Part shown: piece by piece, positions 1-54,859 of the stretch
Numbering within the stretch: the first letter of the stretch is position 1
Layout: the number at the start of each line of letters is the position of its first letter
Assembly: GCF_013415325.1 (NCBI RefSeq)
Contig: NZ_JACBYE010000027.1
Span: 1 to 54,859, forward strand
Length of the DNA stretch: 54,859 bases
Reading direction: 5' to 3'
DNA from: Sanguibacter inulinus
Lineage (GTDB): Bacteria; Actinomycetota; Actinomycetes; Actinomycetales; Cellulomonadaceae
Position numbers and translations under genes: made by a program
Notes under the pieces: model-generated
Database searches by the model: none
The model's input: the letters and a program-made list of their open reading frames with translations, nothing else
Told to the model about the DNA's origin: nothing

Positions 1-50
1 GGTCGGGTCGGGTCGGGTCCGGTCAGGTCAGGTCAGATCAGGTCGGGTCA
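1..50. repeat. imperfect pentanucleotide tandem repeat (GGTCG/GGTCA)n
   Basis: The window opens with about ten copies of a five-base unit, GGTCG in the first copies and GGTCA in later ones, with a few substitutions. It ends about 13 bases before the stop codon of the minus-strand membrane protein gene. Because it touches the window edge its full length is unknown. No coding or structural role is visible. Confidence 0.8.
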
Positions 51-62
51 CGACACGTCACC

Positions 63-719
63 TCATCGCCGGGCGTAGCCGTCGGCCTGGAGCAGCGGTT
101 CTCTGTCTGTCGTCTGCTCGCCTGTCGACGCGGCGGTCGCCGTCAGGCTCCAGACGAGCAGCAGCGGGAGCGAGGCGGCGGCAGCAGCCGTGAGCCCGGC
201 GGACAAGGTCAGGCAGCCGACCCCGGACAGGACCAGGCTGACCACTGCGAGGCAGCTGACGACAGTGAGCGTGTGGCCTCGGTGCACCGCCCCCCACCAG
301 ACCGATGCCACCAGAGCGGCCAGGACGAGCATCTTCGCTCCGTCGACGCGGCTGAGCATCTCCCACAGCGCGACGCCGCCGGCGCGGTGCGGGTCCAGGG
401 CGAGACCGACCTCGCCGGCCAGCTGGTCGATCGAGAGCACGGCGGCGATCGAGGCGAGGGCCACGGTCGTGCGCCGCGTCCGGCCCGAGCCCAGCGCGAG
501 CCCGAGGAGGACGAGCAGGATGCCTGCCGCTCCGTGCACGAGAACTGAGGACGCGACAGCCCGGTGGTGGCCAGAGAACGCCTGACCTACGCCACTCGGG
601 CTGGCCTCTGTCCCGAGGTCCGGGCCGGCGACGACCAGCCCGAGCACCCAGCACGCGACGAAGGCCGTCGCGACGGCCCACCGCGCGCGAGCTGACCAGA
701 ACCGCGTCTCCGGGGTCAT
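63..719 (-). CDS. small polytopic membrane protein, function unknown
   Basis: A 218-residue protein with about six hydrophobic segments (near residues 13-32, 58-77, 84-100, 130-146, 152-171 and 174-193) and a short polar C-terminal tail. The pattern resembles DUF4386/DUF998-like actinobacterial membrane proteins, but I see no diagnostic motif and assign no activity. It reads leftward, away from the DUF6308-like gene region on the same strand. The ATG start is preceded by TAGTGT seven nt upstream with no Shine-Dalgarno sequence, which suggests a leaderless mRNA. Segment count and family are inference. Confidence 0.6.
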   Translation of the reverse strand: MTPETRFWSARARWAVATAFVACWVLGLVVAGPDLGTEASPSGVGQAFSGHHRAVASSVLVHGAAGILLVLLGLALGSGRTRRTTVALASIAAVLSIDQLAGEVGLALDPHRAGGVALWEMLSRVDGAKMLVLAALVASVWWGAVHRGHTLTVVSCLAVVSLVLSGVGCLTLSAGLTAAAAASLPLLLVWSLTATAASTGEQTTDREPLLQADGYARR

Positions 720-726
720 GCGCGAG

Positions 727-732
727 ACACTA
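727..732 (-). promoter_or_regulatory. putative -10 box of a leaderless promoter
   Basis: TAGTGT on the minus strand lies seven nt before the ATG at 719, and no ribosome binding site lies between. This is the spacing expected when transcription starts at the start codon. No clear -35 box is seen. Confidence 0.45.
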
Positions 733-833
733 ACGGCCCAAGGTGAACTGCAGGCGACAGCCTGGTCGGGCCTGCTGACCGGCGAGCTCGACCGGACTGA
801 CGTCTCGCACGGTCCGTCCGGCAGGAGATCTGC

Positions 834-1517
834 CTAGACGTCCGAGGGTTCGGGGTCCTCCGACGTCCACTCGCCAGATCCGCGCTGGTCTCCGAGGTAC
901 CAGCCGACGATGTCGAGCGCCCGCAGCGGCGTGATCGTCGGACCGGTGGCCAGGCCTGCCAACGCGGTCCACTGGTCGAGCTGGGTCGTCAGGTCCTCCT
1001 GGACCGCCGCGACCCACAGTCGGGTGAGGTCGGTCCAGCTCCGGTTCTTGGTGTCCGGGACGGGGGCACCGTGCGCGTAGACGTAGCAGTGGCGGATGTT
1101 CCGGTCGTAGAGGGGGAGTAGACCGGGTCGCTTGCGGTGCAGTGCCTTGGACAGCTTGGTGAGGCTGATGTACTTCGGCTTGTTCGTGTCGAGGACCCCG
1201 TAGAGCTGCGCGATCTTCTCGAGGGTCGCGTCCGTGGCGATGTCGAGCGTCACGTCGGTCGGGATCTCCGCGAGGCGCTCGTTGAGCACGTCGAGGATCG
1301 ACTCGAAGCCGTAGTAGCTGCCGATCGGGTTCTGCTGGGCATTGAGCAGAGCCGGTGCGAGCAGGTCCGCTTCGCCGAGCTCGGGGCCGTCGTGCCCCGG
1401 ATACCCGTCGTACGCGGGGTAGGCCCATCTGCGTCCTGTGTTGGTCACGTACTCGCGGACGTGCTGCTCGGCCTTCTCGAGGCTGGTGTGGGTGCCTCCG
1501 ACCCGGATCGTCGTCAT
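834..1517 (-). CDS. DUF6308-like protein
   Basis: A 227-residue soluble protein with no signal peptide or membrane segment. Its layout resembles actinobacterial DUF6308 proteins: an N-terminal portion around VREY, a central helical region with YYGFESILDVLNERLAEIP, and a basic segment KLSKALHRKRPGLLPLYDR near residues 118-136. The family role is not established and I infer no reaction. The ATG is preceded by TAGGCT six nt upstream, so the gene may be leaderless; a GGAG directly against the start is too close to act as a normal binding site. Family assignment is from memory of the motif pattern and is moderate. Confidence 0.6.
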   Translation of the reverse strand: MTTIRVGGTHTSLEKAEQHVREYVTNTGRRWAYPAYDGYPGHDGPELGEADLLAPALLNAQQNPIGSYYGFESILDVLNERLAEIPTDVTLDIATDATLEKIAQLYGVLDTNKPKYISLTKLSKALHRKRPGLLPLYDRNIRHCYVYAHGAPVPDTKNRSWTDLTRLWVAAVQEDLTTQLDQWTALAGLATGPTITPLRALDIVGWYLGDQRGSGEWTSEDPEPSDV

Positions 1518-1523
1518 CTCCGG

Positions 1524-1529
1524 AGCCTA
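1524..1529 (-). promoter_or_regulatory. putative -10 box of a leaderless promoter
   Basis: TAGGCT on the minus strand ends six nt before the ATG at 1517. It matches the TANNNT form seen before several other starts in this window. Confidence 0.45.
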
Positions 1530-1632
1530 GGCCTGCCCGCCTCGCCCGTGGACCAGCAGTCGCTCAGGGAGCGGGCGAAGTCTGCGGTCCCAGGGGCGAG
1601 GGCGACCTCAGCGGCCCGCTGGTCCAGCGCCA

Positions 1633-1664
1633 GCCCACCCTGTCGGGCGGCACCGAGGGTGGGC
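1633..1664 (-). terminator. hairpin downstream of the multicopper oxidase gene
   Basis: A perfect 9-bp inverted repeat (GCCCACCCT at 1633-1641, AGGGTGGGC at 1656-1664) with a 14-nt loop lies nine bases after the oxidase stop codon on the minus strand. It has no T run, which is common for actinobacterial terminators. Confidence 0.5.
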
Positions 1665-1672
1665 CGCCGAGA

Positions 1673-3055
1673 CTAGGCCACGTCGATGGTGGTCATCATG
1701 CCGCCGTCCTCGTGGTCGAGGATGTGGCAGTGGGCCATCCAGGTACCGGGCTCGTCGAAGGTGATCGCCACGTCGACATACGTCCCAGCAAGGATGGACA
1801 CCGTGTCCTTCCAGATCTCCTCAGCCACAGGGGAACCGCTCTCGGTCAAGAGGCGGAAATGTGTCCCGTGGATGTGCATGGGGTGGTCGAGCTGGTAGAC
1901 GTCGCTGTTGCGGAACCGCATCACGTAGGTCGTGCCGAGCTCGAGGTCGAAGGTCTCGGCGTCGGGGAAGGTCTCGCCGTTGATGGTCCACGCGACCCCG
2001 GAGCTGCCCATCGTGCTCGACAGCGTCATCTCCACGTCCGGGGTCCGGGTGAGGAGCTCGGGGTCGAGCGGCGTGCCCTCGGGTGCCACGAAGGGTGACG
2101 CGGCGGCCGTCGCGTCGGCGGCCGTGTACCTCACCGGGATGACCATCCCCTCGTCACGTTCGTTGGTGATCGTGACGGTCTCGTCCGTGCCGCCGGTCGG
2201 GGCGAGCTCGACGTCGTAGCGCCCCCCAGGCGCGATGGCCAGCTCTCGGGTGGTGTACGGCTCGACCAGGGGCGCGCCGTCGGTGTGGGTGACGCGCACG
2301 TCGACCGGGAAGCTCATCTGCTGCGTCCTGGCGGTCGAGGCGTTGATGAGCCGGAGCTTGGCGATCTCCCCGCCGGTGATCTCGATCGGGTCGATGTCGT
2401 CGCCGGTGCGCCCGTTGACGGTGTCGACCTCGCCGACGGCCTCCGTGCGGCCCGTGGTGCCGTCCACCATCCAGTCGTCCAGCACGAGGACCTGGTCCAG
2501 GTCGTAGGAGGCGTCGACCGGGTCTCGGACGATGATGGGTGCGTACATCCCCTCGTCGACCTGGTCACGCACGGGCCGTTCGTGGGAGTGGTACCAGTAC
2601 GTGCCCGGGCTCGTGGCGGTGAACTCGTAGTCGTGGGACGCCCCGGGCTCGATGCGGATCCCCGGACCGTCCTGGTCGTTGGGCACGTCCATGCCGTGCC
2701 AGTGGATGTTGGTCGGGGTATCTGTGGCGTTGCTCGCGGTCAGTCGTACGGTGTCCCCGGCGTCGACCACGATCGGACGACCCGCCCCGTAGACGGCATC
2801 GTCCCCGGCGACCGTGTACAGGTACCGGTCCAGCGCCCCGCCGCCGAGGTTCATGGTGGTCTGCGTGATGTCCAGCGCCATGTCGCTCACCGAGGGGGTC
2901 TCGGTGATGTCGTACACGTCGACGACGGGCAGGTCGCCGGTCGCGGGAGGCTGCCCCTGGGAGGCGTCGTCGCCCGCAGGGCTGCACGCGGAGAGGACTG
3001 CGACCAGCACGAGCCCGGAGGCTGCGGCGATCGTCGTGTTCATCGTCGTGTTCAT
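1673..3055 (-). CDS. lipoprotein multicopper oxidase (laccase-like)
   Basis: A 460-residue exported multicopper oxidase that would oxidise a substrate (phenol, Cu(I) or similar) and reduce oxygen to water at the cell surface. The N-terminal signal ends in lipobox LSAC with the lipid-modified Cys at residue 24. All four copper motifs are visible: HWHG near 118, HSHE near 154, HPMHIHGTHF near 385-394 and HCHILDHEDGGMM near 437-449, the last with a Met at the axial type 1 position. A Met-rich CueO-type insert is not obvious. I chose the ATG at 3055, which has GGAG 11 nt upstream and places the signal peptide correctly; the reading frame runs further upstream without homology. The start overlaps the stop of a 60-aa ORF by ATGA, suggesting translational coupling. 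The substrate cannot be told from sequence. Confidence 0.9.
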   Translation of the reverse strand: MNTTMNTTIAAASGLVLVAVLSACSPAGDDASQGQPPATGDLPVVDVYDITETPSVSDMALDITQTTMNLGGGALDRYLYTVAGDDAVYGAGRPIVVDAGDTVRLTASNATDTPTNIHWHGMDVPNDQDGPGIRIEPGASHDYEFTATSPGTYWYHSHERPVRDQVDEGMYAPIIVRDPVDASYDLDQVLVLDDWMVDGTTGRTEAVGEVDTVNGRTGDDIDPIEITGGEIAKLRLINASTARTQQMSFPVDVRVTHTDGAPLVEPYTTRELAIAPGGRYDVELAPTGGTDETVTITNERDEGMVIPVRYTAADATAAASPFVAPEGTPLDPELLTRTPDVEMTLSSTMGSSGVAWTINGETFPDAETFDLELGTTYVMRFRNSDVYQLDHPMHIHGTHFRLLTESGSPVAEEIWKDTVSILAGTYVDVAITFDEPGTWMAHCHILDHEDGGMMTTIDVA

Positions 3056-3234
3056 GGGTCGGGCTGCTCCGTCGCTGAGTCGTCTGGGAGCGCGGGGACG
3101 GAGCCGGGCAGCGCCCGGCCTGGTCGCACGGCGCTGAAAGGGTGGGCGAGGGCGAGGCCCTGCCCGGTGGCCAGCGCACCTGACAGCCCTCGCCACCAGG
3201 CGAAGGACTGGTGACGGCGCGCCGACGATGTCAT
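3052..3234 (-). CDS. 60-aa ORF coupled to the multicopper oxidase
   Basis: A small ORF beginning MTSSARRHQSFAWWRG whose TGA overlaps the oxidase ATG as ATGA, the same coupling used elsewhere in this window. Its ATG at 3234 has TAGCGT seven nt upstream, matching the leaderless pattern of neighbouring genes. It has no signal peptide, membrane segment or cysteine pair, and I do not recognise it. It could be a real small protein or a leader ORF whose translation opens the oxidase start. It is called on start context and coupling alone, so confidence is limited. Confidence 0.45.
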   Translation of the reverse strand: MTSSARRHQSFAWWRGLSGALATGQGLALAHPFSAVRPGRALPGSVPALPDDSATEQPDP

Positions 3235-3241
3235 CCAGGTC

Positions 3242-3247
3242 ACGCTA
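3242..3247 (-). promoter_or_regulatory. putative -10 box of a leaderless promoter
   Basis: TAGCGT on the minus strand lies seven nt before the ATG at 3234. It would drive the 60-aa ORF and the oxidase as one transcript. Confidence 0.4.
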
Positions 3248-3395
3248 GCCAGCGAATCCGGGAACAACCCGGGACGAAAGGCTTCGAGGCCTGGGGCGTC
3301 GTCGACGCGGAAGAGCATCTCGACCTGCGGCGCCGCTGCCCGTCGCGCGGAGCGACCCCTGGTCGTGACAAGGTTGACGTCATGGTGCCCGTCCG

Positions 3396-4802
3396 ATGAC
3401 CCTGCTCGCGCTCGTCGCTGCGGGCTTCGCCTGCGCTGTCGCGACCCGCCTGTGGTTCCCCGCGCGCCTGCTGCTCAGCACGGCCACCACGACCATCTCC
3501 TGCCTGGCCGTGACCGTCGTCGTCGGTCTTGTCGTCAACGGGTTCGTGGACAATGCCGCGGGCGCTGTCGCCGCGGTCGTGGTCGGCCCTGCTGCTGGGC
3601 TGTGGGTCACGCACGTCGCGGCGCGGGCCGTCGCTGCGGGGCGGGAGAGGCGACGTCGCCGGGGTCCGAGCGAGCGGCGGCCCGTCTTCCAGCGTGTCGA
3701 AGACTTCGCCGAGCGTCATCCCGTCTCCGTGGGTCGCTACAACGTCCCGTTGCTCGTGGTGCGGTGCGCCCGGCGGATCGCCGACGTCCGCGTCACAGGC
3801 CTCGCAGCAGAGATGACGTACTACGCGCTCATCTCGATCTTGCCGCTCGTCACAGCCTTCGGGGCTGCGCTCGGCTCGCTCGAGAGATTTGTCGGTGCCG
3901 AGCGGGTCGAGCAGATCCAGTCCTCGGTCGTCGACCAGGTGGTGCGGGTCTTCGACCACCAGATCGGTGCTGAGGTGCTCGCCCCGCTCGTCGAGGGTCT
4001 GCTCGGGCAGGAGCGTGCGGGCATCGCGATCGGCGGCACAGTCGTCGCGCTGTGGCTGGCGAGCCGCATGTTCCGCGCGGCCATCAGGTCTCTCGACGAC
4101 GCGTACACGGTCGAGGAGCGCCGGAGCTTCTTCCAGCAGGTGCTGCTCGGGCTGGCCCTGGCCCTCGGCGCTGTGCTGACCCTCGTGGTGCTGCTGAGCA
4201 TGCTCGTGGTCGGGCCGCTGCTCGGCGGCGGGGAGGAGATCGCGGACCTCTTCGGGCTGGGCGCGGTGTTCACGTCGGTGTGGGAGCTGGTCCGCTGGCC
4301 CGCCGTGGTGGTCCTCGCCGGGGGGTTCCTCACGCTGCTCTACAGGTACGGTCCCAACGTGGCGACCACCTGGCGGCGCTGCCTGCCAGGCGCGGTGCTC
4401 GGCACCGTGGGTCTGCTGGTCGTCGCCCTGGGCTTCCAGGTCTACCTCGGTGCCGCGGGCTCGAGCGTCCCGGGCGAGGACGCCGCGACCCAGACCGTGG
4501 CGATCGCCGCGCAGACCATCGGCGCGATCCTCGCCGCCGTGCTGTGGTTGTGGGTGAGCAGCATCGTCATCCTCGCCGGTGGTGTGCTCAACGCCGAGGT
4601 GCAGCGCATGCAGGGCGTCGAGGTCGTGCCGTCGGGAGCAGACGAGGCCCGGTCGACGGGCGACGCCCGATCAGCCGACGCGGCCCGGTCGACGGATGCC
4701 GCCCGGTCGACCGGCGAGGCACCGGCGACGCGCGGCACCGAGACGTCCACCCAGGTCCAGACCTCGGACGACCCCTCGTCGCGTGTCCCCGCCCCTCGCT
4801 AG
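3396..4802 (+). CDS. YihY/BrkB family membrane protein
   Basis: A 468-residue inner-membrane protein of the YihY/virulence-factor BrkB family. Two extra N-terminal membrane segments (about residues 1-22 and 25-70) precede the conserved domain, which begins near residue 125 with the characteristic LAAEMTYYALISILPL stretch and continues through six or so helices to about residue 400. The family's molecular role is uncertain; early claims of RNase BN activity were reassigned. The C-terminal 60 residues are a hydrophilic Ala/Arg/Ser/Thr/Asp tail built from a repeated ARSTDA-like unit. It is divergent from the oxidase gene. The start lacks a clear ribosome binding site. Confidence 0.85.
   Translation: MTLLALVAAGFACAVATRLWFPARLLLSTATTTISCLAVTVVVGLVVNGFVDNAAGAVAAVVVGPAAGLWVTHVAARAVAAGRERRRRRGPSERRPVFQRVEDFAERHPVSVGRYNVPLLVVRCARRIADVRVTGLAAEMTYYALISILPLVTAFGAALGSLERFVGAERVEQIQSSVVDQVVRVFDHQIGAEVLAPLVEGLLGQERAGIAIGGTVVALWLASRMFRAAIRSLDDAYTVEERRSFFQQVLLGLALALGAVLTLVVLLSMLVVGPLLGGGEEIADLFGLGAVFTSVWELVRWPAVVVLAGGFLTLLYRYGPNVATTWRRCLPGAVLGTVGLLVVALGFQVYLGAAGSSVPGEDAATQTVAIAAQTIGAILAAVLWLWVSSIVILAGGVLNAEVQRMQGVEVVPSGADEARSTGDARSADAARSTDAARSTGEAPATRGTETSTQVQTSDDPSSRVPAPR
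4641..4717 (+). repeat. in-frame tandem repeat in the BrkB-like C-tail
   Basis: About four imperfect 18-nt copies related to GACGCGGCCCGGTCGACG encode the repeated hexapeptide (ARSTDA-like) of the hydrophilic tail. The period is a multiple of three, so copy-number change would keep the frame. Confidence 0.6.
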
Positions 4803-4805
4803 GGT
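4800..4805 (+). promoter_or_regulatory. putative -10 box overlapping the BrkB-like stop codon
   Basis: TAGGGT begins with the TAG stop of the upstream gene and ends six nt before the ATG at 4812. The same hexamer precedes the BCCT gene. This supports a leaderless start at 4812, but a second start with a good GAGGAG site exists at 4911. Confidence 0.35.
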
Positions 4806-4811
4806 GACCGC

Positions 4812-5741
4812 ATGACACCCCAGGACGCTCACGCCACCTCCGGCCAGCGCGGTTGGCTGGCTGCTGACGGGACGAGGGACGAGACCTCCCCGCTCCCCGA
4901 GGAGTGGGTGATGGCCGCCTCGGAAGCCACGCCGCTGGGCCAGGCGATCGAGGCCTTCATCGCGCTGGACGCCCCGCCCGACGAGGAGCGCGACGCGGCC
5001 GTCAGGTCCTTGCGCGTACGAGGAGACATCGGGGCATACGTCACCGAGGTGCCCCGACACCTCGACAGGTTCCCGAACCTCACCGAGCTCTCGCTGGGTG
5101 CGGGCGTCGCCCCCACGATCGTCTCGACCATGACCGACGGTGCGATCCCGGACACCGTGACGACGCTCGAGGTCTGGACCGGCGGTGCCCCGACGCGGTG
5201 GCCACGCGGGATGGTGCTGCCCTCGGTGCGCAGGCTGCAGACCGACGGCCCGACGACCTTCACGGCTCAGACCTTCCCGAACCTCGAGCACGCCCACCTC
5301 GCGCCGACCAAGACGTCCTTCGAGGCCCTGCTCGCCCTGCCGAGGCTCGCCGCGCTGCAGCTGCGGACCGTGCCGCACCCGGCCCCGGAGATCTTCGAGA
5401 AGATCGCGCACCTGCCGCTCGTCGACCTCGGTCTGCTGGGCGGCCGCAAGATCACCGACCTGCGGGGCATCGAGCTGCTGCCTGGCTTGCGCCGGCTCCG
5501 GCTGCAGAGCCTGCCGGTCCTCACCTCGATCGCCGCCCTCGAGGGGCTCGAGCACCTCGAGGAGCTGCTGATCCTCTACTGCTCGCGGATCGAGGACATC
5601 GAGACCGTCACGAAGATCCCGTCGCTCGGCAGGTTCGACGCCTACGGCTGCACGGGCATCGGGCTCGAGGCCCTCGAGTCGTTCCTCGACGAGCACTCCG
5701 CGCACCGCACGCACCGTCGACCGGAAACGTCGACCGCCTGA
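4812..5741 (+). CDS. leucine-rich repeat protein, cytoplasmic
   Basis: A 309-residue protein with no signal peptide. From about residue 85 it shows irregular leucine-rich repeats (LTELSLGAG, VRRLQTDG, LAALQLRTV, LRRLRLQSLPVL, LEELLILYCSRI), consistent with a solenoid for protein binding. No attached catalytic domain is visible, and the partner is unknown. Two starts compete: ATG 4812 in leaderless context, and ATG 4911 (residue 34), which has GAGGAG six nt upstream; the first 33 residues carry no repeat. The gene ends 222 nt before the NRPS-associated peptide gene on the same strand, but nothing links it functionally to that cluster. Confidence 0.7.
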   Translation: MTPQDAHATSGQRGWLAADGTRDETSPLPEEWVMAASEATPLGQAIEAFIALDAPPDEERDAAVRSLRVRGDIGAYVTEVPRHLDRFPNLTELSLGAGVAPTIVSTMTDGAIPDTVTTLEVWTGGAPTRWPRGMVLPSVRRLQTDGPTTFTAQTFPNLEHAHLAPTKTSFEALLALPRLAALQLRTVPHPAPEIFEKIAHLPLVDLGLLGGRKITDLRGIELLPGLRRLRLQSLPVLTSIAALEGLEHLEELLILYCSRIEDIETVTKIPSLGRFDAYGCTGIGLEALESFLDEHSAHRTHRRPETSTA

Positions 5742-5963
5742 CCGGAGGGACACCGCAGCTCCCTGCACCTCGTACGTCGCCCCCTGCGCCTCGCACCCCG
5801 CACATCGCCCCCAGGACCCCGCACTCCGCACGAGTCTCGGTGCGGTGTCCGCCGCCCTCGCACCCCGAGATCCAGCCCAGACCCATCCACCCTGCTCCAG
5901 GCTCCGAACCCCTCGTGACGCTCCTCCCGGGGCGTCCACGAGACCGCACCGAAGGAGCACCTC
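5742..5963 (+). promoter_or_regulatory. intergenic region upstream of the NRPS cluster
   Basis: This 222-nt C-rich stretch must hold the cluster promoter unless transcription comes from the leucine-rich gene. I see short cytosine-rich direct repeats (variants of CCTCGCACCCCGCAC) and a weak inverted repeat CCGCAC/GTGCGG, but no convincing -35/-10 pair and no recognised regulator site. Confidence 0.35.
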
Positions 5964-6065
5964 ATGGACATCTGGACCGCACTGATCGAAGGCCCGCTCA
6001 TCCAGGGACCGCTGATCGACATCGGCGGCATCCTCAACTTCCTGCAGATCGGGCAGTTCCAGTAA
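5964..6065 (+). CDS. 33-aa hydrophobic peptide preceding the NRPS
   Basis: A short ORF with an excellent ribosome binding site (AAGGAG at 5952-5957, six nt from ATG) and a TAA stop. The product starts MDIWTALIEGPLIQGPLIDI and ends NFLQIGQFQ. It is rich in Ile, Leu, Gly and Gln, contains a duplicated GPLI unit, lacks Cys, Lys and Arg, and carries only three acidic residues. It sits 93 nt before the NRPS on the same strand, with two hairpins between. I do not recognise it. It may be a translated leader controlling NRPS expression, a small membrane-active peptide, or a small partner of the cluster. The start signal is too good to be noise; the function is unknown. Confidence 0.65.
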   Translation: MDIWTALIEGPLIQGPLIDIGGILNFLQIGQFQ

Positions 6066-6086
6066 GCCCTGCGGAACCCCGAGGTA

Positions 6087-6140
6087 CGTCGGGACGACCG
6101 ACGCAGCGACACGAGGCCTCGCCCCAGGGCGGGGCCTCGT
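6087..6140 (+). promoter_or_regulatory. tandem hairpins between peptide gene and NRPS start
   Basis: A first hairpin (CGTCGG 6087-6092, CCGACG 6098-6103, 5-nt loop) is followed by a strong one pairing 6111-6123 with 6128-6140: 13 bp including one T-G wobble, with loop CCAG. The second ends four nt before the GAGGAG binding site (6145-6150) of the NRPS GTG start. No T run follows. It could be an attenuator, a terminator with partial readthrough, or a structure controlling ribosome access. Confidence 0.55.
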
Positions 6141-6158
6141 CTGTGAGGAGAGCGACGC

Positions 6159-9100
6159 GTGACGAAGAACGAGCAGCACCACCAGGCCCAGGACCCCGAG
6201 ACCACCGAGACGCCGGCCGACCTGCGCCTCCGGCTGACCCCAGCGCAGCGCGGCATCTGGTACGCCCAGCAGCTCGACCCCGAGAACGCGACCTACCAGA
6301 TCGGCCAGTACCTTGACGTGCAGGGCGACGTCGACCCGCGGCTGCTGAGCATCGCGCTCACCAAGATCGTGCGGGACATCGACTCGATCAGCATGCGCTT
6401 CCGCGCCGACGACGACGGTCCCCACGCGGTCCGCCGCCGACCCGAGCCGACCGACGACCTGCTCGAGGTCGTCGACCTGCGCAGCGAGGACGTCGACGCA
6501 GCCTTCGACACCGCGCGCACCCGCATGGACGCCGAGATGACCACCCCGCGCGACATCGAGGGCGACGAGCTCTTCGGCGCGATCCTCTTCAGGCTCGCGG
6601 GGGACAGGTCGCTGTTCTTCCAGCGCGTCCACCACATCATGCTCGACGGCTATTCCGCCGTGATCGCCCTGCACTACCTGGCCCGTGTGTACACAGAGCT
6701 CGACAAGCGCGCCCCGACAGGGCTGCTGCTGCGACCTCTCGCGGGACGCGTGGCGCGCACGGCCGCGAAGACCCCGTCACCCTTCCCGAGCCACCACGAG
6801 CTCCTCGACGCCCTCGAGGAGTACCGCTCGTCCGAGGACCACACCGCCGACGAGGCGTTCTGGCGCGAGACCTTCGAGGAGGAGACCACGGTCGACGGCC
6901 TCGAGGGGACCACGGGCCGTGCCGCGACCCGCGTGGTCCGGGTCGCCGTGCCGCTGACCGACGAGCAGGCCGCGCCGCTCGCAGCCCTCGGCCGGGACCT
7001 GCCCAAGACGATGGTCGGGCTCATCGCTCTCTACCTCGCGAAGATCACCGGGCAGGAGACCGTCTCCCTCGGTCTCCCGGTGACCGCGCGACGCGGCAAG
7101 GTCGCGAAGTCGACCCCCTCGATGCTCTCGAGCATCTTGCCCGTCCGCGTCGAGGTGTCCCCGACGGCGACGGTCGCACAGACCGTCGCGCACGCCGGCG
7201 ACGTGCTGCGCGGTGTGGTCAAGCACCAGCGCTTCCGCACCGAAGACCTCCCGAGCGCCCCGTCGCAGGCGGGTCCCTCGGTCAACCTGCTGCCCGTGAT
7301 CGACGCGCTGCGCTTCGGCTCGGCGACCGGTGAGGTCCGCATCCTCTCGACAGGACCCGTGCACGACCTCTCCTTCGTGGTCTCCGGCCTCGAGTCGAGC
7401 GCCGCCGTCCCGACCCTCCAGCTCGAGGGTGACGCCGACCTGCACACCGTCGAGAGCCTCACCGGGCACGCCGAGCGCCTGCTCGCCCTCGTCGCCCAGG
7501 TGATCGACGAGCCCGCCGACGTCGCGGTGACCGACGCGCGCGTGGTCGCCGACGACGAGGTCGCCGGACTCCTCGAGCAGGGCGCCGGCCCCGAGCTGCC
7601 CATCGAGAGCGAGACCGTCCTCGAGGCCTTCGCTGCCGCAGCCGCGCGCCGCGGCGAGGACACCGCTGTCGTGGCGACCGACGGCACCTTCACCTTCGCC
7701 GAGCTCGACGCCGCGTCGACCCGGATGGCGCACCACCTCATCACCCAGGGCGTGGTCCCCGGGCGGTGCGTCGCCGTGCGCATCGAGCGCAGCAAGCACC
7801 TGCCGCTGCTCGTCCTCGCCGTGCTCAAGGCCGGCGGCGTGTACGTGCCGCTCGACCCCGAGTACCCGATCGACCGCGTCGCCGGGATGATCGAGGACTC
7901 CGAGCCCGCGCTGCTGCTCACCAGCCACCGCCAGGCAGAGCGCGACCGCGCCGCCGGGGGGTCGTGGGACGTGCCCTCGATCGCCGTCGACTCCGACACC
8001 GCCGCCGGGTGGCGCCGGTGCAGCGACGACGCGTCGGGCCTCCCGCAGCTCTTGGGCTCCGACCTCGCCTACGTCGTCTTCACCTCGGGCAGCACAGGCC
8101 GACCCAAGGGTGTGGGTGTCGAGCGTGTCGCGCTCCGCAACCTCTTCCAGCACCACAGGACCGACCTCTTCGACCCCGCCGCCGAGCGTCTGGGCCGACC
8201 CGTGCGCGTCGCGCACACCGCCGGGCTGTCCTTCGACGCGGCCTGGGACCCGTTGCTCTGGCTGTTCGCCGGGCACGAGCTCCACATGGTCGACGACGAG
8301 GTGCGCCGCGACCCGCAGCGCCTCGCCGACTACCTCTCCGAGGAGGGCATCGACTCGATCGAGACGACCCCGTCCTTCGCCGAGGCGCTGCTGGCCGCCG
8401 GTCTGTTCGAGCGCGACCCGCACCCGACCGTCGTGGCCCTCGGCGGGGAAGAGGTCGGCCCGTCGCTCTGGGACACACTCGGAGCCCTGGACGACGTGCA
8501 CGCCGTGAACTTCTACGGCCCGACCGAGGTGACCGTCGACAGCCTCGTCGCGACCATCACCGCGGGCGCGCCGCACATCGGCTCGTCGGTGCGCAACAGC
8601 CGCCACTACGTGCTCGACGCGAGCCTGAGCCCGGTGCCCGACCGCGCCGTCGGCGAGCTGTACCTCGCGGGCGTGAACGTCGCCCGCGGCTACGTGGGCC
8701 AGCCCGGCCTGAGCGCCGAGCGCTTCGTCGCCGACCCCTTCGCGAGCGACGGCTCCCGCATGTACCGCACGGGTGACGTGGTGCGCCGCCGCCACGACGG
8801 CTCGCTACGGTTCCTCGGGCGCATCGACGACCAGGTGAAGATCCGCGGCTACCGCGTCGAGCTGAGCGAGATCGAGGCCGCCATGCGGCGCCAGGACGGG
8901 GTCGTCGGCGCTGCCGCGATCGTCCAGGGCGAGGGCCCGGCGGCCCGCCTCGTCGGGTACGTGACCGGTGAGGGCGAGCCCGACACCCGGCTCGGCTCCC
9001 AGGTGCGGGCCGCGCTGCGTGCGGACCTGCCCGACTACATGGTGCCGAGCGCGATCATGACGCTCTCGGACCTGCCGCTCACCCCGAACGGCAAGCTCGA

Positions 9101-12100
9101 CCGCAGGGCGCTGCCCAGCCCCGAGCGCAGCACCGACGACTCGGCCCAGCAGCCGCGCACAGCGGTCCAGCGGACCGTCGCGACGGCCTTCGCCGAGGTC
9201 CTCGGCGTCGACTCTGTCGGCATCGAGGAGGACTTCTTCGCAGCCGGCGGGCACTCCTTGCTCGCCACGCGCCTCGCCGCGACCCTGACCACGGCCCTCG
9301 ACCGGACCGTCACGGTCCGCGACATCTTCGAGAAGCCCACGGTCGCCCAGCTCGCAGGGCTGGCCGAGGATGCCACGGACGACGAGGGTGCTGCAGGTGC
9401 CGGGCGACCCGTGCGCCTGGCACCCGCCGCGCGCCCGGACCGTCTCCCGGTCTCGCTCGCCCAGCGCCGCCTGTGGTTCCTCAACCGCCTCGAGCCCGGC
9501 TCGGCGGCGTACAACATCCCCGTCGTGCTGCACCTCGAGGGTCCCCTCGACGTGGCTGCGCTGCGCGCCGCCTTCGGTGACGTCGCCGCCCGGCACGAGC
9601 CCCTGCGCACGGTGTTCCCCTACGTCGACGGCGAGCCCGTCCAGGTGGTCCTCGACGGTGACGCCGCGGCCGTCCCGTTCACCTCGGTCGACGTGCCCGC
9701 CTCCCAGGTGGACGCCGTCGTCGAGCAGGAGGCGCTGCGGCCCTTCGACGTGACCGAGCAGACCCCGTTGCGTGCTGTCCTGCTGCGCACAGCGCCCGAC
9801 TCCCACGTGCTCGTCGCCACGATGCACCACATCGCCTCTGACGGCTGGTCCCTCGCGCCCTTCGCCCGGGACCTCTCGGTCGCCTACGCCGCCCGCGTCG
9901 AGGGCCGCGCCCCCGAGCAGGCCGCGCTGCCCGTCACCTACGCCGACTTCACGCTCTGGCAGCGCGAGCACCTCGGCGACCCCGCCGACGAGTCGAGCGT
10001 CCTGGCCGAGCAGCTCACCTACTGGCAGCGTGCCCTGGCCGGCGCCCCGGACGAGATCTCGCTGCCGCGCGACAGGTCCCGCGGGGCTGCCGACCCGACC
10101 GACCCCACCCAGCAGGGGGTCGGCGAGCTGGCCCTCGAGCTCGACCCCGCACGGCACGCCGCCGTCCGCGCGCTGGCCGCCGAGCACCGCACGAGCGTGT
10201 TCATCGTCCTGCACGCAGCGCTCGCGGTCGCCCTCGAGCAGCAGGGCGCGGGGGAGGACGTGGTCCTCGGCACACCCGTGGCCGGGCGCACCGACCCCCA
10301 GCTCGACGAGCTCGTCGGGTTCTTCGTCACCACTGTCGTCCTGCGCACCTCCTTGGCGCAGGACCCCACCCTCGCCGAGGTCCTCGGGCGGGTCCGTGCG
10401 GGCAACACCGAGGCCTACGCCCACCAGGACGTGCCCTTCGACTCCCTCGTCGACGCGCTGCGTCCGCCGCGCGTGGCCGACAGGCACCCGCTGTTCCAGG
10501 TGCTGCTCACGCTCCAGAGCAACGAGCCCGCCCAGATCGACCTCGCGGGTCTGACCGTGACGGTCCCCGGGCAGGTGACGAGCGCCGGGGTCAAGACCGA
10601 CCTGCTCGTCGACTTCCAGGCCCCGTCGGGTGACGACGGCCCGCTGGTCGGCACGCTCGGCTACGACCGCGCGCTCTTCGACGCCTCGACCGCCGAGCGC
10701 CTGCGCGACGCCGTGGACCGCGTGCTCACGGCCTTCGTCACGTCGACGGACAGCCGGATCTCGGACCTGCCCTCGGTCGACCCGCAGACCGCCGAGGTCC
10801 TCGAGGCGCAGAGCACCGGGCGCGAGCTGGCGACCAGCGGGACGGTCCTCGACCGCCTCGACGTGACCGTCGCCGAGCACGGCGACACCGTGGCCCTCGC
10901 CGACTCCCACGGATCGCTGAGCTTCTCGGCGCTCGACGAGCGGATCACCCGCGGTGCCCACGCCCTCGCCGCGCTCGGCGTGGTCCGCGGGGACCGGGTC
11001 GCCGTGGCACTGCCGCGGAGTACCGACGCCGTCGTGACGGTCCTGGCCGCACTGCGTGCCGGTGCCGTCGCCGTCCCGGTCGACGTCTCCTACCCGGCCG
11101 CGCGGATCAGCCAGATCCTCGTCGACAGCGAGGCCTCGGTGCTCGTCTCGGACGAGTCGCTCGCGAGCATGCTCGCCACAGGGACGGACGCCCCGGGTGC
11201 TGGCACGGCCGGACAGCTGCCGCCCGACCTCCTCGAGGAGCTCGTGACCGTCGCACCGGCCCAGCTGTTCGACTCGGTGCCTGCCGGCCAGCCCTTCCGT
11301 CTGCGGCCGGTCCGCAGCGACGACGTCGCGTACCTCGTCTACACCTCGGGGACCACGGGGACACCCAAGGGTGTCCAGGTGCCGCACTCGGCGCTGGCCA
11401 ACGTGCTCGTCCAGCACGAGGACACCCTTGTCGGGCCGCTCCGCGAGCAGCTCGCGGCGGTCGGCGGCGGAGACGAGACGACAGAGCCGCGCCTGCCGCG
11501 CATGCTCCACCTGTCGGGTCTCGGCTTCGACGCGGCCTGGGACCCGATCCTGTGGCTCGTCGCCGGGACCACCCTGCACATGGCCGACGACGTGACCCGC
11601 ACGGACGCCGAGGCCGTGGTCCAGGCTGTGTCCGAGCTCGGCATCGACGTGCTCGAGACGACACCGTCCTACGCCCAGCAGCTCGTGACTGTCGGTCTGC
11701 TCGACGGCGCAGCCGACCGCGAGGTCCCGCTGCTGGTCGCCGTGGGCGGCGAGGCCGTGCCCGGGACGCTCTGGGACCGGCTCGCCGACGCCCCCGGTGT
11801 CGCCGGCTGGAACCTCTACGGCCCGAGCGAGTTCACCGTGGACTCCGTGCTCGCCCCCGTCCGGCCCGGCCGGGTGACCATCGGTGGACCGATCGCCAAC
11901 GTCACCGCCCGCGTCCTCGACGCGACGCTCAGCGCTGTCCCGCCGGGCGTCGAGGGGGAGCTGTACCTGTCGGGGCTCTCCGAGGCGCACGGCTACCGTG
12001 GCCGCTCGGCCGAGACCGCCGCGCGGTTCGTCGCCGACCCGCGCGGCGACGGCACCCGGATGTACCGCACGGGGGACGTCGTCCGGCGACGCCTGACGGG

Positions 12101-15100
12101 TGAGCTCGAGTTCGTCCGCCGCGACGACGACCAGGTCAAGCTGCGCGGGTACCGCATCGAGGTCGAAGACGTCGAGCGCACCCTCGAGCGTGCTCCTTTT
12201 GTACGCACAGCGGTCGCCCGTGTGGTGACACCTGGCGGGCCGGACACCGCCCGCCTCGTCGCCTGGGTCGTCGTCGGCGCCTCGAAGGACTCCACACCGA
12301 AGAACACCGTCTCCGAGAACATCGCCTCGAAAGACGCCGCCTCGACCTCTGCGGTCCGCACCTTCGCGGCCTCCGAGCTGCCCGACTACATGGTGCCGAC
12401 CTCGATCACCGTGATCGACGCCGTGCCGCTGACACCCAACGGCAAGGTCGACGTCTCGGCCCTCCCAGAGCCCGGTGACCGTGGACCCTCGCGTGCTCCG
12501 CAGACCGACGACGAGCGGGCTCTCTGCGCGATCGTCGGGGAGGTCCTCGGGGTCCGCGACGTCGGTCTCGACGACGACTTCTTCGCCCTCGGCGGCCACT
12601 CGCTGCTCGCCGTAGCCCTCGCCGGACGGGTCCGCGACGAGCTCGGCGCGACCCTCCCGCTGCGCGCGGTCTTCGACGCCCCGACACCCGCGGCGCTGCT
12701 CGCGGCGATCGGACGCGGTGCGACGGCTGCCTCCGTGACAGGCTCCGGCGCGGCAGGTGGGACGAGCAGCACCACGGGTGCCCCGTCCACCAGCCCGGTC
12801 GACGGCCCCGTGCAGGGTCTTCGCTCCTGGGTCGCCGACCACCCGCGCCAGGACGGCGAGGAGATCCCGCTGTCCTCCGGTCAGGCCCGCCTGTGGTTCC
12901 TCAACAGGCTCGACCCGACGTCGGCCGAGTACTCGGTCGTCCTCCAGGTCGCGCTCTCCGGCGACCTCGACACCGCAGCCCTGGCCGGTGCAGTCGACGA
13001 CCTCGTGGCCCGCCACGAGGTGCTGCGCACGACGTACCCGGAGGTCGACGGGCGCCCGGTCCAGCGCATCCTCGACGCGCCGACCGGGATCGCCACCACT
13101 GAGCCCGTCGACACGACCACCGGCTTCGACCTCACCGTCGACCAGCCGTTGCGCGCGGCGATCGTCGAGACCGGCGCCGACAGGTGGCGCCTCGACCTGG
13201 TGATCCACCACATCGCGACCGACGGCGCCTCCCTGGCGCCCCTGGTCCGCGACCTCGCGGCCTCGTACTCGGCGCGTCGCAGCGGTTCGGCCAAGCTGCA
13301 GCGTCCCCTCGAGGTGCAGTACGCCGACGTCGCACGACGCCAGCGTGCCGTCGAGGCGGACGCGGCAGCCGCGGCCGCCGACGGATCCTCCTCGCAGGAC
13401 CCGCTGCTCGACGCGTGGCTCGAGGCGCTCGCCGGCGCCCCGGCCGAGCTCGAGCTGCCCGCTGACGGGCGCCGACCCGACACCGCCGCGCAGCCTGCGG
13501 CGCTCCTCGAGTTCGAGATCCCCGCAGACGTCGCCCAGAAGGTGAGCGCTGTCGCGGCCCGCCAGTCGGCGAGCGGGTTCCACGGGTGGCTCGCCGGTCT
13601 TGCCGGCTATCTGCAGCGCACGGGGGCGGGGGACGACGTGGTCGTCGGATCGCCCTCGGCGGGCCGGACCGACCCTGACGTGGCCGACCTCGTCGGTTTC
13701 TTCGTCAACACCCTGCCGCTGCGGGTCGACCTCAGCGACGGTGCACCGACCCTCGCCGACGCGATCAGCCGTGCCCGCACGGCGACCCTGACCGCGATCG
13801 ACCACGAGTCTGTGCCCTTCGAGCGGATCGTCGAGGCTGTCGCCCCCGAGCGTCGTCTCGGACGGCACCCGATCTTCCAGACCATGCTGTCCGTGGAGGA
13901 GCCGACAGGGCTGACCCTCGACCTCCCCGGTGTCCAGGCCCAGCCTGTCGCTCCGGGGACGACAGGCTCGGCCAAGGTCGACCTGTCCTTCACCCTGCGC
14001 CCCCGTGGCCGGGGACCTGCCGGGACAGGGAGCACCGACCAGGACGGGACTGTCGACGGGGTGCTCGAGTACAACTCCGCGATGTTCAGCGTCCACGCGG
14101 CCCGTGGGCTCGTCGACAGGTGGGTAGACTTCCTCCGCGAGGTCGCCGACGCCCCCGACGCGCCGATGCTCGACGTGACGCTCGCCCAGGGTTCTCTCGC
14201 GCCCCTCGACGCCTGGGCCTCGGTCCGCGAGCCCAGGCTCGTGCTCGACACCTTCGACGAGTCCGTCCGCAGGTTCGGCGAGCAGACCGCGATCGTCGGC
14301 ACAGGCCACGAGACCGGCGCGAGCCGGGTCCCGGGGGCCCAGGACCACGCCTTCGACGTGTTCCCCGCTGACGACGGGTCGCCCGAGAGTGCCGCCAGGT
14401 CGGAGGACAGGGTGCTGTCTGAGACGGCTGACGCGCAGACCGCGGACGCGGACTCCGAGACCGCGGGTGTGCCGTCGCTCGACTTCATCGGGCTCGACGC
14501 CCGCGTCTCGGCCCTCGCCGCGGGCCTCACCGCCCACGGCGTGCGCCCGGGCGAGGTCGTCGCGCTGCGTCTGCCGCGCTCGATCGACACCGTCGCAGCC
14601 CTGCTCGCCGTGTGGCGGGCGGGCGCCGTGGTCGCCCCTGTCGACGACGAGCTCCCTGCCGAGCGCGTCGCGAGCATGCTGGCGACCGCGAGCGCACGCC
14701 TCGTCGTGCACGCCCCGGGCGAGGAGGACGCAGACGGCGACGCCCTGCTCACGCACGAGGCGGCGCAGTCGGCCGGGATCGCGCCCGAGCGTGTGGTGAT
14801 GATCAGCGACCTGCTGACCGCGCGCGCCTCTCGCGCGACGTCCGACGGGCTGACCTCGTCCGACCGGCTGACCTCGTCCGCCGAGACGGCTCCGTCCGTC
14901 GAGACCACAGCGTCCGCCGAGGCGACCCCGGACGGTCTGCGGTTTGCGGATGGTCTGCGCTCCACCCGACCCTCCGTGACCGCCGACGACCCCGCCTATC
15001 TGATCTTCACGTCGGGGACGACGGGGGAGCCCAAGGCCGTCCAGGTGCCGCACGGCGCGCTCGCGAGCCTGCTCGTCTCGCACCGCGCGACGCTCATGCC

Positions 15101-17138
15101 CGACCCTGCCGCGGGCCGGGTGCGACTGGCGCACACCACGGGTGTCGGCTTCGACGCCGCGATGGACCCTGTCCTGTGGTTGGTGGCCGGGCACGAGGTG
15201 CACGTCGTCGCCGACGAGGTGCGCCGCGACCCGCAGGCGCTCGTCGCGCTCTTCGCCCAGCGTGGCATCGGTGCGTGGGAGACCACCCCGAGCTATGTGT
15301 CGGCCCTCGCCGGGCAGACCAGCCTCACGACGCTGCTCGACGACCGTCCGAGCGACGCGCCGTTCACGATGCTGCTCGGCGGCGAGGCCCTCGACGCCGG
15401 GCTGTGGGCCTGGCTGCGCGAGCGCCCCGCGGTCGAGGCGTGGAACCTGTACGGCCCGACCGAGGTGGGTGTCGACTCGCTCGTCGCCCGGGTGGGCGAC
15501 TCCCAGACCCCTGAGCTCGGTGCGACCACCCCGCACACCGTCGGTTACGTGCTCGACGAGCGCCTGCGCCCCGCGCTGCCCGGCAGCGTCGGGGAGCTGT
15601 GGCTCGCAGGCGACCAGCTGGCCCACGGCTACGCCGGACGCTCCGGGGCGACGGCGGACCGTTTTGTCGCGGACCCCTTCGCGGCCGACGGCAGCCGGAT
15701 GTACAGGACCGGTGACCTCGTCGTCGTGCACGGCCGAGGCGCCGGCGTGCGACCGAGCGTGGTGTCCCTGGGCCGCAGCGACGGCCAGGTGAAGATCCGC
15801 GGTCACCGTGTGGAGCCTGGAGAGGTCGAGGCGCTGCTGCGCGCCGCTGACGCTGTCGCCCAGGCCGTGGTGCGCCCTGTCGAGACAGGACGTGGCACGA
15901 GCCTCGGTGCCTGGGTGGTGCTCGCCGACGCGGCTGCTCACGCGGCGGATGTCACGGACTCCCTGCTCGCCGGGCTGCGCTCGCGGGTGCCCGACTACAT
16001 GGTGCCCGTGGCCGTGCGGGTCCTCGACGAGGTGCCGCTCACCCCGAACGGCAAGGTCGACGCCCGGGCGCTGCCCGAGCTCCAGACCGCCGGCACGGGC
16101 GGCCGACCGCCCCAGACCGCTGCGGAGCGTGCCGTCGCCGCGGCTTACGAGAGCGTGCTCGACGTCACCGGTGTCACGGCCGACGACTCGTTCTTCGAGC
16201 TCGGCGGGCACTCCTTCGTCGCCCAGCCGACCATCGCCGCCGTGAACTCCGCCCTGGGCACCTCGCTGCCCGTCCAGGCGCTGTTCCAGGCCCCGACTGT
16301 CGCTGCTCTCGCGGCGCTGTCGGGCACGGGTGACGTCGACATCACGGACAGCCTGCGGACGATCCTGCCGCTGCGCGCCGAGGGGACAGGTGCACCGGTC
16401 TTCGTGGTGCACCCCGCCACGGGGGTGAGCTGGAAGTACGGGGCGCTGCTCGGGCACCTCGAGAGCCGGCGCCCGGTCGTCGGCCTCCAGATGCCGGGCC
16501 TCGCCCCGGACGAGCCCGAGCCCGAGGCCGCCGGCACGCTCGACGAGATGCTCGACGTCTACCTCGACGCCGTCCGCGAGGTCCAGCCCGAGGGGCCGTA
16601 CCACCTCGTCGGCTGGTCCTTCGGTGGGCGTCTCGCGCAGCACCTCGCCGCGCGGCTGCGGTCGCAGGGCGACGAGGTCGGTCTGCTCGTCCTCCTGGAC
16701 GCCTACCCGACCCAGGAGTCGGCCCTGGCCGGGGTCGCCGCGGGTGACGCCATGTGGCGCGGGTTCCTCGACGCCAACGGGATCGCTGCACCCGACGACG
16801 TCGAGCTCGACGTCGACCAGGTGCTCGCGGCTCTCGCTGAGGCAGGCAACCCCCTCGCCGACGTCCCCGTCGAGTCCATCGAGCGGATGGTGCGCAGGTT
16901 CGTCCGCACGGGTGAGCTCTTCGACGCCACCCCCGTGCCAGTCCTCGACGGAGACCTGCACGTCGTCGAGGCCACCCGCGAGGTCCCGCCGGGCCGCCCG
17001 GCCCCGCAGGCCTGGGAGCCGCACGTGACGGGGGAGGTCACGACGAGCACGGTCGACGTGCGCCACTCCGACATGCTCTCGGACGAGGCGATGGGTGAGC
17101 TCGCGCCCATTCTCGACAGGCTGCTCGGACAAGGCTGA
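6159..17138 (+). CDS. three-module nonribosomal peptide synthetase (C-A-T-C-A-T-C-A-T-TE)
   Basis: A 3659-residue synthetase. Domain order with active sites: C1 (HHIMLDG 158-164), A1 (TSGSTG near 640), T1 (GGHSL, Ser1033), C2 (HHIASDG 1223-1229), A2 (TSGTTG near 1728), T2 (Ser2148), C3 (HHIATDG 2350-2356), A3 (TSGTTG near 2950), T3 (Ser3352), TE (GWSFG Ser3487, Asp3514, His3636). C1 resembles the EntF/DhbF starter-type condensation domain; C2 and C3 look like LCL domains; there is no epimerase, methylase or reductase. All A domains share FDAA(W/M)DP, ETTP before the lid, xYGP(T/S)E..VDS and NGK. Read against GrsA this gives nearly one code: D-A-(W or D)-E-(V/M)-(L/V)-(F/L)-V-D-K, the third position depending on a one-residue gap. 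E278 and D331 are shared with an ornithine code, so a basic residue is a reasonable but untested guess. A3 has two low-complexity inserts. GTG start with GAGGAG eight nt upstream. Confidence 0.95.
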   Translation: MTKNEQHHQAQDPETTETPADLRLRLTPAQRGIWYAQQLDPENATYQIGQYLDVQGDVDPRLLSIALTKIVRDIDSISMRFRADDDGPHAVRRRPEPTDDLLEVVDLRSEDVDAAFDTARTRMDAEMTTPRDIEGDELFGAILFRLAGDRSLFFQRVHHIMLDGYSAVIALHYLARVYTELDKRAPTGLLLRPLAGRVARTAAKTPSPFPSHHELLDALEEYRSSEDHTADEAFWRETFEEETTVDGLEGTTGRAATRVVRVAVPLTDEQAAPLAALGRDLPKTMVGLIALYLAKITGQETVSLGLPVTARRGKVAKSTPSMLSSILPVRVEVSPTATVAQTVAHAGDVLRGVVKHQRFRTEDLPSAPSQAGPSVNLLPVIDALRFGSATGEVRILSTGPVHDLSFVVSGLESSAAVPTLQLEGDADLHTVESLTGHAERLLALVAQVIDEPADVAVTDARVVADDEVAGLLEQGAGPELPIESETVLEAFAAAAARRGEDTAVVATDGTFTFAELDAASTRMAHHLITQGVVPGRCVAVRIERSKHLPLLVLAVLKAGGVYVPLDPEYPIDRVAGMIEDSEPALLLTSHRQAERDRAAGGSWDVPSIAVDSDTAAGWRRCSDDASGLPQLLGSDLAYVVFTSGSTGRPKGVGVERVALRNLFQHHRTDLFDPAAERLGRPVRVAHTAGLSFDAAWDPLLWLFAGHELHMVDDEVRRDPQRLADYLSEEGIDSIETTPSFAEALLAAGLFERDPHPTVVALGGEEVGPSLWDTLGALDDVHAVNFYGPTEVTVDSLVATITAGAPHIGSSVRNSRHYVLDASLSPVPDRAVGELYLAGVNVARGYVGQPGLSAERFVADPFASDGSRMYRTGDVVRRRHDGSLRFLGRIDDQVKIRGYRVELSEIEAAMRRQDGVVGAAAIVQGEGPAARLVGYVTGEGEPDTRLGSQVRAALRADLPDYMVPSAIMTLSDLPLTPNGKLDRRALPSPERSTDDSAQQPRTAVQRTVATAFAEVLGVDSVGIEEDFFAAGGHSLLATRLAATLTTALDRTVTVRDIFEKPTVAQLAGLAEDATDDEGAAGAGRPVRLAPAARPDRLPVSLAQRRLWFLNRLEPGSAAYNIPVVLHLEGPLDVAALRAAFGDVAARHEPLRTVFPYVDGEPVQVVLDGDAAAVPFTSVDVPASQVDAVVEQEALRPFDVTEQTPLRAVLLRTAPDSHVLVATMHHIASDGWSLAPFARDLSVAYAARVEGRAPEQAALPVTYADFTLWQREHLGDPADESSVLAEQLTYWQRALAGAPDEISLPRDRSRGAADPTDPTQQGVGELALELDPARHAAVRALAAEHRTSVFIVLHAALAVALEQQGAGEDVVLGTPVAGRTDPQLDELVGFFVTTVVLRTSLAQDPTLAEVLGRVRAGNTEAYAHQDVPFDSLVDALRPPRVADRHPLFQVLLTLQSNEPAQIDLAGLTVTVPGQVTSAGVKTDLLVDFQAPSGDDGPLVGTLGYDRALFDASTAERLRDAVDRVLTAFVTSTDSRISDLPSVDPQTAEVLEAQSTGRELATSGTVLDRLDVTVAEHGDTVALADSHGSLSFSALDERITRGAHALAALGVVRGDRVAVALPRSTDAVVTVLAALRAGAVAVPVDVSYPAARISQILVDSEASVLVSDESLASMLATGTDAPGAGTAGQLPPDLLEELVTVAPAQLFDSVPAGQPFRLRPVRSDDVAYLVYTSGTTGTPKGVQVPHSALANVLVQHEDTLVGPLREQLAAVGGGDETTEPRLPRMLHLSGLGFDAAWDPILWLVAGTTLHMADDVTRTDAEAVVQAVSELGIDVLETTPSYAQQLVTVGLLDGAADREVPLLVAVGGEAVPGTLWDRLADAPGVAGWNLYGPSEFTVDSVLAPVRPGRVTIGGPIANVTARVLDATLSAVPPGVEGELYLSGLSEAHGYRGRSAETAARFVADPRGDGTRMYRTGDVVRRRLTGELEFVRRDDDQVKLRGYRIEVEDVERTLERAPFVRTAVARVVTPGGPDTARLVAWVVVGASKDSTPKNTVSENIASKDAASTSAVRTFAASELPDYMVPTSITVIDAVPLTPNGKVDVSALPEPGDRGPSRAPQTDDERALCAIVGEVLGVRDVGLDDDFFALGGHSLLAVALAGRVRDELGATLPLRAVFDAPTPAALLAAIGRGATAASVTGSGAAGGTSSTTGAPSTSPVDGPVQGLRSWVADHPRQDGEEIPLSSGQARLWFLNRLDPTSAEYSVVLQVALSGDLDTAALAGAVDDLVARHEVLRTTYPEVDGRPVQRILDAPTGIATTEPVDTTTGFDLTVDQPLRAAIVETGADRWRLDLVIHHIATDGASLAPLVRDLAASYSARRSGSAKLQRPLEVQYADVARRQRAVEADAAAAAADGSSSQDPLLDAWLEALAGAPAELELPADGRRPDTAAQPAALLEFEIPADVAQKVSAVAARQSASGFHGWLAGLAGYLQRTGAGDDVVVGSPSAGRTDPDVADLVGFFVNTLPLRVDLSDGAPTLADAISRARTATLTAIDHESVPFERIVEAVAPERRLGRHPIFQTMLSVEEPTGLTLDLPGVQAQPVAPGTTGSAKVDLSFTLRPRGRGPAGTGSTDQDGTVDGVLEYNSAMFSVHAARGLVDRWVDFLREVADAPDAPMLDVTLAQGSLAPLDAWASVREPRLVLDTFDESVRRFGEQTAIVGTGHETGASRVPGAQDHAFDVFPADDGSPESAARSEDRVLSETADAQTADADSETAGVPSLDFIGLDARVSALAAGLTAHGVRPGEVVALRLPRSIDTVAALLAVWRAGAVVAPVDDELPAERVASMLATASARLVVHAPGEEDADGDALLTHEAAQSAGIAPERVVMISDLLTARASRATSDGLTSSDRLTSSAETAPSVETTASAEATPDGLRFADGLRSTRPSVTADDPAYLIFTSGTTGEPKAVQVPHGALASLLVSHRATLMPDPAAGRVRLAHTTGVGFDAAMDPVLWLVAGHEVHVVADEVRRDPQALVALFAQRGIGAWETTPSYVSALAGQTSLTTLLDDRPSDAPFTMLLGGEALDAGLWAWLRERPAVEAWNLYGPTEVGVDSLVARVGDSQTPELGATTPHTVGYVLDERLRPALPGSVGELWLAGDQLAHGYAGRSGATADRFVADPFAADGSRMYRTGDLVVVHGRGAGVRPSVVSLGRSDGQVKIRGHRVEPGEVEALLRAADAVAQAVVRPVETGRGTSLGAWVVLADAAAHAADVTDSLLAGLRSRVPDYMVPVAVRVLDEVPLTPNGKVDARALPELQTAGTGGRPPQTAAERAVAAAYESVLDVTGVTADDSFFELGGHSFVAQPTIAAVNSALGTSLPVQALFQAPTVAALAALSGTGDVDITDSLRTILPLRAEGTGAPVFVVHPATGVSWKYGALLGHLESRRPVVGLQMPGLAPDEPEPEAAGTLDEMLDVYLDAVREVQPEGPYHLVGWSFGGRLAQHLAARLRSQGDEVGLLVLLDAYPTQESALAGVAAGDAMWRGFLDANGIAAPDDVELDVDQVLAALAEAGNPLADVPVESIERMVRRFVRTGELFDATPVPVLDGDLHVVEATREVPPGRPAPQAWEPHVTGEVTTSTVDVRHSDMLSDEAMGELAPILDRLLGQG

Positions 17139-17143
17139 GCTGC

Positions 17144-17176
17144 GCCGGGACAGCGCCGTCTCGGCGCTGTCCCGGC
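17144..17176 (+). terminator. strong hairpin just after the NRPS stop
   Basis: A perfect 15-bp inverted repeat (17144-17158 with 17162-17176) with a TCT loop begins five bases after the NRPS stop. There is no T run. It probably limits readthrough into, or stabilises the 3' end before, the MbtH-exporter-PPTase genes. Confidence 0.6.
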
Positions 17177-17259
17177 ACCGTCTCCGCGGTGGCTCGTGCT
17201 GTCCCTGCGGCGTCCCGGCGCCGCCACCAGCACGTCTGTCGTGGAGTCCTGGTCGACCT

Positions 17260-17291
17260 GGATGGGTCCGGATCTCGGTCCGGACCCATCC
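17260..17291 (+). promoter_or_regulatory. second inverted repeat upstream of the MbtH-like gene
   Basis: A perfect 12-bp inverted repeat (GGATGGGTCCGG at 17260-17271 and its complement at 17280-17291) with an 8-nt loop lies about 60 nt before the MbtH-like start. It could be a second terminator or an operator for the downstream four-gene unit. Confidence 0.4.
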
Positions 17292-17350
17292 GCACGCCCG
17301 ACGGCGGCGAACCACCCTCGACGACAGCCGACACGACGAGAGGAAAGTCG

Positions 17351-17560
17351 ATGACGAACCCCTTCGACGACAACGACGCACGCTTCCGGGTCCTCGTGAA
17401 CAGCGTCAACCAGCACTCCCTGTGGCCCGAGTTCGCCGACGTCCCCCAGGGGTGGGTGGCCGTCTTCGGCCCCGCCGTGAAGGACGAGGCGCTGGGCTAC
17501 GTGACCGAGCACTGGCAGGACATCACCCCGGTGCTCGACCGGGAGCGCGTCGCCTCGTGA
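17351..17560 (+). CDS. MbtH-like protein
   Basis: A 69-residue MbtH-family protein, the small partner that binds and activates NRPS adenylation domains. It contains QHSLWPEFADVPQGW near residues 21-35, followed by YVTEHWQDITP. Compared with the family signature NxExQxSxWP...PxGW...WTDxRP, the Glu is Val and the C-terminal WTDxRP reads WQDITP, so this is a divergent member; the Trp and Pro residues that contact the A domain are kept. Ribosome binding site AGAGGAAA precedes the ATG. Its stop overlaps the GTG of the exporter ATPase (GTGA), making a coupled operon with the next three genes. Confidence 0.93.
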   Translation: MTNPFDDNDARFRVLVNSVNQHSLWPEFADVPQGWVAVFGPAVKDEALGYVTEHWQDITPVLDRERVAS

Positions 17561-18561
17561 TCTCCATCCACGGACTGACCAAGCGCTTCGGCGACTTCCA
17601 GGCGCTCGCCGGTGTGGAGCTCGACGTCCCCGAGGGGACCGTCCAGGGGCTCCTCGGGCCGAACGGAGCTGGCAAGACGACCACGGTGCGGGTCTTGACG
17701 ACCCTCCTCGCACCCGACTCGGGTGACGTGCGGGTCGCCGGGCACTCCGTCCAGACCGACGGGCACCTCGTCCGGCGCAGCCTCGGGGTCTCCGGCCAGT
17801 ACGCGGCCGTCGACGAGAAGCTCAGCGGGTTCGAGAACCTCACGATGGTCGGCGAGCTCTACGGCATGCGCCGCTCCGACGCGAAGGCCCGTGCCCGCGA
17901 GCTGCTCCGCGACTTCCGTCTCGACGGGGTCTCCGACTCCCAGCAGGCCGGGTCGTACTCTGGCGGCATGAAGCGACGGCTCGACCTCGCCGGCGCCATC
18001 GTCGCCAGGCCCCCGGTCGTCATCCTCGACGAGCCGACGACGGGTCTCGACCCCCGCGGGCGCCGCGACACCTGGGACGCGATCGAGTCCCTCGCGACTG
18101 CCGGCACCACGGTCTTGCTCACCACGCAGTACCTCGAAGAGGCCGACCAGCTGGCCGACTCGATCGCCGTGATCGACTCCGGCGCGATCATCGCCGAGGG
18201 CACCGCGACCGAGCTCAAGGCGCAGGCCGGCGGCGCGTGGATCGACATCGTGCTCGCCCCTGGCGCAGACCTGGGCGCGGCCCTGGCCGCAGCCCGCCGC
18301 ACGGCCGACGACGCCCTCCTCGACGAGAGGTCGCGGCGCCTGACAGCGCGCGCGACAGGGGGTAGCGACGCGTTCCGCACCGTGCTCTCCGCGCTCGCGG
18401 ACGCCCGGGTCGAGGTCGCCGAGGCCGCCCTGCGCCAGCCGACCCTCGACGAGGTCTTCCTGCGTCTGACGGGCAGCCCCGCAGAGTCCCTGGACGCTGA
18501 CGAGACCGCCGAAGTTGACGAACCGGCCCACGCCCCGACCGGAGAAGTGGTGAGCGCATGA
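17557..18561 (+). CDS. ABC exporter ATP-binding protein, DrrA-like
   Basis: A 334-residue ATPase of the daunorubicin-resistance DrrA type that would energise export of the NRPS product. Visible motifs: Walker A GPNGAGKTTT near residue 34, Q-loop region, signature YSGGMKRRLDLA near 133, Walker B VVILDEPTTGLD near 152, and switch region TTQYLEEAD. The C-terminal 100 residues are the extension typical of DrrA proteins, ending in an acidic tail. Start is the GTG overlapping the MbtH-like stop; the open frame extends upstream but without homology. It overlaps the permease gene by ATGA. The substrate is inferred from context. Confidence 0.9.
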   Translation: MISIHGLTKRFGDFQALAGVELDVPEGTVQGLLGPNGAGKTTTVRVLTTLLAPDSGDVRVAGHSVQTDGHLVRRSLGVSGQYAAVDEKLSGFENLTMVGELYGMRRSDAKARARELLRDFRLDGVSDSQQAGSYSGGMKRRLDLAGAIVARPPVVILDEPTTGLDPRGRRDTWDAIESLATAGTTVLLTTQYLEEADQLADSIAVIDSGAIIAEGTATELKAQAGGAWIDIVLAPGADLGAALAAARRTADDALLDERSRRLTARATGGSDAFRTVLSALADARVEVAEAALRQPTLDEVFLRLTGSPAESLDADETAEVDEPAHAPTGEVVSA

Positions 18562-19511
18562 GCACCGCGACGACGTCCGAGAGCACCAGCAGCACCCACT
18601 CCTTCAGCAGCTCCGGTCGCTCCAGCGCCGCCGGTGCTGTCGCGACCCGCCAGACCGCCGGGGTGACCCCGGGTGGGCCGATCGAGATCCCGCCGCCGCG
18701 CGGGGGAGCCTTCGCCCCGCTGGTCTCTGCAGTCCGTGACGGCTGGGTCGTGGCCCGCCGCAACGTGGTCAACGTGCGCCGGACCCCCGGCGCGCTGGTC
18801 ACCGGGGTCGCCCAGCCGATCATCTTCGTGCTGATCCTCGCCTTCGTCTTCGGCGGGGCGCTGGGCGGCGACGCCTACCGTGAGTTCCTCATCGGAGGCA
18901 TCCTCGCGCAGACCCTGACCTTCAACTCCTCCTTCACGGCCGTGTACCTGGCCAAGGACCTGCAGTCCGGTCTCATCGACCGTTTCAGGGCCCTGCCGAT
19001 GTCGCGGGTCGGTGTGATCCTCGGTCGCACCACCTCCGACCTCGTCACGAGCGGCATCTCGATCGTCGTGATCGTCGCGTGCGGGCTGGCCATCGGCTGG
19101 CGTGTGCACACAGGGGTCGGGCAGGTCCTCGTGACCTTCGTGCTGCTCGTGCTCTTCGCCTTCGCGACGTCGTGGATCGGTGCGGCCATCGCGCTGACGG
19201 CCCGCAGTGTCGAGGTCGCCCAGAGCCTCGGGCTCCTGTGGTTGTTCCCCGTGTGCTTCATCTCGGGTGCCTTCGTCTCGGCCGACACCCTCCCGGGCGT
19301 CCTGCGGACGATCGCGGAGTGGAACCCGGTGACCGCGGTGGCGACAGCGGTCCGGCAGGGCTTCGGCAACGCGCCGCCCGCAGGTTTTGAGGTCGCTGGC
19401 GGGTGGCCCGCCGAGCATGCGACGCTGTACGCGTTCGTGTGCTGCATCGCCATCATCGCCGTCTTCGCCCCTGTCGCGGTCGGCCAGTACCGGAGGATCA
19501 GCAAGCGATGA
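18558..19511 (+). CDS. ABC-2 type exporter permease, DrrB-like
   Basis: A 317-residue ABC-2 family permease partnering the preceding ATPase. About 70 residues of Ser/Thr- and Pro-rich cytoplasmic N-terminus precede six membrane helices (roughly 75-95, 110-130, 155-180, 187-212, 218-240 and 285-305). The segments FRALPMSRVGVILGR and WNPVTAVATAVRQ are typical of the family. Start and stop are both coupled (ATGA with the ATPase, ATGA with the PPTase). The long low-complexity N-terminus is unusual for DrrB proteins. Role in exporting the peptide is inferred from the operon. Confidence 0.9.
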   Translation: MSTATTSESTSSTHSFSSSGRSSAAGAVATRQTAGVTPGGPIEIPPPRGGAFAPLVSAVRDGWVVARRNVVNVRRTPGALVTGVAQPIIFVLILAFVFGGALGGDAYREFLIGGILAQTLTFNSSFTAVYLAKDLQSGLIDRFRALPMSRVGVILGRTTSDLVTSGISIVVIVACGLAIGWRVHTGVGQVLVTFVLLVLFAFATSWIGAAIALTARSVEVAQSLGLLWLFPVCFISGAFVSADTLPGVLRTIAEWNPVTAVATAVRQGFGNAPPAGFEVAGGWPAEHATLYAFVCCIAIIAVFAPVAVGQYRRISKR

Positions 19512-20515
19512 TCACACTGCTCAGCGCGACGGTCGACGAGATCCTCGCTGTCTGCACCACCGTCGGAGGTCCCTCCGACGGTGGTGCGGTCGTCGACCCC
19601 GGGGCTCAGACAGCGGATGCCCATGGCGGGCCGGCCGTCCAGGGAGAGCTCGCGTCTGCCGGTCTGCGGACCGGTGACGTGCTCGCCGTCGGGACAGGTC
19701 CGGACCGCGGCCGTGCGCACGGTCTCGAGGCGGCGCTGGGTCTGGTCGACGACGTCGACAGGGCAGCGGTCGCCGCCAAGCAGCGGCCCTCCGACGCCCG
19801 CCGGACCCTGGCGGGCCGGGCGGCCCTGCGGCTGCTCGTCGCCGCGCGGGTCGGTGCCCCGGCCACCAGCGCCGCCGACATCGTCGTGGACCGCACCTGC
19901 CTCACCTGCGGCGAGCAGCACGGACGTCCACGTGTCGACGGTCTCTCGGTGAGCACGTCGAGCGCTGGAGACCGGGTGCTCGTCGCTGTCGCCGACGCGA
20001 AGGTCGAGGTGGGCGTCGACGTCGAGCTGGTGCCCGACGTGCTCTTCGAGGGCTTCGACGACTTCGCCCTGCACCCCGCCGAGCGTCGCTCCTTGCCCCA
20101 GGGCCCGGGGATGATCTTGGGCCGCATCGGCAGCTGGGTCGAGAAGGAGGCTGTGCTCAAGGCCGCGGGCATCGGTCTGACGACCCCGCTCGAAGACCTG
20201 CTCGTGTCTGCCGCCCCTGACGACAGGGTGGTGCCGTCCTCGGTCGAGATGATCGGGGCGTGGGAGTGGCGACCCGTCGTCCAGACGGCGTCACGCCAGC
20301 TGCTCGGGCTCTCGGTCACGGCGCTGCCGAGCCCCGAGGGCTACAGGTGCGCGATCGCCGCCCGCGAGCCGCGCCGCATCCGCTCGGTCCCGGTGGGGTC
20401 TCTCGCCGGTGAGCACCCGACGGCGCCGCCGTCGAGCACCCAGCGCGCCGCCGCGCTCGCGTCGTCGTCCCGCATGGCTGCGGCCGTGGCCGCCTTCCGC
20501 GGGCTGACATCCTGA
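19508..20515 (+). CDS. Sfp-type 4'-phosphopantetheinyl transferase
   Basis: A 335-residue enzyme that would transfer phosphopantetheine from CoA to the three carrier-domain serines of the NRPS. The family motifs are present: CLTCGEQHGRP near 137-147, the Mg-binding GVDVELV near 169-175, and WVEKEAVLKAAGIGL near 210-224, which matches the family (W/F)xxKEAxxK element. The protein is longer than the usual 220-250 residues, with a variable N-terminal region of about 100 residues and a C-terminal Ser/Ala-rich tail of about 50. It is the last gene of the cluster, coupled to the permease by ATGA and followed by a strong hairpin. Confidence 0.9.
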   Translation: MITLLSATVDEILAVCTTVGGPSDGGAVVDPGAQTADAHGGPAVQGELASAGLRTGDVLAVGTGPDRGRAHGLEAALGLVDDVDRAAVAAKQRPSDARRTLAGRAALRLLVAARVGAPATSAADIVVDRTCLTCGEQHGRPRVDGLSVSTSSAGDRVLVAVADAKVEVGVDVELVPDVLFEGFDDFALHPAERRSLPQGPGMILGRIGSWVEKEAVLKAAGIGLTTPLEDLLVSAAPDDRVVPSSVEMIGAWEWRPVVQTASRQLLGLSVTALPSPEGYRCAIAAREPRRIRSVPVGSLAGEHPTAPPSSTQRAAALASSSRMAAAVAAFRGLTS

Positions 20516-20577
20516 CCGTCGCCCGCTGCAAGGCTCGCCTCGGCGCCGAACCGCAACCACCCCCGCGAGCTGGGCAG

Positions 20578-20618
20578 GACCGAGGGCCCCTGACCGTCTG
20601 AGGCAGGGGCCCTCGGTC
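20578..20618. terminator. bidirectional terminator closing the NRPS cluster
   Basis: A perfect 15-bp inverted repeat (20578-20592 with 20604-20618) and an 11-nt loop lie between the convergent PPTase and GH43 genes. It is symmetrical enough to serve both strands. Confidence 0.75.
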
Positions 20619-20667
20619 TGGTCTCATGGTCGGGACGCGCCTGACCTCAGTCTGACGACGCCCGACC

Positions 20668-23600
20668 TCAGTCCGACGACGGCCGTCGACCGGCCCGGCG
20701 CAGGCCGGTGACGGTCGCACCGAGACCCAGCGCTGCCATGCCCGCCAAGAGCACGACGAGCGAGGTCCCCGTGCTCGCGAGCCCGCCCGCAGACCGTCGG
20801 TCGGAACCCGACGACGCACCGGCACCCGGCTGCGGCCCGGGCGTCCCGGACCCGCCAGCCCCACCCGGGGCCTGGGTGGGTGTCGGGTCTCCGGGGACCG
20901 GGACGACAGGCCCAGGGTCGACGGGCCCAGAGTCGACGGGCCCAGGGTCGACGGGGTCCGGGTCGACCGGACCTGGGTCGACAGGCCCAGGCCCGTCGGT
21001 CTCGGAGACCACGACCCGTACCTCGACCCGCTCGAGCCCGGCGGGCAGCTGCTCCTCGGGTGTCATGGCGAGGACGGGCAGCCCGTCGACGTCCCAGTGG
21101 ACTGTCGCCGCCCGGGTGTGACGACGCGGGTCGAAGAGCCCGGCGTCGGTCGACTCGCCGGGGTTGGAGCTGTCGCCCACGGTCCGGGAGTGGAAGACGA
21201 TGACGGGGTTGCCGAGCTCGTCGACCGTGAACGAGTTGTGACCGGGGCCGACCTGCCCCGGGACGTCGTCGGTCGTGAGCAGGGGGTAGGGGTTCTTGGT
21301 CCAGGACGCCGGGTCCAGGGGGTCCGCGCCGACGGGCATCGTCAGCATCCCGACGCTGTACCTGTCGTCGACCGTGGCGGCCGAGTAGGCGAGGATGATC
21401 CGCCCGTCGTGCTCGATCACCGCGGGGCCCTCGTTGATCGACTGGCCGTCGTTCGACTCCCACGCGTAGGTCGGGGTCGACAGCAGGACCGACCGGGTGA
21501 CGAGCCTGCTGGGGTCGGCAGGGTCGATCTGCGCGATGCGCAGGTCGGAGGCGCCGGGCTTCTCCGCCCAGACCAGGTAGTGCTTGCCACCGGTCTCGAG
21601 GTGGGTCATGTCGAGGGAGAAGTGCGTGAAGGCCTCGGTGTCCCCGGGGACGGCCTGCACCTGCCCGAGGCTGGTCCAGGACGCCGGGTCGAGGGTCGCC
21701 TCACCGGCGAAGGAGTCTCCGGTGAACTCGAGCATGACGGGTCTGATGTCCCAGACACCGCCACCTCGTGCGGCCGTGAAGAGCACGTACCAGCGGTCTC
21801 CGATCTTCTCGAGCTCGGGTGCCCAGACGTACCTGTTGAGCGTCGGGTCCTGCGCCTCGTGCCAGATCGTCACCTCGGGGGCGTCGGCGAGACCGGCGAT
21901 GGTCTGCGCGCGGCGCAGCACCACCCTGTCGTAGCCCGTCGGGTCGTCGGGGCGGGTCATCGGGTAGGAGGCCGTGAAGTAGTACCAGCCGTCGTCGCCG
22001 AGAGTGACGTCGGGGTCGGCGCGACGCTCGACGAGAGGGTCGGCGTAGACGGTCGGTGTCACGGTCCCACGGACCGTATAGGTGCCCGGGGTGGTGGTAT
22101 CGACTGCCGCGAGGTCGTCGGCGTCCCACAGCACGGGTGCCGCAGCGTCGTAGCCGCTGCTGTAGGTGATGCTCGCCGTGGCCGGGAGCTCGAGACCCGC
22201 GCCTGCGGCGGCGTCAGGAGCGGTGAGGCCTGACGCGTCCTCGGCACCGTCCGGCGCGATCTGGACCTGGACGTCGGCGAAGGGCTCGACGCCCGTGGCC
22301 ACGACCCGCCCGAGCTTCGACGTGACCCTGTCGAGCTCGCTCGCCGTCACCGCGATGCTCGTGGTCTGCGCTGCTGCGGCCGGGAAGGCGGCGTCCTGCC
22401 CGGCGACAGCAGACGGCCCGGCGACGGCAGACGGCCCGGCGACGGCAGACGGCGCGGCGTCGGCGACGACCACGGGTGAGGTGAAGGTCGTGAGGTCCCT
22501 CGAGTGCGTCTCGTAGGTGACCCCGTCGGTCCCGACGACCGTCAGCCTGTAGGCGCCGATGCCGTTGTCGTGGACGACGTCCACGCTCGCCGGCACGACG
22601 GGCAGGGTCACGAGGCGTTCACCCGTGTACGTCACGAGGTCGGCCGAGTTGTAGACGAGCACCTGCGCCGACGCTGTCGCCTGGGTCGCGAGGAGGCCGA
22701 AGCCGCCGGCGGGTGTGCGGAACAGCGACGGTGCGCCGATGCGGGCGGAGCCGAGGGTCGGGTAGAGGATGCCGCGCCCTGAGAGCACAGGGGAGTAGGC
22801 GGCGTCTGCTGAGTCGGCATCCGGGGAGCCGAGGGTCGCCAGGTGCAGGACGTCGGTGCGGGTCGTCCCGCCGGTCACGGTGTACGCGCCGACCCGGCCG
22901 ACGTCGGCGGCCAGGACGATCACCTCGTAGAGGCGGTCGGTGGTCAGCCCGTCGAGCGCGAAGGTCGCGGTCAGGGTGACCTGCTGCTCGGTGGCACCCC
23001 GGGTCACCGTCCCGTCGGGTGCGACCGCGGCGGCATCAGAGGAGGACCAGGTGACGTCCGTGCCGTCGACCTCGGTCCGCAGGACGACGTCGCCCGAGAG
23101 GTGCGTGGTCCCGAGGTCGAAGCGGTCCGCGACGAGCTCGAGGCTGCGGCTCGGTGAGTCGGCCGCGACGGTCACCGTGATGCTGCGCTCGACCGAGATC
23201 CCGGCTGCGGTGACCGTCGCGGTGAGGACGACCTCCACGTCGTCGTCGGCGGGCCTGTCGACGACGCCCTCGGCGGTGAGGTGCTGCGGGTCGGAGCTCT
23301 GCCACGTGACGGTCGACCCGCGGCTCCCGGTCGTCGGGAGGCGGAGGTCAGCGGTCACGGGGGAGGGCCCGAGGTCGATCTCCGCGGCGTCGGCCTCGAG
23401 CGCCGCGCGGACCGTCGCCTCGTCGTCGACGCCCTCGAGGTAGTCGCGGGCCACCTGGTCGGCCGTGGGGGCCGAGGTCGAGACCGTGAGGTCACGCACC
23501 TGGCCGCGCCAGTACGGGTCGGCGTAGGAGGACCTGCCGACGTAGCCGACGAGGTCCGTCCCGAGGTCGGCGACGGTCCGCGTGACCGGGACCGACCCGG

Positions 23601-24252
23601 CAGCAGCCCCGTCGAGGTAGGTGGTGATGCTGCCGGGCTGGATCACCGTCGTGACGAGCATCCAGCCGTCGCCCGTCGTCGGCCCGGGGACGCCCTGCCC
23701 GGCGTTCGTCGGCGAGAGGCCGACCTCCGTGCCCCACGGCGCCGTGGTCGACAGCGTCCCGGTGATGACGGACTTGAGCCGCCCGGCGGGGTTCTTCGCG
23801 TTGAGCAACCAGTACTGGTGCGGGGTGCTCTCACGGGTGCCGAAGAACATCGCGGCGTGGTTGCCCGCGGCGGTCTCGTTGCGCAACCACACGGAGACCG
23901 TGAGCGTGCTCTGCCCGTCGACCAACCCGGCCGGGAGCTCGACGTAGGCGGCGCCGCTCGAGCTCGCACCGCCGGGCAGTGCGAGGCCACCGTCGGCGGA
24001 TGTTGCCCCTGCGCCGCGGAGCACGGCGTCGTTGCCGCTCCCCGAGACGTCGGCGACCACGTCACCGGCGACGGGCGCCGCCGCGAGGCTCTCGAAGTCG
24101 TAGTGGGCGAGGACGTCGTCGGCGTCGGCCGCACCTGCGAGCTGGCCCGCGACCGAGCGCGTCGTGGTCGCCGAGGCCACCGACGGTGCGAGAGCCAGGG
24201 CGGGGAGAGACAGGGCGAGAACTGTGAGTACGGCTGCGCTGCGTCTGAGCAT
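20668..24252 (-). CDS. cell-wall-anchored GH43 glycosidase with LamG and Ig-like domains
   Basis: A 1194-residue secreted protein, probably an arabinofuranosidase or related exo-enzyme. Order: signal peptide (1-30), LamG/concanavalin-type domain (about 45-250), two Ig-like domains with SSDPQHL/WSSSD elements, a region with three PSAVAG repeats near 605, a Big_4-type domain (TYTVRGTVTPTVYADP), then the GH43 five-bladed propeller from about 735. The catalytic base lies in RADPDV near 743, the pKa-modulating region in WAPELEKIGDRWYV, and the acid in NEGPAV near 938. A Pro/Asp/Gly linker of repeated PGPVD units leads to LASTG near 1157, a hydrophobic segment and RRAGRR, a sortase sorting signal of the actinobacterial type. 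I chose ATG 24252 because GGAG lies five nt upstream; GTG 24258 overlaps that site. Exact substrate is inferred from the locus. Confidence 0.88.
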   Translation of the reverse strand: MLRRSAAVLTVLALSLPALALAPSVASATTTRSVAGQLAGAADADDVLAHYDFESLAAAPVAGDVVADVSGSGNDAVLRGAGATSADGGLALPGGASSSGAAYVELPAGLVDGQSTLTVSVWLRNETAAGNHAAMFFGTRESTPHQYWLLNAKNPAGRLKSVITGTLSTTAPWGTEVGLSPTNAGQGVPGPTTGDGWMLVTTVIQPGSITTYLDGAAAGSVPVTRTVADLGTDLVGYVGRSSYADPYWRGQVRDLTVSTSAPTADQVARDYLEGVDDEATVRAALEADAAEIDLGPSPVTADLRLPTTGSRGSTVTWQSSDPQHLTAEGVVDRPADDDVEVVLTATVTAAGISVERSITVTVAADSPSRSLELVADRFDLGTTHLSGDVVLRTEVDGTDVTWSSSDAAAVAPDGTVTRGATEQQVTLTATFALDGLTTDRLYEVIVLAADVGRVGAYTVTGGTTRTDVLHLATLGSPDADSADAAYSPVLSGRGILYPTLGSARIGAPSLFRTPAGGFGLLATQATASAQVLVYNSADLVTYTGERLVTLPVVPASVDVVHDNGIGAYRLTVVGTDGVTYETHSRDLTTFTSPVVVADAAPSAVAGPSAVAGPSAVAGQDAAFPAAAAQTTSIAVTASELDRVTSKLGRVVATGVEPFADVQVQIAPDGAEDASGLTAPDAAAGAGLELPATASITYSSGYDAAAPVLWDADDLAAVDTTTPGTYTVRGTVTPTVYADPLVERRADPDVTLGDDGWYYFTASYPMTRPDDPTGYDRVVLRRAQTIAGLADAPEVTIWHEAQDPTLNRYVWAPELEKIGDRWYVLFTAARGGGVWDIRPVMLEFTGDSFAGEATLDPASWTSLGQVQAVPGDTEAFTHFSLDMTHLETGGKHYLVWAEKPGASDLRIAQIDPADPSRLVTRSVLLSTPTYAWESNDGQSINEGPAVIEHDGRIILAYSAATVDDRYSVGMLTMPVGADPLDPASWTKNPYPLLTTDDVPGQVGPGHNSFTVDELGNPVIVFHSRTVGDSSNPGESTDAGLFDPRRHTRAATVHWDVDGLPVLAMTPEEQLPAGLERVEVRVVVSETDGPGPVDPGPVDPDPVDPGPVDSGPVDPGPVVPVPGDPTPTQAPGGAGGSGTPGPQPGAGASSGSDRRSAGGLASTGTSLVVLLAGMAALGLGATVTGLRRAGRRPSSD
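22399..22452 (-). repeat. three in-frame 18-bp direct repeats in the GH43 gene
   Basis: Three nearly identical 18-nt copies (22399-22416, 22417-22434, 22435-22452) encode PSAVAG three times in the linker between the middle region and the Big_4-type domain. The first copy differs at one base. Confidence 0.85.
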
Positions 24253-24260
24253 GATCACTC

Positions 24261-24296
<36 letters not shown>

Positions 24297-24360
24297 GAGG
24301 GTGTGGGTGTGCGTGCGGTCGGGCTGTGGGAGCACGCAGGCAGGGGGTGCGGGCTGGACA

Positions 24361-24399
24361 CGCCGCGGGCGGGGAGCGTGCTGCTCCCCACCCGCGGCG
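24361..24399 (-). terminator. terminator after the second GH43 gene
   Basis: A 17-bp stem pairs 24361-24377 with 24383-24399 over a 5-nt loop, six bases after the stop at 24405. The single mismatch becomes a U-G wobble on the minus strand only, consistent with use in that direction. Confidence 0.7.
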
Positions 24400-24404
24400 C
24401 GTGG

Positions 24405-27400
24405 TCAGGCTGCGCCGTCTCCCCGCGCCGAGCGTCGCCGCGCGAGCGCGACGGTCCCGGCGGTGAGCAGGACGAGTGCCAGCAGGCTCCAGACCAGCAC
24501 CCCGTCGGACCCGCTGGCCGCGAGCCCGCCAGCCTCTGTCGTGGACGACCCACCGGTACCAGACGTCGGCGAGCCGGTCCCGTCTGTGCCGCCGGCCCCG
24601 CCCCCGGGCTGCCCCGGCGTCGCAGGACCTGTCGGCTGACCAGGCTCACCGGGCTGACCGGGTTCACCGGGCTGACCAGGCTGGCCGGGCTCTGTCGGCT
24701 CTGTGGGTTCAGTAGGCTCCGTCGGCTCACCCGGGACAGCCACGTCGACCGACACGCTGCTCCCGGCGATCTCCGCGGTCCCCGCGAAGGTCGCCGTCAC
24801 AGTCGTCGTCTCCGCGGGCGCAGCCGGCTCTGCCGCCTCTGCCAGCTCTTCTGTCCGAGCAGCTGCCGCCCGAGCAGCTGCCGTCGGCAGCGTGACAGTC
24901 GCCGTCCACGCCCCGTCGTCGGTCTCGGTGATGGTCGCGGTCTGCTCCCAGCCCTCGCCCGTGAAGCTCACCTCTCCGCCCACCTCGAAGCCGTCGGCCG
25001 CGGTGACGGTCGCCGTGAGCGTCCCGTCCTCGCCCGCCGCGAGGGTCGTCGTCGACGCGGTGACGCTCGGCGTCGTCCCGGTGAGCGAGGCCCACTGGTT
25101 CTGCGTCACGGGCACCACGGTCCCGTGGCGCGAGGCCGGCAGGCTGCCGTCGACCCGGGTCCACACGGGGGAGTCGAGGTCGTCGGTCCCGAGCGGGAAA
25201 TACCCGCTGCCGCCGTAGTTGTCGAGGTAGAGGTAGTAGTCGAAGGGGCTGGTGTCACCGGGGTTCGCCTTGAACACCGTCGGCCCCTCGACCGCACCGG
25301 AGAACCCAGAGGCCCGTGCGATGCACGACGCGACCGAGGTCCAGCCCTCTCCCGCCGCCACGCTCGCGGCTGTCGTGACGTCGGTCAGGCTGCTGCTCTT
25401 CTCCGCGATGATGTCTGTGCAGCCGGTCTGACCGCCCTCGTCCTTGGTGAAGCGGTAATAGCTCTCGCCGTCCTTGATGACCGTCGAGTCGATGCGAGCC
25501 GCCCCGGTGTCCTGCCAGATCTTCGGGTCGGAGAAGGTGATGAAGTCCTTGGTCGTGGAGTACATCATCCGGGCGTAGCACCCGGCCCCGCTGTCTGTCG
25601 TGATGCAGGTGGTGCGGCTGTCGTCGGTGAACAGGCGCGAGGCCCAGAACACCACGTACTCCCCGCGCTCGTCGTCGTAGTACGCCTCGGGCGCCCACGT
25701 CATGCCGGCGGTGTCGGGGGAGACCTTCACGTGCCGCTGCTCCGACCACGTCACGAGGTCGGTCGACTCCCAGATCTCCACGTACTGGCTGCCGTCGGTC
25801 TGCGCCCGGTTCCAGTCGCCGTCCCGCCCGATCGAGAGGTCTGTCGCGATGAGGTAGAAGGTGTCGCCCTCGACCGAGCGGATGATGTAGGGGTCACGCA
25901 GACCCTTCTCGCCGAAGGTCGAGGTGAGGACGGGCTCCCCGCCGTTGACCTCCTGCCAGGACAGCGCGTCGTTGCCCTGCGAGGCCGCGAGGTAGATGTT
26001 CTCCCCGGCGACGGTGTTCGCCGTGAAGTACGCGAAGGCGTAGGCCTCGTCGTCGACCGCGCGGGGCAGCGGGGCGACGGTCACGGGTACGTCGACCGTG
26101 ACCTCGGTGGTCCCGGACGTCACCGTCGCGGTGAGCGTCGCCGACGCCGCGGCGTGCCCGTAGGCGGGCCGGACGGGGTCTGCGTAGGTGGTGCCCTCGC
26201 TCGTCACGAGGTCGAGGGCATCGCCCGACGCGGCCCAGGTGACAGTCGACCCGTGGAGCGGACCGACGCCCGGCAGCGTGACGACGGTCCGCAGCGCGTC
26301 AGCGCCGTGGACCGCGAGGGCCGCCGCGTCGGCCGCGGCCTTGTCGTCCTCCGACAGCTCGGCGAGGACCGTCACGGTCAGCTCGTGCGTGAACACCTGA
26401 CCGCCACGCGTCAGCTCAGCTCTCAGCAGCACCTGCGCGTCCGCCTCACCCGGGGCGGGACGGTGCACAGTGCCGTCGGGGGCGACCACGTCCGGTGCGC
26501 TCGACGTCCACGTCACCAGCGGGGCGCCCGGCAGGACCACGTCAGCCGTCACGGCGTCGGCGTCGCCCACGTCGATCGCGCCGACCAGCTGGTCCCAGGC
26601 GTGCTGCGCGCCGACCCGGGCGAGGGCCGAGGCCTCGGAGTCGCTCACAGCGGTCCTGTACACCTTGAGGTCCCTGTACTCGGAGGGCACGTTGTAGAAC
26701 GCCGTCGCGTCACGGTTGAGCCGCAGGACGGTCCCACCCAGCTGCTGCGCCGTCGTGGTCACCCCGGTGGCCCGGCCAGCCAGAGCACCGTTCTCGTAGA
26801 GGGACACCGTGTCGCTGCTCGCGTCCAGCACGACGACGACGTTGACCCACGTGCCGCGAACCTGCGCGTGGTCGCTCTCGGCGACAGCCACCTGGACCCC
26901 GTCGACAGTCACCACGACGGCGCTCGAGCCGGGCGTGTAGAACGGCCTGTACGAGATGTTCGTCCGGGTGGGCGACGACCCGTAGGTGAGCAGCGTGCTG
27001 CTCGACGCCCCTGTCGCGCTCGCGGACACCCGCACGTCGAAGGACATCGCGAGGGAGTCCCCGTCGAGGGTGAAGCCCGAGAAGGCGTTGTTGGCGACGT
27101 ACCCGCCGGCCGTGGCCATGTCGAGGTGCGTCGGGGTCCACGTGACGCCTGTGGCCCCGCCGATGCTCACGGCCCGGGTGGTCGAGGAGTCCTGGAAGGC
27201 GCTCGTGAGCGGGAAGTGCGCGACGAGCGCGGAGGCCGGGGGCAGCGGCGTCTCGCCCTGCCCGAGGGCCGGGACCGTCACGGTGATGTCCCGCGTGACC
27301 ACGGCGCCGCGCACGGTGACCGTCGCCGTGAGCACCGCCGAGGCGTCGGCCGAGCCCTCGGCGGGCCGCGTCACCGCGCCGCCGGCTGTGACCACCGAGG

Positions 27401-28319
27401 CGTCGCTCGTGGTCCAGGTGGCGCTCTGCGGGAGGACGAGGTCGGACGTGACAGCGGCGGTGTCGCCGAGGTCGATCGCCGCGGCGACGGCCTCGGCCGT
27501 CGACAGGGCGTCTTCGTCCGCGACGGCGCGCACCTCGGCGGCGTCGAGCGCGGCCGAGTACACGCGCAGCTCGGCGACCTCCCCGGCAAAGCTGTCGTCG
27601 CTGCCGTAGGCGGACCCGCCGAGCCGGTTCGTGGTGTGCGCGGCCAGGTCGGACGGGTCGAGGGTCACGCCGGTGTTCTGGGCGACCTGGGTTCCGTCGA
27701 CGTAGAGGGTCATGGTCGACGTGCCGTCGCCGTCGTCGGCGAGCGTGGTCGTGACGTTCTGCCACACGCCGGCTGTGAGGTTGCGCCCGGTCCATGCCGC
27801 GTTCTGCTCGCCGGACCAGTTCGACGGGGTGATCGTGGAGCGCAGCGACCCGTTGGTCGAGGTGAACCACGACCCGGTGTCCGAGGTCCCGCCGAGGTTC
27901 CACAGGAAGGACGGTCGGCTCAGGGCCGACGCGTCAGGCTTGACCTCGACGCTGACGCTCGCCTCGGTGACCCCGGTGAGCAGACCGTCGGGCAGGCGCA
28001 CGTAGGCCGCGTTGTTCGGCCCACCTGGCAGGTCGACGGCTGCGCCGGTCCAGGTGGCGGCGCCGACGACCAGACCGTCGCGACCGTTCCCGGAGGAGTC
28101 CGCGGCCACGGTGCCAGAGGTCTCGGTGAGCCCGTAGTGCAGGAGGAGGTCGTCGGGTGCGACAGCCGTGGCTGCGGGCAGGGCACCGGGCAGCGCCGCG
28201 AGCGGGACCGCGGCGGGCGCTCTGTCAGGAACTGCGGCGCCAGCGGCACCGGCTCCCACCAGGGACGTGGAGAGCAGGGCGAGCGCGGCCAGCGCGCCGC
28301 CCAGGGGTCGGGGAATCAT
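24405..28319 (-). CDS. cell-wall-anchored GH43-like glycosidase with two LamG domains
   Basis: A 1304-residue secreted enzyme. Order: signal peptide (1-29), LamG 1 (about 50-240), Ig-like domain with TWTTSDASV, LamG 2 (about 355-560), two further Ig-like repeats (VTWTSSAPDV, VTWAASGDAL), then a GH43 propeller from about 765. Key residues: GLRDPY near 807 (catalytic base), MTWAPEAYYDDERGEYVVFWAS, and VEGPTV near 1009 (acid). A further Ig-like domain near 1060-1130 precedes a linker of PTEP and PGQPGEP repeats and a C-terminal LAASG, hydrophobic helix and ARRRSARG, a non-canonical sortase signal. The ribosome binding site is weak. It lies downstream of the furanose importer and has its own terminator on both sides. 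Likely releases L-arabinofuranose or similar from plant glycans; the subfamily was not resolved. Confidence 0.85.
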   Translation of the reverse strand: MIPRPLGGALAALALLSTSLVGAGAAGAAVPDRAPAAVPLAALPGALPAATAVAPDDLLLHYGLTETSGTVAADSSGNGRDGLVVGAATWTGAAVDLPGGPNNAAYVRLPDGLLTGVTEASVSVEVKPDASALSRPSFLWNLGGTSDTGSWFTSTNGSLRSTITPSNWSGEQNAAWTGRNLTAGVWQNVTTTLADDGDGTSTMTLYVDGTQVAQNTGVTLDPSDLAAHTTNRLGGSAYGSDDSFAGEVAELRVYSAALDAAEVRAVADEDALSTAEAVAAAIDLGDTAAVTSDLVLPQSATWTTSDASVVTAGGAVTRPAEGSADASAVLTATVTVRGAVVTRDITVTVPALGQGETPLPPASALVAHFPLTSAFQDSSTTRAVSIGGATGVTWTPTHLDMATAGGYVANNAFSGFTLDGDSLAMSFDVRVSASATGASSSTLLTYGSSPTRTNISYRPFYTPGSSAVVVTVDGVQVAVAESDHAQVRGTWVNVVVVLDASSDTVSLYENGALAGRATGVTTTAQQLGGTVLRLNRDATAFYNVPSEYRDLKVYRTAVSDSEASALARVGAQHAWDQLVGAIDVGDADAVTADVVLPGAPLVTWTSSAPDVVAPDGTVHRPAPGEADAQVLLRAELTRGGQVFTHELTVTVLAELSEDDKAAADAAALAVHGADALRTVVTLPGVGPLHGSTVTWAASGDALDLVTSEGTTYADPVRPAYGHAAASATLTATVTSGTTEVTVDVPVTVAPLPRAVDDEAYAFAYFTANTVAGENIYLAASQGNDALSWQEVNGGEPVLTSTFGEKGLRDPYIIRSVEGDTFYLIATDLSIGRDGDWNRAQTDGSQYVEIWESTDLVTWSEQRHVKVSPDTAGMTWAPEAYYDDERGEYVVFWASRLFTDDSRTTCITTDSGAGCYARMMYSTTKDFITFSDPKIWQDTGAARIDSTVIKDGESYYRFTKDEGGQTGCTDIIAEKSSSLTDVTTAASVAAGEGWTSVASCIARASGFSGAVEGPTVFKANPGDTSPFDYYLYLDNYGGSGYFPLGTDDLDSPVWTRVDGSLPASRHGTVVPVTQNQWASLTGTTPSVTASTTTLAAGEDGTLTATVTAADGFEVGGEVSFTGEGWEQTATITETDDGAWTATVTLPTAAARAAAARTEELAEAAEPAAPAETTTVTATFAGTAEIAGSSVSVDVAVPGEPTEPTEPTEPTEPGQPGQPGEPGQPGEPGQPTGPATPGQPGGGAGGTDGTGSPTSGTGGSSTTEAGGLAASGSDGVLVWSLLALVLLTAGTVALARRRSARGDGAA

Positions 28320-28387
28320 CGTCGATCACCGTTTCGTCAGGGATGGTCCCCGGCCCCAGGGCGCGCACGACCTGGGACCGGGGGCGG

Positions 28388-28415
28388 CGGGCCCGTGCGA
28401 CGGTGCACGGGCCCG
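28388..28415 (-). terminator. terminator between importer operon and GH43 gene
   Basis: A perfect 11-bp inverted repeat (CGGGCCCGTGC at 28388-28398 and its complement at 28405-28415) with a 6-nt loop lies 160 nt after the YjfF-like stop and 69 nt before the GH43 start. The rest of 28320-28574 is low-complexity GTG/CAG-rich sequence without a visible gene. Confidence 0.6.
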
Positions 28416-28574
28416 TCAGGGGGACGGGTGCTGCTGGTGCTCAGGGGGCGCTGTCGAGCGGGTCGGGCGGGTGGTGCTGTCGAGCGTGGCGGGTGGTGGG
28501 TCGTGCAGGTCGAGCAGGCAGTGCAGACAGTGCAGGCAGGGCGAGCACGGCTGTGGTGCAGCCGGGTGCCCGCC

Positions 28575-29600
28575 TCAGGTCCGTCTGCGGGCGTGGGTCA
28601 CGGCGCGCTGGAGGATCACGAAGGCGAGCAGCACGACGCCGGTGATGATGGTCGTCGCCTCCGCGGGGATGCTGCCGTCGCGGGTGATGAGCACGTTCAT
28701 CAGGCCGAGCACCAGCGCGCCGACCACGGACCCGAGCACGTACCCGGCGCCGCCGGTGAGCAGCGTCCCGCCGATCACCGTCGCGGCGATCGCGTCGAGC
28801 TCCCAGCCTGTCCCGGTGATGTTCTGCGCGATGCCGAGCTTCGAGGTGTAGACGACCGCGGCGAGCCCCGCGCAGGTGCCGCTCACCACGTAGATCCACA
28901 CCTTGGTGCGGGCCACCGGGAGACCCATGAGCGTTGCGGACTGCTCGGAGCCGCCGATCGCGTAGACGGTCCGTCCGAAGCGGGTCCTGTGCAGCAGCAC
29001 GAAGCCAGCGGCGGCGACCAGCAGAGCGATGACCACGTTGGGTGTGATGACGAGGTCGTTGAGCTTGGGTCCGTCGATGAGCTTCACCTCGTCGGAGAGC
29101 GTCCGGAAGCCGGAGTCGTCGGCGAGACGCTCGGGAGCGGTGCTGAGGATCGACGCGAGACCGCGGGCGAGGAACATCATCGCGAGCGTCGCGATGAAGG
29201 GCTGCACGTTGAAGTACTGCACGAGCACCCCGGACATCAGCCCGAAGACGGCGCCGATCGCGACCATCGCGACCATCGCGAGGACCGACGGCACTCCCGC
29301 GTTGACGAGCATCACCCCGGAGACCGAGGCGAAGGCCACGACGGCCCCGACGGACAGGTCGATGCCCCCGGCGAGGATCACGAAGGTGAGCCCGACGGCC
29401 AGGATGATGAGGTAGGAGTTCGAGATGAACAGGTTGGACAGCGTGTTGAGCTGGAAGATCTTGCCGTAGGCGAGCTCGCCGTACACGAGCATGATCGCGA
29501 GGATCACCACGGCGGCGACCGTGGGCAACGCCGCGAGGTTGAGGCGTGGACGCAGCCGCGGGCTGCGGGTGGGGCGCTCGACGTCGAGGGTGGTGCTCAT
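28575..29600 (-). CDS. yjfF: furanose ABC importer permease, YjfF-like
   Basis: A 341-residue permease of the ribose/galactofuranose BPD transporter class with about ten helices. It follows E. coli YjfF closely: AVGLTFVILAGGIDLSVGAV, PFIATLAMMFLARGL, HRTRFGRTVYAIGGS and GWELDAIAATVIGGTLLTGG are all in the expected order. It would pair with the YtfT-like permease to carry a pentose or hexose in furanose form. The ATG at 29600 has GAGGAGG upstream and overlaps the preceding permease stop by ATGA. With GH43 enzymes nearby, L-arabinofuranose is a likelier cargo than galactofuranose; that is inference. Confidence 0.9.
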   Translation of the reverse strand: MSTTLDVERPTRSPRLRPRLNLAALPTVAAVVILAIMLVYGELAYGKIFQLNTLSNLFISNSYLIILAVGLTFVILAGGIDLSVGAVVAFASVSGVMLVNAGVPSVLAMVAMVAIGAVFGLMSGVLVQYFNVQPFIATLAMMFLARGLASILSTAPERLADDSGFRTLSDEVKLIDGPKLNDLVITPNVVIALLVAAAGFVLLHRTRFGRTVYAIGGSEQSATLMGLPVARTKVWIYVVSGTCAGLAAVVYTSKLGIAQNITGTGWELDAIAATVIGGTLLTGGAGYVLGSVVGALVLGLMNVLITRDGSIPAEATTIITGVVLLAFVILQRAVTHARRRT

Positions 29601-30649
29601 GCGACGACCTCCTCGAGGGTCTGCGTGGGGTTCTGGGCCGGCGGCGCGGGCGGTCTGGGTCGTCGGTGGGTGAACAGCGCCCGGACCCGCTCGGACTGCA
29701 GCAGGCAGATGATCACGATGACCACAGCCTTGAAGGCGGGGGTCGCCGCGGACGGGATCGACAAGAAGGTGATCGTCTTGTCGAGGGTGACGATGAGCAG
29801 CGCGCCGATCACCGAGCCGCCGAGGGAGAACTTCCCACCGGCCAGCGACGTCCCGCCGATGACGACGGCGAGGATCGCGTCGAGCTCCATGTTCATGCCC
29901 GTCTTCGCGACCTCGACGGTCATGACGTTGGCCGTCGTGAACACCCCGGCCATCCCGGCGAGCAGCCCGGAGACCGCGTAGACGGTGAAGAGGATGTTCC
30001 GCGGCCGGATCCCCGCCATGCGGGAGGCCTTCGGGTTGATGCCGACAGACTCGATCATCAGACCGAGGGCCGTGCGGCGGACCACGAGGGCGAGCGCCGC
30101 GACCACGACCAGCGCGATGAGGAAGGCGACCGGGAAGCCGAGCACGTAGCCGTTGGAGATCCACCGGAAGGGGGCGCTCGTGGCCGTGGTGTTCTGCCCG
30201 GCGGTGATGACCTTCGCGATCCCGCGCCCGGCGAGCATCATGATGAGCGTCGTGATGAAGGGCTGCAGGCCCAGGACCGAGACGAAGAACCCGTTGACCA
30301 TGCCGAGCACGAGGCTCAGCCCGAGCGCCAGCCCGAGGGCCGACAGGACCGAGGTCAGGGACCCGGGGTCGGAGACGTTGGCGAGGAACTCCATCGAGAC
30401 GGCGCCCGCCACGCACATCACGGCGCCCACGGACAGGTCGATGCCGCCTGTCGCGATGACGAGCGTCATGCCTGTGGCGATCATCAGGACGGGCGCGCTG
30501 GCCCGCAGGATGTCGATGAGCGACCCGTAGAGGTTGCCGTCGTTGATGGTGATCTGCACGAAGCTCGGGTCTTTGACGACGTTGACCCCGACGAGCAGGA
30601 CGAGGGCGACGACGCCCCAGAAGTACTGGCTGCGCAGTGCTGACCTCAT
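29597..30649 (-). CDS. furanose ABC importer permease, YtfT-like
   Basis: A 350-residue permease, the YtfT counterpart of the downstream YjfF-like protein. Typical family elements: MTLVIATGGIDLSVGAVMCVAG, LQPFITTLIMMLAGRGIA, RTALGLMIESVGINPKASRMAGI and ELDAILAVVIGGTSLAGG. The C-terminus has a short Pro-rich cytoplasmic tail. Its ATG overlaps the stop of the amber-containing ATPase gene by ATGA and its own stop overlaps the YjfF-like start, so the three genes form one coupled unit. Confidence 0.9.
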   Translation of the reverse strand: MRSALRSQYFWGVVALVLLVGVNVVKDPSFVQITINDGNLYGSLIDILRASAPVLMIATGMTLVIATGGIDLSVGAVMCVAGAVSMEFLANVSDPGSLTSVLSALGLALGLSLVLGMVNGFFVSVLGLQPFITTLIMMLAGRGIAKVITAGQNTTATSAPFRWISNGYVLGFPVAFLIALVVVAALALVVRRTALGLMIESVGINPKASRMAGIRPRNILFTVYAVSGLLAGMAGVFTTANVMTVEVAKTGMNMELDAILAVVIGGTSLAGGKFSLGGSVIGALLIVTLDKTITFLSIPSAATPAFKAVVIVIICLLQSERVRALFTHRRPRPPAPPAQNPTQTLEEVVA

Positions 30650-32175
30650 GCTGCGTCACCTTCCCTGGCGATGATGCCGACGATGGTGTCGGCGGTGACT
30701 GTCGGTCCGTTGACGATCGTCTCGACCTCGCGTCTGTCGCGGAGCACCACGATCGTGTCGCTGAGCCGCACGACCTCGTCGAGCTCGGAGGAGATGAACA
30801 CGACGCCCATGCCCTCGGCGGCCAGGGCGACCACGGCTTCCTGGATCTCGGCCTTGGCGCCGACGTCGATGCCGCGGGTGGGTTCGTCGAGGATCAGCAG
30901 CCTGGGTGCTGTGGCGAGCCAGCGGGCGAGGAGCACCTTCTGCTGGTTGCCGCCGGACAGGTTCTTGATGGGGCGCTCGGCGTCGGCCGGGCGGATGTTG
31001 AGCTCGGCGATGTACCGCGCGCACAGCTCGTCCTGCTCCTAGCGTGGGATCGGTCGCATCCAGCCGCGCTTGGCCTGGACGGCCAGGACGAGGTTCTCGC
31101 GGACCGAGAGGTCTGCGACGATCCCCTCGTCGCGGCGGTTCTCGGTCGAGAAGGCGACCCGCTCGGCGATCGCCGCCACCGGAGACCCGAACGACGTCCG
31201 CCGCCCGTCGACGCGGATCTCGCCCGTGTCCGGGCGGTCGGCGCCGTAGAGCAGACGTGCGAGCTCGGTGCGCCCGGAGCCGAGCAGGCCGGCGAAGCCG
31301 ACGACCTCACCGGCGTGCACCTCGACGTCGGAGGGATGGATCGAGCCCTTGCGTCCGATGCCCCGTGCCTCCAGGACGGGGACGGCACCGGGGTCGGTGA
31401 CCCGCGCCGCCCGCTCGGAGCCGAGCGACGTCAGCGTCGCGACGTCTTTGCCGATCATCGCCGAGACGAGGTCGCCGCGGGACAGGTCCCGGGTGAGGTG
31501 CTCGCTCACGAGGCGTCCGTTGCGCAGGACGGTCAGCCTGTCGGTGATCTCGTAGACCTGGTCGAGGAAGTGCGAGACGAAGAGGATCGCGACCCCGGAG
31601 TCGCGCAGCCTGCGCATCACCGTGAAGAGGTTCGCGACCTCGTGGGCGTCCAGGCTCGACGTGGGCTCGTCGAGGATGAGCACCTTGCAGTCGACGACCA
31701 TCGCCCGGGAGATCGCGACGAGCTGCTGGAGGGCGATCGACAGCGACGAGAGCGGTGCGTGGGTGTCGAGGTCGTCGAGGCCGAGACGGGCGAGCGCCGC
31801 CCGCGCCTGGGCGTGGGTGCGGCGCCAGCTGACCCCGAGGGGCCCGCGGGCCTCGTGGCCGAGCATGACGTTCTCGCCGATCGACAGGTTGGTGCAGAGG
31901 TTGACCTCTTGGTACACGGTCGCGATGCCGGCGTCCTGCGCGTCGGCCGTGCCGCGCAGGTCGCGCTGCTGGCCGTCGACGACGATCGTGCCGGCGTCGA
32001 CGGTGTAGACGCCGGTGAGCGCCTTGATGAGTGTCGACTTGCCGGCGCCGTTCTCACCCATGAGGGCGTGGACCTCGCCCGGGTAGAGACGCAGGGCGAC
32101 GTCGTCGAGGGCCTTGACGCCGGGGAACTGGATGGAGATCCCCGTCATCTCGACCACGGGTACCGGTGGTTTCAT
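30646..32175 (-). pseudogene. YtfR-like sugar ABC ATPase interrupted by an in-frame TAG
   Basis: This would encode a 509-codon two-domain ATPase for the importer. The first NBD is intact (Walker A GENGAGKST, Walker B ILDEPTSSLD) and the second begins normally (GLLGSGRTEL), but TAG at 31041-31039 follows GWMRPIPR. The same frame then continues EQDELCARYIAELNIRP into LSGGNQQKV, LILDEPTRGID and a normal end. Aligned with the intact paralog (GWHRPLSREHRDEL), the stop falls exactly on a Glu, so one G-to-T change (GAG to TAG) explains it. The truncated product lacks the signature and Walker B of NBD2. It may be a true nonsense mutation, a base-call error or a readthrough site. Start ATG 32175 chosen by homology; upstream frame is repeat sequence. 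Coupled to the permease by ATGA. Confidence 0.85.
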
Positions 32176-32230
32176 GTCTTCGCCTCGTCGTTCGTGCTCG
32201 TCGTTCGTGGCTCGGGTGCGGGTGCGTGCG

Positions 32231-32306
32231 CAGCGGTGCCGCAGTGCCGCGCTGTGCAGCGGTGCCGCTGTGCCGCGCTGTGCAGCGGTGCCGCAGTGCA
32301 GCTGTG
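32231..32306. repeat. 26-bp direct repeats between binding-protein and ATPase genes
   Basis: Two copies of a 26-bp unit beginning CAGCGGTGCCGC (32231-32256 and 32257-32282, one difference) and a shortened third copy to 32306, which then degenerates into GTGCAGC repeats. They lie in the 5' region of the ATPase gene on the minus strand. Confidence 0.8.
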
Positions 32307-32321
32307 CAGCTGTGCAGCAGT

Positions 32322-32364
32322 GCCGCACCGGCACCACGACCCGAGGGCCTGGTGCCGGTGCGGC
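32322..32364 (-). terminator. hairpin after the binding-protein gene
   Basis: A perfect 15-bp inverted repeat (32322-32336 with 32350-32364) with a 13-nt loop starts ten bases after the binding-protein stop. It probably causes partial termination, giving more binding protein than membrane components, as is common in importer operons. Confidence 0.65.
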
Positions 32365-32374
32365 GTGCCTGCGG

Positions 32375-33370
32375 TCAGTACGCGCGGGTCGGGAGCGCCT
32401 CTTCGGCGGCCTCGGGGGAGTCGAAGGTCACCGAGTCGATGACGTACTCGGACTCGACAGACTCACCGGCGAGCAGCGAGTTGACGACCTCGACGGCCGT
32501 CTCGCCGAAGAGCGGGTTGTACTCGGCGACGAAGCTCAGCTGGCCGTCGACGAGGCCCTGGAGCGCGGCCTTGGTGCCGTCGATCGTGATGATCTTGACG
32601 TCTTCGCCCGGGGTGAGGCCGGCGGCCTCGACGGCCTGCGCGGCCCCCAGGCCCATCTCGTCGTTCTGCGCGAAGACGAGCTGGACGTCGTTGTTGTGCG
32701 ACTTGAGCATGGTCTCGAAGACGCTCTTGGCCTGGTCGGTCGACCAGTTCGCGTCCTGGCTCTCGAGCTTGGTGAAGCCCGTGGCGTCGGCCATGGTGTC
32801 GTCCCAGCCCTTGTTGCGCTCGTTGACGACCGAGAGACCCGCGGGGCCCTCGAGGACGACGTAGCTGGCGCCCTCGGGGAAGGTCTCCTGGGCCCACTCG
32901 GCGGCCGAGACGCTGATCGAGTAGTTGTCCGGGCCGATGTGCGCCGCGTAGAGGTCGGTGTTGTCGGGCTCGATGCCGCGGTCGAGCAGCACCACGGGGA
33001 TCTCGGCCTCCTGGGCCTTGCCCAGCACGTCCTCCCAGCCTGTCGCCTCGGTCGCGGACAGCAGGATCACGTCGACCTCTTCGTCGATGAACGACGTGAA
33101 GGCGGTGATCTGGGAGTTCTGCGACCCGTCGGAGGCCGGGGAGTACTTGAGGTCGAAGCCGTTCTCGGCGCTGAACGCCTCTTTGATGTTGTTCTCGTTC
33201 GCCGTGCGCCAGCCGCCCTCGGGGCCGACGGCCACGAACCCGACGGTGACGACGTCGTCGCCCCCGCCGGAACCTCCTGCGGAGGAGTCGTCGTCGGACC
33301 CGCAGGCGGCGAGACCCAGGGTGAGGCCGGAGATGGCGAGGACTGCGAAGCCTGTGCGGAAGCTCTTCAT
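32375..33370 (-). CDS. furanose-binding lipoprotein, YtfQ-like
   Basis: A 331-residue periplasmic-binding-protein-type lipoprotein with lipobox LAAC (Cys23) and a Gly/Ser/Asp linker. The mature part matches the YtfQ/RbsB fold (Peripla_BP_4): VGFVAVGPEGGWRTANENNIKEAF, ATGWEDVLGKAQEAEIPVVLLDR and QNDEMGLGAAQAVEAAGLTPG follow E. coli YtfQ closely. It would capture a furanose sugar outside the membrane and deliver it to the YtfT/YjfF-like permeases. AAGGAG lies 11 nt before the ATG. It is the first gene of the operon and is preceded by three LacI-type operators. Confidence 0.92.
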   Translation of the reverse strand: MKSFRTGFAVLAISGLTLGLAACGSDDDSSAGGSGGGDDVVTVGFVAVGPEGGWRTANENNIKEAFSAENGFDLKYSPASDGSQNSQITAFTSFIDEEVDVILLSATEATGWEDVLGKAQEAEIPVVLLDRGIEPDNTDLYAAHIGPDNYSISVSAAEWAQETFPEGASYVVLEGPAGLSVVNERNKGWDDTMADATGFTKLESQDANWSTDQAKSVFETMLKSHNNDVQLVFAQNDEMGLGAAQAVEAAGLTPGEDVKIITIDGTKAALQGLVDGQLSFVAEYNPLFGETAVEVVNSLLAGESVESEYVIDSVTFDSPEAAEEALPTRAY

Positions 33371-33584
33371 GAGGGTGCGTCTCCTTCGACGGTCCAGACG
33401 GCGCGCTGCGGTGCGCGTTCCCGTCCGGGCTCTGCATGGGGGACCGAGCGTCGGTGCTCGGTCCCGGTGGGGCTGGTGAGGCTGTGCTGCTGCTGGTCGA
33501 GGCGCTGAGCGGATGACTCGTGGGTGCCCTGCGTGGTCGTGCCCTGTGGGGCGTGCGCCTCGTGAGGTCGGTCCGGCGAGGTGG

Positions 33585-33732
33585 TGTGAGCGCTCACATC
33601 GAACGTCACGCCTGGTCCCGACGGTGATCGGGGAGTGGGGTTGCCGGCCCTGCGATGTCTATTGTTAGCGCTCACGGCGGCGAGGGCAAGACCCTCTGGT
33701 CACGTTCGGGTCACGAAATGTGAGCGCTCACA
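33585..33732 (-). promoter_or_regulatory. LacI-controlled promoter of the furanose importer
   Basis: Two perfect 14-bp palindromes TGTGAGCGCTCACA (33585-33598 and 33719-33732) flank a related site TGTTAGCGCTCACG (33663-33676). On the minus strand a promoter can be read as -35 TTGCCC (33689-33684), a 17-bp spacer and -10 AACAAT (33666-33661), so the middle operator covers the spacer and -10. Operator centres are 78 and 56 bp apart. The adjacent LacI-family gene is the obvious regulator. The rest of 33371-33760 shows no gene. Confidence 0.75.
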
Positions 33733-33760
33733 GTTGCGTTCCTTCGAGAGCCCAGGAGGG

Positions 33761-34789
33761 TCAGGGTCGGGCGTGCCGGGGGCTCGCTGTCGACTGACGG
33801 ACGACCAGCTCAGGGGTCACGTGGTCGACCGCGGCTGAGCCGTCTGCCTCGATCGCGGCGAGCAGGCGCCGCACGAGCAGCGTGCCGAGCGCCTCGAAGT
33901 CCTGACGGACCGTGGTGAGCGGCGGTCTGTAGTGCGCGGCCTCCGGCAGGTCGTCGAAACCCACGACGCTCATGTCGTCAGGGACGCGCAGACCTCTGTC
34001 GCCGAGGGCGTGCACGAGGCCCAGGGCCATCGAGTCGTTCGAGGCGAAGACGGCCGTGCACGAGGCGTCGACGGCGAGGTCGAGCCCGTAGGCGTACCCG
34101 CTCCCGGGGCTCCAGTCGCCGTGGGCCAGGCCTGTCGCGGGCAGGCCCGCTGCGGTGAGGGCAGACTGCCATCCCCGCACCCGTTCGAGGGAGTCGGGAG
34201 ACGTCGCCGGCCCGGCCAGGTGTGCGATCGCCGTGTGGCCCAGGGAGATCAGGTGCTCGGTCGCGAGCCTGGCACCCTCGTGCTGGTCGATCGCGACAGA
34301 CTCGCCCGCGGCCGACCGGGTCGCGTCGACGGTCACGACGGGGACAGCCGACTCGATCTCGTAGCTCGCGCCGACCACGGCGCGGTCGGCTGCCACGAGC
34401 ACGATCCCCTCGACGCTCTGGCGTACGAGGGACTCGATCGCCTGGCGGACCTCGGTCACGTCGGGGGCGAGCATCGCGATGGTCAGCACGGAGTAGCGGG
34501 CCCGACGGGCCGCCTCGTTGACGTGCAGGGCGATCGACGACGGCCCGTAGTCCACGCCGGCGGTGACCACGAGGCCCACGAGCCTGGACCGCTTGGTCAC
34601 CAGGGCGCGGGCTGCGGGGGAGGGCGCGTAGCGCAGCTGGGTGATGGCCTGCTGGACCCTGTCGCGGGTGGACGCGCGGACGTTCGGCATGTCGTTGAGG
34701 ACGCGTGAGACCGTCTGGTGCGAAACTCCGGCGAGCCGGGCGACGTCGAAGATCGTGGCCGAGCGCGTGGTCTTGTCCTTCTCGTTCAA
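33761..34789 (-). CDS. LacI-family transcriptional regulator
   Basis: A repressor of about 342 residues. The N-terminal helix-turn-helix reads TIFDVARLAGVSHQTVSRVLND, followed by the YxPSxxAR hinge-proximal motif and a sugar-binding domain (GIVLVAAD, TVDATRSAAG, SNDSMALGLVHALGDRGLRVPDDMSVVGFDD). It should bind the GAGCGCTC palindromes just downstream and respond to the imported sugar. The frame opens to 34942, overlapping the ATPase gene; I prefer TTG 34789, which gives the usual length and follows that gene's stop, although a GTG some 11 codons upstream is possible. Confidence 0.87.
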   Translation of the reverse strand: MNEKDKTTRSATIFDVARLAGVSHQTVSRVLNDMPNVRASTRDRVQQAITQLRYAPSPAARALVTKRSRLVGLVVTAGVDYGPSSIALHVNEAARRARYSVLTIAMLAPDVTEVRQAIESLVRQSVEGIVLVAADRAVVGASYEIESAVPVVTVDATRSAAGESVAIDQHEGARLATEHLISLGHTAIAHLAGPATSPDSLERVRGWQSALTAAGLPATGLAHGDWSPGSGYAYGLDLAVDASCTAVFASNDSMALGLVHALGDRGLRVPDDMSVVGFDDLPEAAHYRPPLTTVRQDFEALGTLLVRRLLAAIEADGSAAVDHVTPELVVRQSTASPRHARP

Positions 34790-34880
34790 GAGGTCCGTTC
34801 CGTCCGGCACCGGGTCGCGGTGCCATCGATCGTCGCCGGGCCAGCCATGGCGTCGCGCGGGCGCGTCCAGCCGGGTCCGG

Positions 34881-36401
34881 TCATCGAGGAGCCCTGTCGC
34901 CGTAGGCGATGAGCGCGAGCACAGAGTCCAGGGTAAGGCCATCGTTCGTGACGTCGGCGACCAGCACGCCGTCGCGCATCACGACGATCCTGTCGCTCAT
35001 CCGCAGCCCCTCCTCGAGCTCGGCCGAGACGAAGACGACAGACATCCCGTTGTCGGCCAGGTCGGTGACGAGCTTCTGCAGCTCGACCTTGGCGCCGATG
35101 TCGATGCCGCGGGTCGGTTCGTCGAGCACGAGCAGCCGGGGCGCTGTCGCGAGCCACCGGGCCAGCAGGACCTTCTGCTGGTTGCCCCCGGACAGCGTGC
35201 CCGCCCGCACGCTCGGGTCGGTCGGGCGGATGTCGAGGGACTCGACGTAGCTGGTGACGAGCTCGTCGCGGTGCTCGCGGGACAGCGGTCGGTGCCAGCC
35301 GCGCTGCGCCTGGAGGGCCAGCACGATGTTGTCGGCCACGCTGAGGTCGTCGATGATCCCGTCGTGCCGGCGGTCTTCGGAGGAGTAGACCACCGCCGAG
35401 CGGATCGCGTCCCGGGGGCTGCGGAACTGGACCGGCACGCCGTAGACGTCGAGGGTCCCGGTGTCGGGGCGGTCGGTCCCCGTGAGCAGCCGCACCATCT
35501 CGGTGCGCCCGGAGCCGAGGAGCCCGGCGACACCGATCACCTCGCCCTCGTGCACATCCAGGTCGAAGGGGGCGACGGCGCCCTTGCGGCCCAGCCCGCG
35601 GGCTCGGACGAGCGCCGGACCGTCGTCGACGTCGCGCGCCTCGACCTGCGCCGCGACCTGGGCGAGGGCCGTCGCACCGGTGCCGACCATCTTGTGGACG
35701 AGGTCGACGCGGAGGATCTCCTGCGGCAGGTACTCCCCGACGAGGCGCCCGTCGCGCAGCACGGTGAGCCTGTCGGAGATCTCGTAGACCTGCTCCATGA
35801 AGTGCGAGACGAACACGACGGCGATCCCCGCGTCGCGCAGCCGGCGGACCGTCCTGAACAGGGTTGTCACCTCGCCGGGGTCCAGGCTCGACGTGGGTTC
35901 GTCGAGCACGACCACGCGAGGCTGGACGGCTGTCGCGCGGGCGATCGCGACGAGCTGCTGGACGGCGAGGGGGAGGCTGCCCAGGCGCGCACGGGTGTCG
36001 AGGTCGACCTCGAGGGCGTCCAGGGCCGCGCGGGCGCTCGTGTGCATCGCGCGGGTGGACAGCAGGCCGAGCCGGCTGGGCTCCTGGCCGAGCATGATGT
36101 TCTCGCCGACCGACAGGTTGGGCAGCAGCTCGAGCTCTTGGTAGACCGTGCGGATGCCGAGTCGGATCGCGTCCGCCGGTCGGGTGATCTCGGCCGATGC
36201 CCCGTCCACGGTCACCGAGCCGGAGTCTGCGGGACGCACACCCGTGAGCACCTTGAGCAGCGTCGACTTCCCGGCGCCGTTCTCGCCGAGGAGGGAGTGC
36301 ACCTCGCCGGGGAACAGTCGCAGCGAGACGCTGTCGAGCGCGAGGGTCCCCGGGAACGCCACGGTGACGTCGTGCATCTCGACGATCGGTGCGGGTGTCA
36401 T
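34881..36401 (-). CDS. intact YtfR-like sugar ABC ATPase, orphan
   Basis: A 506-residue two-domain sugar ATPase. NBD1: GENGAGKST, VLDEPTSSLDPGE; NBD2: GLLGSGRTEMVRLL (the degenerate Walker A usual for this class), LSGGNQQKVLLARWLA, LVLDEPTRGIDIG. It is strongly similar along its length to the amber-interrupted ATPase of the importer operon. No permease or binding-protein gene accompanies it; the next gene on the strand is the LacI regulator. It may energise the YtfT/YjfF-like permeases in place of the broken copy. ATG 36401 is preceded by AAGGGA seven nt upstream; the frame extends upstream without homology. Confidence 0.9.
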   Translation of the reverse strand: MTPAPIVEMHDVTVAFPGTLALDSVSLRLFPGEVHSLLGENGAGKSTLLKVLTGVRPADSGSVTVDGASAEITRPADAIRLGIRTVYQELELLPNLSVGENIMLGQEPSRLGLLSTRAMHTSARAALDALEVDLDTRARLGSLPLAVQQLVAIARATAVQPRVVVLDEPTSSLDPGEVTTLFRTVRRLRDAGIAVVFVSHFMEQVYEISDRLTVLRDGRLVGEYLPQEILRVDLVHKMVGTGATALAQVAAQVEARDVDDGPALVRARGLGRKGAVAPFDLDVHEGEVIGVAGLLGSGRTEMVRLLTGTDRPDTGTLDVYGVPVQFRSPRDAIRSAVVYSSEDRRHDGIIDDLSVADNIVLALQAQRGWHRPLSREHRDELVTSYVESLDIRPTDPSVRAGTLSGGNQQKVLLARWLATAPRLLVLDEPTRGIDIGAKVELQKLVTDLADNGMSVVFVSAELEEGLRMSDRIVVMRDGVLVADVTNDGLTLDSVLALIAYGDRAPR

Positions 36402-36639
36402 CTCGGGTCCCTTCTCGCCTCGGGGCGCCGTCGCACCGATCTGCTGTCGGTCCAGGGGGTTGGCCCGGCGTCGTCGCCGCGCGTCCGTCCGTGCGCAGAC
36501 CTGGAGCGCGGAGGTGCTGGTCATCGTATACGGAGCGGTCCCGAGGTCGACAGCCTGCGGCGCGGCGGGTGGGGCGGCTCTGGTGGGGCGCCCACCAGCC
36601 TCTTGTGCGTGACCCACGTCACGCGTAACGTACAACTTT
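36402..36639. promoter_or_regulatory. divergent promoter region of the orphan ATPase and ArsR genes
   Basis: The ATPase side has a palindrome CGTATACG (36525-36532) and a possible -10 TACGAT on the minus strand (36528-36523), implying a long leader. The ArsR side carries -35 TTGTGC (36603-36608), a 17-bp spacer and -10 TAACGT (36626-36631) ending eight nt before the ArsR ATG. No GAGCGCTC operator is present, so the ATPase does not share the visible LacI sites. Confidence 0.5.
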
Positions 36640-36648
36640 ATGGTTGTA
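36631..36648. promoter_or_regulatory. inverted repeat over the ArsR start codon
   Basis: TACAAC-TTTATG-GTTGTA is a perfect 6-bp inverted repeat with its centre on the ATG at 36640. It overlaps the -10 box and the predicted transcription start, a natural autoregulatory ArsR site. Confidence 0.6.
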
Positions 36649-36969
36649 GATCAGTCGAGCGACGCAGAGGTCGACAGGGTGTTCCAGGCCCTGGCCGACG
36701 CCACTCGCCGGGACATCATGACGCGGGTCGTCGAGCACGGGCAGTCGGTGTCGGTGCTCGCACAGGACTACGACATGAGCTTCGCGGCCGTGCAGAAGCA
36801 CGTCGCTGTGCTCGAGCGCGCGACGCTCGTGACCAAGCAGCGCAACGGACGGGAGCAGATCGTGCACGGGAACCTCGACGCGATCCGACGGGCGGCACGC
36901 CTGCTCGAGGGCTACGAGCAGATCTGGCGCCTGCGCGCCGACAGGATCGACGACCTGCTCGCGGAGTAG
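36640..36969 (+). CDS. ArsR-family regulator
   Basis: A 109-residue winged-helix protein. FQALADATRRDIMTRV begins the domain and VSVLAQDYDMSFAAVQKHVAVLERATLV is the recognition region; there are no Cys residues, so it is not a typical metal sensor. The subgroup with DxSxxAVxKHxxVLE next to an AHSA1-type gene is usually an autorepressor controlling an SRPBCC partner. The gene lacks a ribosome binding site and appears leaderless (TAACGT eight nt before ATG). It is followed by an SRPBCC gene after 63 nt, most likely in one transcript. Confidence 0.9.
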   Translation: MVVDQSSDAEVDRVFQALADATRRDIMTRVVEHGQSVSVLAQDYDMSFAAVQKHVAVLERATLVTKQRNGREQIVHGNLDAIRRAARLLEGYEQIWRLRADRIDDLLAE

Positions 36970-37032
36970 GCCGGGCAGCAGCACATCACCACCACCATCA
37001 CCGCACGACGACGACCGAGAGAAGGACGCACC

Positions 37033-37554
37033 ATGCCTGTCATCAGCAGCCACAAGGACCCCTCAGCGCTCACGCTGACCATCGTCTCGGAGCACGACGC
37101 GGACGTCGCGCGCGTGTGGCAGATCTGGGAGGACCCCCGCCAGCTCGAGCGCTGGTGGGGACCGCCTACCTGGCCCGCGACCTTCGACCAGCACGAGCTC
37201 GTGCCGGGCGGGCGGTCGACGTATTACATGACAGGTCCCGAGGGCGAGAAGGCCGGCGGATGGTGGAAGATCCTCTCCGTCGACGCGCCGCGGACCTTCG
37301 AGTTCGAAGACGGCTTCGCCGACGACGGCCAGGGCGTGCCGACGACGGACACCACCCGTGCCGTGGTCACCCTCGAGGAAGCCGACGCCAGCGACGGCCC
37401 TGGCCCTGCCGACGGCGCCAGCGGTCGCACCCGCATGACCATCGTCACGACCTTCGCGAGCCTCGAGCACCTCGACGCCCTGGTGACCATGGGCATGGAA
37501 GAAGGCATGCGCGAGGCCATGGGCCAGATCGACACCGTCCTCGCCGCCAGCTAG
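37033..37554 (+). CDS. SRPBCC/AHSA1-domain protein
   Basis: A 173-residue START-like protein of the AHSA1 (activator of Hsp90 ATPase homolog) group. It begins with LTIVSEHDADVARVWQIWEDPRQLERWWGPPTWPATF, the hallmark of this family, and ends with a helix GMEEGMREAMGQIDTVL covering the hydrophobic cavity. A short Gly/Ala/Asp insert lies near residue 120. It probably binds a hydrophobic ligand; no reaction is known. AGAAGGA precedes the ATG. ArsR-SRPBCC pairs are widespread in actinobacteria. Confidence 0.88.
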   Translation: MPVISSHKDPSALTLTIVSEHDADVARVWQIWEDPRQLERWWGPPTWPATFDQHELVPGGRSTYYMTGPEGEKAGGWWKILSVDAPRTFEFEDGFADDGQGVPTTDTTRAVVTLEEADASDGPGPADGASGRTRMTIVTTFASLEHLDALVTMGMEEGMREAMGQIDTVLAAS

Positions 37555-37574
37555 CACCCCGGTCGCAGGGACCG

Positions 37575-37745
37575 ACGAGCTCGTACGCATCGCGACCAGG
37601 TCTCACCCACCCGCACGAGGTCGCACGCTTCTCCGCGAGGTCGCACTCAACCCCACGAGGTCGCACAGACTCGCCAGCGTCGCCCCTGATCCGGGCGGGT
37701 CTGGCGTGTCAGTGCGACCTGGGCAGTGATCGTGCGACCTCGTGG
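37575..37745. repeat. array of a 20-bp-period motif, direct then inverted
   Basis: Five copies of a motif like CACGAGGTCGCAC end at 37586, 37606, 37626, 37646 and 37666, exactly 20 bp apart; the first two are degenerate. Two inverted copies (GTGCGACCT) start at 37712 and 37732, again 20 bp apart. The fourth-spaced copy CCACGAGGTCGCAC (37653-37666) and the last inverted copy (37732-37745) form a perfect 14-bp inverted repeat. The array fills most of the convergent intergenic region 37555-37868, where I see no gene. Confidence 0.75.
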
Positions 37746-37868
37746 AGAGATGCCCTGGCAGCGGCCCGACGGGAGGACGGACGCGATGCTCGCCGTGCGG
37801 TCCTCGCCGTGCGGTCCTCGCCGTGCGGGACACGACGGGATCGCGAGCAGGCTGAGCCGAGACCCCCG

Positions 37869-38267
37869 CTACTCGTCCCGCGAGGACAGCACGCAGAACT
37901 CGTTGCCGTCGGGGTCGGCGAGCACCTCCCACGTGACCTCGGGTCCTTGCCCGACGTCGGCCCGGGTCGCCCCGATCGACAGCAGCCGGGCGATCTCGGC
38001 TTCGCGGTCGTCGCTCGTGTGCGGGGCGAGGTCGAGGTGCAGCCGGTTCTTGCCGGTCTTCGGGTGCTCGACCGGGACGAAGACGAGCCCGGGCGGCACC
38101 TGCTCGAAGGGCAGCCGGCCACCGAGCTCGTCGGCCCACGGCGGCACGAGCGCGACCTCGTCGTCCGACTCGTAGGTGACGGTCCAGCCCAGAGCCTCCG
38201 CCCACCAGGCGACCAGCGCCCGGTGGTCGTGCGACTCGACCACGGTCGAGTACCAGCGCAGTGCCAT
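37869..38267 (-). CDS. VOC-superfamily (glyoxalase-like) protein
   Basis: A 132-residue protein with two beta-alpha-beta-beta-beta halves. Features typical of the actinobacterial glyoxalase-like (Glyoxalase_6) group: ALVAWWAEALGWTV near residue 16, NRLHLDLAP near 72, and DPDGNEFCVLS at the end. The usual metal-binding or ligand residues cannot be assigned with certainty, and the substrate is unknown. GAGGGG lies eight nt upstream of the ATG. It is 92 nt upstream of nothing on its own strand and probably monocistronic. Confidence 0.85.
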   Translation of the reverse strand: MALRWYSTVVESHDHRALVAWWAEALGWTVTYESDDEVALVPPWADELGGRLPFEQVPPGLVFVPVEHPKTGKNRLHLDLAPHTSDDREAEIARLLSIGATRADVGQGPEVTWEVLADPDGNEFCVLSSRDE

Positions 38268-38359
38268 GTCAGATCCCCTCGTCGACGGATGTCAGCATCG
38301 GACCACCGTGGCACGAGCCTGTGACAGCTGCCACCAGAAGCTGTGACCGTCAGGGGGCC

Positions 38360-39988
38360 TCAACCCTCACGTCGCTCGACCACCACGTGCCCGCGCGCGT
38401 GGGCGACGGCAGCGTCGAGATCGGTGTGCAGGTGGTCCGGGTGGCGGGAGGCTGTGACGTCGAGCCTCTCGAGCAGCGCAGCGTGCTCAGCACGGACTCC
38501 CTTGACGATCACCGTGGTCCCGTCGCGCTCGATCGTCTCGACGAGCCCTGCGAGAGCCCGCGCCCCTGTCGCGTCGAGCAGGCGCAGGTGCGACAGGCGC
38601 AGCACGACGACGTCGACCTGGCCGAGCTGCGTGATCTCGTCGACGAGGCGGTCCGACGCCCCGAAGAAGAGCGCTCCGTCTACGCGGACGAGGGCGATGC
38701 GCTCGTCCCCGGGCTGTGCCGGTCCGGGGAGGACCTCGCGGGTGACCGCGGCCGTCCTGCTGAGGTTGCGCAGGGCGAAGAAGGCGGCCGCGGCGAGGCC
38801 GACCAGGACGGCGACCACGAGGTCGACGGCGACCGTGACGACCGCCGTGACGACGAAGACCGCGGCGTCGGCGCGGGTCGAGGTGAGCACGGCCCGCACG
38901 ACCGTCGGGCTGACCATCCGGGACGCTGTCGCGAGCAGGACCCCGGCGAGCGCGGCGAGCGGGATGTGGCTGACCACCTGGGCGGCGAGGTACACGATCG
39001 CGAGCAGGGCGAGCGCGTGGACCACGGCTGCGGCCCGGGTGCGCGCGCCGGCGCGGACGTTGACGGCGGTCCGGGCGATGGCCCCGGTCGCGGGCATCCC
39101 CCCGAACAGGCCCGAGGCGACCGACGCGAGCCCCTGACCGACGAGCTCACGGTCGGCGTCGACCCGCGGTCCGCCGGACATGGTGGTGGCGACCCGGGCC
39201 GAGAGCAGCGACTCGATCGCCGCGAGCGCGGCGACGGCCAGCGCGGGTCCGAGGAGCTCGACGGCGCCGGAGAGGTCGGGGAGCGTCGGGGCGGGCAGCG
39301 AGGACGGGATCGCGCCGATGGTCTGGACGTCGGCCCCCGTCCAGGTGCACAGAGCCGTCGCCGCGGCGATGGCCACGAAGGACGCGGGAACCCGGGGCGC
39401 GAGCCTGTGCAGAACGAGCATGAGGGTGATCACGCCGAGCGCCACCCCGACCGGGAGCAAGGCCGCGGGCCAGGCAGCGCCGGTGACGGCGTCCGCGGCA
39501 GCGACCGCAGCGTTCGTGCTGTGCGAGCCCCCGTGCGACCCGACGGCCGCCGGGACCTGCTGGAGCGCGATGATCACACCGATCCCGACGGTGAAGCCTT
39601 CGATCACGGGCCACGGGATGAACCCGACGGTGCGGCCCAGCTGGAAGACCCCGGCGAGGACGACGAACACCCCCGCGACGACGCTCACCGCGGCGACAGC
39701 CCCGACCCCGTGGGTCGCCACGATCGGCGCGAGGACGACGACCATCGCCCCCGTCGGCCCCGACACCTGCACGGGCGAACCGCCGAAGACCGCAGCGACC
39801 AGCCCGGCCACGATGGCCGTGACGAGCCCCGCCTGCGCGCCGACGCCCGAGCTCGCCCCGAAGGCGAGGGCGAGCGGGAGGGCGACCACGCCGACGGTGA
39901 TGCCGGCGAGCAGGTCCGCCCTCCAGGAGGTCCGCAGGTCGCGGTAGTCGTCCAGGCTCGGTAGCAGGCGCCGGAACGAGCCCCTCAC
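38360..39988 (-). CDS. SulP-family anion transporter with STAS domain
   Basis: A 542-residue SLC26/SulP membrane transporter. About 12-14 helices start with WRADLLAGITVGVVALPLALAFG (the family signature) and include PVQVSGPTGAMVVVL and GGMPATGAIARTAVNVRAGARTR. A cytoplasmic STAS domain occupies about 440-540, with LRLSHLRLLDATGARALAGL. Substrates in this family include sulfate, bicarbonate and other anions; which one cannot be read here. The GTG start overlaps the ArsR stop (GTGA), so expression is coupled to the regulator. Confidence 0.92.
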   Translation of the reverse strand: MRGSFRRLLPSLDDYRDLRTSWRADLLAGITVGVVALPLALAFGASSGVGAQAGLVTAIVAGLVAAVFGGSPVQVSGPTGAMVVVLAPIVATHGVGAVAAVSVVAGVFVVLAGVFQLGRTVGFIPWPVIEGFTVGIGVIIALQQVPAAVGSHGGSHSTNAAVAAADAVTGAAWPAALLPVGVALGVITLMLVLHRLAPRVPASFVAIAAATALCTWTGADVQTIGAIPSSLPAPTLPDLSGAVELLGPALAVAALAAIESLLSARVATTMSGGPRVDADRELVGQGLASVASGLFGGMPATGAIARTAVNVRAGARTRAAAVVHALALLAIVYLAAQVVSHIPLAALAGVLLATASRMVSPTVVRAVLTSTRADAAVFVVTAVVTVAVDLVVAVLVGLAAAAFFALRNLSRTAAVTREVLPGPAQPGDERIALVRVDGALFFGASDRLVDEITQLGQVDVVVLRLSHLRLLDATGARALAGLVETIERDGTTVIVKGVRAEHAALLERLDVTASRHPDHLHTDLDAAVAHARGHVVVERREG

Positions 39989-40374
39989 GGTCGCACGTCG
40001 GGTGCAGGTGCTGCTGCCGCTGCGGCGATCTCGTCGGCGAGGGGGATGTTCGACGTCGACGTGTCCAGCACCTTGCGCAGCAGGACCCGGGCGACGGCGA
40101 GCAGCTCGGCGACCTCGGCGAACTCGAGCCTGTAGTAGACGATGCTCGCGCGACGCTCCGAGGTGACCAGGTGGTAGCGGCGCAGGACTGAGAGGTGCTG
40201 GGAGAGGTGCGAGGCCTGCAGCCCGGTCTGCTCGAGCATCTGCGCGACCGAGACCTCGTCGGCCGACGCCAAGATCTCCAGGATCCGGATGCGCAACGGG
40301 TGGGCCAGGCCCTTGAAGAGGTTCGCCTTGATCTCGTAGACCGGCCGGTGCGCGTCCCCGATTCCTGAATTCAT
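39985..40374 (-). CDS. ArsR-family regulator of the SulP gene
   Basis: A 129-residue winged-helix repressor: LFKGLAHPLRIRILEILA, then VSVAQMLEQTGLQASHLSQHLSVLRRYHLV and the wing RASIVYYRL. There are no Cys pairs, so thiol or metal sensing by the classical sites is unlikely. It forms a two-gene operon with the SulP transporter. The ATG has TATGAT six nt upstream and no ribosome binding site, so it is probably leaderless. A 10-bp palindrome ATGGATCCAT (40373-40382) spans the start and touches the -10, and a 7-bp inverted repeat GGGTCCT/AGGACCC (40392-40415) lies just upstream; either may be the operator. Confidence 0.9.
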   Translation of the reverse strand: MNSGIGDAHRPVYEIKANLFKGLAHPLRIRILEILASADEVSVAQMLEQTGLQASHLSQHLSVLRRYHLVTSERRASIVYYRLEFAEVAELLAVARVLLRKVLDTSTSNIPLADEIAAAAAAPAPDVRP

Positions 40375-40380
40375 GGATCC

Positions 40381-40386
40381 ATCATA
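40381..40386 (-). promoter_or_regulatory. -10 box of the leaderless ArsR-SulP operon
   Basis: TATGAT on the minus strand, one base from the TATAAT consensus apart from the G, ends six nt before the ATG at 40374. Confidence 0.55.
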
Positions 40387-40454
40387 TCGACGGGTCCTGG
40401 AGGTCCGTAGGACCCTCGGCCCGTACGCACCGGTCGCCGGAGAAGGTTGGGCGC

Positions 40455-41063
40455 TCAGACCAGCGGGAGCCACCACCGGTCGACCGCCACGGCTCCGACT
40501 ACGAGGACGTGGACGACGACGGTTCCCCAGAACGCCGCCTGGAAGCTGCGTTTGACGGTCTTGTGGCGCAGCGTCTCCTGGGCGACGACAGCTCCCGGCC
40601 AGCCGCCGACCAGCCCGAGGAGCAGGAGCGTCGACTCTGGCGTGCGCCACCGGCGGGCCACCGCCGCCCGCTTGTCCCGCCAGTACGCGACGAAGGTCAC
40701 GAGGCTCGCAGCACCGTAGGCCCCGAGGACCCAGACAGGCAGGTCTCCTGCGGTGGTGGCCAGGGCGAGCCCAGCACACCACAGGGCGACGAGCACCCAC
40801 GGCCACCCCCGGCGCCGGGGTCCACGGCGTCCGCGAGGTGGCGGACCGTCGAGCCGCACGGTTGTCGCCTGCTCCCGGCCGTCACGGCCGGGGCCGGTCT
40901 CGAAGGTGACCCGAGACCCGACCTGCGGCCGTCCGGACCTGCGGTCGTATTCCGAGATGTGCAGGAAGAACCTGTGCCCAGCCGGGTCGGACTCGACGAA
41001 CCCGAAGCCGCGCTCGTCGTCCCAGGTGGTCAGGCGTCCTGACCTGCGCTGATGTGAAGGCAT
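40455..41063 (-). CDS. cold-shock domain/DUF1294 fusion protein
   Basis: A 202-residue protein. Residues 5-70 are a cold-shock-like OB fold with RGFGFVES and RFFLHISEY in the places of RNP1 and RNP2, predicted to bind single-stranded nucleic acid. A basic PRGRRGPRRRG linker leads to a DUF1294 membrane domain with helices near 88-105, 108-125, 143-158 and 180-197 and the signature YWRDKRAAVARRWRTPE...GLVGGWPG. The fusion is known in many bacteria; its job is not. The ATG has TACCAT six nt upstream and no ribosome binding site, suggesting a leaderless gene. Confidence 0.88.
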   Translation of the reverse strand: MPSHQRRSGRLTTWDDERGFGFVESDPAGHRFFLHISEYDRRSGRPQVGSRVTFETGPGRDGREQATTVRLDGPPPRGRRGPRRRGWPWVLVALWCAGLALATTAGDLPVWVLGAYGAASLVTFVAYWRDKRAAVARRWRTPESTLLLLGLVGGWPGAVVAQETLRHKTVKRSFQAAFWGTVVVHVLVVGAVAVDRWWLPLV

Positions 41064-41069
41064 CGGACG

Positions 41070-41075
41070 ATGGTA
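41070..41075 (-). promoter_or_regulatory. putative -10 box of a leaderless promoter
   Basis: TACCAT on the minus strand ends six nt before the ATG at 41063, in the 82-nt gap after the GT2 gene. It suggests the cold-shock/DUF1294 gene is transcribed separately from the glycan genes. Confidence 0.45.
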
Positions 41076-41145
41076 GCGACGCGCGGCTCCACCCCAGCGG
41101 CCCGGCGACCAGGTTCACCCGGTCGCTCTGCCTCGTGCCGCTGCC

Positions 41146-42381
41146 TCACACCCGTACCCCGTCCGGGATCCCCGTCCTCGACGACACCCCGGTCCGCTCG
41201 AGCTTGTTCCACCGCGACGGCCGCCGGCGGACCTGCTGGACGATCGCGGTGATCATCACGGCGTTCATGACCGTCGAGTAGAGCGGCATGACCACGAGCA
41301 CGTAGAAGAACCGCAGGTCGCGCATCGACCCGTTGAGGGCTGCGGACACGACGACGGACAGCACGGGGTAGAGGAGCAGCACCCAGGCCAGCATGCTCGC
41401 GGGTGTCCCGTACAGGGTCGTCGAGTCGTCGAGCGCCATCCCGATGATCACGACGAGCGCGACCATCTGCAGGATCGGTGCGACGACCATCGACAGCGCG
41501 TTGACCGCCAGGTACGGCCCGACGATCCCGTGCCGCGTCCGACCGATCATGTCGCGGTGGATCCACAGCGTCTGCAGGTACCCGCGCGCCCAGCGCACAC
41601 GCTGGCGCCACAGCGGACGGATGCCCGCGGGCACCTCGGCATAGACGATGGCCTCGGGCTGGAAGGACACCCTGTAGCCGGCGCGCCTGACCCGCCAGGT
41701 GAGCTCGAGGTCCTCGCCGAGGAGGCCCTCGGTGAAGCCGCCGATCTCGTCGACCACGTCGCGGCGGACCGCACCGCAGTTGCCGGAGACGATCGTCAGG
41801 CAGTTCACCTGCGCGAGCGCCCGGCGGACCATCGCGGTCACGTGGGTGAGCAGCGTCAGCAGCCGTGGTTGCAGCCTGTCGAGGTTGACGGGTGCGTCGT
41901 TGCCGCAGACCGCACCGACCCGTGGGTCGTCGAAGCCTCGCAGCATCCCGCGGATGGTCCACCCGGAGAACACGCCGTCGGCGTCGACGAACATGAGGAT
42001 GCTGCCGTGGCTGCGCGCGATACCGCGGTTGAGCGCGGCCGCTTTCCCGGCGTTCGCCTGCGACACGACGACCACCCCGGGCCGCCCAGCGAAGGACTGC
42101 ATGACCTCCCACGTGTCGTCGCGAGAGCCGTCGTCGACGAGCACGACCTCTTTGTGGAGGTACCTGTCGGCGAGGATCGACTCGACGCAGCGCCTCAGCA
42201 CCTTGCCCTCGTCGAAGGCCGGCACGATGACCGACACGAAGGGGTTGGCTGGGACCCGCAGCGGGTCGGGCGGCCGGTGCGCGTGCGCGACGAGTGCCAG
42301 CGGCAGGTAGGCCGCCTCGACGAGCGAGAGCACGACCGCCGGCAGCACGAGGAGCTGGAGCACCAGCGTCCAGCCGCTCAC
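41146..42381 (-). CDS. processive family 2 glycosyltransferase
   Basis: A 411-residue membrane glycosyltransferase like poly-GlcNAc synthase PgaC/IcaA or hyaluronan synthase. A hydrophobic N-terminus (residues 5-32) is followed by the GT-A domain: VDDGSRDD near 80, DAD near 130 (metal/UDP), EDLEL near 220 (catalytic base) and QRVRW near 256, the QxxRW motif of processive enzymes. Three C-terminal helices lie near 285-310, 325-348 and 358-385. It should make and extrude a beta-linked polysaccharide from a nucleotide sugar. The GTG overlaps the ATP-grasp stop (GTGA), so it is coupled to that gene. The sugar is unknown. Confidence 0.9.
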   Translation of the reverse strand: MSGWTLVLQLLVLPAVVLSLVEAAYLPLALVAHAHRPPDPLRVPANPFVSVIVPAFDEGKVLRRCVESILADRYLHKEVVLVDDGSRDDTWEVMQSFAGRPGVVVVSQANAGKAAALNRGIARSHGSILMFVDADGVFSGWTIRGMLRGFDDPRVGAVCGNDAPVNLDRLQPRLLTLLTHVTAMVRRALAQVNCLTIVSGNCGAVRRDVVDEIGGFTEGLLGEDLELTWRVRRAGYRVSFQPEAIVYAEVPAGIRPLWRQRVRWARGYLQTLWIHRDMIGRTRHGIVGPYLAVNALSMVVAPILQMVALVVIIGMALDDSTTLYGTPASMLAWVLLLYPVLSVVVSAALNGSMRDLRFFYVLVVMPLYSTVMNAVMITAIVQQVRRRPSRWNKLERTGVSSRTGIPDGVRV

Positions 42382-43253
42382 CGGGTGGCCAGGACGCGGT
42401 AGTGGTCGAGGATCCCCGTGCAGATCTCGGGCACGTGGGCGCTGTGCGCACCGAGTCGCGCGTTGATCTCCAGGACCACGACGCTGCCGTCGTGGCGGCG
42501 GCGCACGTCGACGTCGGCGGGACCGGTCAGCCCGATCGCCAGGACGGCTTCGGAGGCAGCAGCGACCACGTCGGCAGGGTGGCCGGGCGGGAGCCGGCGG
42601 ACCGACGTCCCGTTGCCGACGTCGCCCTGGGCGAGCGCGGTCTTCTCCAGGACCGCGACGACGTCGACCGTCCCCCAGTGCGAGGAGACGAGCAGGTCGA
42701 CCGCGTACTCGGTCCCGGGGGCGAACTCCTGCACGATGCTGTCCGACGTCAGTCCGAGCGGCTCCGGGTGCGGGTGCACGACGACCCCGCGGCCACCGCG
42801 GCCGTGGCGCGGCTTGGAGACGAGCGGCCCGTCGTAGCCGGCCAGCGCACCTGCCGCGGCCGGCCAGCCCGAGGACCCGAGGGTGCTGGCGGGCACCGGG
42901 ACCCCGGCCTCGAGCAGCACCCTGTAGGTGGACCACTTGTCGCTCGCGATCGACACGGCGCTCCTGGGCCCGATGACGACGGACCACTCGCGGGAGGTCT
43001 CCTGGAGGGCGGGCAGCGTGAGCTCTTCGCTGACCGTCGGGATGATGAGGTCGGCCGACCAGCAGTGCGCCGCGGCGAACAGCGCGTCGGGGTAGGTGGG
43101 GTCGAGGGACGGCGGGACGCGCAGCACCTGGAAGGGGCCGTCGCCTGCGGGGTTCATGTCGACCCCGAGGACGTCGTGCCCGCGCTCGACGAGCTGCCGG
43201 GCGACGCTCGCCCCGGCCGGCCCGCGGGCGCCGGTGACCACGACGCGCCTCAC
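42378..43253 (-). CDS. ATP-grasp domain enzyme
   Basis: A 291-residue ATP-grasp protein with a Rossmann-like N-terminus (VVVTGARGPAGASVARQL) of the carbamoyl-phosphate-synthase type. The ATP loop KPRHGRGGRGVVV lies near 145 and the metal-binding EINARLG near 261. Members join a carboxylate to an amine or similar nucleophile through an acyl phosphate. Between a deacetylase and a glycosyltransferase it could attach an amino acid or carboxylate to freed amines of a glycan or its precursor; that is speculation. GTG start overlaps the PIG-L stop (GTGA). Slightly shorter than most stand-alone ATP-grasp ligases. Confidence 0.85.
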   Translation of the reverse strand: MRRVVVTGARGPAGASVARQLVERGHDVLGVDMNPAGDGPFQVLRVPPSLDPTYPDALFAAAHCWSADLIIPTVSEELTLPALQETSREWSVVIGPRSAVSIASDKWSTYRVLLEAGVPVPASTLGSSGWPAAAGALAGYDGPLVSKPRHGRGGRGVVVHPHPEPLGLTSDSIVQEFAPGTEYAVDLLVSSHWGTVDVVAVLEKTALAQGDVGNGTSVRRLPPGHPADVVAAASEAVLAIGLTGPADVDVRRRHDGSVVVLEINARLGAHSAHVPEICTGILDHYRVLATR

Positions 43254-44176
43254 GGGAGCACCGTCGTCATCGAGGCGAGCACGCGGACGGGTTCGTAGCC
43301 CTCGGCGTGACGCACCTTGGCCTGCCCGCCACGGTAGGAGGCTGTCGCCCGGATGCGTTCCCCGGTCATGTACGGCTTGTCGCTCTGGTCGCGGTGCGTC
43401 GCGATCGCGAGGACCTTGACGTCCACGTAGCCGCCGACGTCGACGAAGACCGTCGGGCGGAAGCGAGTCGTGGCAGACGGGCTCTCGTAGCAGAGCAGCG
43501 TGGTGTGGAAGCGCGCGGCCCGCAGCGTCGCCAGGTGCACCGCCTTGTGGTCCTGGTGGGAGTCGTTGGAGGAGTGCGTGAGGATGATGTCGGGCTGCAG
43601 CCTGGACACGAGCTCCTCGATCGCCACGACCATGTCGCTGCTCGTGTCGGAGAGCCGGGTGTCGGGGAAGTTGAGGACGGTGACGGACTTCGCGCCGAGG
43701 AAGTTGCCTGCGGAGATGGCCTCGGAGGGTCGGACTCCGGTGCCGCCGCGCTCGCCGTTGGACATGACCAGGCCGTGCACCTCGTACCCGGCGTCGATCC
43801 AGCGGGCCAGGGTCGCGCCGCAGCCCAGCTCGAGGTCGTCGGGGTGCGCCCCGACGGCCAGCACGCGGCGCGGGCGGGCCACGACCTCGTCGTCGGGCGG
43901 GGAGATCATCGTGCCGCGCACGACGACCAGCAGCAGGATGATGCTCGCCCACCCGAAGACCTGGACGACCATCGAGGTCGGTCCGGTGAGCGCGGAGTGG
44001 TGCCAGACGGTGCACAGGGTCGCGGCGGGGACGAGGATCGCGGCCGAGGCGAAGGCCGTGCGCCGGACGATGTCGGGGTGGGTGGTGTGGCGGCGGAGCC
44101 AGCGCGCGCTGAGGAGCGCGCCGGCGGCCGTCCCGAGCAGGGCGAAGCAGAGGAGGGTATGGGCGAAGAGCACCAT
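43250..44176 (-). CDS. membrane-attached PIG-L family deacetylase
   Basis: A 308-residue protein with three N-terminal helices (about 2-22, 36-58 and 62-82) followed by a PIG-L/LmbE domain. Zinc-site motifs are AHPDDLELGCGATLA near 109 and HQDHKAVH near 203-210. The family removes N-acetyl groups from GlcNAc-containing substrates. Membrane attachment is unusual for bacterial PIG-L enzymes, which are mostly soluble, and fits a lipid-linked or nascent-glycan substrate beside a processive GT2. ATG 44176 has AAAGGA nine nt upstream; the frame extends upstream without homology. First gene of a coupled trio. Confidence 0.88.
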   Translation of the reverse strand: MVLFAHTLLCFALLGTAAGALLSARWLRRHTTHPDIVRRTAFASAAILVPAATLCTVWHHSALTGPTSMVVQVFGWASIILLLVVVRGTMISPPDDEVVARPRRVLAVGAHPDDLELGCGATLARWIDAGYEVHGLVMSNGERGGTGVRPSEAISAGNFLGAKSVTVLNFPDTRLSDTSSDMVVAIEELVSRLQPDIILTHSSNDSHQDHKAVHLATLRAARFHTTLLCYESPSATTRFRPTVFVDVGGYVDVKVLAIATHRDQSDKPYMTGERIRATASYRGGQAKVRHAEGYEPVRVLASMTTVLP

Positions 44177-44286
44177 CGTCGGTGTCCTTTCGGGGCCGGT
44201 GCACCGTCTCAGGGCGCGCCGGAGGAGCGGAGGTGGGGTGGCGGCCACGGCACGACGGGGGAGGGGGCACGTGGTCCGGCCGGAGA

Positions 44287-44302
44287 GGTCACCTGGGTGA
44301 CC
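44287..44302. promoter_or_regulatory. palindrome upstream of the PIG-L operon
   Basis: GGTCACC-TG-GGTGACC is a perfect 7-bp inverted repeat within the 243-nt gap between the lipoprotein stop and the PIG-L start. It may be an operator. The rest of 44177-44419 is G-rich with no gene and no clear promoter. Confidence 0.35.
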
Positions 44303-44419
44303 CACGACGGTTCGTCAGGGAGGGTGAGGGCTGCGCAGCTGCGGTGCTGCGTGCGGTCTCCGGGGAGGGAGGTTCACGCCGTGGGGAGGACGAGGGCGCG
44401 GGCTCGTGGGGGTGCTGAC

Positions 44420-45655
44420 CTAGGTGCGGTCGTCGTCGCTGAAGGGGTTGGAGCCCTGCGCTGCGAGCACGAACCAGGCTGTCGTGCCTGTGTGCAGGGC
44501 GTCGTAGATGGTGCTGTCGCCGCCGGCGGTCCCGTCCTGCGTGGCTGCGGGGATGCCGCGGGGCGTGCCGTCAGGGCCGTCGGCCTGGGCCGAGGTCACC
44601 GTCCCGAGGAGCTCCTCGGCGAGCGCGGCGTCGCGCTCGAGGTCGCGGACCCGCAGCGCGCACGCCAGGTGCGCGGTGCCCTCGAGCCACACGGTGCCGC
44701 TCGGGTCGGCGCCGTCGCCGACCGTGGCGCCGCGCTGACCGTCGTCGCCGACGAGCAGGTTCTCGGTCGCCCAGTCGAGAGCGCGGGAGGCGTCGTCGCC
44801 GGGGAGCACGAGGGAGGCCCACGCCTGGACGTCCTCGGGGACGTAGTCGTCGGTGTTGGTGGTCTCGCCGTCGGTCTCGGTCCCGACCCAGAAGTGACCG
44901 GTGCTCGGGTCCTGCAGGCTGGTCACGACGGCGAGGGCGGAGGAGGCCCGGGTGCCCCAGACGGGATCGCCTGTGGCCTGGGCGAGCATGAGGAAGAAGG
45001 CGGCGACGTCGATGTTGTGCTCCGACGACTTCCACAGGACCGGGTCGCCGTCGTCGCCGAGACCTCCGGTGTACCCGCCGGCGCCGCGGTCGTCGGCGGT
45101 CACGGTGTGGATCCAGGTGCCCAGGCGCACCGCTGCCTCGAGGGTGGCGGGGTCGTCCTCGGCCGCGTGCACCTGCAGCAGGGCGAGCCCGGCCCAGGCC
45201 ATGTTGCCTGTGCTCGTGGCGTCGGTGAGCGAGCCGGGCTCGCCGCCGGACGGCGCCGTGCACGCGTAGGCGTTGCGCAGCCGGCCGTCGGCGTCGGGGT
45301 CGGACTGCTGGAGGGAGACGAGCGACGCGGCGAGGGTCGTCGCCCGAGCCAGGTCGTCGCGGGTGCCGCGGGCCGTGTAGGCGATGGTCGTGACGGCCAC
45401 GTCGTAGACGTAGGACGCGTCGGGGGAGTCCTCGGCCGGGACACCGCTGAGATAGCTGGGCGGCAGGCGGAGGTCGTCGCCGGTCCCGCACCTGTCCATC
45501 GCGTCGTCGAGGAAGGCGTAGGCGTCGGTGACGTCGGCTGACGGGGCGCTGCACGAGGTGACCGAGGAGGCCAGGACGACCGAGGTCACGGCGGCGATCC
45601 AGTGGCTCGCCGTGCGCGCCGACGGTCGCGTGCTCGCGCTCGTCAGGGTCGCCAT
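44420..45655 (-). CDS. secreted lipoprotein, predicted alpha/alpha toroid (glycosidase-like)
   Basis: A 411-residue lipoprotein with lipobox VTSC (Cys35). The mature protein consists of repeated helical hairpins of about 50 residues, with elements such as GNMAWAGLALLQVH, SSEHNIDVAAFFLMLAQATGD, YVPEDVQAWASLVL and WLEGTAHLACALR that are typical of (alpha/alpha)6-barrel glycoside hydrolases and lyases; the conserved acidic and His residues (EHN, ED, LEGT) would line the cleft. No exact family can be named. It precedes the PIG-L, ATP-grasp and GT2 genes on the same strand, so it may trim or bind the glycan they make. Start at ATG 45655 is likely leaderless (TACTGT seven nt upstream). Confidence 0.7.
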   Translation of the reverse strand: MATLTSASTRPSARTASHWIAAVTSVVLASSVTSCSAPSADVTDAYAFLDDAMDRCGTGDDLRLPPSYLSGVPAEDSPDASYVYDVAVTTIAYTARGTRDDLARATTLAASLVSLQQSDPDADGRLRNAYACTAPSGGEPGSLTDATSTGNMAWAGLALLQVHAAEDDPATLEAAVRLGTWIHTVTADDRGAGGYTGGLGDDGDPVLWKSSEHNIDVAAFFLMLAQATGDPVWGTRASSALAVVTSLQDPSTGHFWVGTETDGETTNTDDYVPEDVQAWASLVLPGDDASRALDWATENLLVGDDGQRGATVGDGADPSGTVWLEGTAHLACALRVRDLERDAALAEELLGTVTSAQADGPDGTPRGIPAATQDGTAGGDSTIYDALHTGTTAWFVLAAQGSNPFSDDDRT

Positions 45656-45662
45656 AGTCGTC

Positions 45663-45668
45663 ACAGTA
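45663..45668 (-). promoter_or_regulatory. putative -10 box of a leaderless promoter
   Basis: TACTGT on the minus strand ends seven nt before the ATG at 45655, in the 98-nt gap after the ABC-F gene. It would transcribe the lipoprotein and perhaps the glycan operon. Confidence 0.45.
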
Positions 45669-45753
45669 GCCAGCGGATGTGACCTGCGCCACAAAATCTC
45701 ACGTCGGCACCGGGTGGAAAACCTGGCGAGCCATGACAGCGCCCCGACCGAGG

Positions 45754-47427
45754 TCATGCGGGACTGTCGGTGACCTGGCCCGCGTCGACCGACCACCGGC
45801 GGTCCACCCGCACGGCGTCGAGCATCCTGCGGTCGTGCGTGACGAGCAGCAGCGTGCCGTCGTAGGAGTCGAGGGCCTCCTCCAGCTGCTCGATCGCCGG
45901 CAGGTCGAGGTGGTTGGTCGGCTCGTCGAGGACGAGCAGGTTCACACCCCGGGCCTGCAGCAGGGCGAGGGCAGCCCTCGTCCGCTCCCCGGGGGACAAC
46001 GACCCCACAGGACGGCCGACGTGGTCCCCGCGCAGCCCGAACTTGGCCAGCAGCGTCCGGACCTCGGCCTCGGGCCAGTCGGGCACCTGACGGGAGAAGG
46101 CGAGGGCGAGAGGCCCGTCGTCCCCGAGCTGCGAGCGCGCCTGGTCGATCTCCCCGACCGCGACGCTCGTCCCGAGGGACGCCGTGCCGTCGTCGAGCGG
46201 CACCCGACCGAGCAGCACACCCAGCAGCGTGGACTTGCCGGCGCCGTTGGCCCCCGTGATCGCGATCCGCTCACCGGACTCGACAGCCAGCGTCACCGGA
46301 CCGAGCGTGAAGCCACCCCCCTCGGCGCCGCCCTCGACGCCCGGCGTCCCGAGGTGCACCACGGCTCCGGCGAGCGAGGCGACCACGCGCGAGCCTCGCG
46401 GGGCCGCCAAGATCTCGTAGCGCAGCTCCCACTCCTTGCGCGGCTCGACGACCTCCTCGAGGCGCTCGATCATCTTGTCGGTCTGGCGCGCCTTCGACGC
46501 CTGCTTCTCCGAGCCCTCGCGGTGCGCGGCCCGGATGAACTTGTCGGGGTCGGACTTGCGGGCAGCGTTGCGCACGCCCTTGGCCATCCAGCCCCGCTGC
46601 ATCCGGGCACGCGCCTCGAGCCCGGACTTCTTGTCGGCGTACTCGTCGTACTCCTCACGGGCGTGGCGGCGCGCTGTCGCACGTTCCTCGAGGTACGCCT
46701 CGTAGCCACCCGAGTAGACGGACACCTGCTGCTGCGCGAGGTCGAGCTCGACCACCCGGGTGACGCACCGGGCGAGGAACTCGCGGTCGTGGCTGACCAC
46801 CACCACCGCGGCCCGCTGGGAGGCGACGAACTCTTCGAGCCTGCGCAGCCCGTCGAGGTCGAGGTCGTTGGTCGGCTCGTCGAGCAGCAGGACGTCGAAG
46901 CGCGAGAGCAGCAGCGCGGCCAGGCCCACCCGGGCCGCCTGACCACCCGAGAGCCCCGTCATGAGGTGCTCAGGGTCGACGTCGAGCCCGAGGTCCGCGA
47001 GGACGGCCCCGAGCCTGTCGTCGAGGTCCGCGGCGCCGATCGCCATCCAGCGGTCGAAGGCCACGGCGTAGGCGTCGTCGGCTCCGGGCTCCCCGGCACC
47101 GAGCGCCTCGGTCGTCTGCTCGAAGGCCGCCTGAGCCTCGGCGACCCCGGTGCGGCGCGCCAGGTGTGCGCGGACCGTCTCGCCCGCGACGCGCTCGACC
47201 TCCTGCGGCAACCACCCGACGATGGCGTCGGCGGGGGAGAGCGACACCGAGCCGGCCTCCGGCTGCGCGGCGCCCGCGAGCAGACGCAGCAGCGTCGACT
47301 TCCCGGCACCGTTGGCCCCCACCAGCCCCACCACGTCCCCGGGGCTCACGACGAGGTCGAGCCCCGAGAACAGGGTGCGGTCAGCGTGCGCGGCACCGAG
47401 CCCGCGGGCGACGAGAGAGGCAGTCAT
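45754..47427 (-). CDS. ABC-F family ATPase
   Basis: A 557-residue soluble protein with two ABC domains and no membrane part, as in ABC-F translation factors that act on the ribosome and may give antibiotic protection. NBD1: GANGAGKSTLLRLL, LSGGQAARVGLAALLL, LLLDEPTNDLD; NBD2: GANGAGKSTLLGVL, LSPGERTRAALALL, LVLDEPTNHLDL. The interdomain linker (about 235-320) is long, basic and helical (MQRGWMAKGVRNAARKSDPDK), as expected for the P-site tRNA interaction motif. Whether it is housekeeping or protective is not decidable here. It starts 27 nt after the Acg-type gene and is probably in its operon. Confidence 0.92.
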   Translation of the reverse strand: MTASLVARGLGAAHADRTLFSGLDLVVSPGDVVGLVGANGAGKSTLLRLLAGAAQPEAGSVSLSPADAIVGWLPQEVERVAGETVRAHLARRTGVAEAQAAFEQTTEALGAGEPGADDAYAVAFDRWMAIGAADLDDRLGAVLADLGLDVDPEHLMTGLSGGQAARVGLAALLLSRFDVLLLDEPTNDLDLDGLRRLEEFVASQRAAVVVVSHDREFLARCVTRVVELDLAQQQVSVYSGGYEAYLEERATARRHAREEYDEYADKKSGLEARARMQRGWMAKGVRNAARKSDPDKFIRAAHREGSEKQASKARQTDKMIERLEEVVEPRKEWELRYEILAAPRGSRVVASLAGAVVHLGTPGVEGGAEGGGFTLGPVTLAVESGERIAITGANGAGKSTLLGVLLGRVPLDDGTASLGTSVAVGEIDQARSQLGDDGPLALAFSRQVPDWPEAEVRTLLAKFGLRGDHVGRPVGSLSPGERTRAALALLQARGVNLLVLDEPTNHLDLPAIEQLEEALDSYDGTLLLVTHDRRMLDAVRVDRRWSVDAGQVTDSPA

Positions 47428-47454
47428 GGGGTGAATCCTCTCATCGCCCGGGGA

Positions 47455-48465
47455 TCACCCGCTGCGCGTCTGCGTCCCCGTCACAGGCCGCCGCGACGAC
47501 CTCGGCCCGGGCTCGCCGTAGCCCAGCTGGACGAGCATCTGCGGGGCACCGACGAGCCCGAGCGAGCGGACCACCTCGTGCCGGGTCGTCGGGTTCTCCA
47601 GGACAGTCGTCGCGAAGGACGCCGCCAGCCCGTGGACCGAGGCTGTGAGCAGCATGCGACTCAGCGCCCTGCCCGCCACCAGCCAGTCCTGGGCGGTGTC
47701 CGCGGGCGTCGTGAGCAGCGCCAGGACAGCACCGTGCTCCTGCGCGTCCGGACTGCCCCGACCCTGCGCGTCCGCGCTGCCCTGCTCCTGCGCGTCCGGA
47801 CTGGCCCGGAACCGGTCGGTCAGACGCCGCGACCCCGCTCGTGCCTCGCGTGCCGGGCGGTTCTCCCACCCGTCCGCGACAGGTACCCCGTCCTCACGCC
47901 CCTGCGCAGGACCCGACCACACGGCCTCCTCGGTGGTCCCTACCTCGTCCTCCGAGGCCAGACGCTCAGCCCGCTCGACCTCCCTCAGCACGATGCCACG
48001 CGCCGCGCTCGAGGCCGGCAGCAGCACCAGATGAGCCTGCGCGTCGGCGACGACAGCCTGGAGCGACTGCGCGACCGCACCATCCACGGCCAGGTCGTCG
48101 AGCAGCGTACGGCTCGTCCGCCTGTGCACAGCAGCCACCGACAGCTCGAGCTCAGACGCGCTCGGTGCAGGGCCCTGAGACAGCACGATCCGCGCCAGCC
48201 GCCCCTCAGGCCCGTCGGGTAGCAAGACCACCTGCGCGTCGAGCCCCTCCCGGCGGGCAGCCACGACAGCGTGGTCGACGAGCGCCCCACAGCTGATCGT
48301 CGCCTCACGCCCCTGCGGGTCCGTATGACGCAGGGTGCGGGCCGGGTCGGCCCGCACCTCGATCGCGTCACCACGCACCGTCACCTGCCACGGCTGCGTG
48401 TTGTGCACGCTCGGCGCCCGCACAGCAGTCGCCAGCACCCGTTCGATCACCTCGGTCGAGAGCAT
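47455..48465 (-). CDS. Acg-type nitroreductase-fold protein
   Basis: A 336-residue protein like mycobacterial Acg (Rv2032) and relatives: a duplicated nitroreductase fold that often binds flavin but lacks ordinary nitroreductase activity. The start VLATAVRAPSVHNTQPW is characteristic, and HRRTSRTLLDD and LENPTTRHEVVRSLGLVGAPQMLVQLGYG follow at the expected places. A low-complexity insert near 220-243 is built from three 8-residue repeats (DAQEQGSA-like). The ribosome binding site GGAGGAGGAG is very strong. In mycobacteria such genes belong to the dormancy/hypoxia response; no such regulator site is visible here. Confidence 0.85.
   Translation of the reverse strand: MLSTEVIERVLATAVRAPSVHNTQPWQVTVRGDAIEVRADPARTLRHTDPQGREATISCGALVDHAVVAARREGLDAQVVLLPDGPEGRLARIVLSQGPAPSASELELSVAAVHRRTSRTLLDDLAVDGAVAQSLQAVVADAQAHLVLLPASSAARGIVLREVERAERLASEDEVGTTEEAVWSGPAQGREDGVPVADGWENRPAREARAGSRRLTDRFRASPDAQEQGSADAQGRGSPDAQEHGAVLALLTTPADTAQDWLVAGRALSRMLLTASVHGLAASFATTVLENPTTRHEVVRSLGLVGAPQMLVQLGYGEPGPRSSRRPVTGTQTRSG
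47737..47808 (-). repeat. three in-frame 24-bp repeats in the Acg-type gene
   Basis: Copies at 47737-47760, 47761-47784 and 47785-47808 encode the octapeptide repeats of the insert. Copies 1 and 3 are almost identical; copy 2 differs at several positions. Confidence 0.8.
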
Positions 48466-48597
48466 CGTCGCTCCTCCTCCGCTCGTTCTCCCCTGTCCGC
48501 CGAGCGTCCCACCGGTCACAGGGGCTCGACAGTGCCGAAGGTCCCTCTCGCAGGTCAGCGGCACCACACCCGTCTGCGCACAGGAGAGAATGCTCCT

Positions 48598-51129
48598 GTG
48601 CCCGCCGACCCGATAGCCCGACTGCTCGCCGACCCACCCGACCTTCCGGTCCGGTCCGCGCTGCCCGCCCTGGCAGAGGCCGTGCGGAGCAGCGGAGCTG
48701 TCGTCGTGCAGGCACCGCCCGGGACCGGCAAGACGACCCTGGTCCCGCCCGCGCTCGCGGACCTGCTCGGCCCTGGGAGGGTGGTCGTCACACAACCTCG
48801 CCGGGTCGCGGCCCGCGCTGCCGCGCGCCGCCTCGCCCAGCTGCTCGGCGAACCTCTCGGCCAGACCGTCGGCTACTCGGTGCGCGGGGAGTCGACGACG
48901 AGCGCCTCGACCCGTGTCGAGGTCGTCACCACGGGTGTGCTGCTCCGGCGGCTCCAGCGCGACCCTGGCCTGGACGGGGTGACCGCGGTCGTCCTCGACG
49001 AGTGCCACGAGCGTCAGCTCGACGCCGACCTCGCGCTCGCCCTCCTCGTCGACGTGCGCGCGAACCTGCGCGAGGACCTCGTGCTCGTGGCGATGTCGGC
49101 GACGGTCGAGGCCGAGCGCACGGCCGCCGTCGTGGGTGGAGCAGGGCCGGCTGTCCCCGTGGTCACCGTGCCGGGGGCGCTCCACCCGGTCGCCCAGGTG
49201 TGGGCCCCGCCGCCGTCCCGCGTGGTGGCCCTCGACGACCGCGGTGTCACCCCGGCCTTCCTCGACCACGTGGCCGCCACGACGCGGCGTGCGCTCGACG
49301 AGCGTGAGGGTGACGTCCTGGTCTTCGTGCCCGGAGCGCGGGAGGTCGACGTCGTCTCGCGGCGGCTCGCCGGGGTCGACGCCGACGTCCGTCCGCTGCA
49401 CGGCAGGCTGCCCACAGCCCAGCAGGACCTGGCGCTGAGCGCCGGACCGCGCCGACGGGTGGTCGTCTCGACGGTCGTCGCCGAGTCGTCGCTCACGGTC
49501 CCCGGTGTGCGGGTCGTCGTCGACGCAGGGCTGTCCAGAGAGCCGCGGGTCGACCACCGGCGCGGGCTCTCGGGACTCGTCACGGTCCGCGTCAGCCGGG
49601 CCTCGGCCGAGCAGCGCGCCGGTCGCGCCGGTCGTGAAGGCCCGGGTGCCGTCTACAGGTGCTGGACGGAGGCCGACCACGTGCGGCTCCCGGCGCACCC
49701 CGTCCCGGAGATCCTCACGGCCGACCTCACGTCTTTCGCGCTCGAGCTCTCTTGCTGGGGATCGCCCGACGGGTCGGCCCTCGCCCTCATGGACCCACCG
49801 CCGCCCGCGGCGAGCGCCGTCGCACGCCAGACCCTGGTCGGGCTCGGCGCGGTCGAGGAGGACGGCACCGTCACGGCGCGCGGTCGACGGATCGCCGGTG
49901 TCCCCGTCGACCCGCGGCTGGCCCGCGCGCTCCTCGACGGCTCGGACGTCGTCGGCCCGCGCGCCGCAGCCGAGGTCGTCGCGCTCCTGTCCGAGGACGT
50001 CCGCGCTCCCGGCGGCGACCTCGTCGCCGCGGTCCGCGGGCTGCGGGCGGGGTCTGTGCCGTCGCCGACGTGGCGCGGTCAGGTCTCCAGGCTCGAGTCG
50101 CTCGCCCGCCGGTCCTCGGGCGGGGCGGCGCGCACCCGCTCGCTCAGCCTCGACCTCACGGTCGGCCTCGTGGTCGCCCTCGCCCACCCGGACAGGATCG
50201 CGCGGCGACGTCCGAACGGCTCGACGTACCTCATGGTCTCGGGCACCGGCGCGGCCCTCGCCCCGGGGTCGGCGCTCAGCGGGTACGACTGGATCGCGGT
50301 CGCCGACGCCGACCGCGGCGCAGGCCGCCGCGACGCGACGGTCCGCTCTGCCGCGCCCCTCGACGAAGACCTCGCCCTCGACGCGGCGTCCTCGTCCCTG
50401 CACGACGACGAGTCCGTCACCTGGACGTCCGGCCGCGTCGTCGCCCGGCGCACCACGTCGCTCGGCGCGATCGAGCTGACCTCCGACAGGCTGACCGACC
50501 CGCCGCGTGAGCGGGTGGTCGCCGCGGTCCGCGATGGTCTCGCCCGCGACGGCCTGGGCGCCCTCCCGTGGAAGGACTCGGCTGTCGCGCTAAGGGCCCG
50601 CCTGGCGTTCCTGCACGGCGCGCTCGGCGACCCGTGGCCCGACATGAGCGACGAGGCCCTGCTCGACGGGCTCGACAGGTGGCTCGGGACCGACCTCGCC
50701 CGGGTGCGACGCGCCGACGACCTGCGCCGCATCGACGTGACGTCAGCCCTGCGACGGCTGCTCCCGTGGCCCGAGGCCGGGCGCCTCGACGAGCTCGCAC
50801 CCGAGCGGGTGCCCCTGCCCGGCGGGGGCAGCGTCAAGGTCGACTACTCGGCAGACCAGCCCGTCGCCGCGCTCAAGGTCCAAGAGGCCTTCGGGTGGCG
50901 CGAGGCACCACGTCTGGCGGGCGGGCGGGTCCCGCTGCTGCTCCACCTGCTGTCCCCGGCGCGGAGACCGGCCGCGGTGACCGCTGACCTGGCGTCGTTC
51001 TGGGCGACGGGCTATCCGCAGGTCCGCGCCGAGCTGCGCCGGCGGTACCCCAAGCACTCCTGGCCCGAAGACCCCTTCGCACCAGGCGTCGTCGCCGCGC
51101 AGCCGCGTCGGCCGGGGCGGGGCGGGTAG
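48598..51129 (+). CDS. hrpB: ATP-dependent RNA helicase HrpB
   Basis: An 843-residue DExH-box helicase of the HrpB type. Motif I PPGTGKTT near 40, motif II DECH near 134, SAT motif, motif V VVVSTVVAESSLTVPGVRVVVDAG near 285 and motif VI QRAGRAGR near 342, then the helicase-associated domain and the C-terminal HrpB domain (RVPLPGGGSVKVDYS, FGWREAPRLAGGRVPLLLHLLSPARRP, RRYPKHSWPEDP). It lengths match the family. The GTG start has AGGAG 11 nt upstream. It is divergent from the Acg-type gene. The cellular role of HrpB is poorly defined outside E. coli mRNA work. Confidence 0.95.
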   Translation: MPADPIARLLADPPDLPVRSALPALAEAVRSSGAVVVQAPPGTGKTTLVPPALADLLGPGRVVVTQPRRVAARAAARRLAQLLGEPLGQTVGYSVRGESTTSASTRVEVVTTGVLLRRLQRDPGLDGVTAVVLDECHERQLDADLALALLVDVRANLREDLVLVAMSATVEAERTAAVVGGAGPAVPVVTVPGALHPVAQVWAPPPSRVVALDDRGVTPAFLDHVAATTRRALDEREGDVLVFVPGAREVDVVSRRLAGVDADVRPLHGRLPTAQQDLALSAGPRRRVVVSTVVAESSLTVPGVRVVVDAGLSREPRVDHRRGLSGLVTVRVSRASAEQRAGRAGREGPGAVYRCWTEADHVRLPAHPVPEILTADLTSFALELSCWGSPDGSALALMDPPPPAASAVARQTLVGLGAVEEDGTVTARGRRIAGVPVDPRLARALLDGSDVVGPRAAAEVVALLSEDVRAPGGDLVAAVRGLRAGSVPSPTWRGQVSRLESLARRSSGGAARTRSLSLDLTVGLVVALAHPDRIARRRPNGSTYLMVSGTGAALAPGSALSGYDWIAVADADRGAGRRDATVRSAAPLDEDLALDAASSSLHDDESVTWTSGRVVARRTTSLGAIELTSDRLTDPPRERVVAAVRDGLARDGLGALPWKDSAVALRARLAFLHGALGDPWPDMSDEALLDGLDRWLGTDLARVRRADDLRRIDVTSALRRLLPWPEAGRLDELAPERVPLPGGGSVKVDYSADQPVAALKVQEAFGWREAPRLAGGRVPLLLHLLSPARRPAAVTADLASFWATGYPQVRAELRRRYPKHSWPEDPFAPGVVAAQPRRPGRGG

Positions 51130-51130
51130 C

Positions 51131-51152
51131 GGGGCACCGGTCCGGTCGCCCC
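51131..51152. terminator. hairpin between convergent hrpB and fluC genes
   Basis: GGGGCACC near 51131 pairs with GGTCGCCCC near 51144-51152, leaving one bulged base and a short loop. It starts just after the hrpB stop and could serve both strands. Confidence 0.4.
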
Positions 51153-51181
51153 ACCGAGTGGGGGACGACGCTCCAGCGCGT

Positions 51182-51571
51182 CTACCCCCCGAGCCCGCCG
51201 AGCCACAGGCCGAGGCCGGCTGCGGCGACCGACGCGGCGAGCATCCCGAGGCCGGCGAGCAGGGACGCGGCGTAGCGGCCAGCCTGGAGCAGTCGGACTG
51301 TCTCCATGCTGGCTGTCGAGAAGGTCGTGTACCCCCCGAGCAGACCTGTCCCCAGGACGAGGACGAGCTCGTCAGAGGCGAGGTGGGTGAGGCCGAGGCC
51401 CGTGAGCAGCCCGAGGAGCAACGAGCCCGTGACGTTGATGATCATCGTCCCCAGCGGATAGTCACCGGAGGTCCGTGACCTCACGAGCCCGTCGAGGACG
51501 AAGCGGCAGGCTGCGCCGAGCCCTCCTGCGAGCGCGACGGCGAGGAAGAGGAGTGGGCTGACCTCGCTCAT
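51182..51571 (-). CDS. crcB: fluoride channel subunit FluC/CrcB (second gene)
   Basis: A 129-residue four-helix fluoride exporter subunit. Family marks: GGLGAACRFVLDGLV, GTMIINVTGSLLLGLLTG (the central Asn) and GGYTTFSTASMETVRLL (the Phe/Thr/Ser track around the central Na+ site). It overlaps the upstream crcB gene by ATGA, and such paired genes usually make heterodimeric channels in Gram-positive bacteria. It protects the cell against cytoplasmic fluoride. Confidence 0.94.
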   Translation of the reverse strand: MSEVSPLLFLAVALAGGLGAACRFVLDGLVRSRTSGDYPLGTMIINVTGSLLLGLLTGLGLTHLASDELVLVLGTGLLGGYTTFSTASMETVRLLQAGRYAASLLAGLGMLAASVAAAGLGLWLGGLGG

Positions 51572-52059
51572 GCAGACCTCCGGCTGCGCCTCGGTCGTCG
51601 GAGCCAGGAGGCCAGGGCGATGCCGGTCCAGGTCGCGAGGGCGCCGAGCAGCAGCGTCCCGAGGGAGTAGAGCACGGCCAGCCCAGCCTGACCGTCGCCC
51701 ACGAGGCGAGCTGTCTGCGTCGCGAGGGTGCTGTACGTCGTGTAGCCGCCGAGGACACCGGTGCCCAGCAGCAGACGCAGGTGACGACGGCGGTCGTCCT
51801 CAGGACCGCTGCGCACGAGGGACTCGAGGAGGACACCGAGGGCGAGGGCCCCGCTGAAGTTGATGCAGAAGATCACCACGTCGAGGCTGCCGGTGACCGG
51901 GAACGCGAGGACGAGGAGCTCACGCAGCGCCGCGCCGAGCGTCCCGCCGACGGCGACGAGCGCGACGCTGGACCAGCGCAGGTGCTGGGGGACTGCCCGG
52001 GCGGCCGCGTCTGTCGCATCCGTGTCGAGATCGGGGTCGACGGGCCGGTCGTGCGTCAC
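51568..52059 (-). CDS. crcB: fluoride channel subunit FluC/CrcB (first gene)
   Basis: A 163-residue FluC protein with a 28-residue hydrophilic N-terminal extension and a basic C-terminus (RRPRRSRRSA). Motifs: VGGTLGAALRELLV, IFCINFSGALALGVLLES and GGYTTYSTLATQTARL. In place of the usual GNxxGxF helix element it has INFSGAL, and it is more divergent than its partner, suggesting specialised halves of a heterodimer. I looked for a fluoride riboswitch in 52060-52296 and saw none. Confidence 0.92.
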   Translation of the reverse strand: MTHDRPVDPDLDTDATDAAARAVPQHLRWSSVALVAVGGTLGAALRELLVLAFPVTGSLDVVIFCINFSGALALGVLLESLVRSGPEDDRRRHLRLLLGTGVLGGYTTYSTLATQTARLVGDGQAGLAVLYSLGTLLLGALATWTGIALASWLRRPRRSRRSA

Positions 52060-52275
52060 GTCCGACCTCCTCGATCCTGTCCGGTGACTCCTGGCGCGAG
52101 TGCGGAGTGCGTACGCGCGCAGCCGCCCGAGTGTAGCGCCGACCCCTGTCGTCTGCTCACGTGTCCGCGTGGTCCTGCTCCGGCGGCAGCCGTGAGCCGG
52201 GCGAGCCCAACGACAGAGCCGTAGATGTCGCGAGTGAGGCGATGCTCACGTACTCTCCGCATGCCGCTCGGAGCC

Positions 52276-52292
52276 TGAACCCCTAGGGTTCA
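52276..52292 (+). promoter_or_regulatory. inverted repeat over the BCCT -10 box
   Basis: TGAACCC-CTA-GGGTTCA is a perfect 7-bp inverted repeat that contains TAGGGT (52284-52289), a -10-like box ending seven nt before the ATG at 52297. No ribosome binding site is present, so the gene looks leaderless, and the repeat is well placed to be an operator. Confidence 0.5.
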
Positions 52293-52296
52293 CGCC

Positions 52297-54123
52297 ATGG
52301 AAGGTACGAGCAAGAACGGAATCCACCGGGCGGTGTTCTGGCCCGCGGCCATCATCGTCCTCGTCTTCGCGGCGCTCGCGATCATCGCACCTGAGGCCTC
52401 AGAACGAGCCTTCGCCTCGGTGCAGGGCACGATCGTCGCCAACTTCAACTGGTACTACGTCCTCATCGCTGCGGCCTTCGTGGTCTTCTGCCTGTGGATG
52501 GGCTTCAGCCGATTCGGCGACATCAAGCTGGGTCGTGACGACGACGAGCCGGAGTTCTCGGTCCTGTCGTGGTTCTCCCTGCTGTTCGCCGCTGGCATGG
52601 GCATCGGTCTGGTGTTCTACGGCGTCAGCGAGCCGCTGAGCCACTTCGTCTCCCCGCGCCCCGGCGTCGAGGGGACACCGGCGCAGCTCGCACAGCAGGC
52701 GATGTCGCAGACGTTCCTGCACTGGGGTGTGCACGCCTGGTCGATCTACGTGGTCATCGGGCTCGCCCTGGCCTACGCGATCCACCGCCGGCGCCGCCCC
52801 ATCTCGATCCGCTGGACCCTCGAGCCGCTGCTCGGACGCCGTGTCCGCGGTCGCTGGGGTGACGCGATCGACGTCATCGCCCTCGTCGGCACGCTCTTCG
52901 GCGTGGCGACCTCGCTCGGTCTCGGGGTCTTGCAGATCAGCGCGGGTCTGGACAGCGCCGGCATCGTCGAGCCGACGCAGACGATGGACGTCATCCTCAT
53001 CCTCATCATCACCTGCTTCGTGCTGTTCTCGGTCGTCTCGGGCGTCACCAAGGGCATGAAGTGGCTCTCGAACGCCAACCTCATGCTCGCGGCCGTGATC
53101 CTGGCCTTCGTGCTCTTCGCCGGGCCGACGCAGTTCCTGCTGCGTGAGTTCGTCCAGTCGATCGGCACGTACCTCCAGGGGTTCATCGGGGCCTCGCTCA
53201 ACGTCAGTGCCTTCGCCGGCGCGGACGGCGAGGCCTGGCAGGCCAGCTGGACGACGTTCTACTGGGGCTGGTGGATCTCGTGGGCGCCCTTCGTCGGTGT
53301 CTTCATCGCGCGGATCTCGCGTGGTCGGACGGTCCGTCAGTTCGTCGCGGGTGTCATCCTCGTGCCGACGATGATCACCGCCCTGTGGTTCGCGGTCCTC
53401 GGCGGTGCCGCGCTCAAGATGGAGCTCGACAACCCCGGCAGCCTCACCGAGGGTGGCCAGGTCAACATCGAGGGTGCGCTCTTCTCCCTCCTCGACCAGC
53501 TGCCCGGCGGCTCGGTCCTGACGATCGGTGCGCTCGTCCTCATCGCGATCTTCTTCGTCACCTCGGCGGACTCGGGCTCGCTCGTCATGGGCATGCTCGC
53601 CTCGGGCGGCGACCCGGAACCGCGCCGCTGGGTCCGGGTGTTCTTCGCCTGCGCGACGTCGCTCCTGGCCATCGCGCTGCTGCTCTCGGGTGGTCTCGAG
53701 GCGCTCAAGACCGCGGCGATCATCATCGCGCTGCCGTTCTCGGTGATCATGATCGGCATCTGCTGGTCGACGTACATCGCGTTCTCCCGGGAAGACCGGG
53801 CGTACGCGAAGGCTCGCCGGGCGGCGTTCCTCAGCCACATCGGCGACTACTACGGTCTCGAGGTCGACGCACCGCTCGAGCGTCCTGCGGTGTCGCCCTT
53901 CGCGAACATCATCGCGAAGGTCAAGGCGACCACGCACCGCAGCCACGAGCCACGGGCCGGCGGGGACACGAAGACCCGCAGCCGTGACGGGGTCCCGGCC
54001 GGCCAGGCCGAGGCGCTGCGCACGACTCCCGTCGCGGACATCGCGATCGAGCCCGACCCCGGCGCGCCGGCGATCGAGGACCTTCGGGGACCTGACGAGG
54101 GTCCGACCAGCGACAAGTCCTGA
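52297..54123 (+). CDS. BCCT-family betaine/choline-type transporter
   Basis: A 608-residue secondary transporter of the betaine-carnitine-choline family, which imports osmoprotectants with Na+ or H+. Twelve helices with family signatures GMGIGLVFYGVSEPL near 105 and WTTFYWGWWISWAPFVGVFIARISRGRT near 315-342, which holds the tryptophans that bind the quaternary ammonium group. The C-terminal 85 residues are hydrophilic and charged, as in osmosensing members such as BetP, although BetP's strongly basic tail is only partly matched. The substrate cannot be told apart between betaine, ectoine, choline and others. A strong terminator follows. Confidence 0.93.
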   Translation: MEGTSKNGIHRAVFWPAAIIVLVFAALAIIAPEASERAFASVQGTIVANFNWYYVLIAAAFVVFCLWMGFSRFGDIKLGRDDDEPEFSVLSWFSLLFAAGMGIGLVFYGVSEPLSHFVSPRPGVEGTPAQLAQQAMSQTFLHWGVHAWSIYVVIGLALAYAIHRRRRPISIRWTLEPLLGRRVRGRWGDAIDVIALVGTLFGVATSLGLGVLQISAGLDSAGIVEPTQTMDVILILIITCFVLFSVVSGVTKGMKWLSNANLMLAAVILAFVLFAGPTQFLLREFVQSIGTYLQGFIGASLNVSAFAGADGEAWQASWTTFYWGWWISWAPFVGVFIARISRGRTVRQFVAGVILVPTMITALWFAVLGGAALKMELDNPGSLTEGGQVNIEGALFSLLDQLPGGSVLTIGALVLIAIFFVTSADSGSLVMGMLASGGDPEPRRWVRVFFACATSLLAIALLLSGGLEALKTAAIIIALPFSVIMIGICWSTYIAFSREDRAYAKARRAAFLSHIGDYYGLEVDAPLERPAVSPFANIIAKVKATTHRSHEPRAGGDTKTRSRDGVPAGQAEALRTTPVADIAIEPDPGAPAIEDLRGPDEGPTSDKS

Positions 54124-54182
54124 CACGACGGTCGACGCCCGAGGGCGACGACCCGACCCGGTCCTCGACCGGTGACAGCATC

Positions 54183-54221
54183 ACAGACGCCCTGCGACCA
54201 GACCGGTCGCAGGGCGTCTGT
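54183..54221 (+). terminator. terminator after the BCCT gene
   Basis: A perfect 17-bp inverted repeat (54183-54199 with 54205-54221) and a 5-nt loop lie 60 nt after the stop. It stands between convergent genes and could work both ways. Confidence 0.8.
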
Positions 54222-54289
54222 CGTCTCTGCAGCCGTGGCTGTCGGGGAACCTCACGCGAACGGCTCGCTGAAGGCTCGCGCAGCAGGGT

Positions 54290-54667
54290 CTAACCCTCGG
54301 TCGGCTGCCCGATGACCGAGAGGATGTTCCCGGCCGGGTCTGTGAACCACGCGATGTCCGGGCCGCGCCCGCGCATGATCCCGCGGTCGTCCACGCCCTC
54401 GTAGCGGATGAACGTCACCCCGCGCCCGAGGAGGTCGTCGACGGCGCTGTCGATGTCCTCTACGGGGAAGTTGAGGATGGTGTGCTCGGCGGGGTGGTGG
54501 GTGTCCTTGGGGTACACGAGGACGTGGGCGCCGCTGCCCAGGTGGAGCTCGAGCATGCCGTGGTCGTCGCCGGTGACCTCGATCCCGAGGACGTCGGCGT
54601 AGAAGCTGCGGGCTGCGGCGGTGTCGTCGACGGCGAACCCGCAGAACGCCTGGTCTGCACTGAACAT
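54290..54667 (-). CDS. VOC-superfamily (glyoxalase/bleomycin-resistance-like) protein
   Basis: A 125-residue VOC protein. It begins FCGFAVDDTAAARSFYADVLGIEV, the classic first beta-alpha unit, then MLELHLGSGAHVLVYPK, ILNFPVEDIDSAVDDLLGRGV and GPDIAWFTDPAGNILSVIGQ. The final DPAGN element is typical of uncharacterised glyoxalase/dioxygenase-fold proteins. No substrate can be named. AGAGGA precedes the ATG. Upstream, its promoter region runs into a 10-bp tandem repeat. Confidence 0.88.
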   Translation of the reverse strand: MFSADQAFCGFAVDDTAAARSFYADVLGIEVTGDDHGMLELHLGSGAHVLVYPKDTHHPAEHTILNFPVEDIDSAVDDLLGRGVTFIRYEGVDDRGIMRGRGPDIAWFTDPAGNILSVIGQPTEG

Positions 54668-54732
54668 GGTGGTCCTCTCGGTGGTGCCTCGTCCGAGGTG
54701 TCTGGGGGCGCGGTCGAGCCCCTGAGGTCGAG

Positions 54733-54859
54733 GCTAGCCCTTGCTAGCCCTTGCTAGCCCTTGCTAGCCCTTGCTAGCCCTTGCTAGCCCTTGCTAGCCC
54801 TTGCTAGCCCTTGCTAGCCCTTGCTAGCCCTTGCTAGCCCTTGCTAGCCCTTGCTAGCC
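54733..54859. repeat. 10-bp tandem repeat (GCTAGCCCTT)n, runs off the window
   Basis: About 12.7 perfect copies of GCTAGCCCTT fill the last 127 bases. Each unit contains the palindrome GCTAGC, so palindrome centres recur every 10 bp, one helical turn. It begins 65 bp upstream of the VOC gene start. The true copy number is unknown because the window ends inside it. Confidence 0.95.

Follow-up and report, generated by a model that had tools for sequence, protein, structure and literature searches.

A short open reading frame (ORF) lying just upstream of a giant NRPS gene in Sanguibacter inulinus raises the question of whether the encoded peptide is a device for setting NRPS expression or a product in its own right. 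The locus is part of a 54,859-nucleotide stretch of DNA that was analysed as a whole (hereafter the window; positions 1 to 54,859 of contig NZ_JACBYE010000027.1). The original prediction for it was a translated leader controlling the NRPS, with a real small protein of the cluster as the other possibility. Judged from sequence, the ORF encodes a protein and opens a five-gene cassette behind a SigK-type promoter, a conclusion carried by its coding conservation, its linkage to the NRPS and the promoter motif. The features of the locus are as follows.

5883..5909, forward strand: SigK-type promoter, read as a two-box motif (CCATCC at 5883-5888, a 15-base spacer, CCGAAC at 5904-5909)
5951..5957, forward strand: ribosome-binding site (GAAGGAG) of the peptide gene, seen in the sequence and the same in the congener G003
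5964..6065, forward strand: gene for a 33-residue peptide, the short version of a conserved family with GQFQ at its end (sequence, homologues, selection)
6087..6103, forward strand: hairpin 1, 6 bp, found in all five Sanguibacter/Serinibacter-group sequences
6111..6140, forward strand: hairpin 2, 13 bp with a four-base loop and no T-run, preceding the NRPS ribosome-binding site, likewise found in all five
6145..6150, forward strand: ribosome-binding site (GAGGAG) of the NRPS, seen in the sequence
6159..17138, forward strand: NRPS of 3659 residues with domain order C-A-T-C-A-T-C-A-T-TE (Pfam, motifs)
17095..18561, forward strand: ABC transporter ATPase, start codon uncertain (Pfam; kept in the cassette)
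18558..19511, forward strand: ABC-2 type permease (Pfam; kept in the cassette)
19403..20515, forward strand: 4'-phosphopantetheinyl transferase (PPTase), start codon uncertain (Pfam; kept in the cassette)

The ORF at 5964-6065 translates as MDIWTALIEGPLIQGPLIDIGGILNFLQIGQFQ. The layout originally described is all visible in the sequence: the good ribosome-binding site, GAAGGAG, ends six bases 5' of the peptide ATG, the motif GPLI is duplicated within the peptide, 93 nt separate the peptide stop codon from the GTG of the NRPS (6159) with two hairpins between them, and the 13-bp hairpin 2 stops four bases short of the NRPS ribosome-binding site at 6145. The window peptide has no Pfam match, and an AlphaFold model of the 33-mer (mean pLDDT 66, weak helix over residues 20-31) is too weak for interpretation. 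A longer frame concealing a signal sequence was considered for the window and rejected, the open frame being only 48 codons and the -10 box ending 54 bases 5' of the ATG.

The ORF is more conserved than its surroundings. Among six genomes of the genus, two carry both the peptide and the NRPS and neither was matched in the other four. In a sample of 221 genomes of the family the only convincing peptide matches come from the window genome and G003, with the next best E-value at 0.1. In G003, which alone among the congeners has the cassette, two of the ORF's 99 coding bases are changed relative to the window (one silent, one changing Ile to Phe) and the stop codon is swapped between TAA and TAG, while a 98-base block (5923-6020) is identical. 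The similarity begins at the SigK-type promoter; positions 5700-5880, just 5' of the peptide region, are approximately 30% identical to G003 and cannot be aligned. Overlapping 33-codon windows of the NRPS gene show a mean of 19.9 differences in the same comparison, and only 13 of 3626 have as few as the peptide ORF. Conservation of the ORF is thus beyond chance, given its two differences against this mean and the unalignable DNA immediately upstream.

Linkage of the peptide to this particular NRPS extends well outside the genus. A scan of genome contigs with the NRPS N-terminus yielded 55 loci, 19 with at least 51% identity and 36 with at most 36%. The peptide lies upstream of the NRPS in all 19 close loci, which belong to Serinibacter, Agrococcus, Citricoccus, Leucobacter, Curtobacterium, Pseudoclavibacter, Nesterenkonia, Kocuria and Brachybacterium. 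It was found at none of the 36 distant loci within 1200 bases 5' of the match, some of which may sit inside a longer NRPS gene. With the same query, the best local peptide scores were 20-34 at the distant loci versus 95-119 for eight genome matches. A 10-residue back-translated peptide pattern gave no matches in the genome contigs, a set that may lack near kin of the window. In a sample of 396 genomes of the order, the NRPS was detected at E<=1e-40 in 21, and in all 21 a peptide profile match reaches the C-terminal part (the weakest, in G378 at E 0.006, was verified from its sequence). The peptide is just 5' of the NRPS on the same contig in 20 of the 21; in G514 the two lie at the ends of two contigs. 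These cassette-bearing genomes span five different family labels, and their counts overlap with those of the close loci (L065 is G357, L079 is G564 and L118 is G446). The only further genome with a match to the end of the profile, G424, has a broken peptide frame, has lost the stop after GQFQQ and no longer has the NRPS. Together with the 21 of 21 co-occurrence, this relic indicates that peptide and NRPS are retained or decay together. Eighteen other genomes of the order sample have weak partial matches (E>=4.6e-4) that fall short of the C-terminal end and are taken as chance likeness. The distribution therefore gives good support to the original suggestion that a real small protein is part of the cluster, and the proposed comparison of the ORF and its amino acids upstream of close NRPS orthologues came out positive.

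All 36 family members listed terminate in GQFQ, either alone or followed by one or two residues, with a GPLI-to-GQFQ distance that differs among them. The 33 residues of the window peptide represent the shortest form; 28 of the 36 have 69-97 residues. A Sec-type N-terminus is recognisable in 25 of the 36, all of them among the 28 long forms, as judged by eye from charge, hydropathy and A-x-A-like sites. These starts are positively charged and contain a hydrophobic segment as well as A-x-A-like sites, with an Ala/Ser/Thr linker leading into the conserved part, as in an example from Pseudoclavibacter: MKKTTTRTIASLSTAAALSLGAVALTAAPASAADLAPASSVSTTASGALINGPLIDGPLIDLGGLLNSLQIGQFQ. A membrane-type N-terminus is seen in the Citricoccus form and in two from Nesterenkonia, and the remaining eight have no recognisable signal (the window, G003, three Serinibacter-group members, the 37-residue Agrococcus baldri form and two 49-residue Kocuria-type forms). 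In one genus group (g30) the LIxGP unit is lengthened into a Gly/Leu/Asn repeat. Six relatives of the window peptide have no match in Pfam and none over the cut-off in NCBIfam, where the best E-value (0.0099) is at chance level. The peptide family is thus absent from Pfam and NCBIfam in the matches tried. A plasmid or phage origin was also considered and rejected, as one long form matched neither.

The comparison of synonymous and nonsynonymous change proposed for the peptide yields pN/pS values of 0-0.35 for the last 28 codons in nine groups, where pairs inside a group share sequences and the Sanguibacter pair contributes one silent and one replacement change only. For the N-terminal part, values are 0.16-0.79 in the seven groups that allow computation. 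Curtobacterium shows no stronger constraint on the core (0.34) than on the N-terminal part (0.35). The substitution pattern indicates that the last 28 codons are under purifying selection, and the low ratios argue that the peptide is translated and that its protein is what is selected.

The peptide heads a cassette that continues with the trimodular NRPS, the ABC ATPase, the ABC-2 permease and the PPTase. The order from NRPS to PPTase is the same in 20 of 20 regions, with the contig of L182 stopping before the last two genes; that of L197 starts at the NRPS. The genes 5' of the window peptide (BrkB, LRR) are common only to G003 among the regions compared. The window NRPS consists of three C-A-T modules with similar A-domain pocket motifs. 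FDA[AS][WML]DP occurs in all three A domains of 21 of 21 NRPS and other pocket motifs in most, a 278-type or last pocket motif being absent from one A domain in many relatives. Further motif gaps affect the first C motif in G344, the third C in G378, and the third T and TE in G466. The window NRPS resembles EntF/DhbF-type siderophore synthetases in its strong but sub-threshold matches to the EntF and MxcG NCBIfam models and in having Bacillus and Paenibacillus NRPS among its distant relatives, but it differs in its three C-A-T modules and in that the cassette genes include no starter-acid gene. As a small protein encoded beside an NRPS the peptide recalls the MbtH-like partners; however, no Pfam MbtH domain is found in the window peptide or six relatives, the family carries signal sequences, and the sequence is a different one.

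Upstream of the peptide gene, a CCAWCC-N15/16-CCGAAY motif or close variant is present in 36 of 36 regions, starting 73-112 bases 5' of the start codon. The motif, which was derived from the same 36 sequences that were then scored with ties resolved toward a spacing near 16, matches at 11 or 12 of 12 positions in 29 regions and at 10 in the other seven. In 720 mononucleotide shuffles, 12 matches occurred in none, 11 in 9 and 10 in 122 (131 at 10 or more). We take the two boxes to be the SigK consensus of mycobacteria. In Actinobacteria the known regulon of SigK, a stress-type ECF sigma factor, comprises sigK-rskA, fasciclin antigens and dipZ, and it is best known from mycobacterial surface antigens. 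The strict motif has four sites in the 4.26-Mb genome of the window, versus none for a reversed control, and the three sites outside the cassette share one locus, where one precedes sigK-rskA and two in tandem precede a gene with a fasciclin domain and an apparent lipoprotein signal at its start. A dipZ-like DsbD/thioredoxin gene adjoins the fasciclin gene and has no strict site of its own. The sigma factor at this locus scores 228.7 bits with the SigK model NF007228, above its cut-off of 226, and RskA (PF10099), which was searched for in the window's own genome (G000) only, comes after it.

A SigK-like match (E<=3e-50) is found in 21 of 21 cassette genomes versus 18 of 28 cassette-free genomes, a comparison that ignores kinship, and 8 of the 21 score under the cut-off of the curated SigK model. 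A relaxed pattern compared with its reversed control in 29 genomes was more frequent in 25, equal in two (G003 and G005) and less frequent in two (G002, 3 vs 4; G413, 15 vs 16); genomes with no strong SigK match (G164, G205, G208, G134) also exceed the control. The relaxed pattern is not specific in every genome, and the sites listed for it cover some but not all of those at the cassettes. Taken together, the shared promoter motif, the other strict sites at the sigK-rskA/fasciclin locus and the SigK-like genes of cassette genomes make the cassette very probably a member of the SigK regulon. The likeness lies in the same two-box promoter with 15/16-base spacing at sigK-rskA and the fasciclin gene of this genome; the difference lies in the member itself, as an NRPS cassette with a small peptide was not found in this role within literature listings and abstract openings. 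A search for a sigma-70 promoter at 5700-6300 found none.

The hairpins between peptide and NRPS are real features of the lineage. The RNA at 6064-6161 folds more stably than its shuffles (z -2.34, a stability equalled by 4 of 200). Across the five Sanguibacter/Serinibacter sequences, two of the 20 consensus pairs are changed on both sides and three outer pairs are broken in some. In hairpin 1 one pair shows a compensatory change and one end pair is broken in one sequence; hairpin 2 likewise has one compensatory change, and its two outermost pairs are broken in 2 and 1 sequences. No T-tailed terminator was matched at 5700-6300 of the window, and no Rfam family reaches its gathering score in the window. 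Peptide-NRPS spacers are 47-121 bases long in 31 sequences, so that their folding energies are not strictly comparable. These range from -34 to -55 kcal/mol in the Sanguibacter/Serinibacter group, Agrococcus, Pseudoclavibacter and Leucobacter (the latter three with other hairpin sequences) and from -4 to -18 kcal/mol in Citricoccus, Kocuria, Brachybacterium and three of six sequences of group f7/g31, with the remainder mostly between. Two loci of group g30 (L145, L148) have a strong hairpin followed by TGCTTTT between peptide and NRPS, and L187 has a strong hairpin and no T's.

The NRPS ribosome-binding site of the window is predicted to be masked, its probability of being unpaired standing at 0.02 against 0.33 in the null, and a local effect may exist there. 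Over 33 sequences (35 less L069 and L136, whose NRPS start was not recognised) the mean z for pairing of this site relative to shuffles is -0.04, with 8 sequences below -1, the window included, and 4 above +1, and a general switch that masks the NRPS start was rejected on this mean. As strong hairpins occur in part of the family and masking is not systematic, the hairpins appear to be lineage-specific fine-tuning and not the core of the system. The interpretation originally put forward is supported in part. Its option of a translated leader is weakened by selection on the protein, by several groups that keep the peptide but lack strong hairpins and by the lack of general masking. The SigK-type promoter, the signal sequences of relatives and the five-gene cassette go beyond the original description.

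How, then, might a translated and selected peptide still serve its neighbour? A classical amino-acid attenuator, in which the peptide itself is unimportant, would account for a short ORF and hairpins ahead of a biosynthetic gene, but it is scarcely credible here. The peptide contains no run of one codon, as the original reading had already observed, it is under purifying selection, the window has a GC hairpin but no terminator with a T-run, and strong hairpins are not family-wide. A stronger regulatory candidate is an arrest peptide resembling SecM, MifM or TnaC, with ribosomes stalling near the GQFQ-stop in a manner dependent on export or on the NRPS product and thereby changing NRPS expression. 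The peptide is always directly 5' of the NRPS in cis, its conserved part covers the final ~28 residues, roughly as many as fit into the ribosome exit tunnel, and ends 0-2 residues before the stop, its variable N-terminus mostly contains a signal or membrane segment, and G424 has lost it along with the NRPS. The strong hairpins that several groups have ahead of the NRPS and the predicted masking in the window point the same way. The family peptides share with SecM, MifM, VemP and TnaC their position in cis, the conserved C-terminus at the stop and mostly a signal or membrane segment; they differ in having an NRPS downstream, in showing no general RNA switch at its start and in containing no arrest motif recognised as known. 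The NRPS ribosome-binding site does not generally pair with upstream RNA, spacers fold weakly in Citricoccus, Kocuria, Brachybacterium and half of the f7/g31 sequences, and both the GPLI-GQFQ distance and the peptide-NRPS spacing vary. We therefore consider arrest unlikely, though it is the main rival of the reading that we prefer.

The peptide could instead work with the protein machinery, as a cytoplasmic or membrane helper of the NRPS (in assembly, as an exporter subunit or in self-protection) whose signal sequence serves for membrane placement only. Constant pairing with the NRPS, exporter and PPTase, the membrane-type N-termini of Citricoccus and Nesterenkonia and the existence of leaderless forms are consistent with such a role, but the A-x-A-like cleavage sites of most long forms argue for release, and no NRPS-helper family was matched in Pfam or NCBIfam, making this explanation rather improbable. 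Release could also produce a pheromone, the exported precursor being trimmed to a C-terminal IGQFQ pentapeptide that signals back, and small exported precursors with a short conserved C-terminus do resemble the Phr/PapR type. However, the five cassette genes include no receptor-type (RRNPP) regulator, GQFQ is invariant across families whereas pheromones diversify, and conservation extends well 5' of the pentapeptide; signalling of this kind is very unlikely.

The reading that we prefer, and that could go either way on present evidence, is that the peptide is an exported or membrane-associated partner of the exported NRPS product and acts alongside it at the surface or membrane. A single message, with the peptide first, would start from the SigK-type promoter, as the motif and gene order suggest, and the peptide would be made from its own ribosome-binding site as a product and not a switch. 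In most lineages the N-terminus points to export via Sec with loss of the signal sequence, after which the hydrophobic LIxGPLIxGP... repeat and the invariant GQFQ tail would join the exported product of the NRPS in acting on the cell surface or at the membrane. The eight of 36 members with no recognisable signal, the window form among them, make this reading awkward; in the Sanguibacter/Serinibacter relatives the signal-less peptide may stay at the membrane or exit otherwise, possibly via the ABC exporter of the cassette. In clades that have them, the hairpins might set the ratio of peptide to NRPS, as a partial brake on read-through or as protection of an mRNA end. The hairpin and TGCTTTT of L145 and L148 are placed as they would be to separate a small product made in large amounts from its enzymes, and count in favour of a product. 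Extended further, this would be a ribosomal peptide family not described before, serving as an obligate, mostly Sec-exported partner of the conserved trimodular NRPS product under SigK, forming a two-component extracellular system of ribosomal and NRPS origin, an extension that is tentative and rather doubtful. In its boldest form, the ribosomal and NRPS halves would meet at the invariant GQFQ tail, by binding or by covalent joining.

Neither the peptide family nor its pairing with this NRPS and a SigK-type promoter turned up in literature listings, abstract openings and passages of PMC7509140, a body of sources that mostly excludes subscription papers; the letters of the SigK consensus do not appear in the passage of PMC7509140 consulted. 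Small ORFs before biosynthetic genes are easily overlooked or labelled as leaders, and here one is a constant part of a cassette, making the peptide a marker for a class of NRPS cassettes. The SigK-type promoter ties these cassettes to the SigK regulon, of which they are probably members, and suggests a way of switching them on. Cooperation of the peptide with the NRPS product, if it occurs, would be an unusual pairing of ribosomal and non-ribosomal chemistry.

The cassette, which runs from the 33-aa peptide gene through the NRPS to the PPTase gene, is flanked in the window by the following features:

4812-5741: LRR-like protein (sub-threshold match to LRR_4), directly upstream of the cassette
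within 20668-36635, minus strand: two large GH43/laminin-G/aBig_2 proteins, past the cassette
within 20668-36635, minus strand: a group of genes for a sugar ABC transporter, accompanied by a LacI regulator, past the cassette

Among the regions compared, the LRR-like gene has the same placement only in G003, the one congener that carries the cassette. The downstream interval resembles a sugar-utilisation island. A cassette remnant from which the NRPS is absent is found in G424, a genome of the order sample (L146/L196), where the frame of the peptide relic is broken within the signal region and its GQFQQ is no longer ended by a stop codon.

Outside the window, the S. inulinus genome encodes an additional, second pair of a sigma factor and an RskA-like protein (contig C26, 32642-33926), and the strict form of the SigK-type promoter motif recurs at the sigK-rskA/fasciclin locus:

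8559-8667 of region L204: two SigK-type sites in tandem, 5' of the fasciclin lipoprotein gene

In a motif scan the pocket motifs of the NRPS (6159-17138) are alike among its three A domains, and FDA[AS][WML]DP is present in all three A domains of every NRPS scanned (21/21). Because of this similarity and the shared motif, the sequences suggest that the three domains may select like building blocks.
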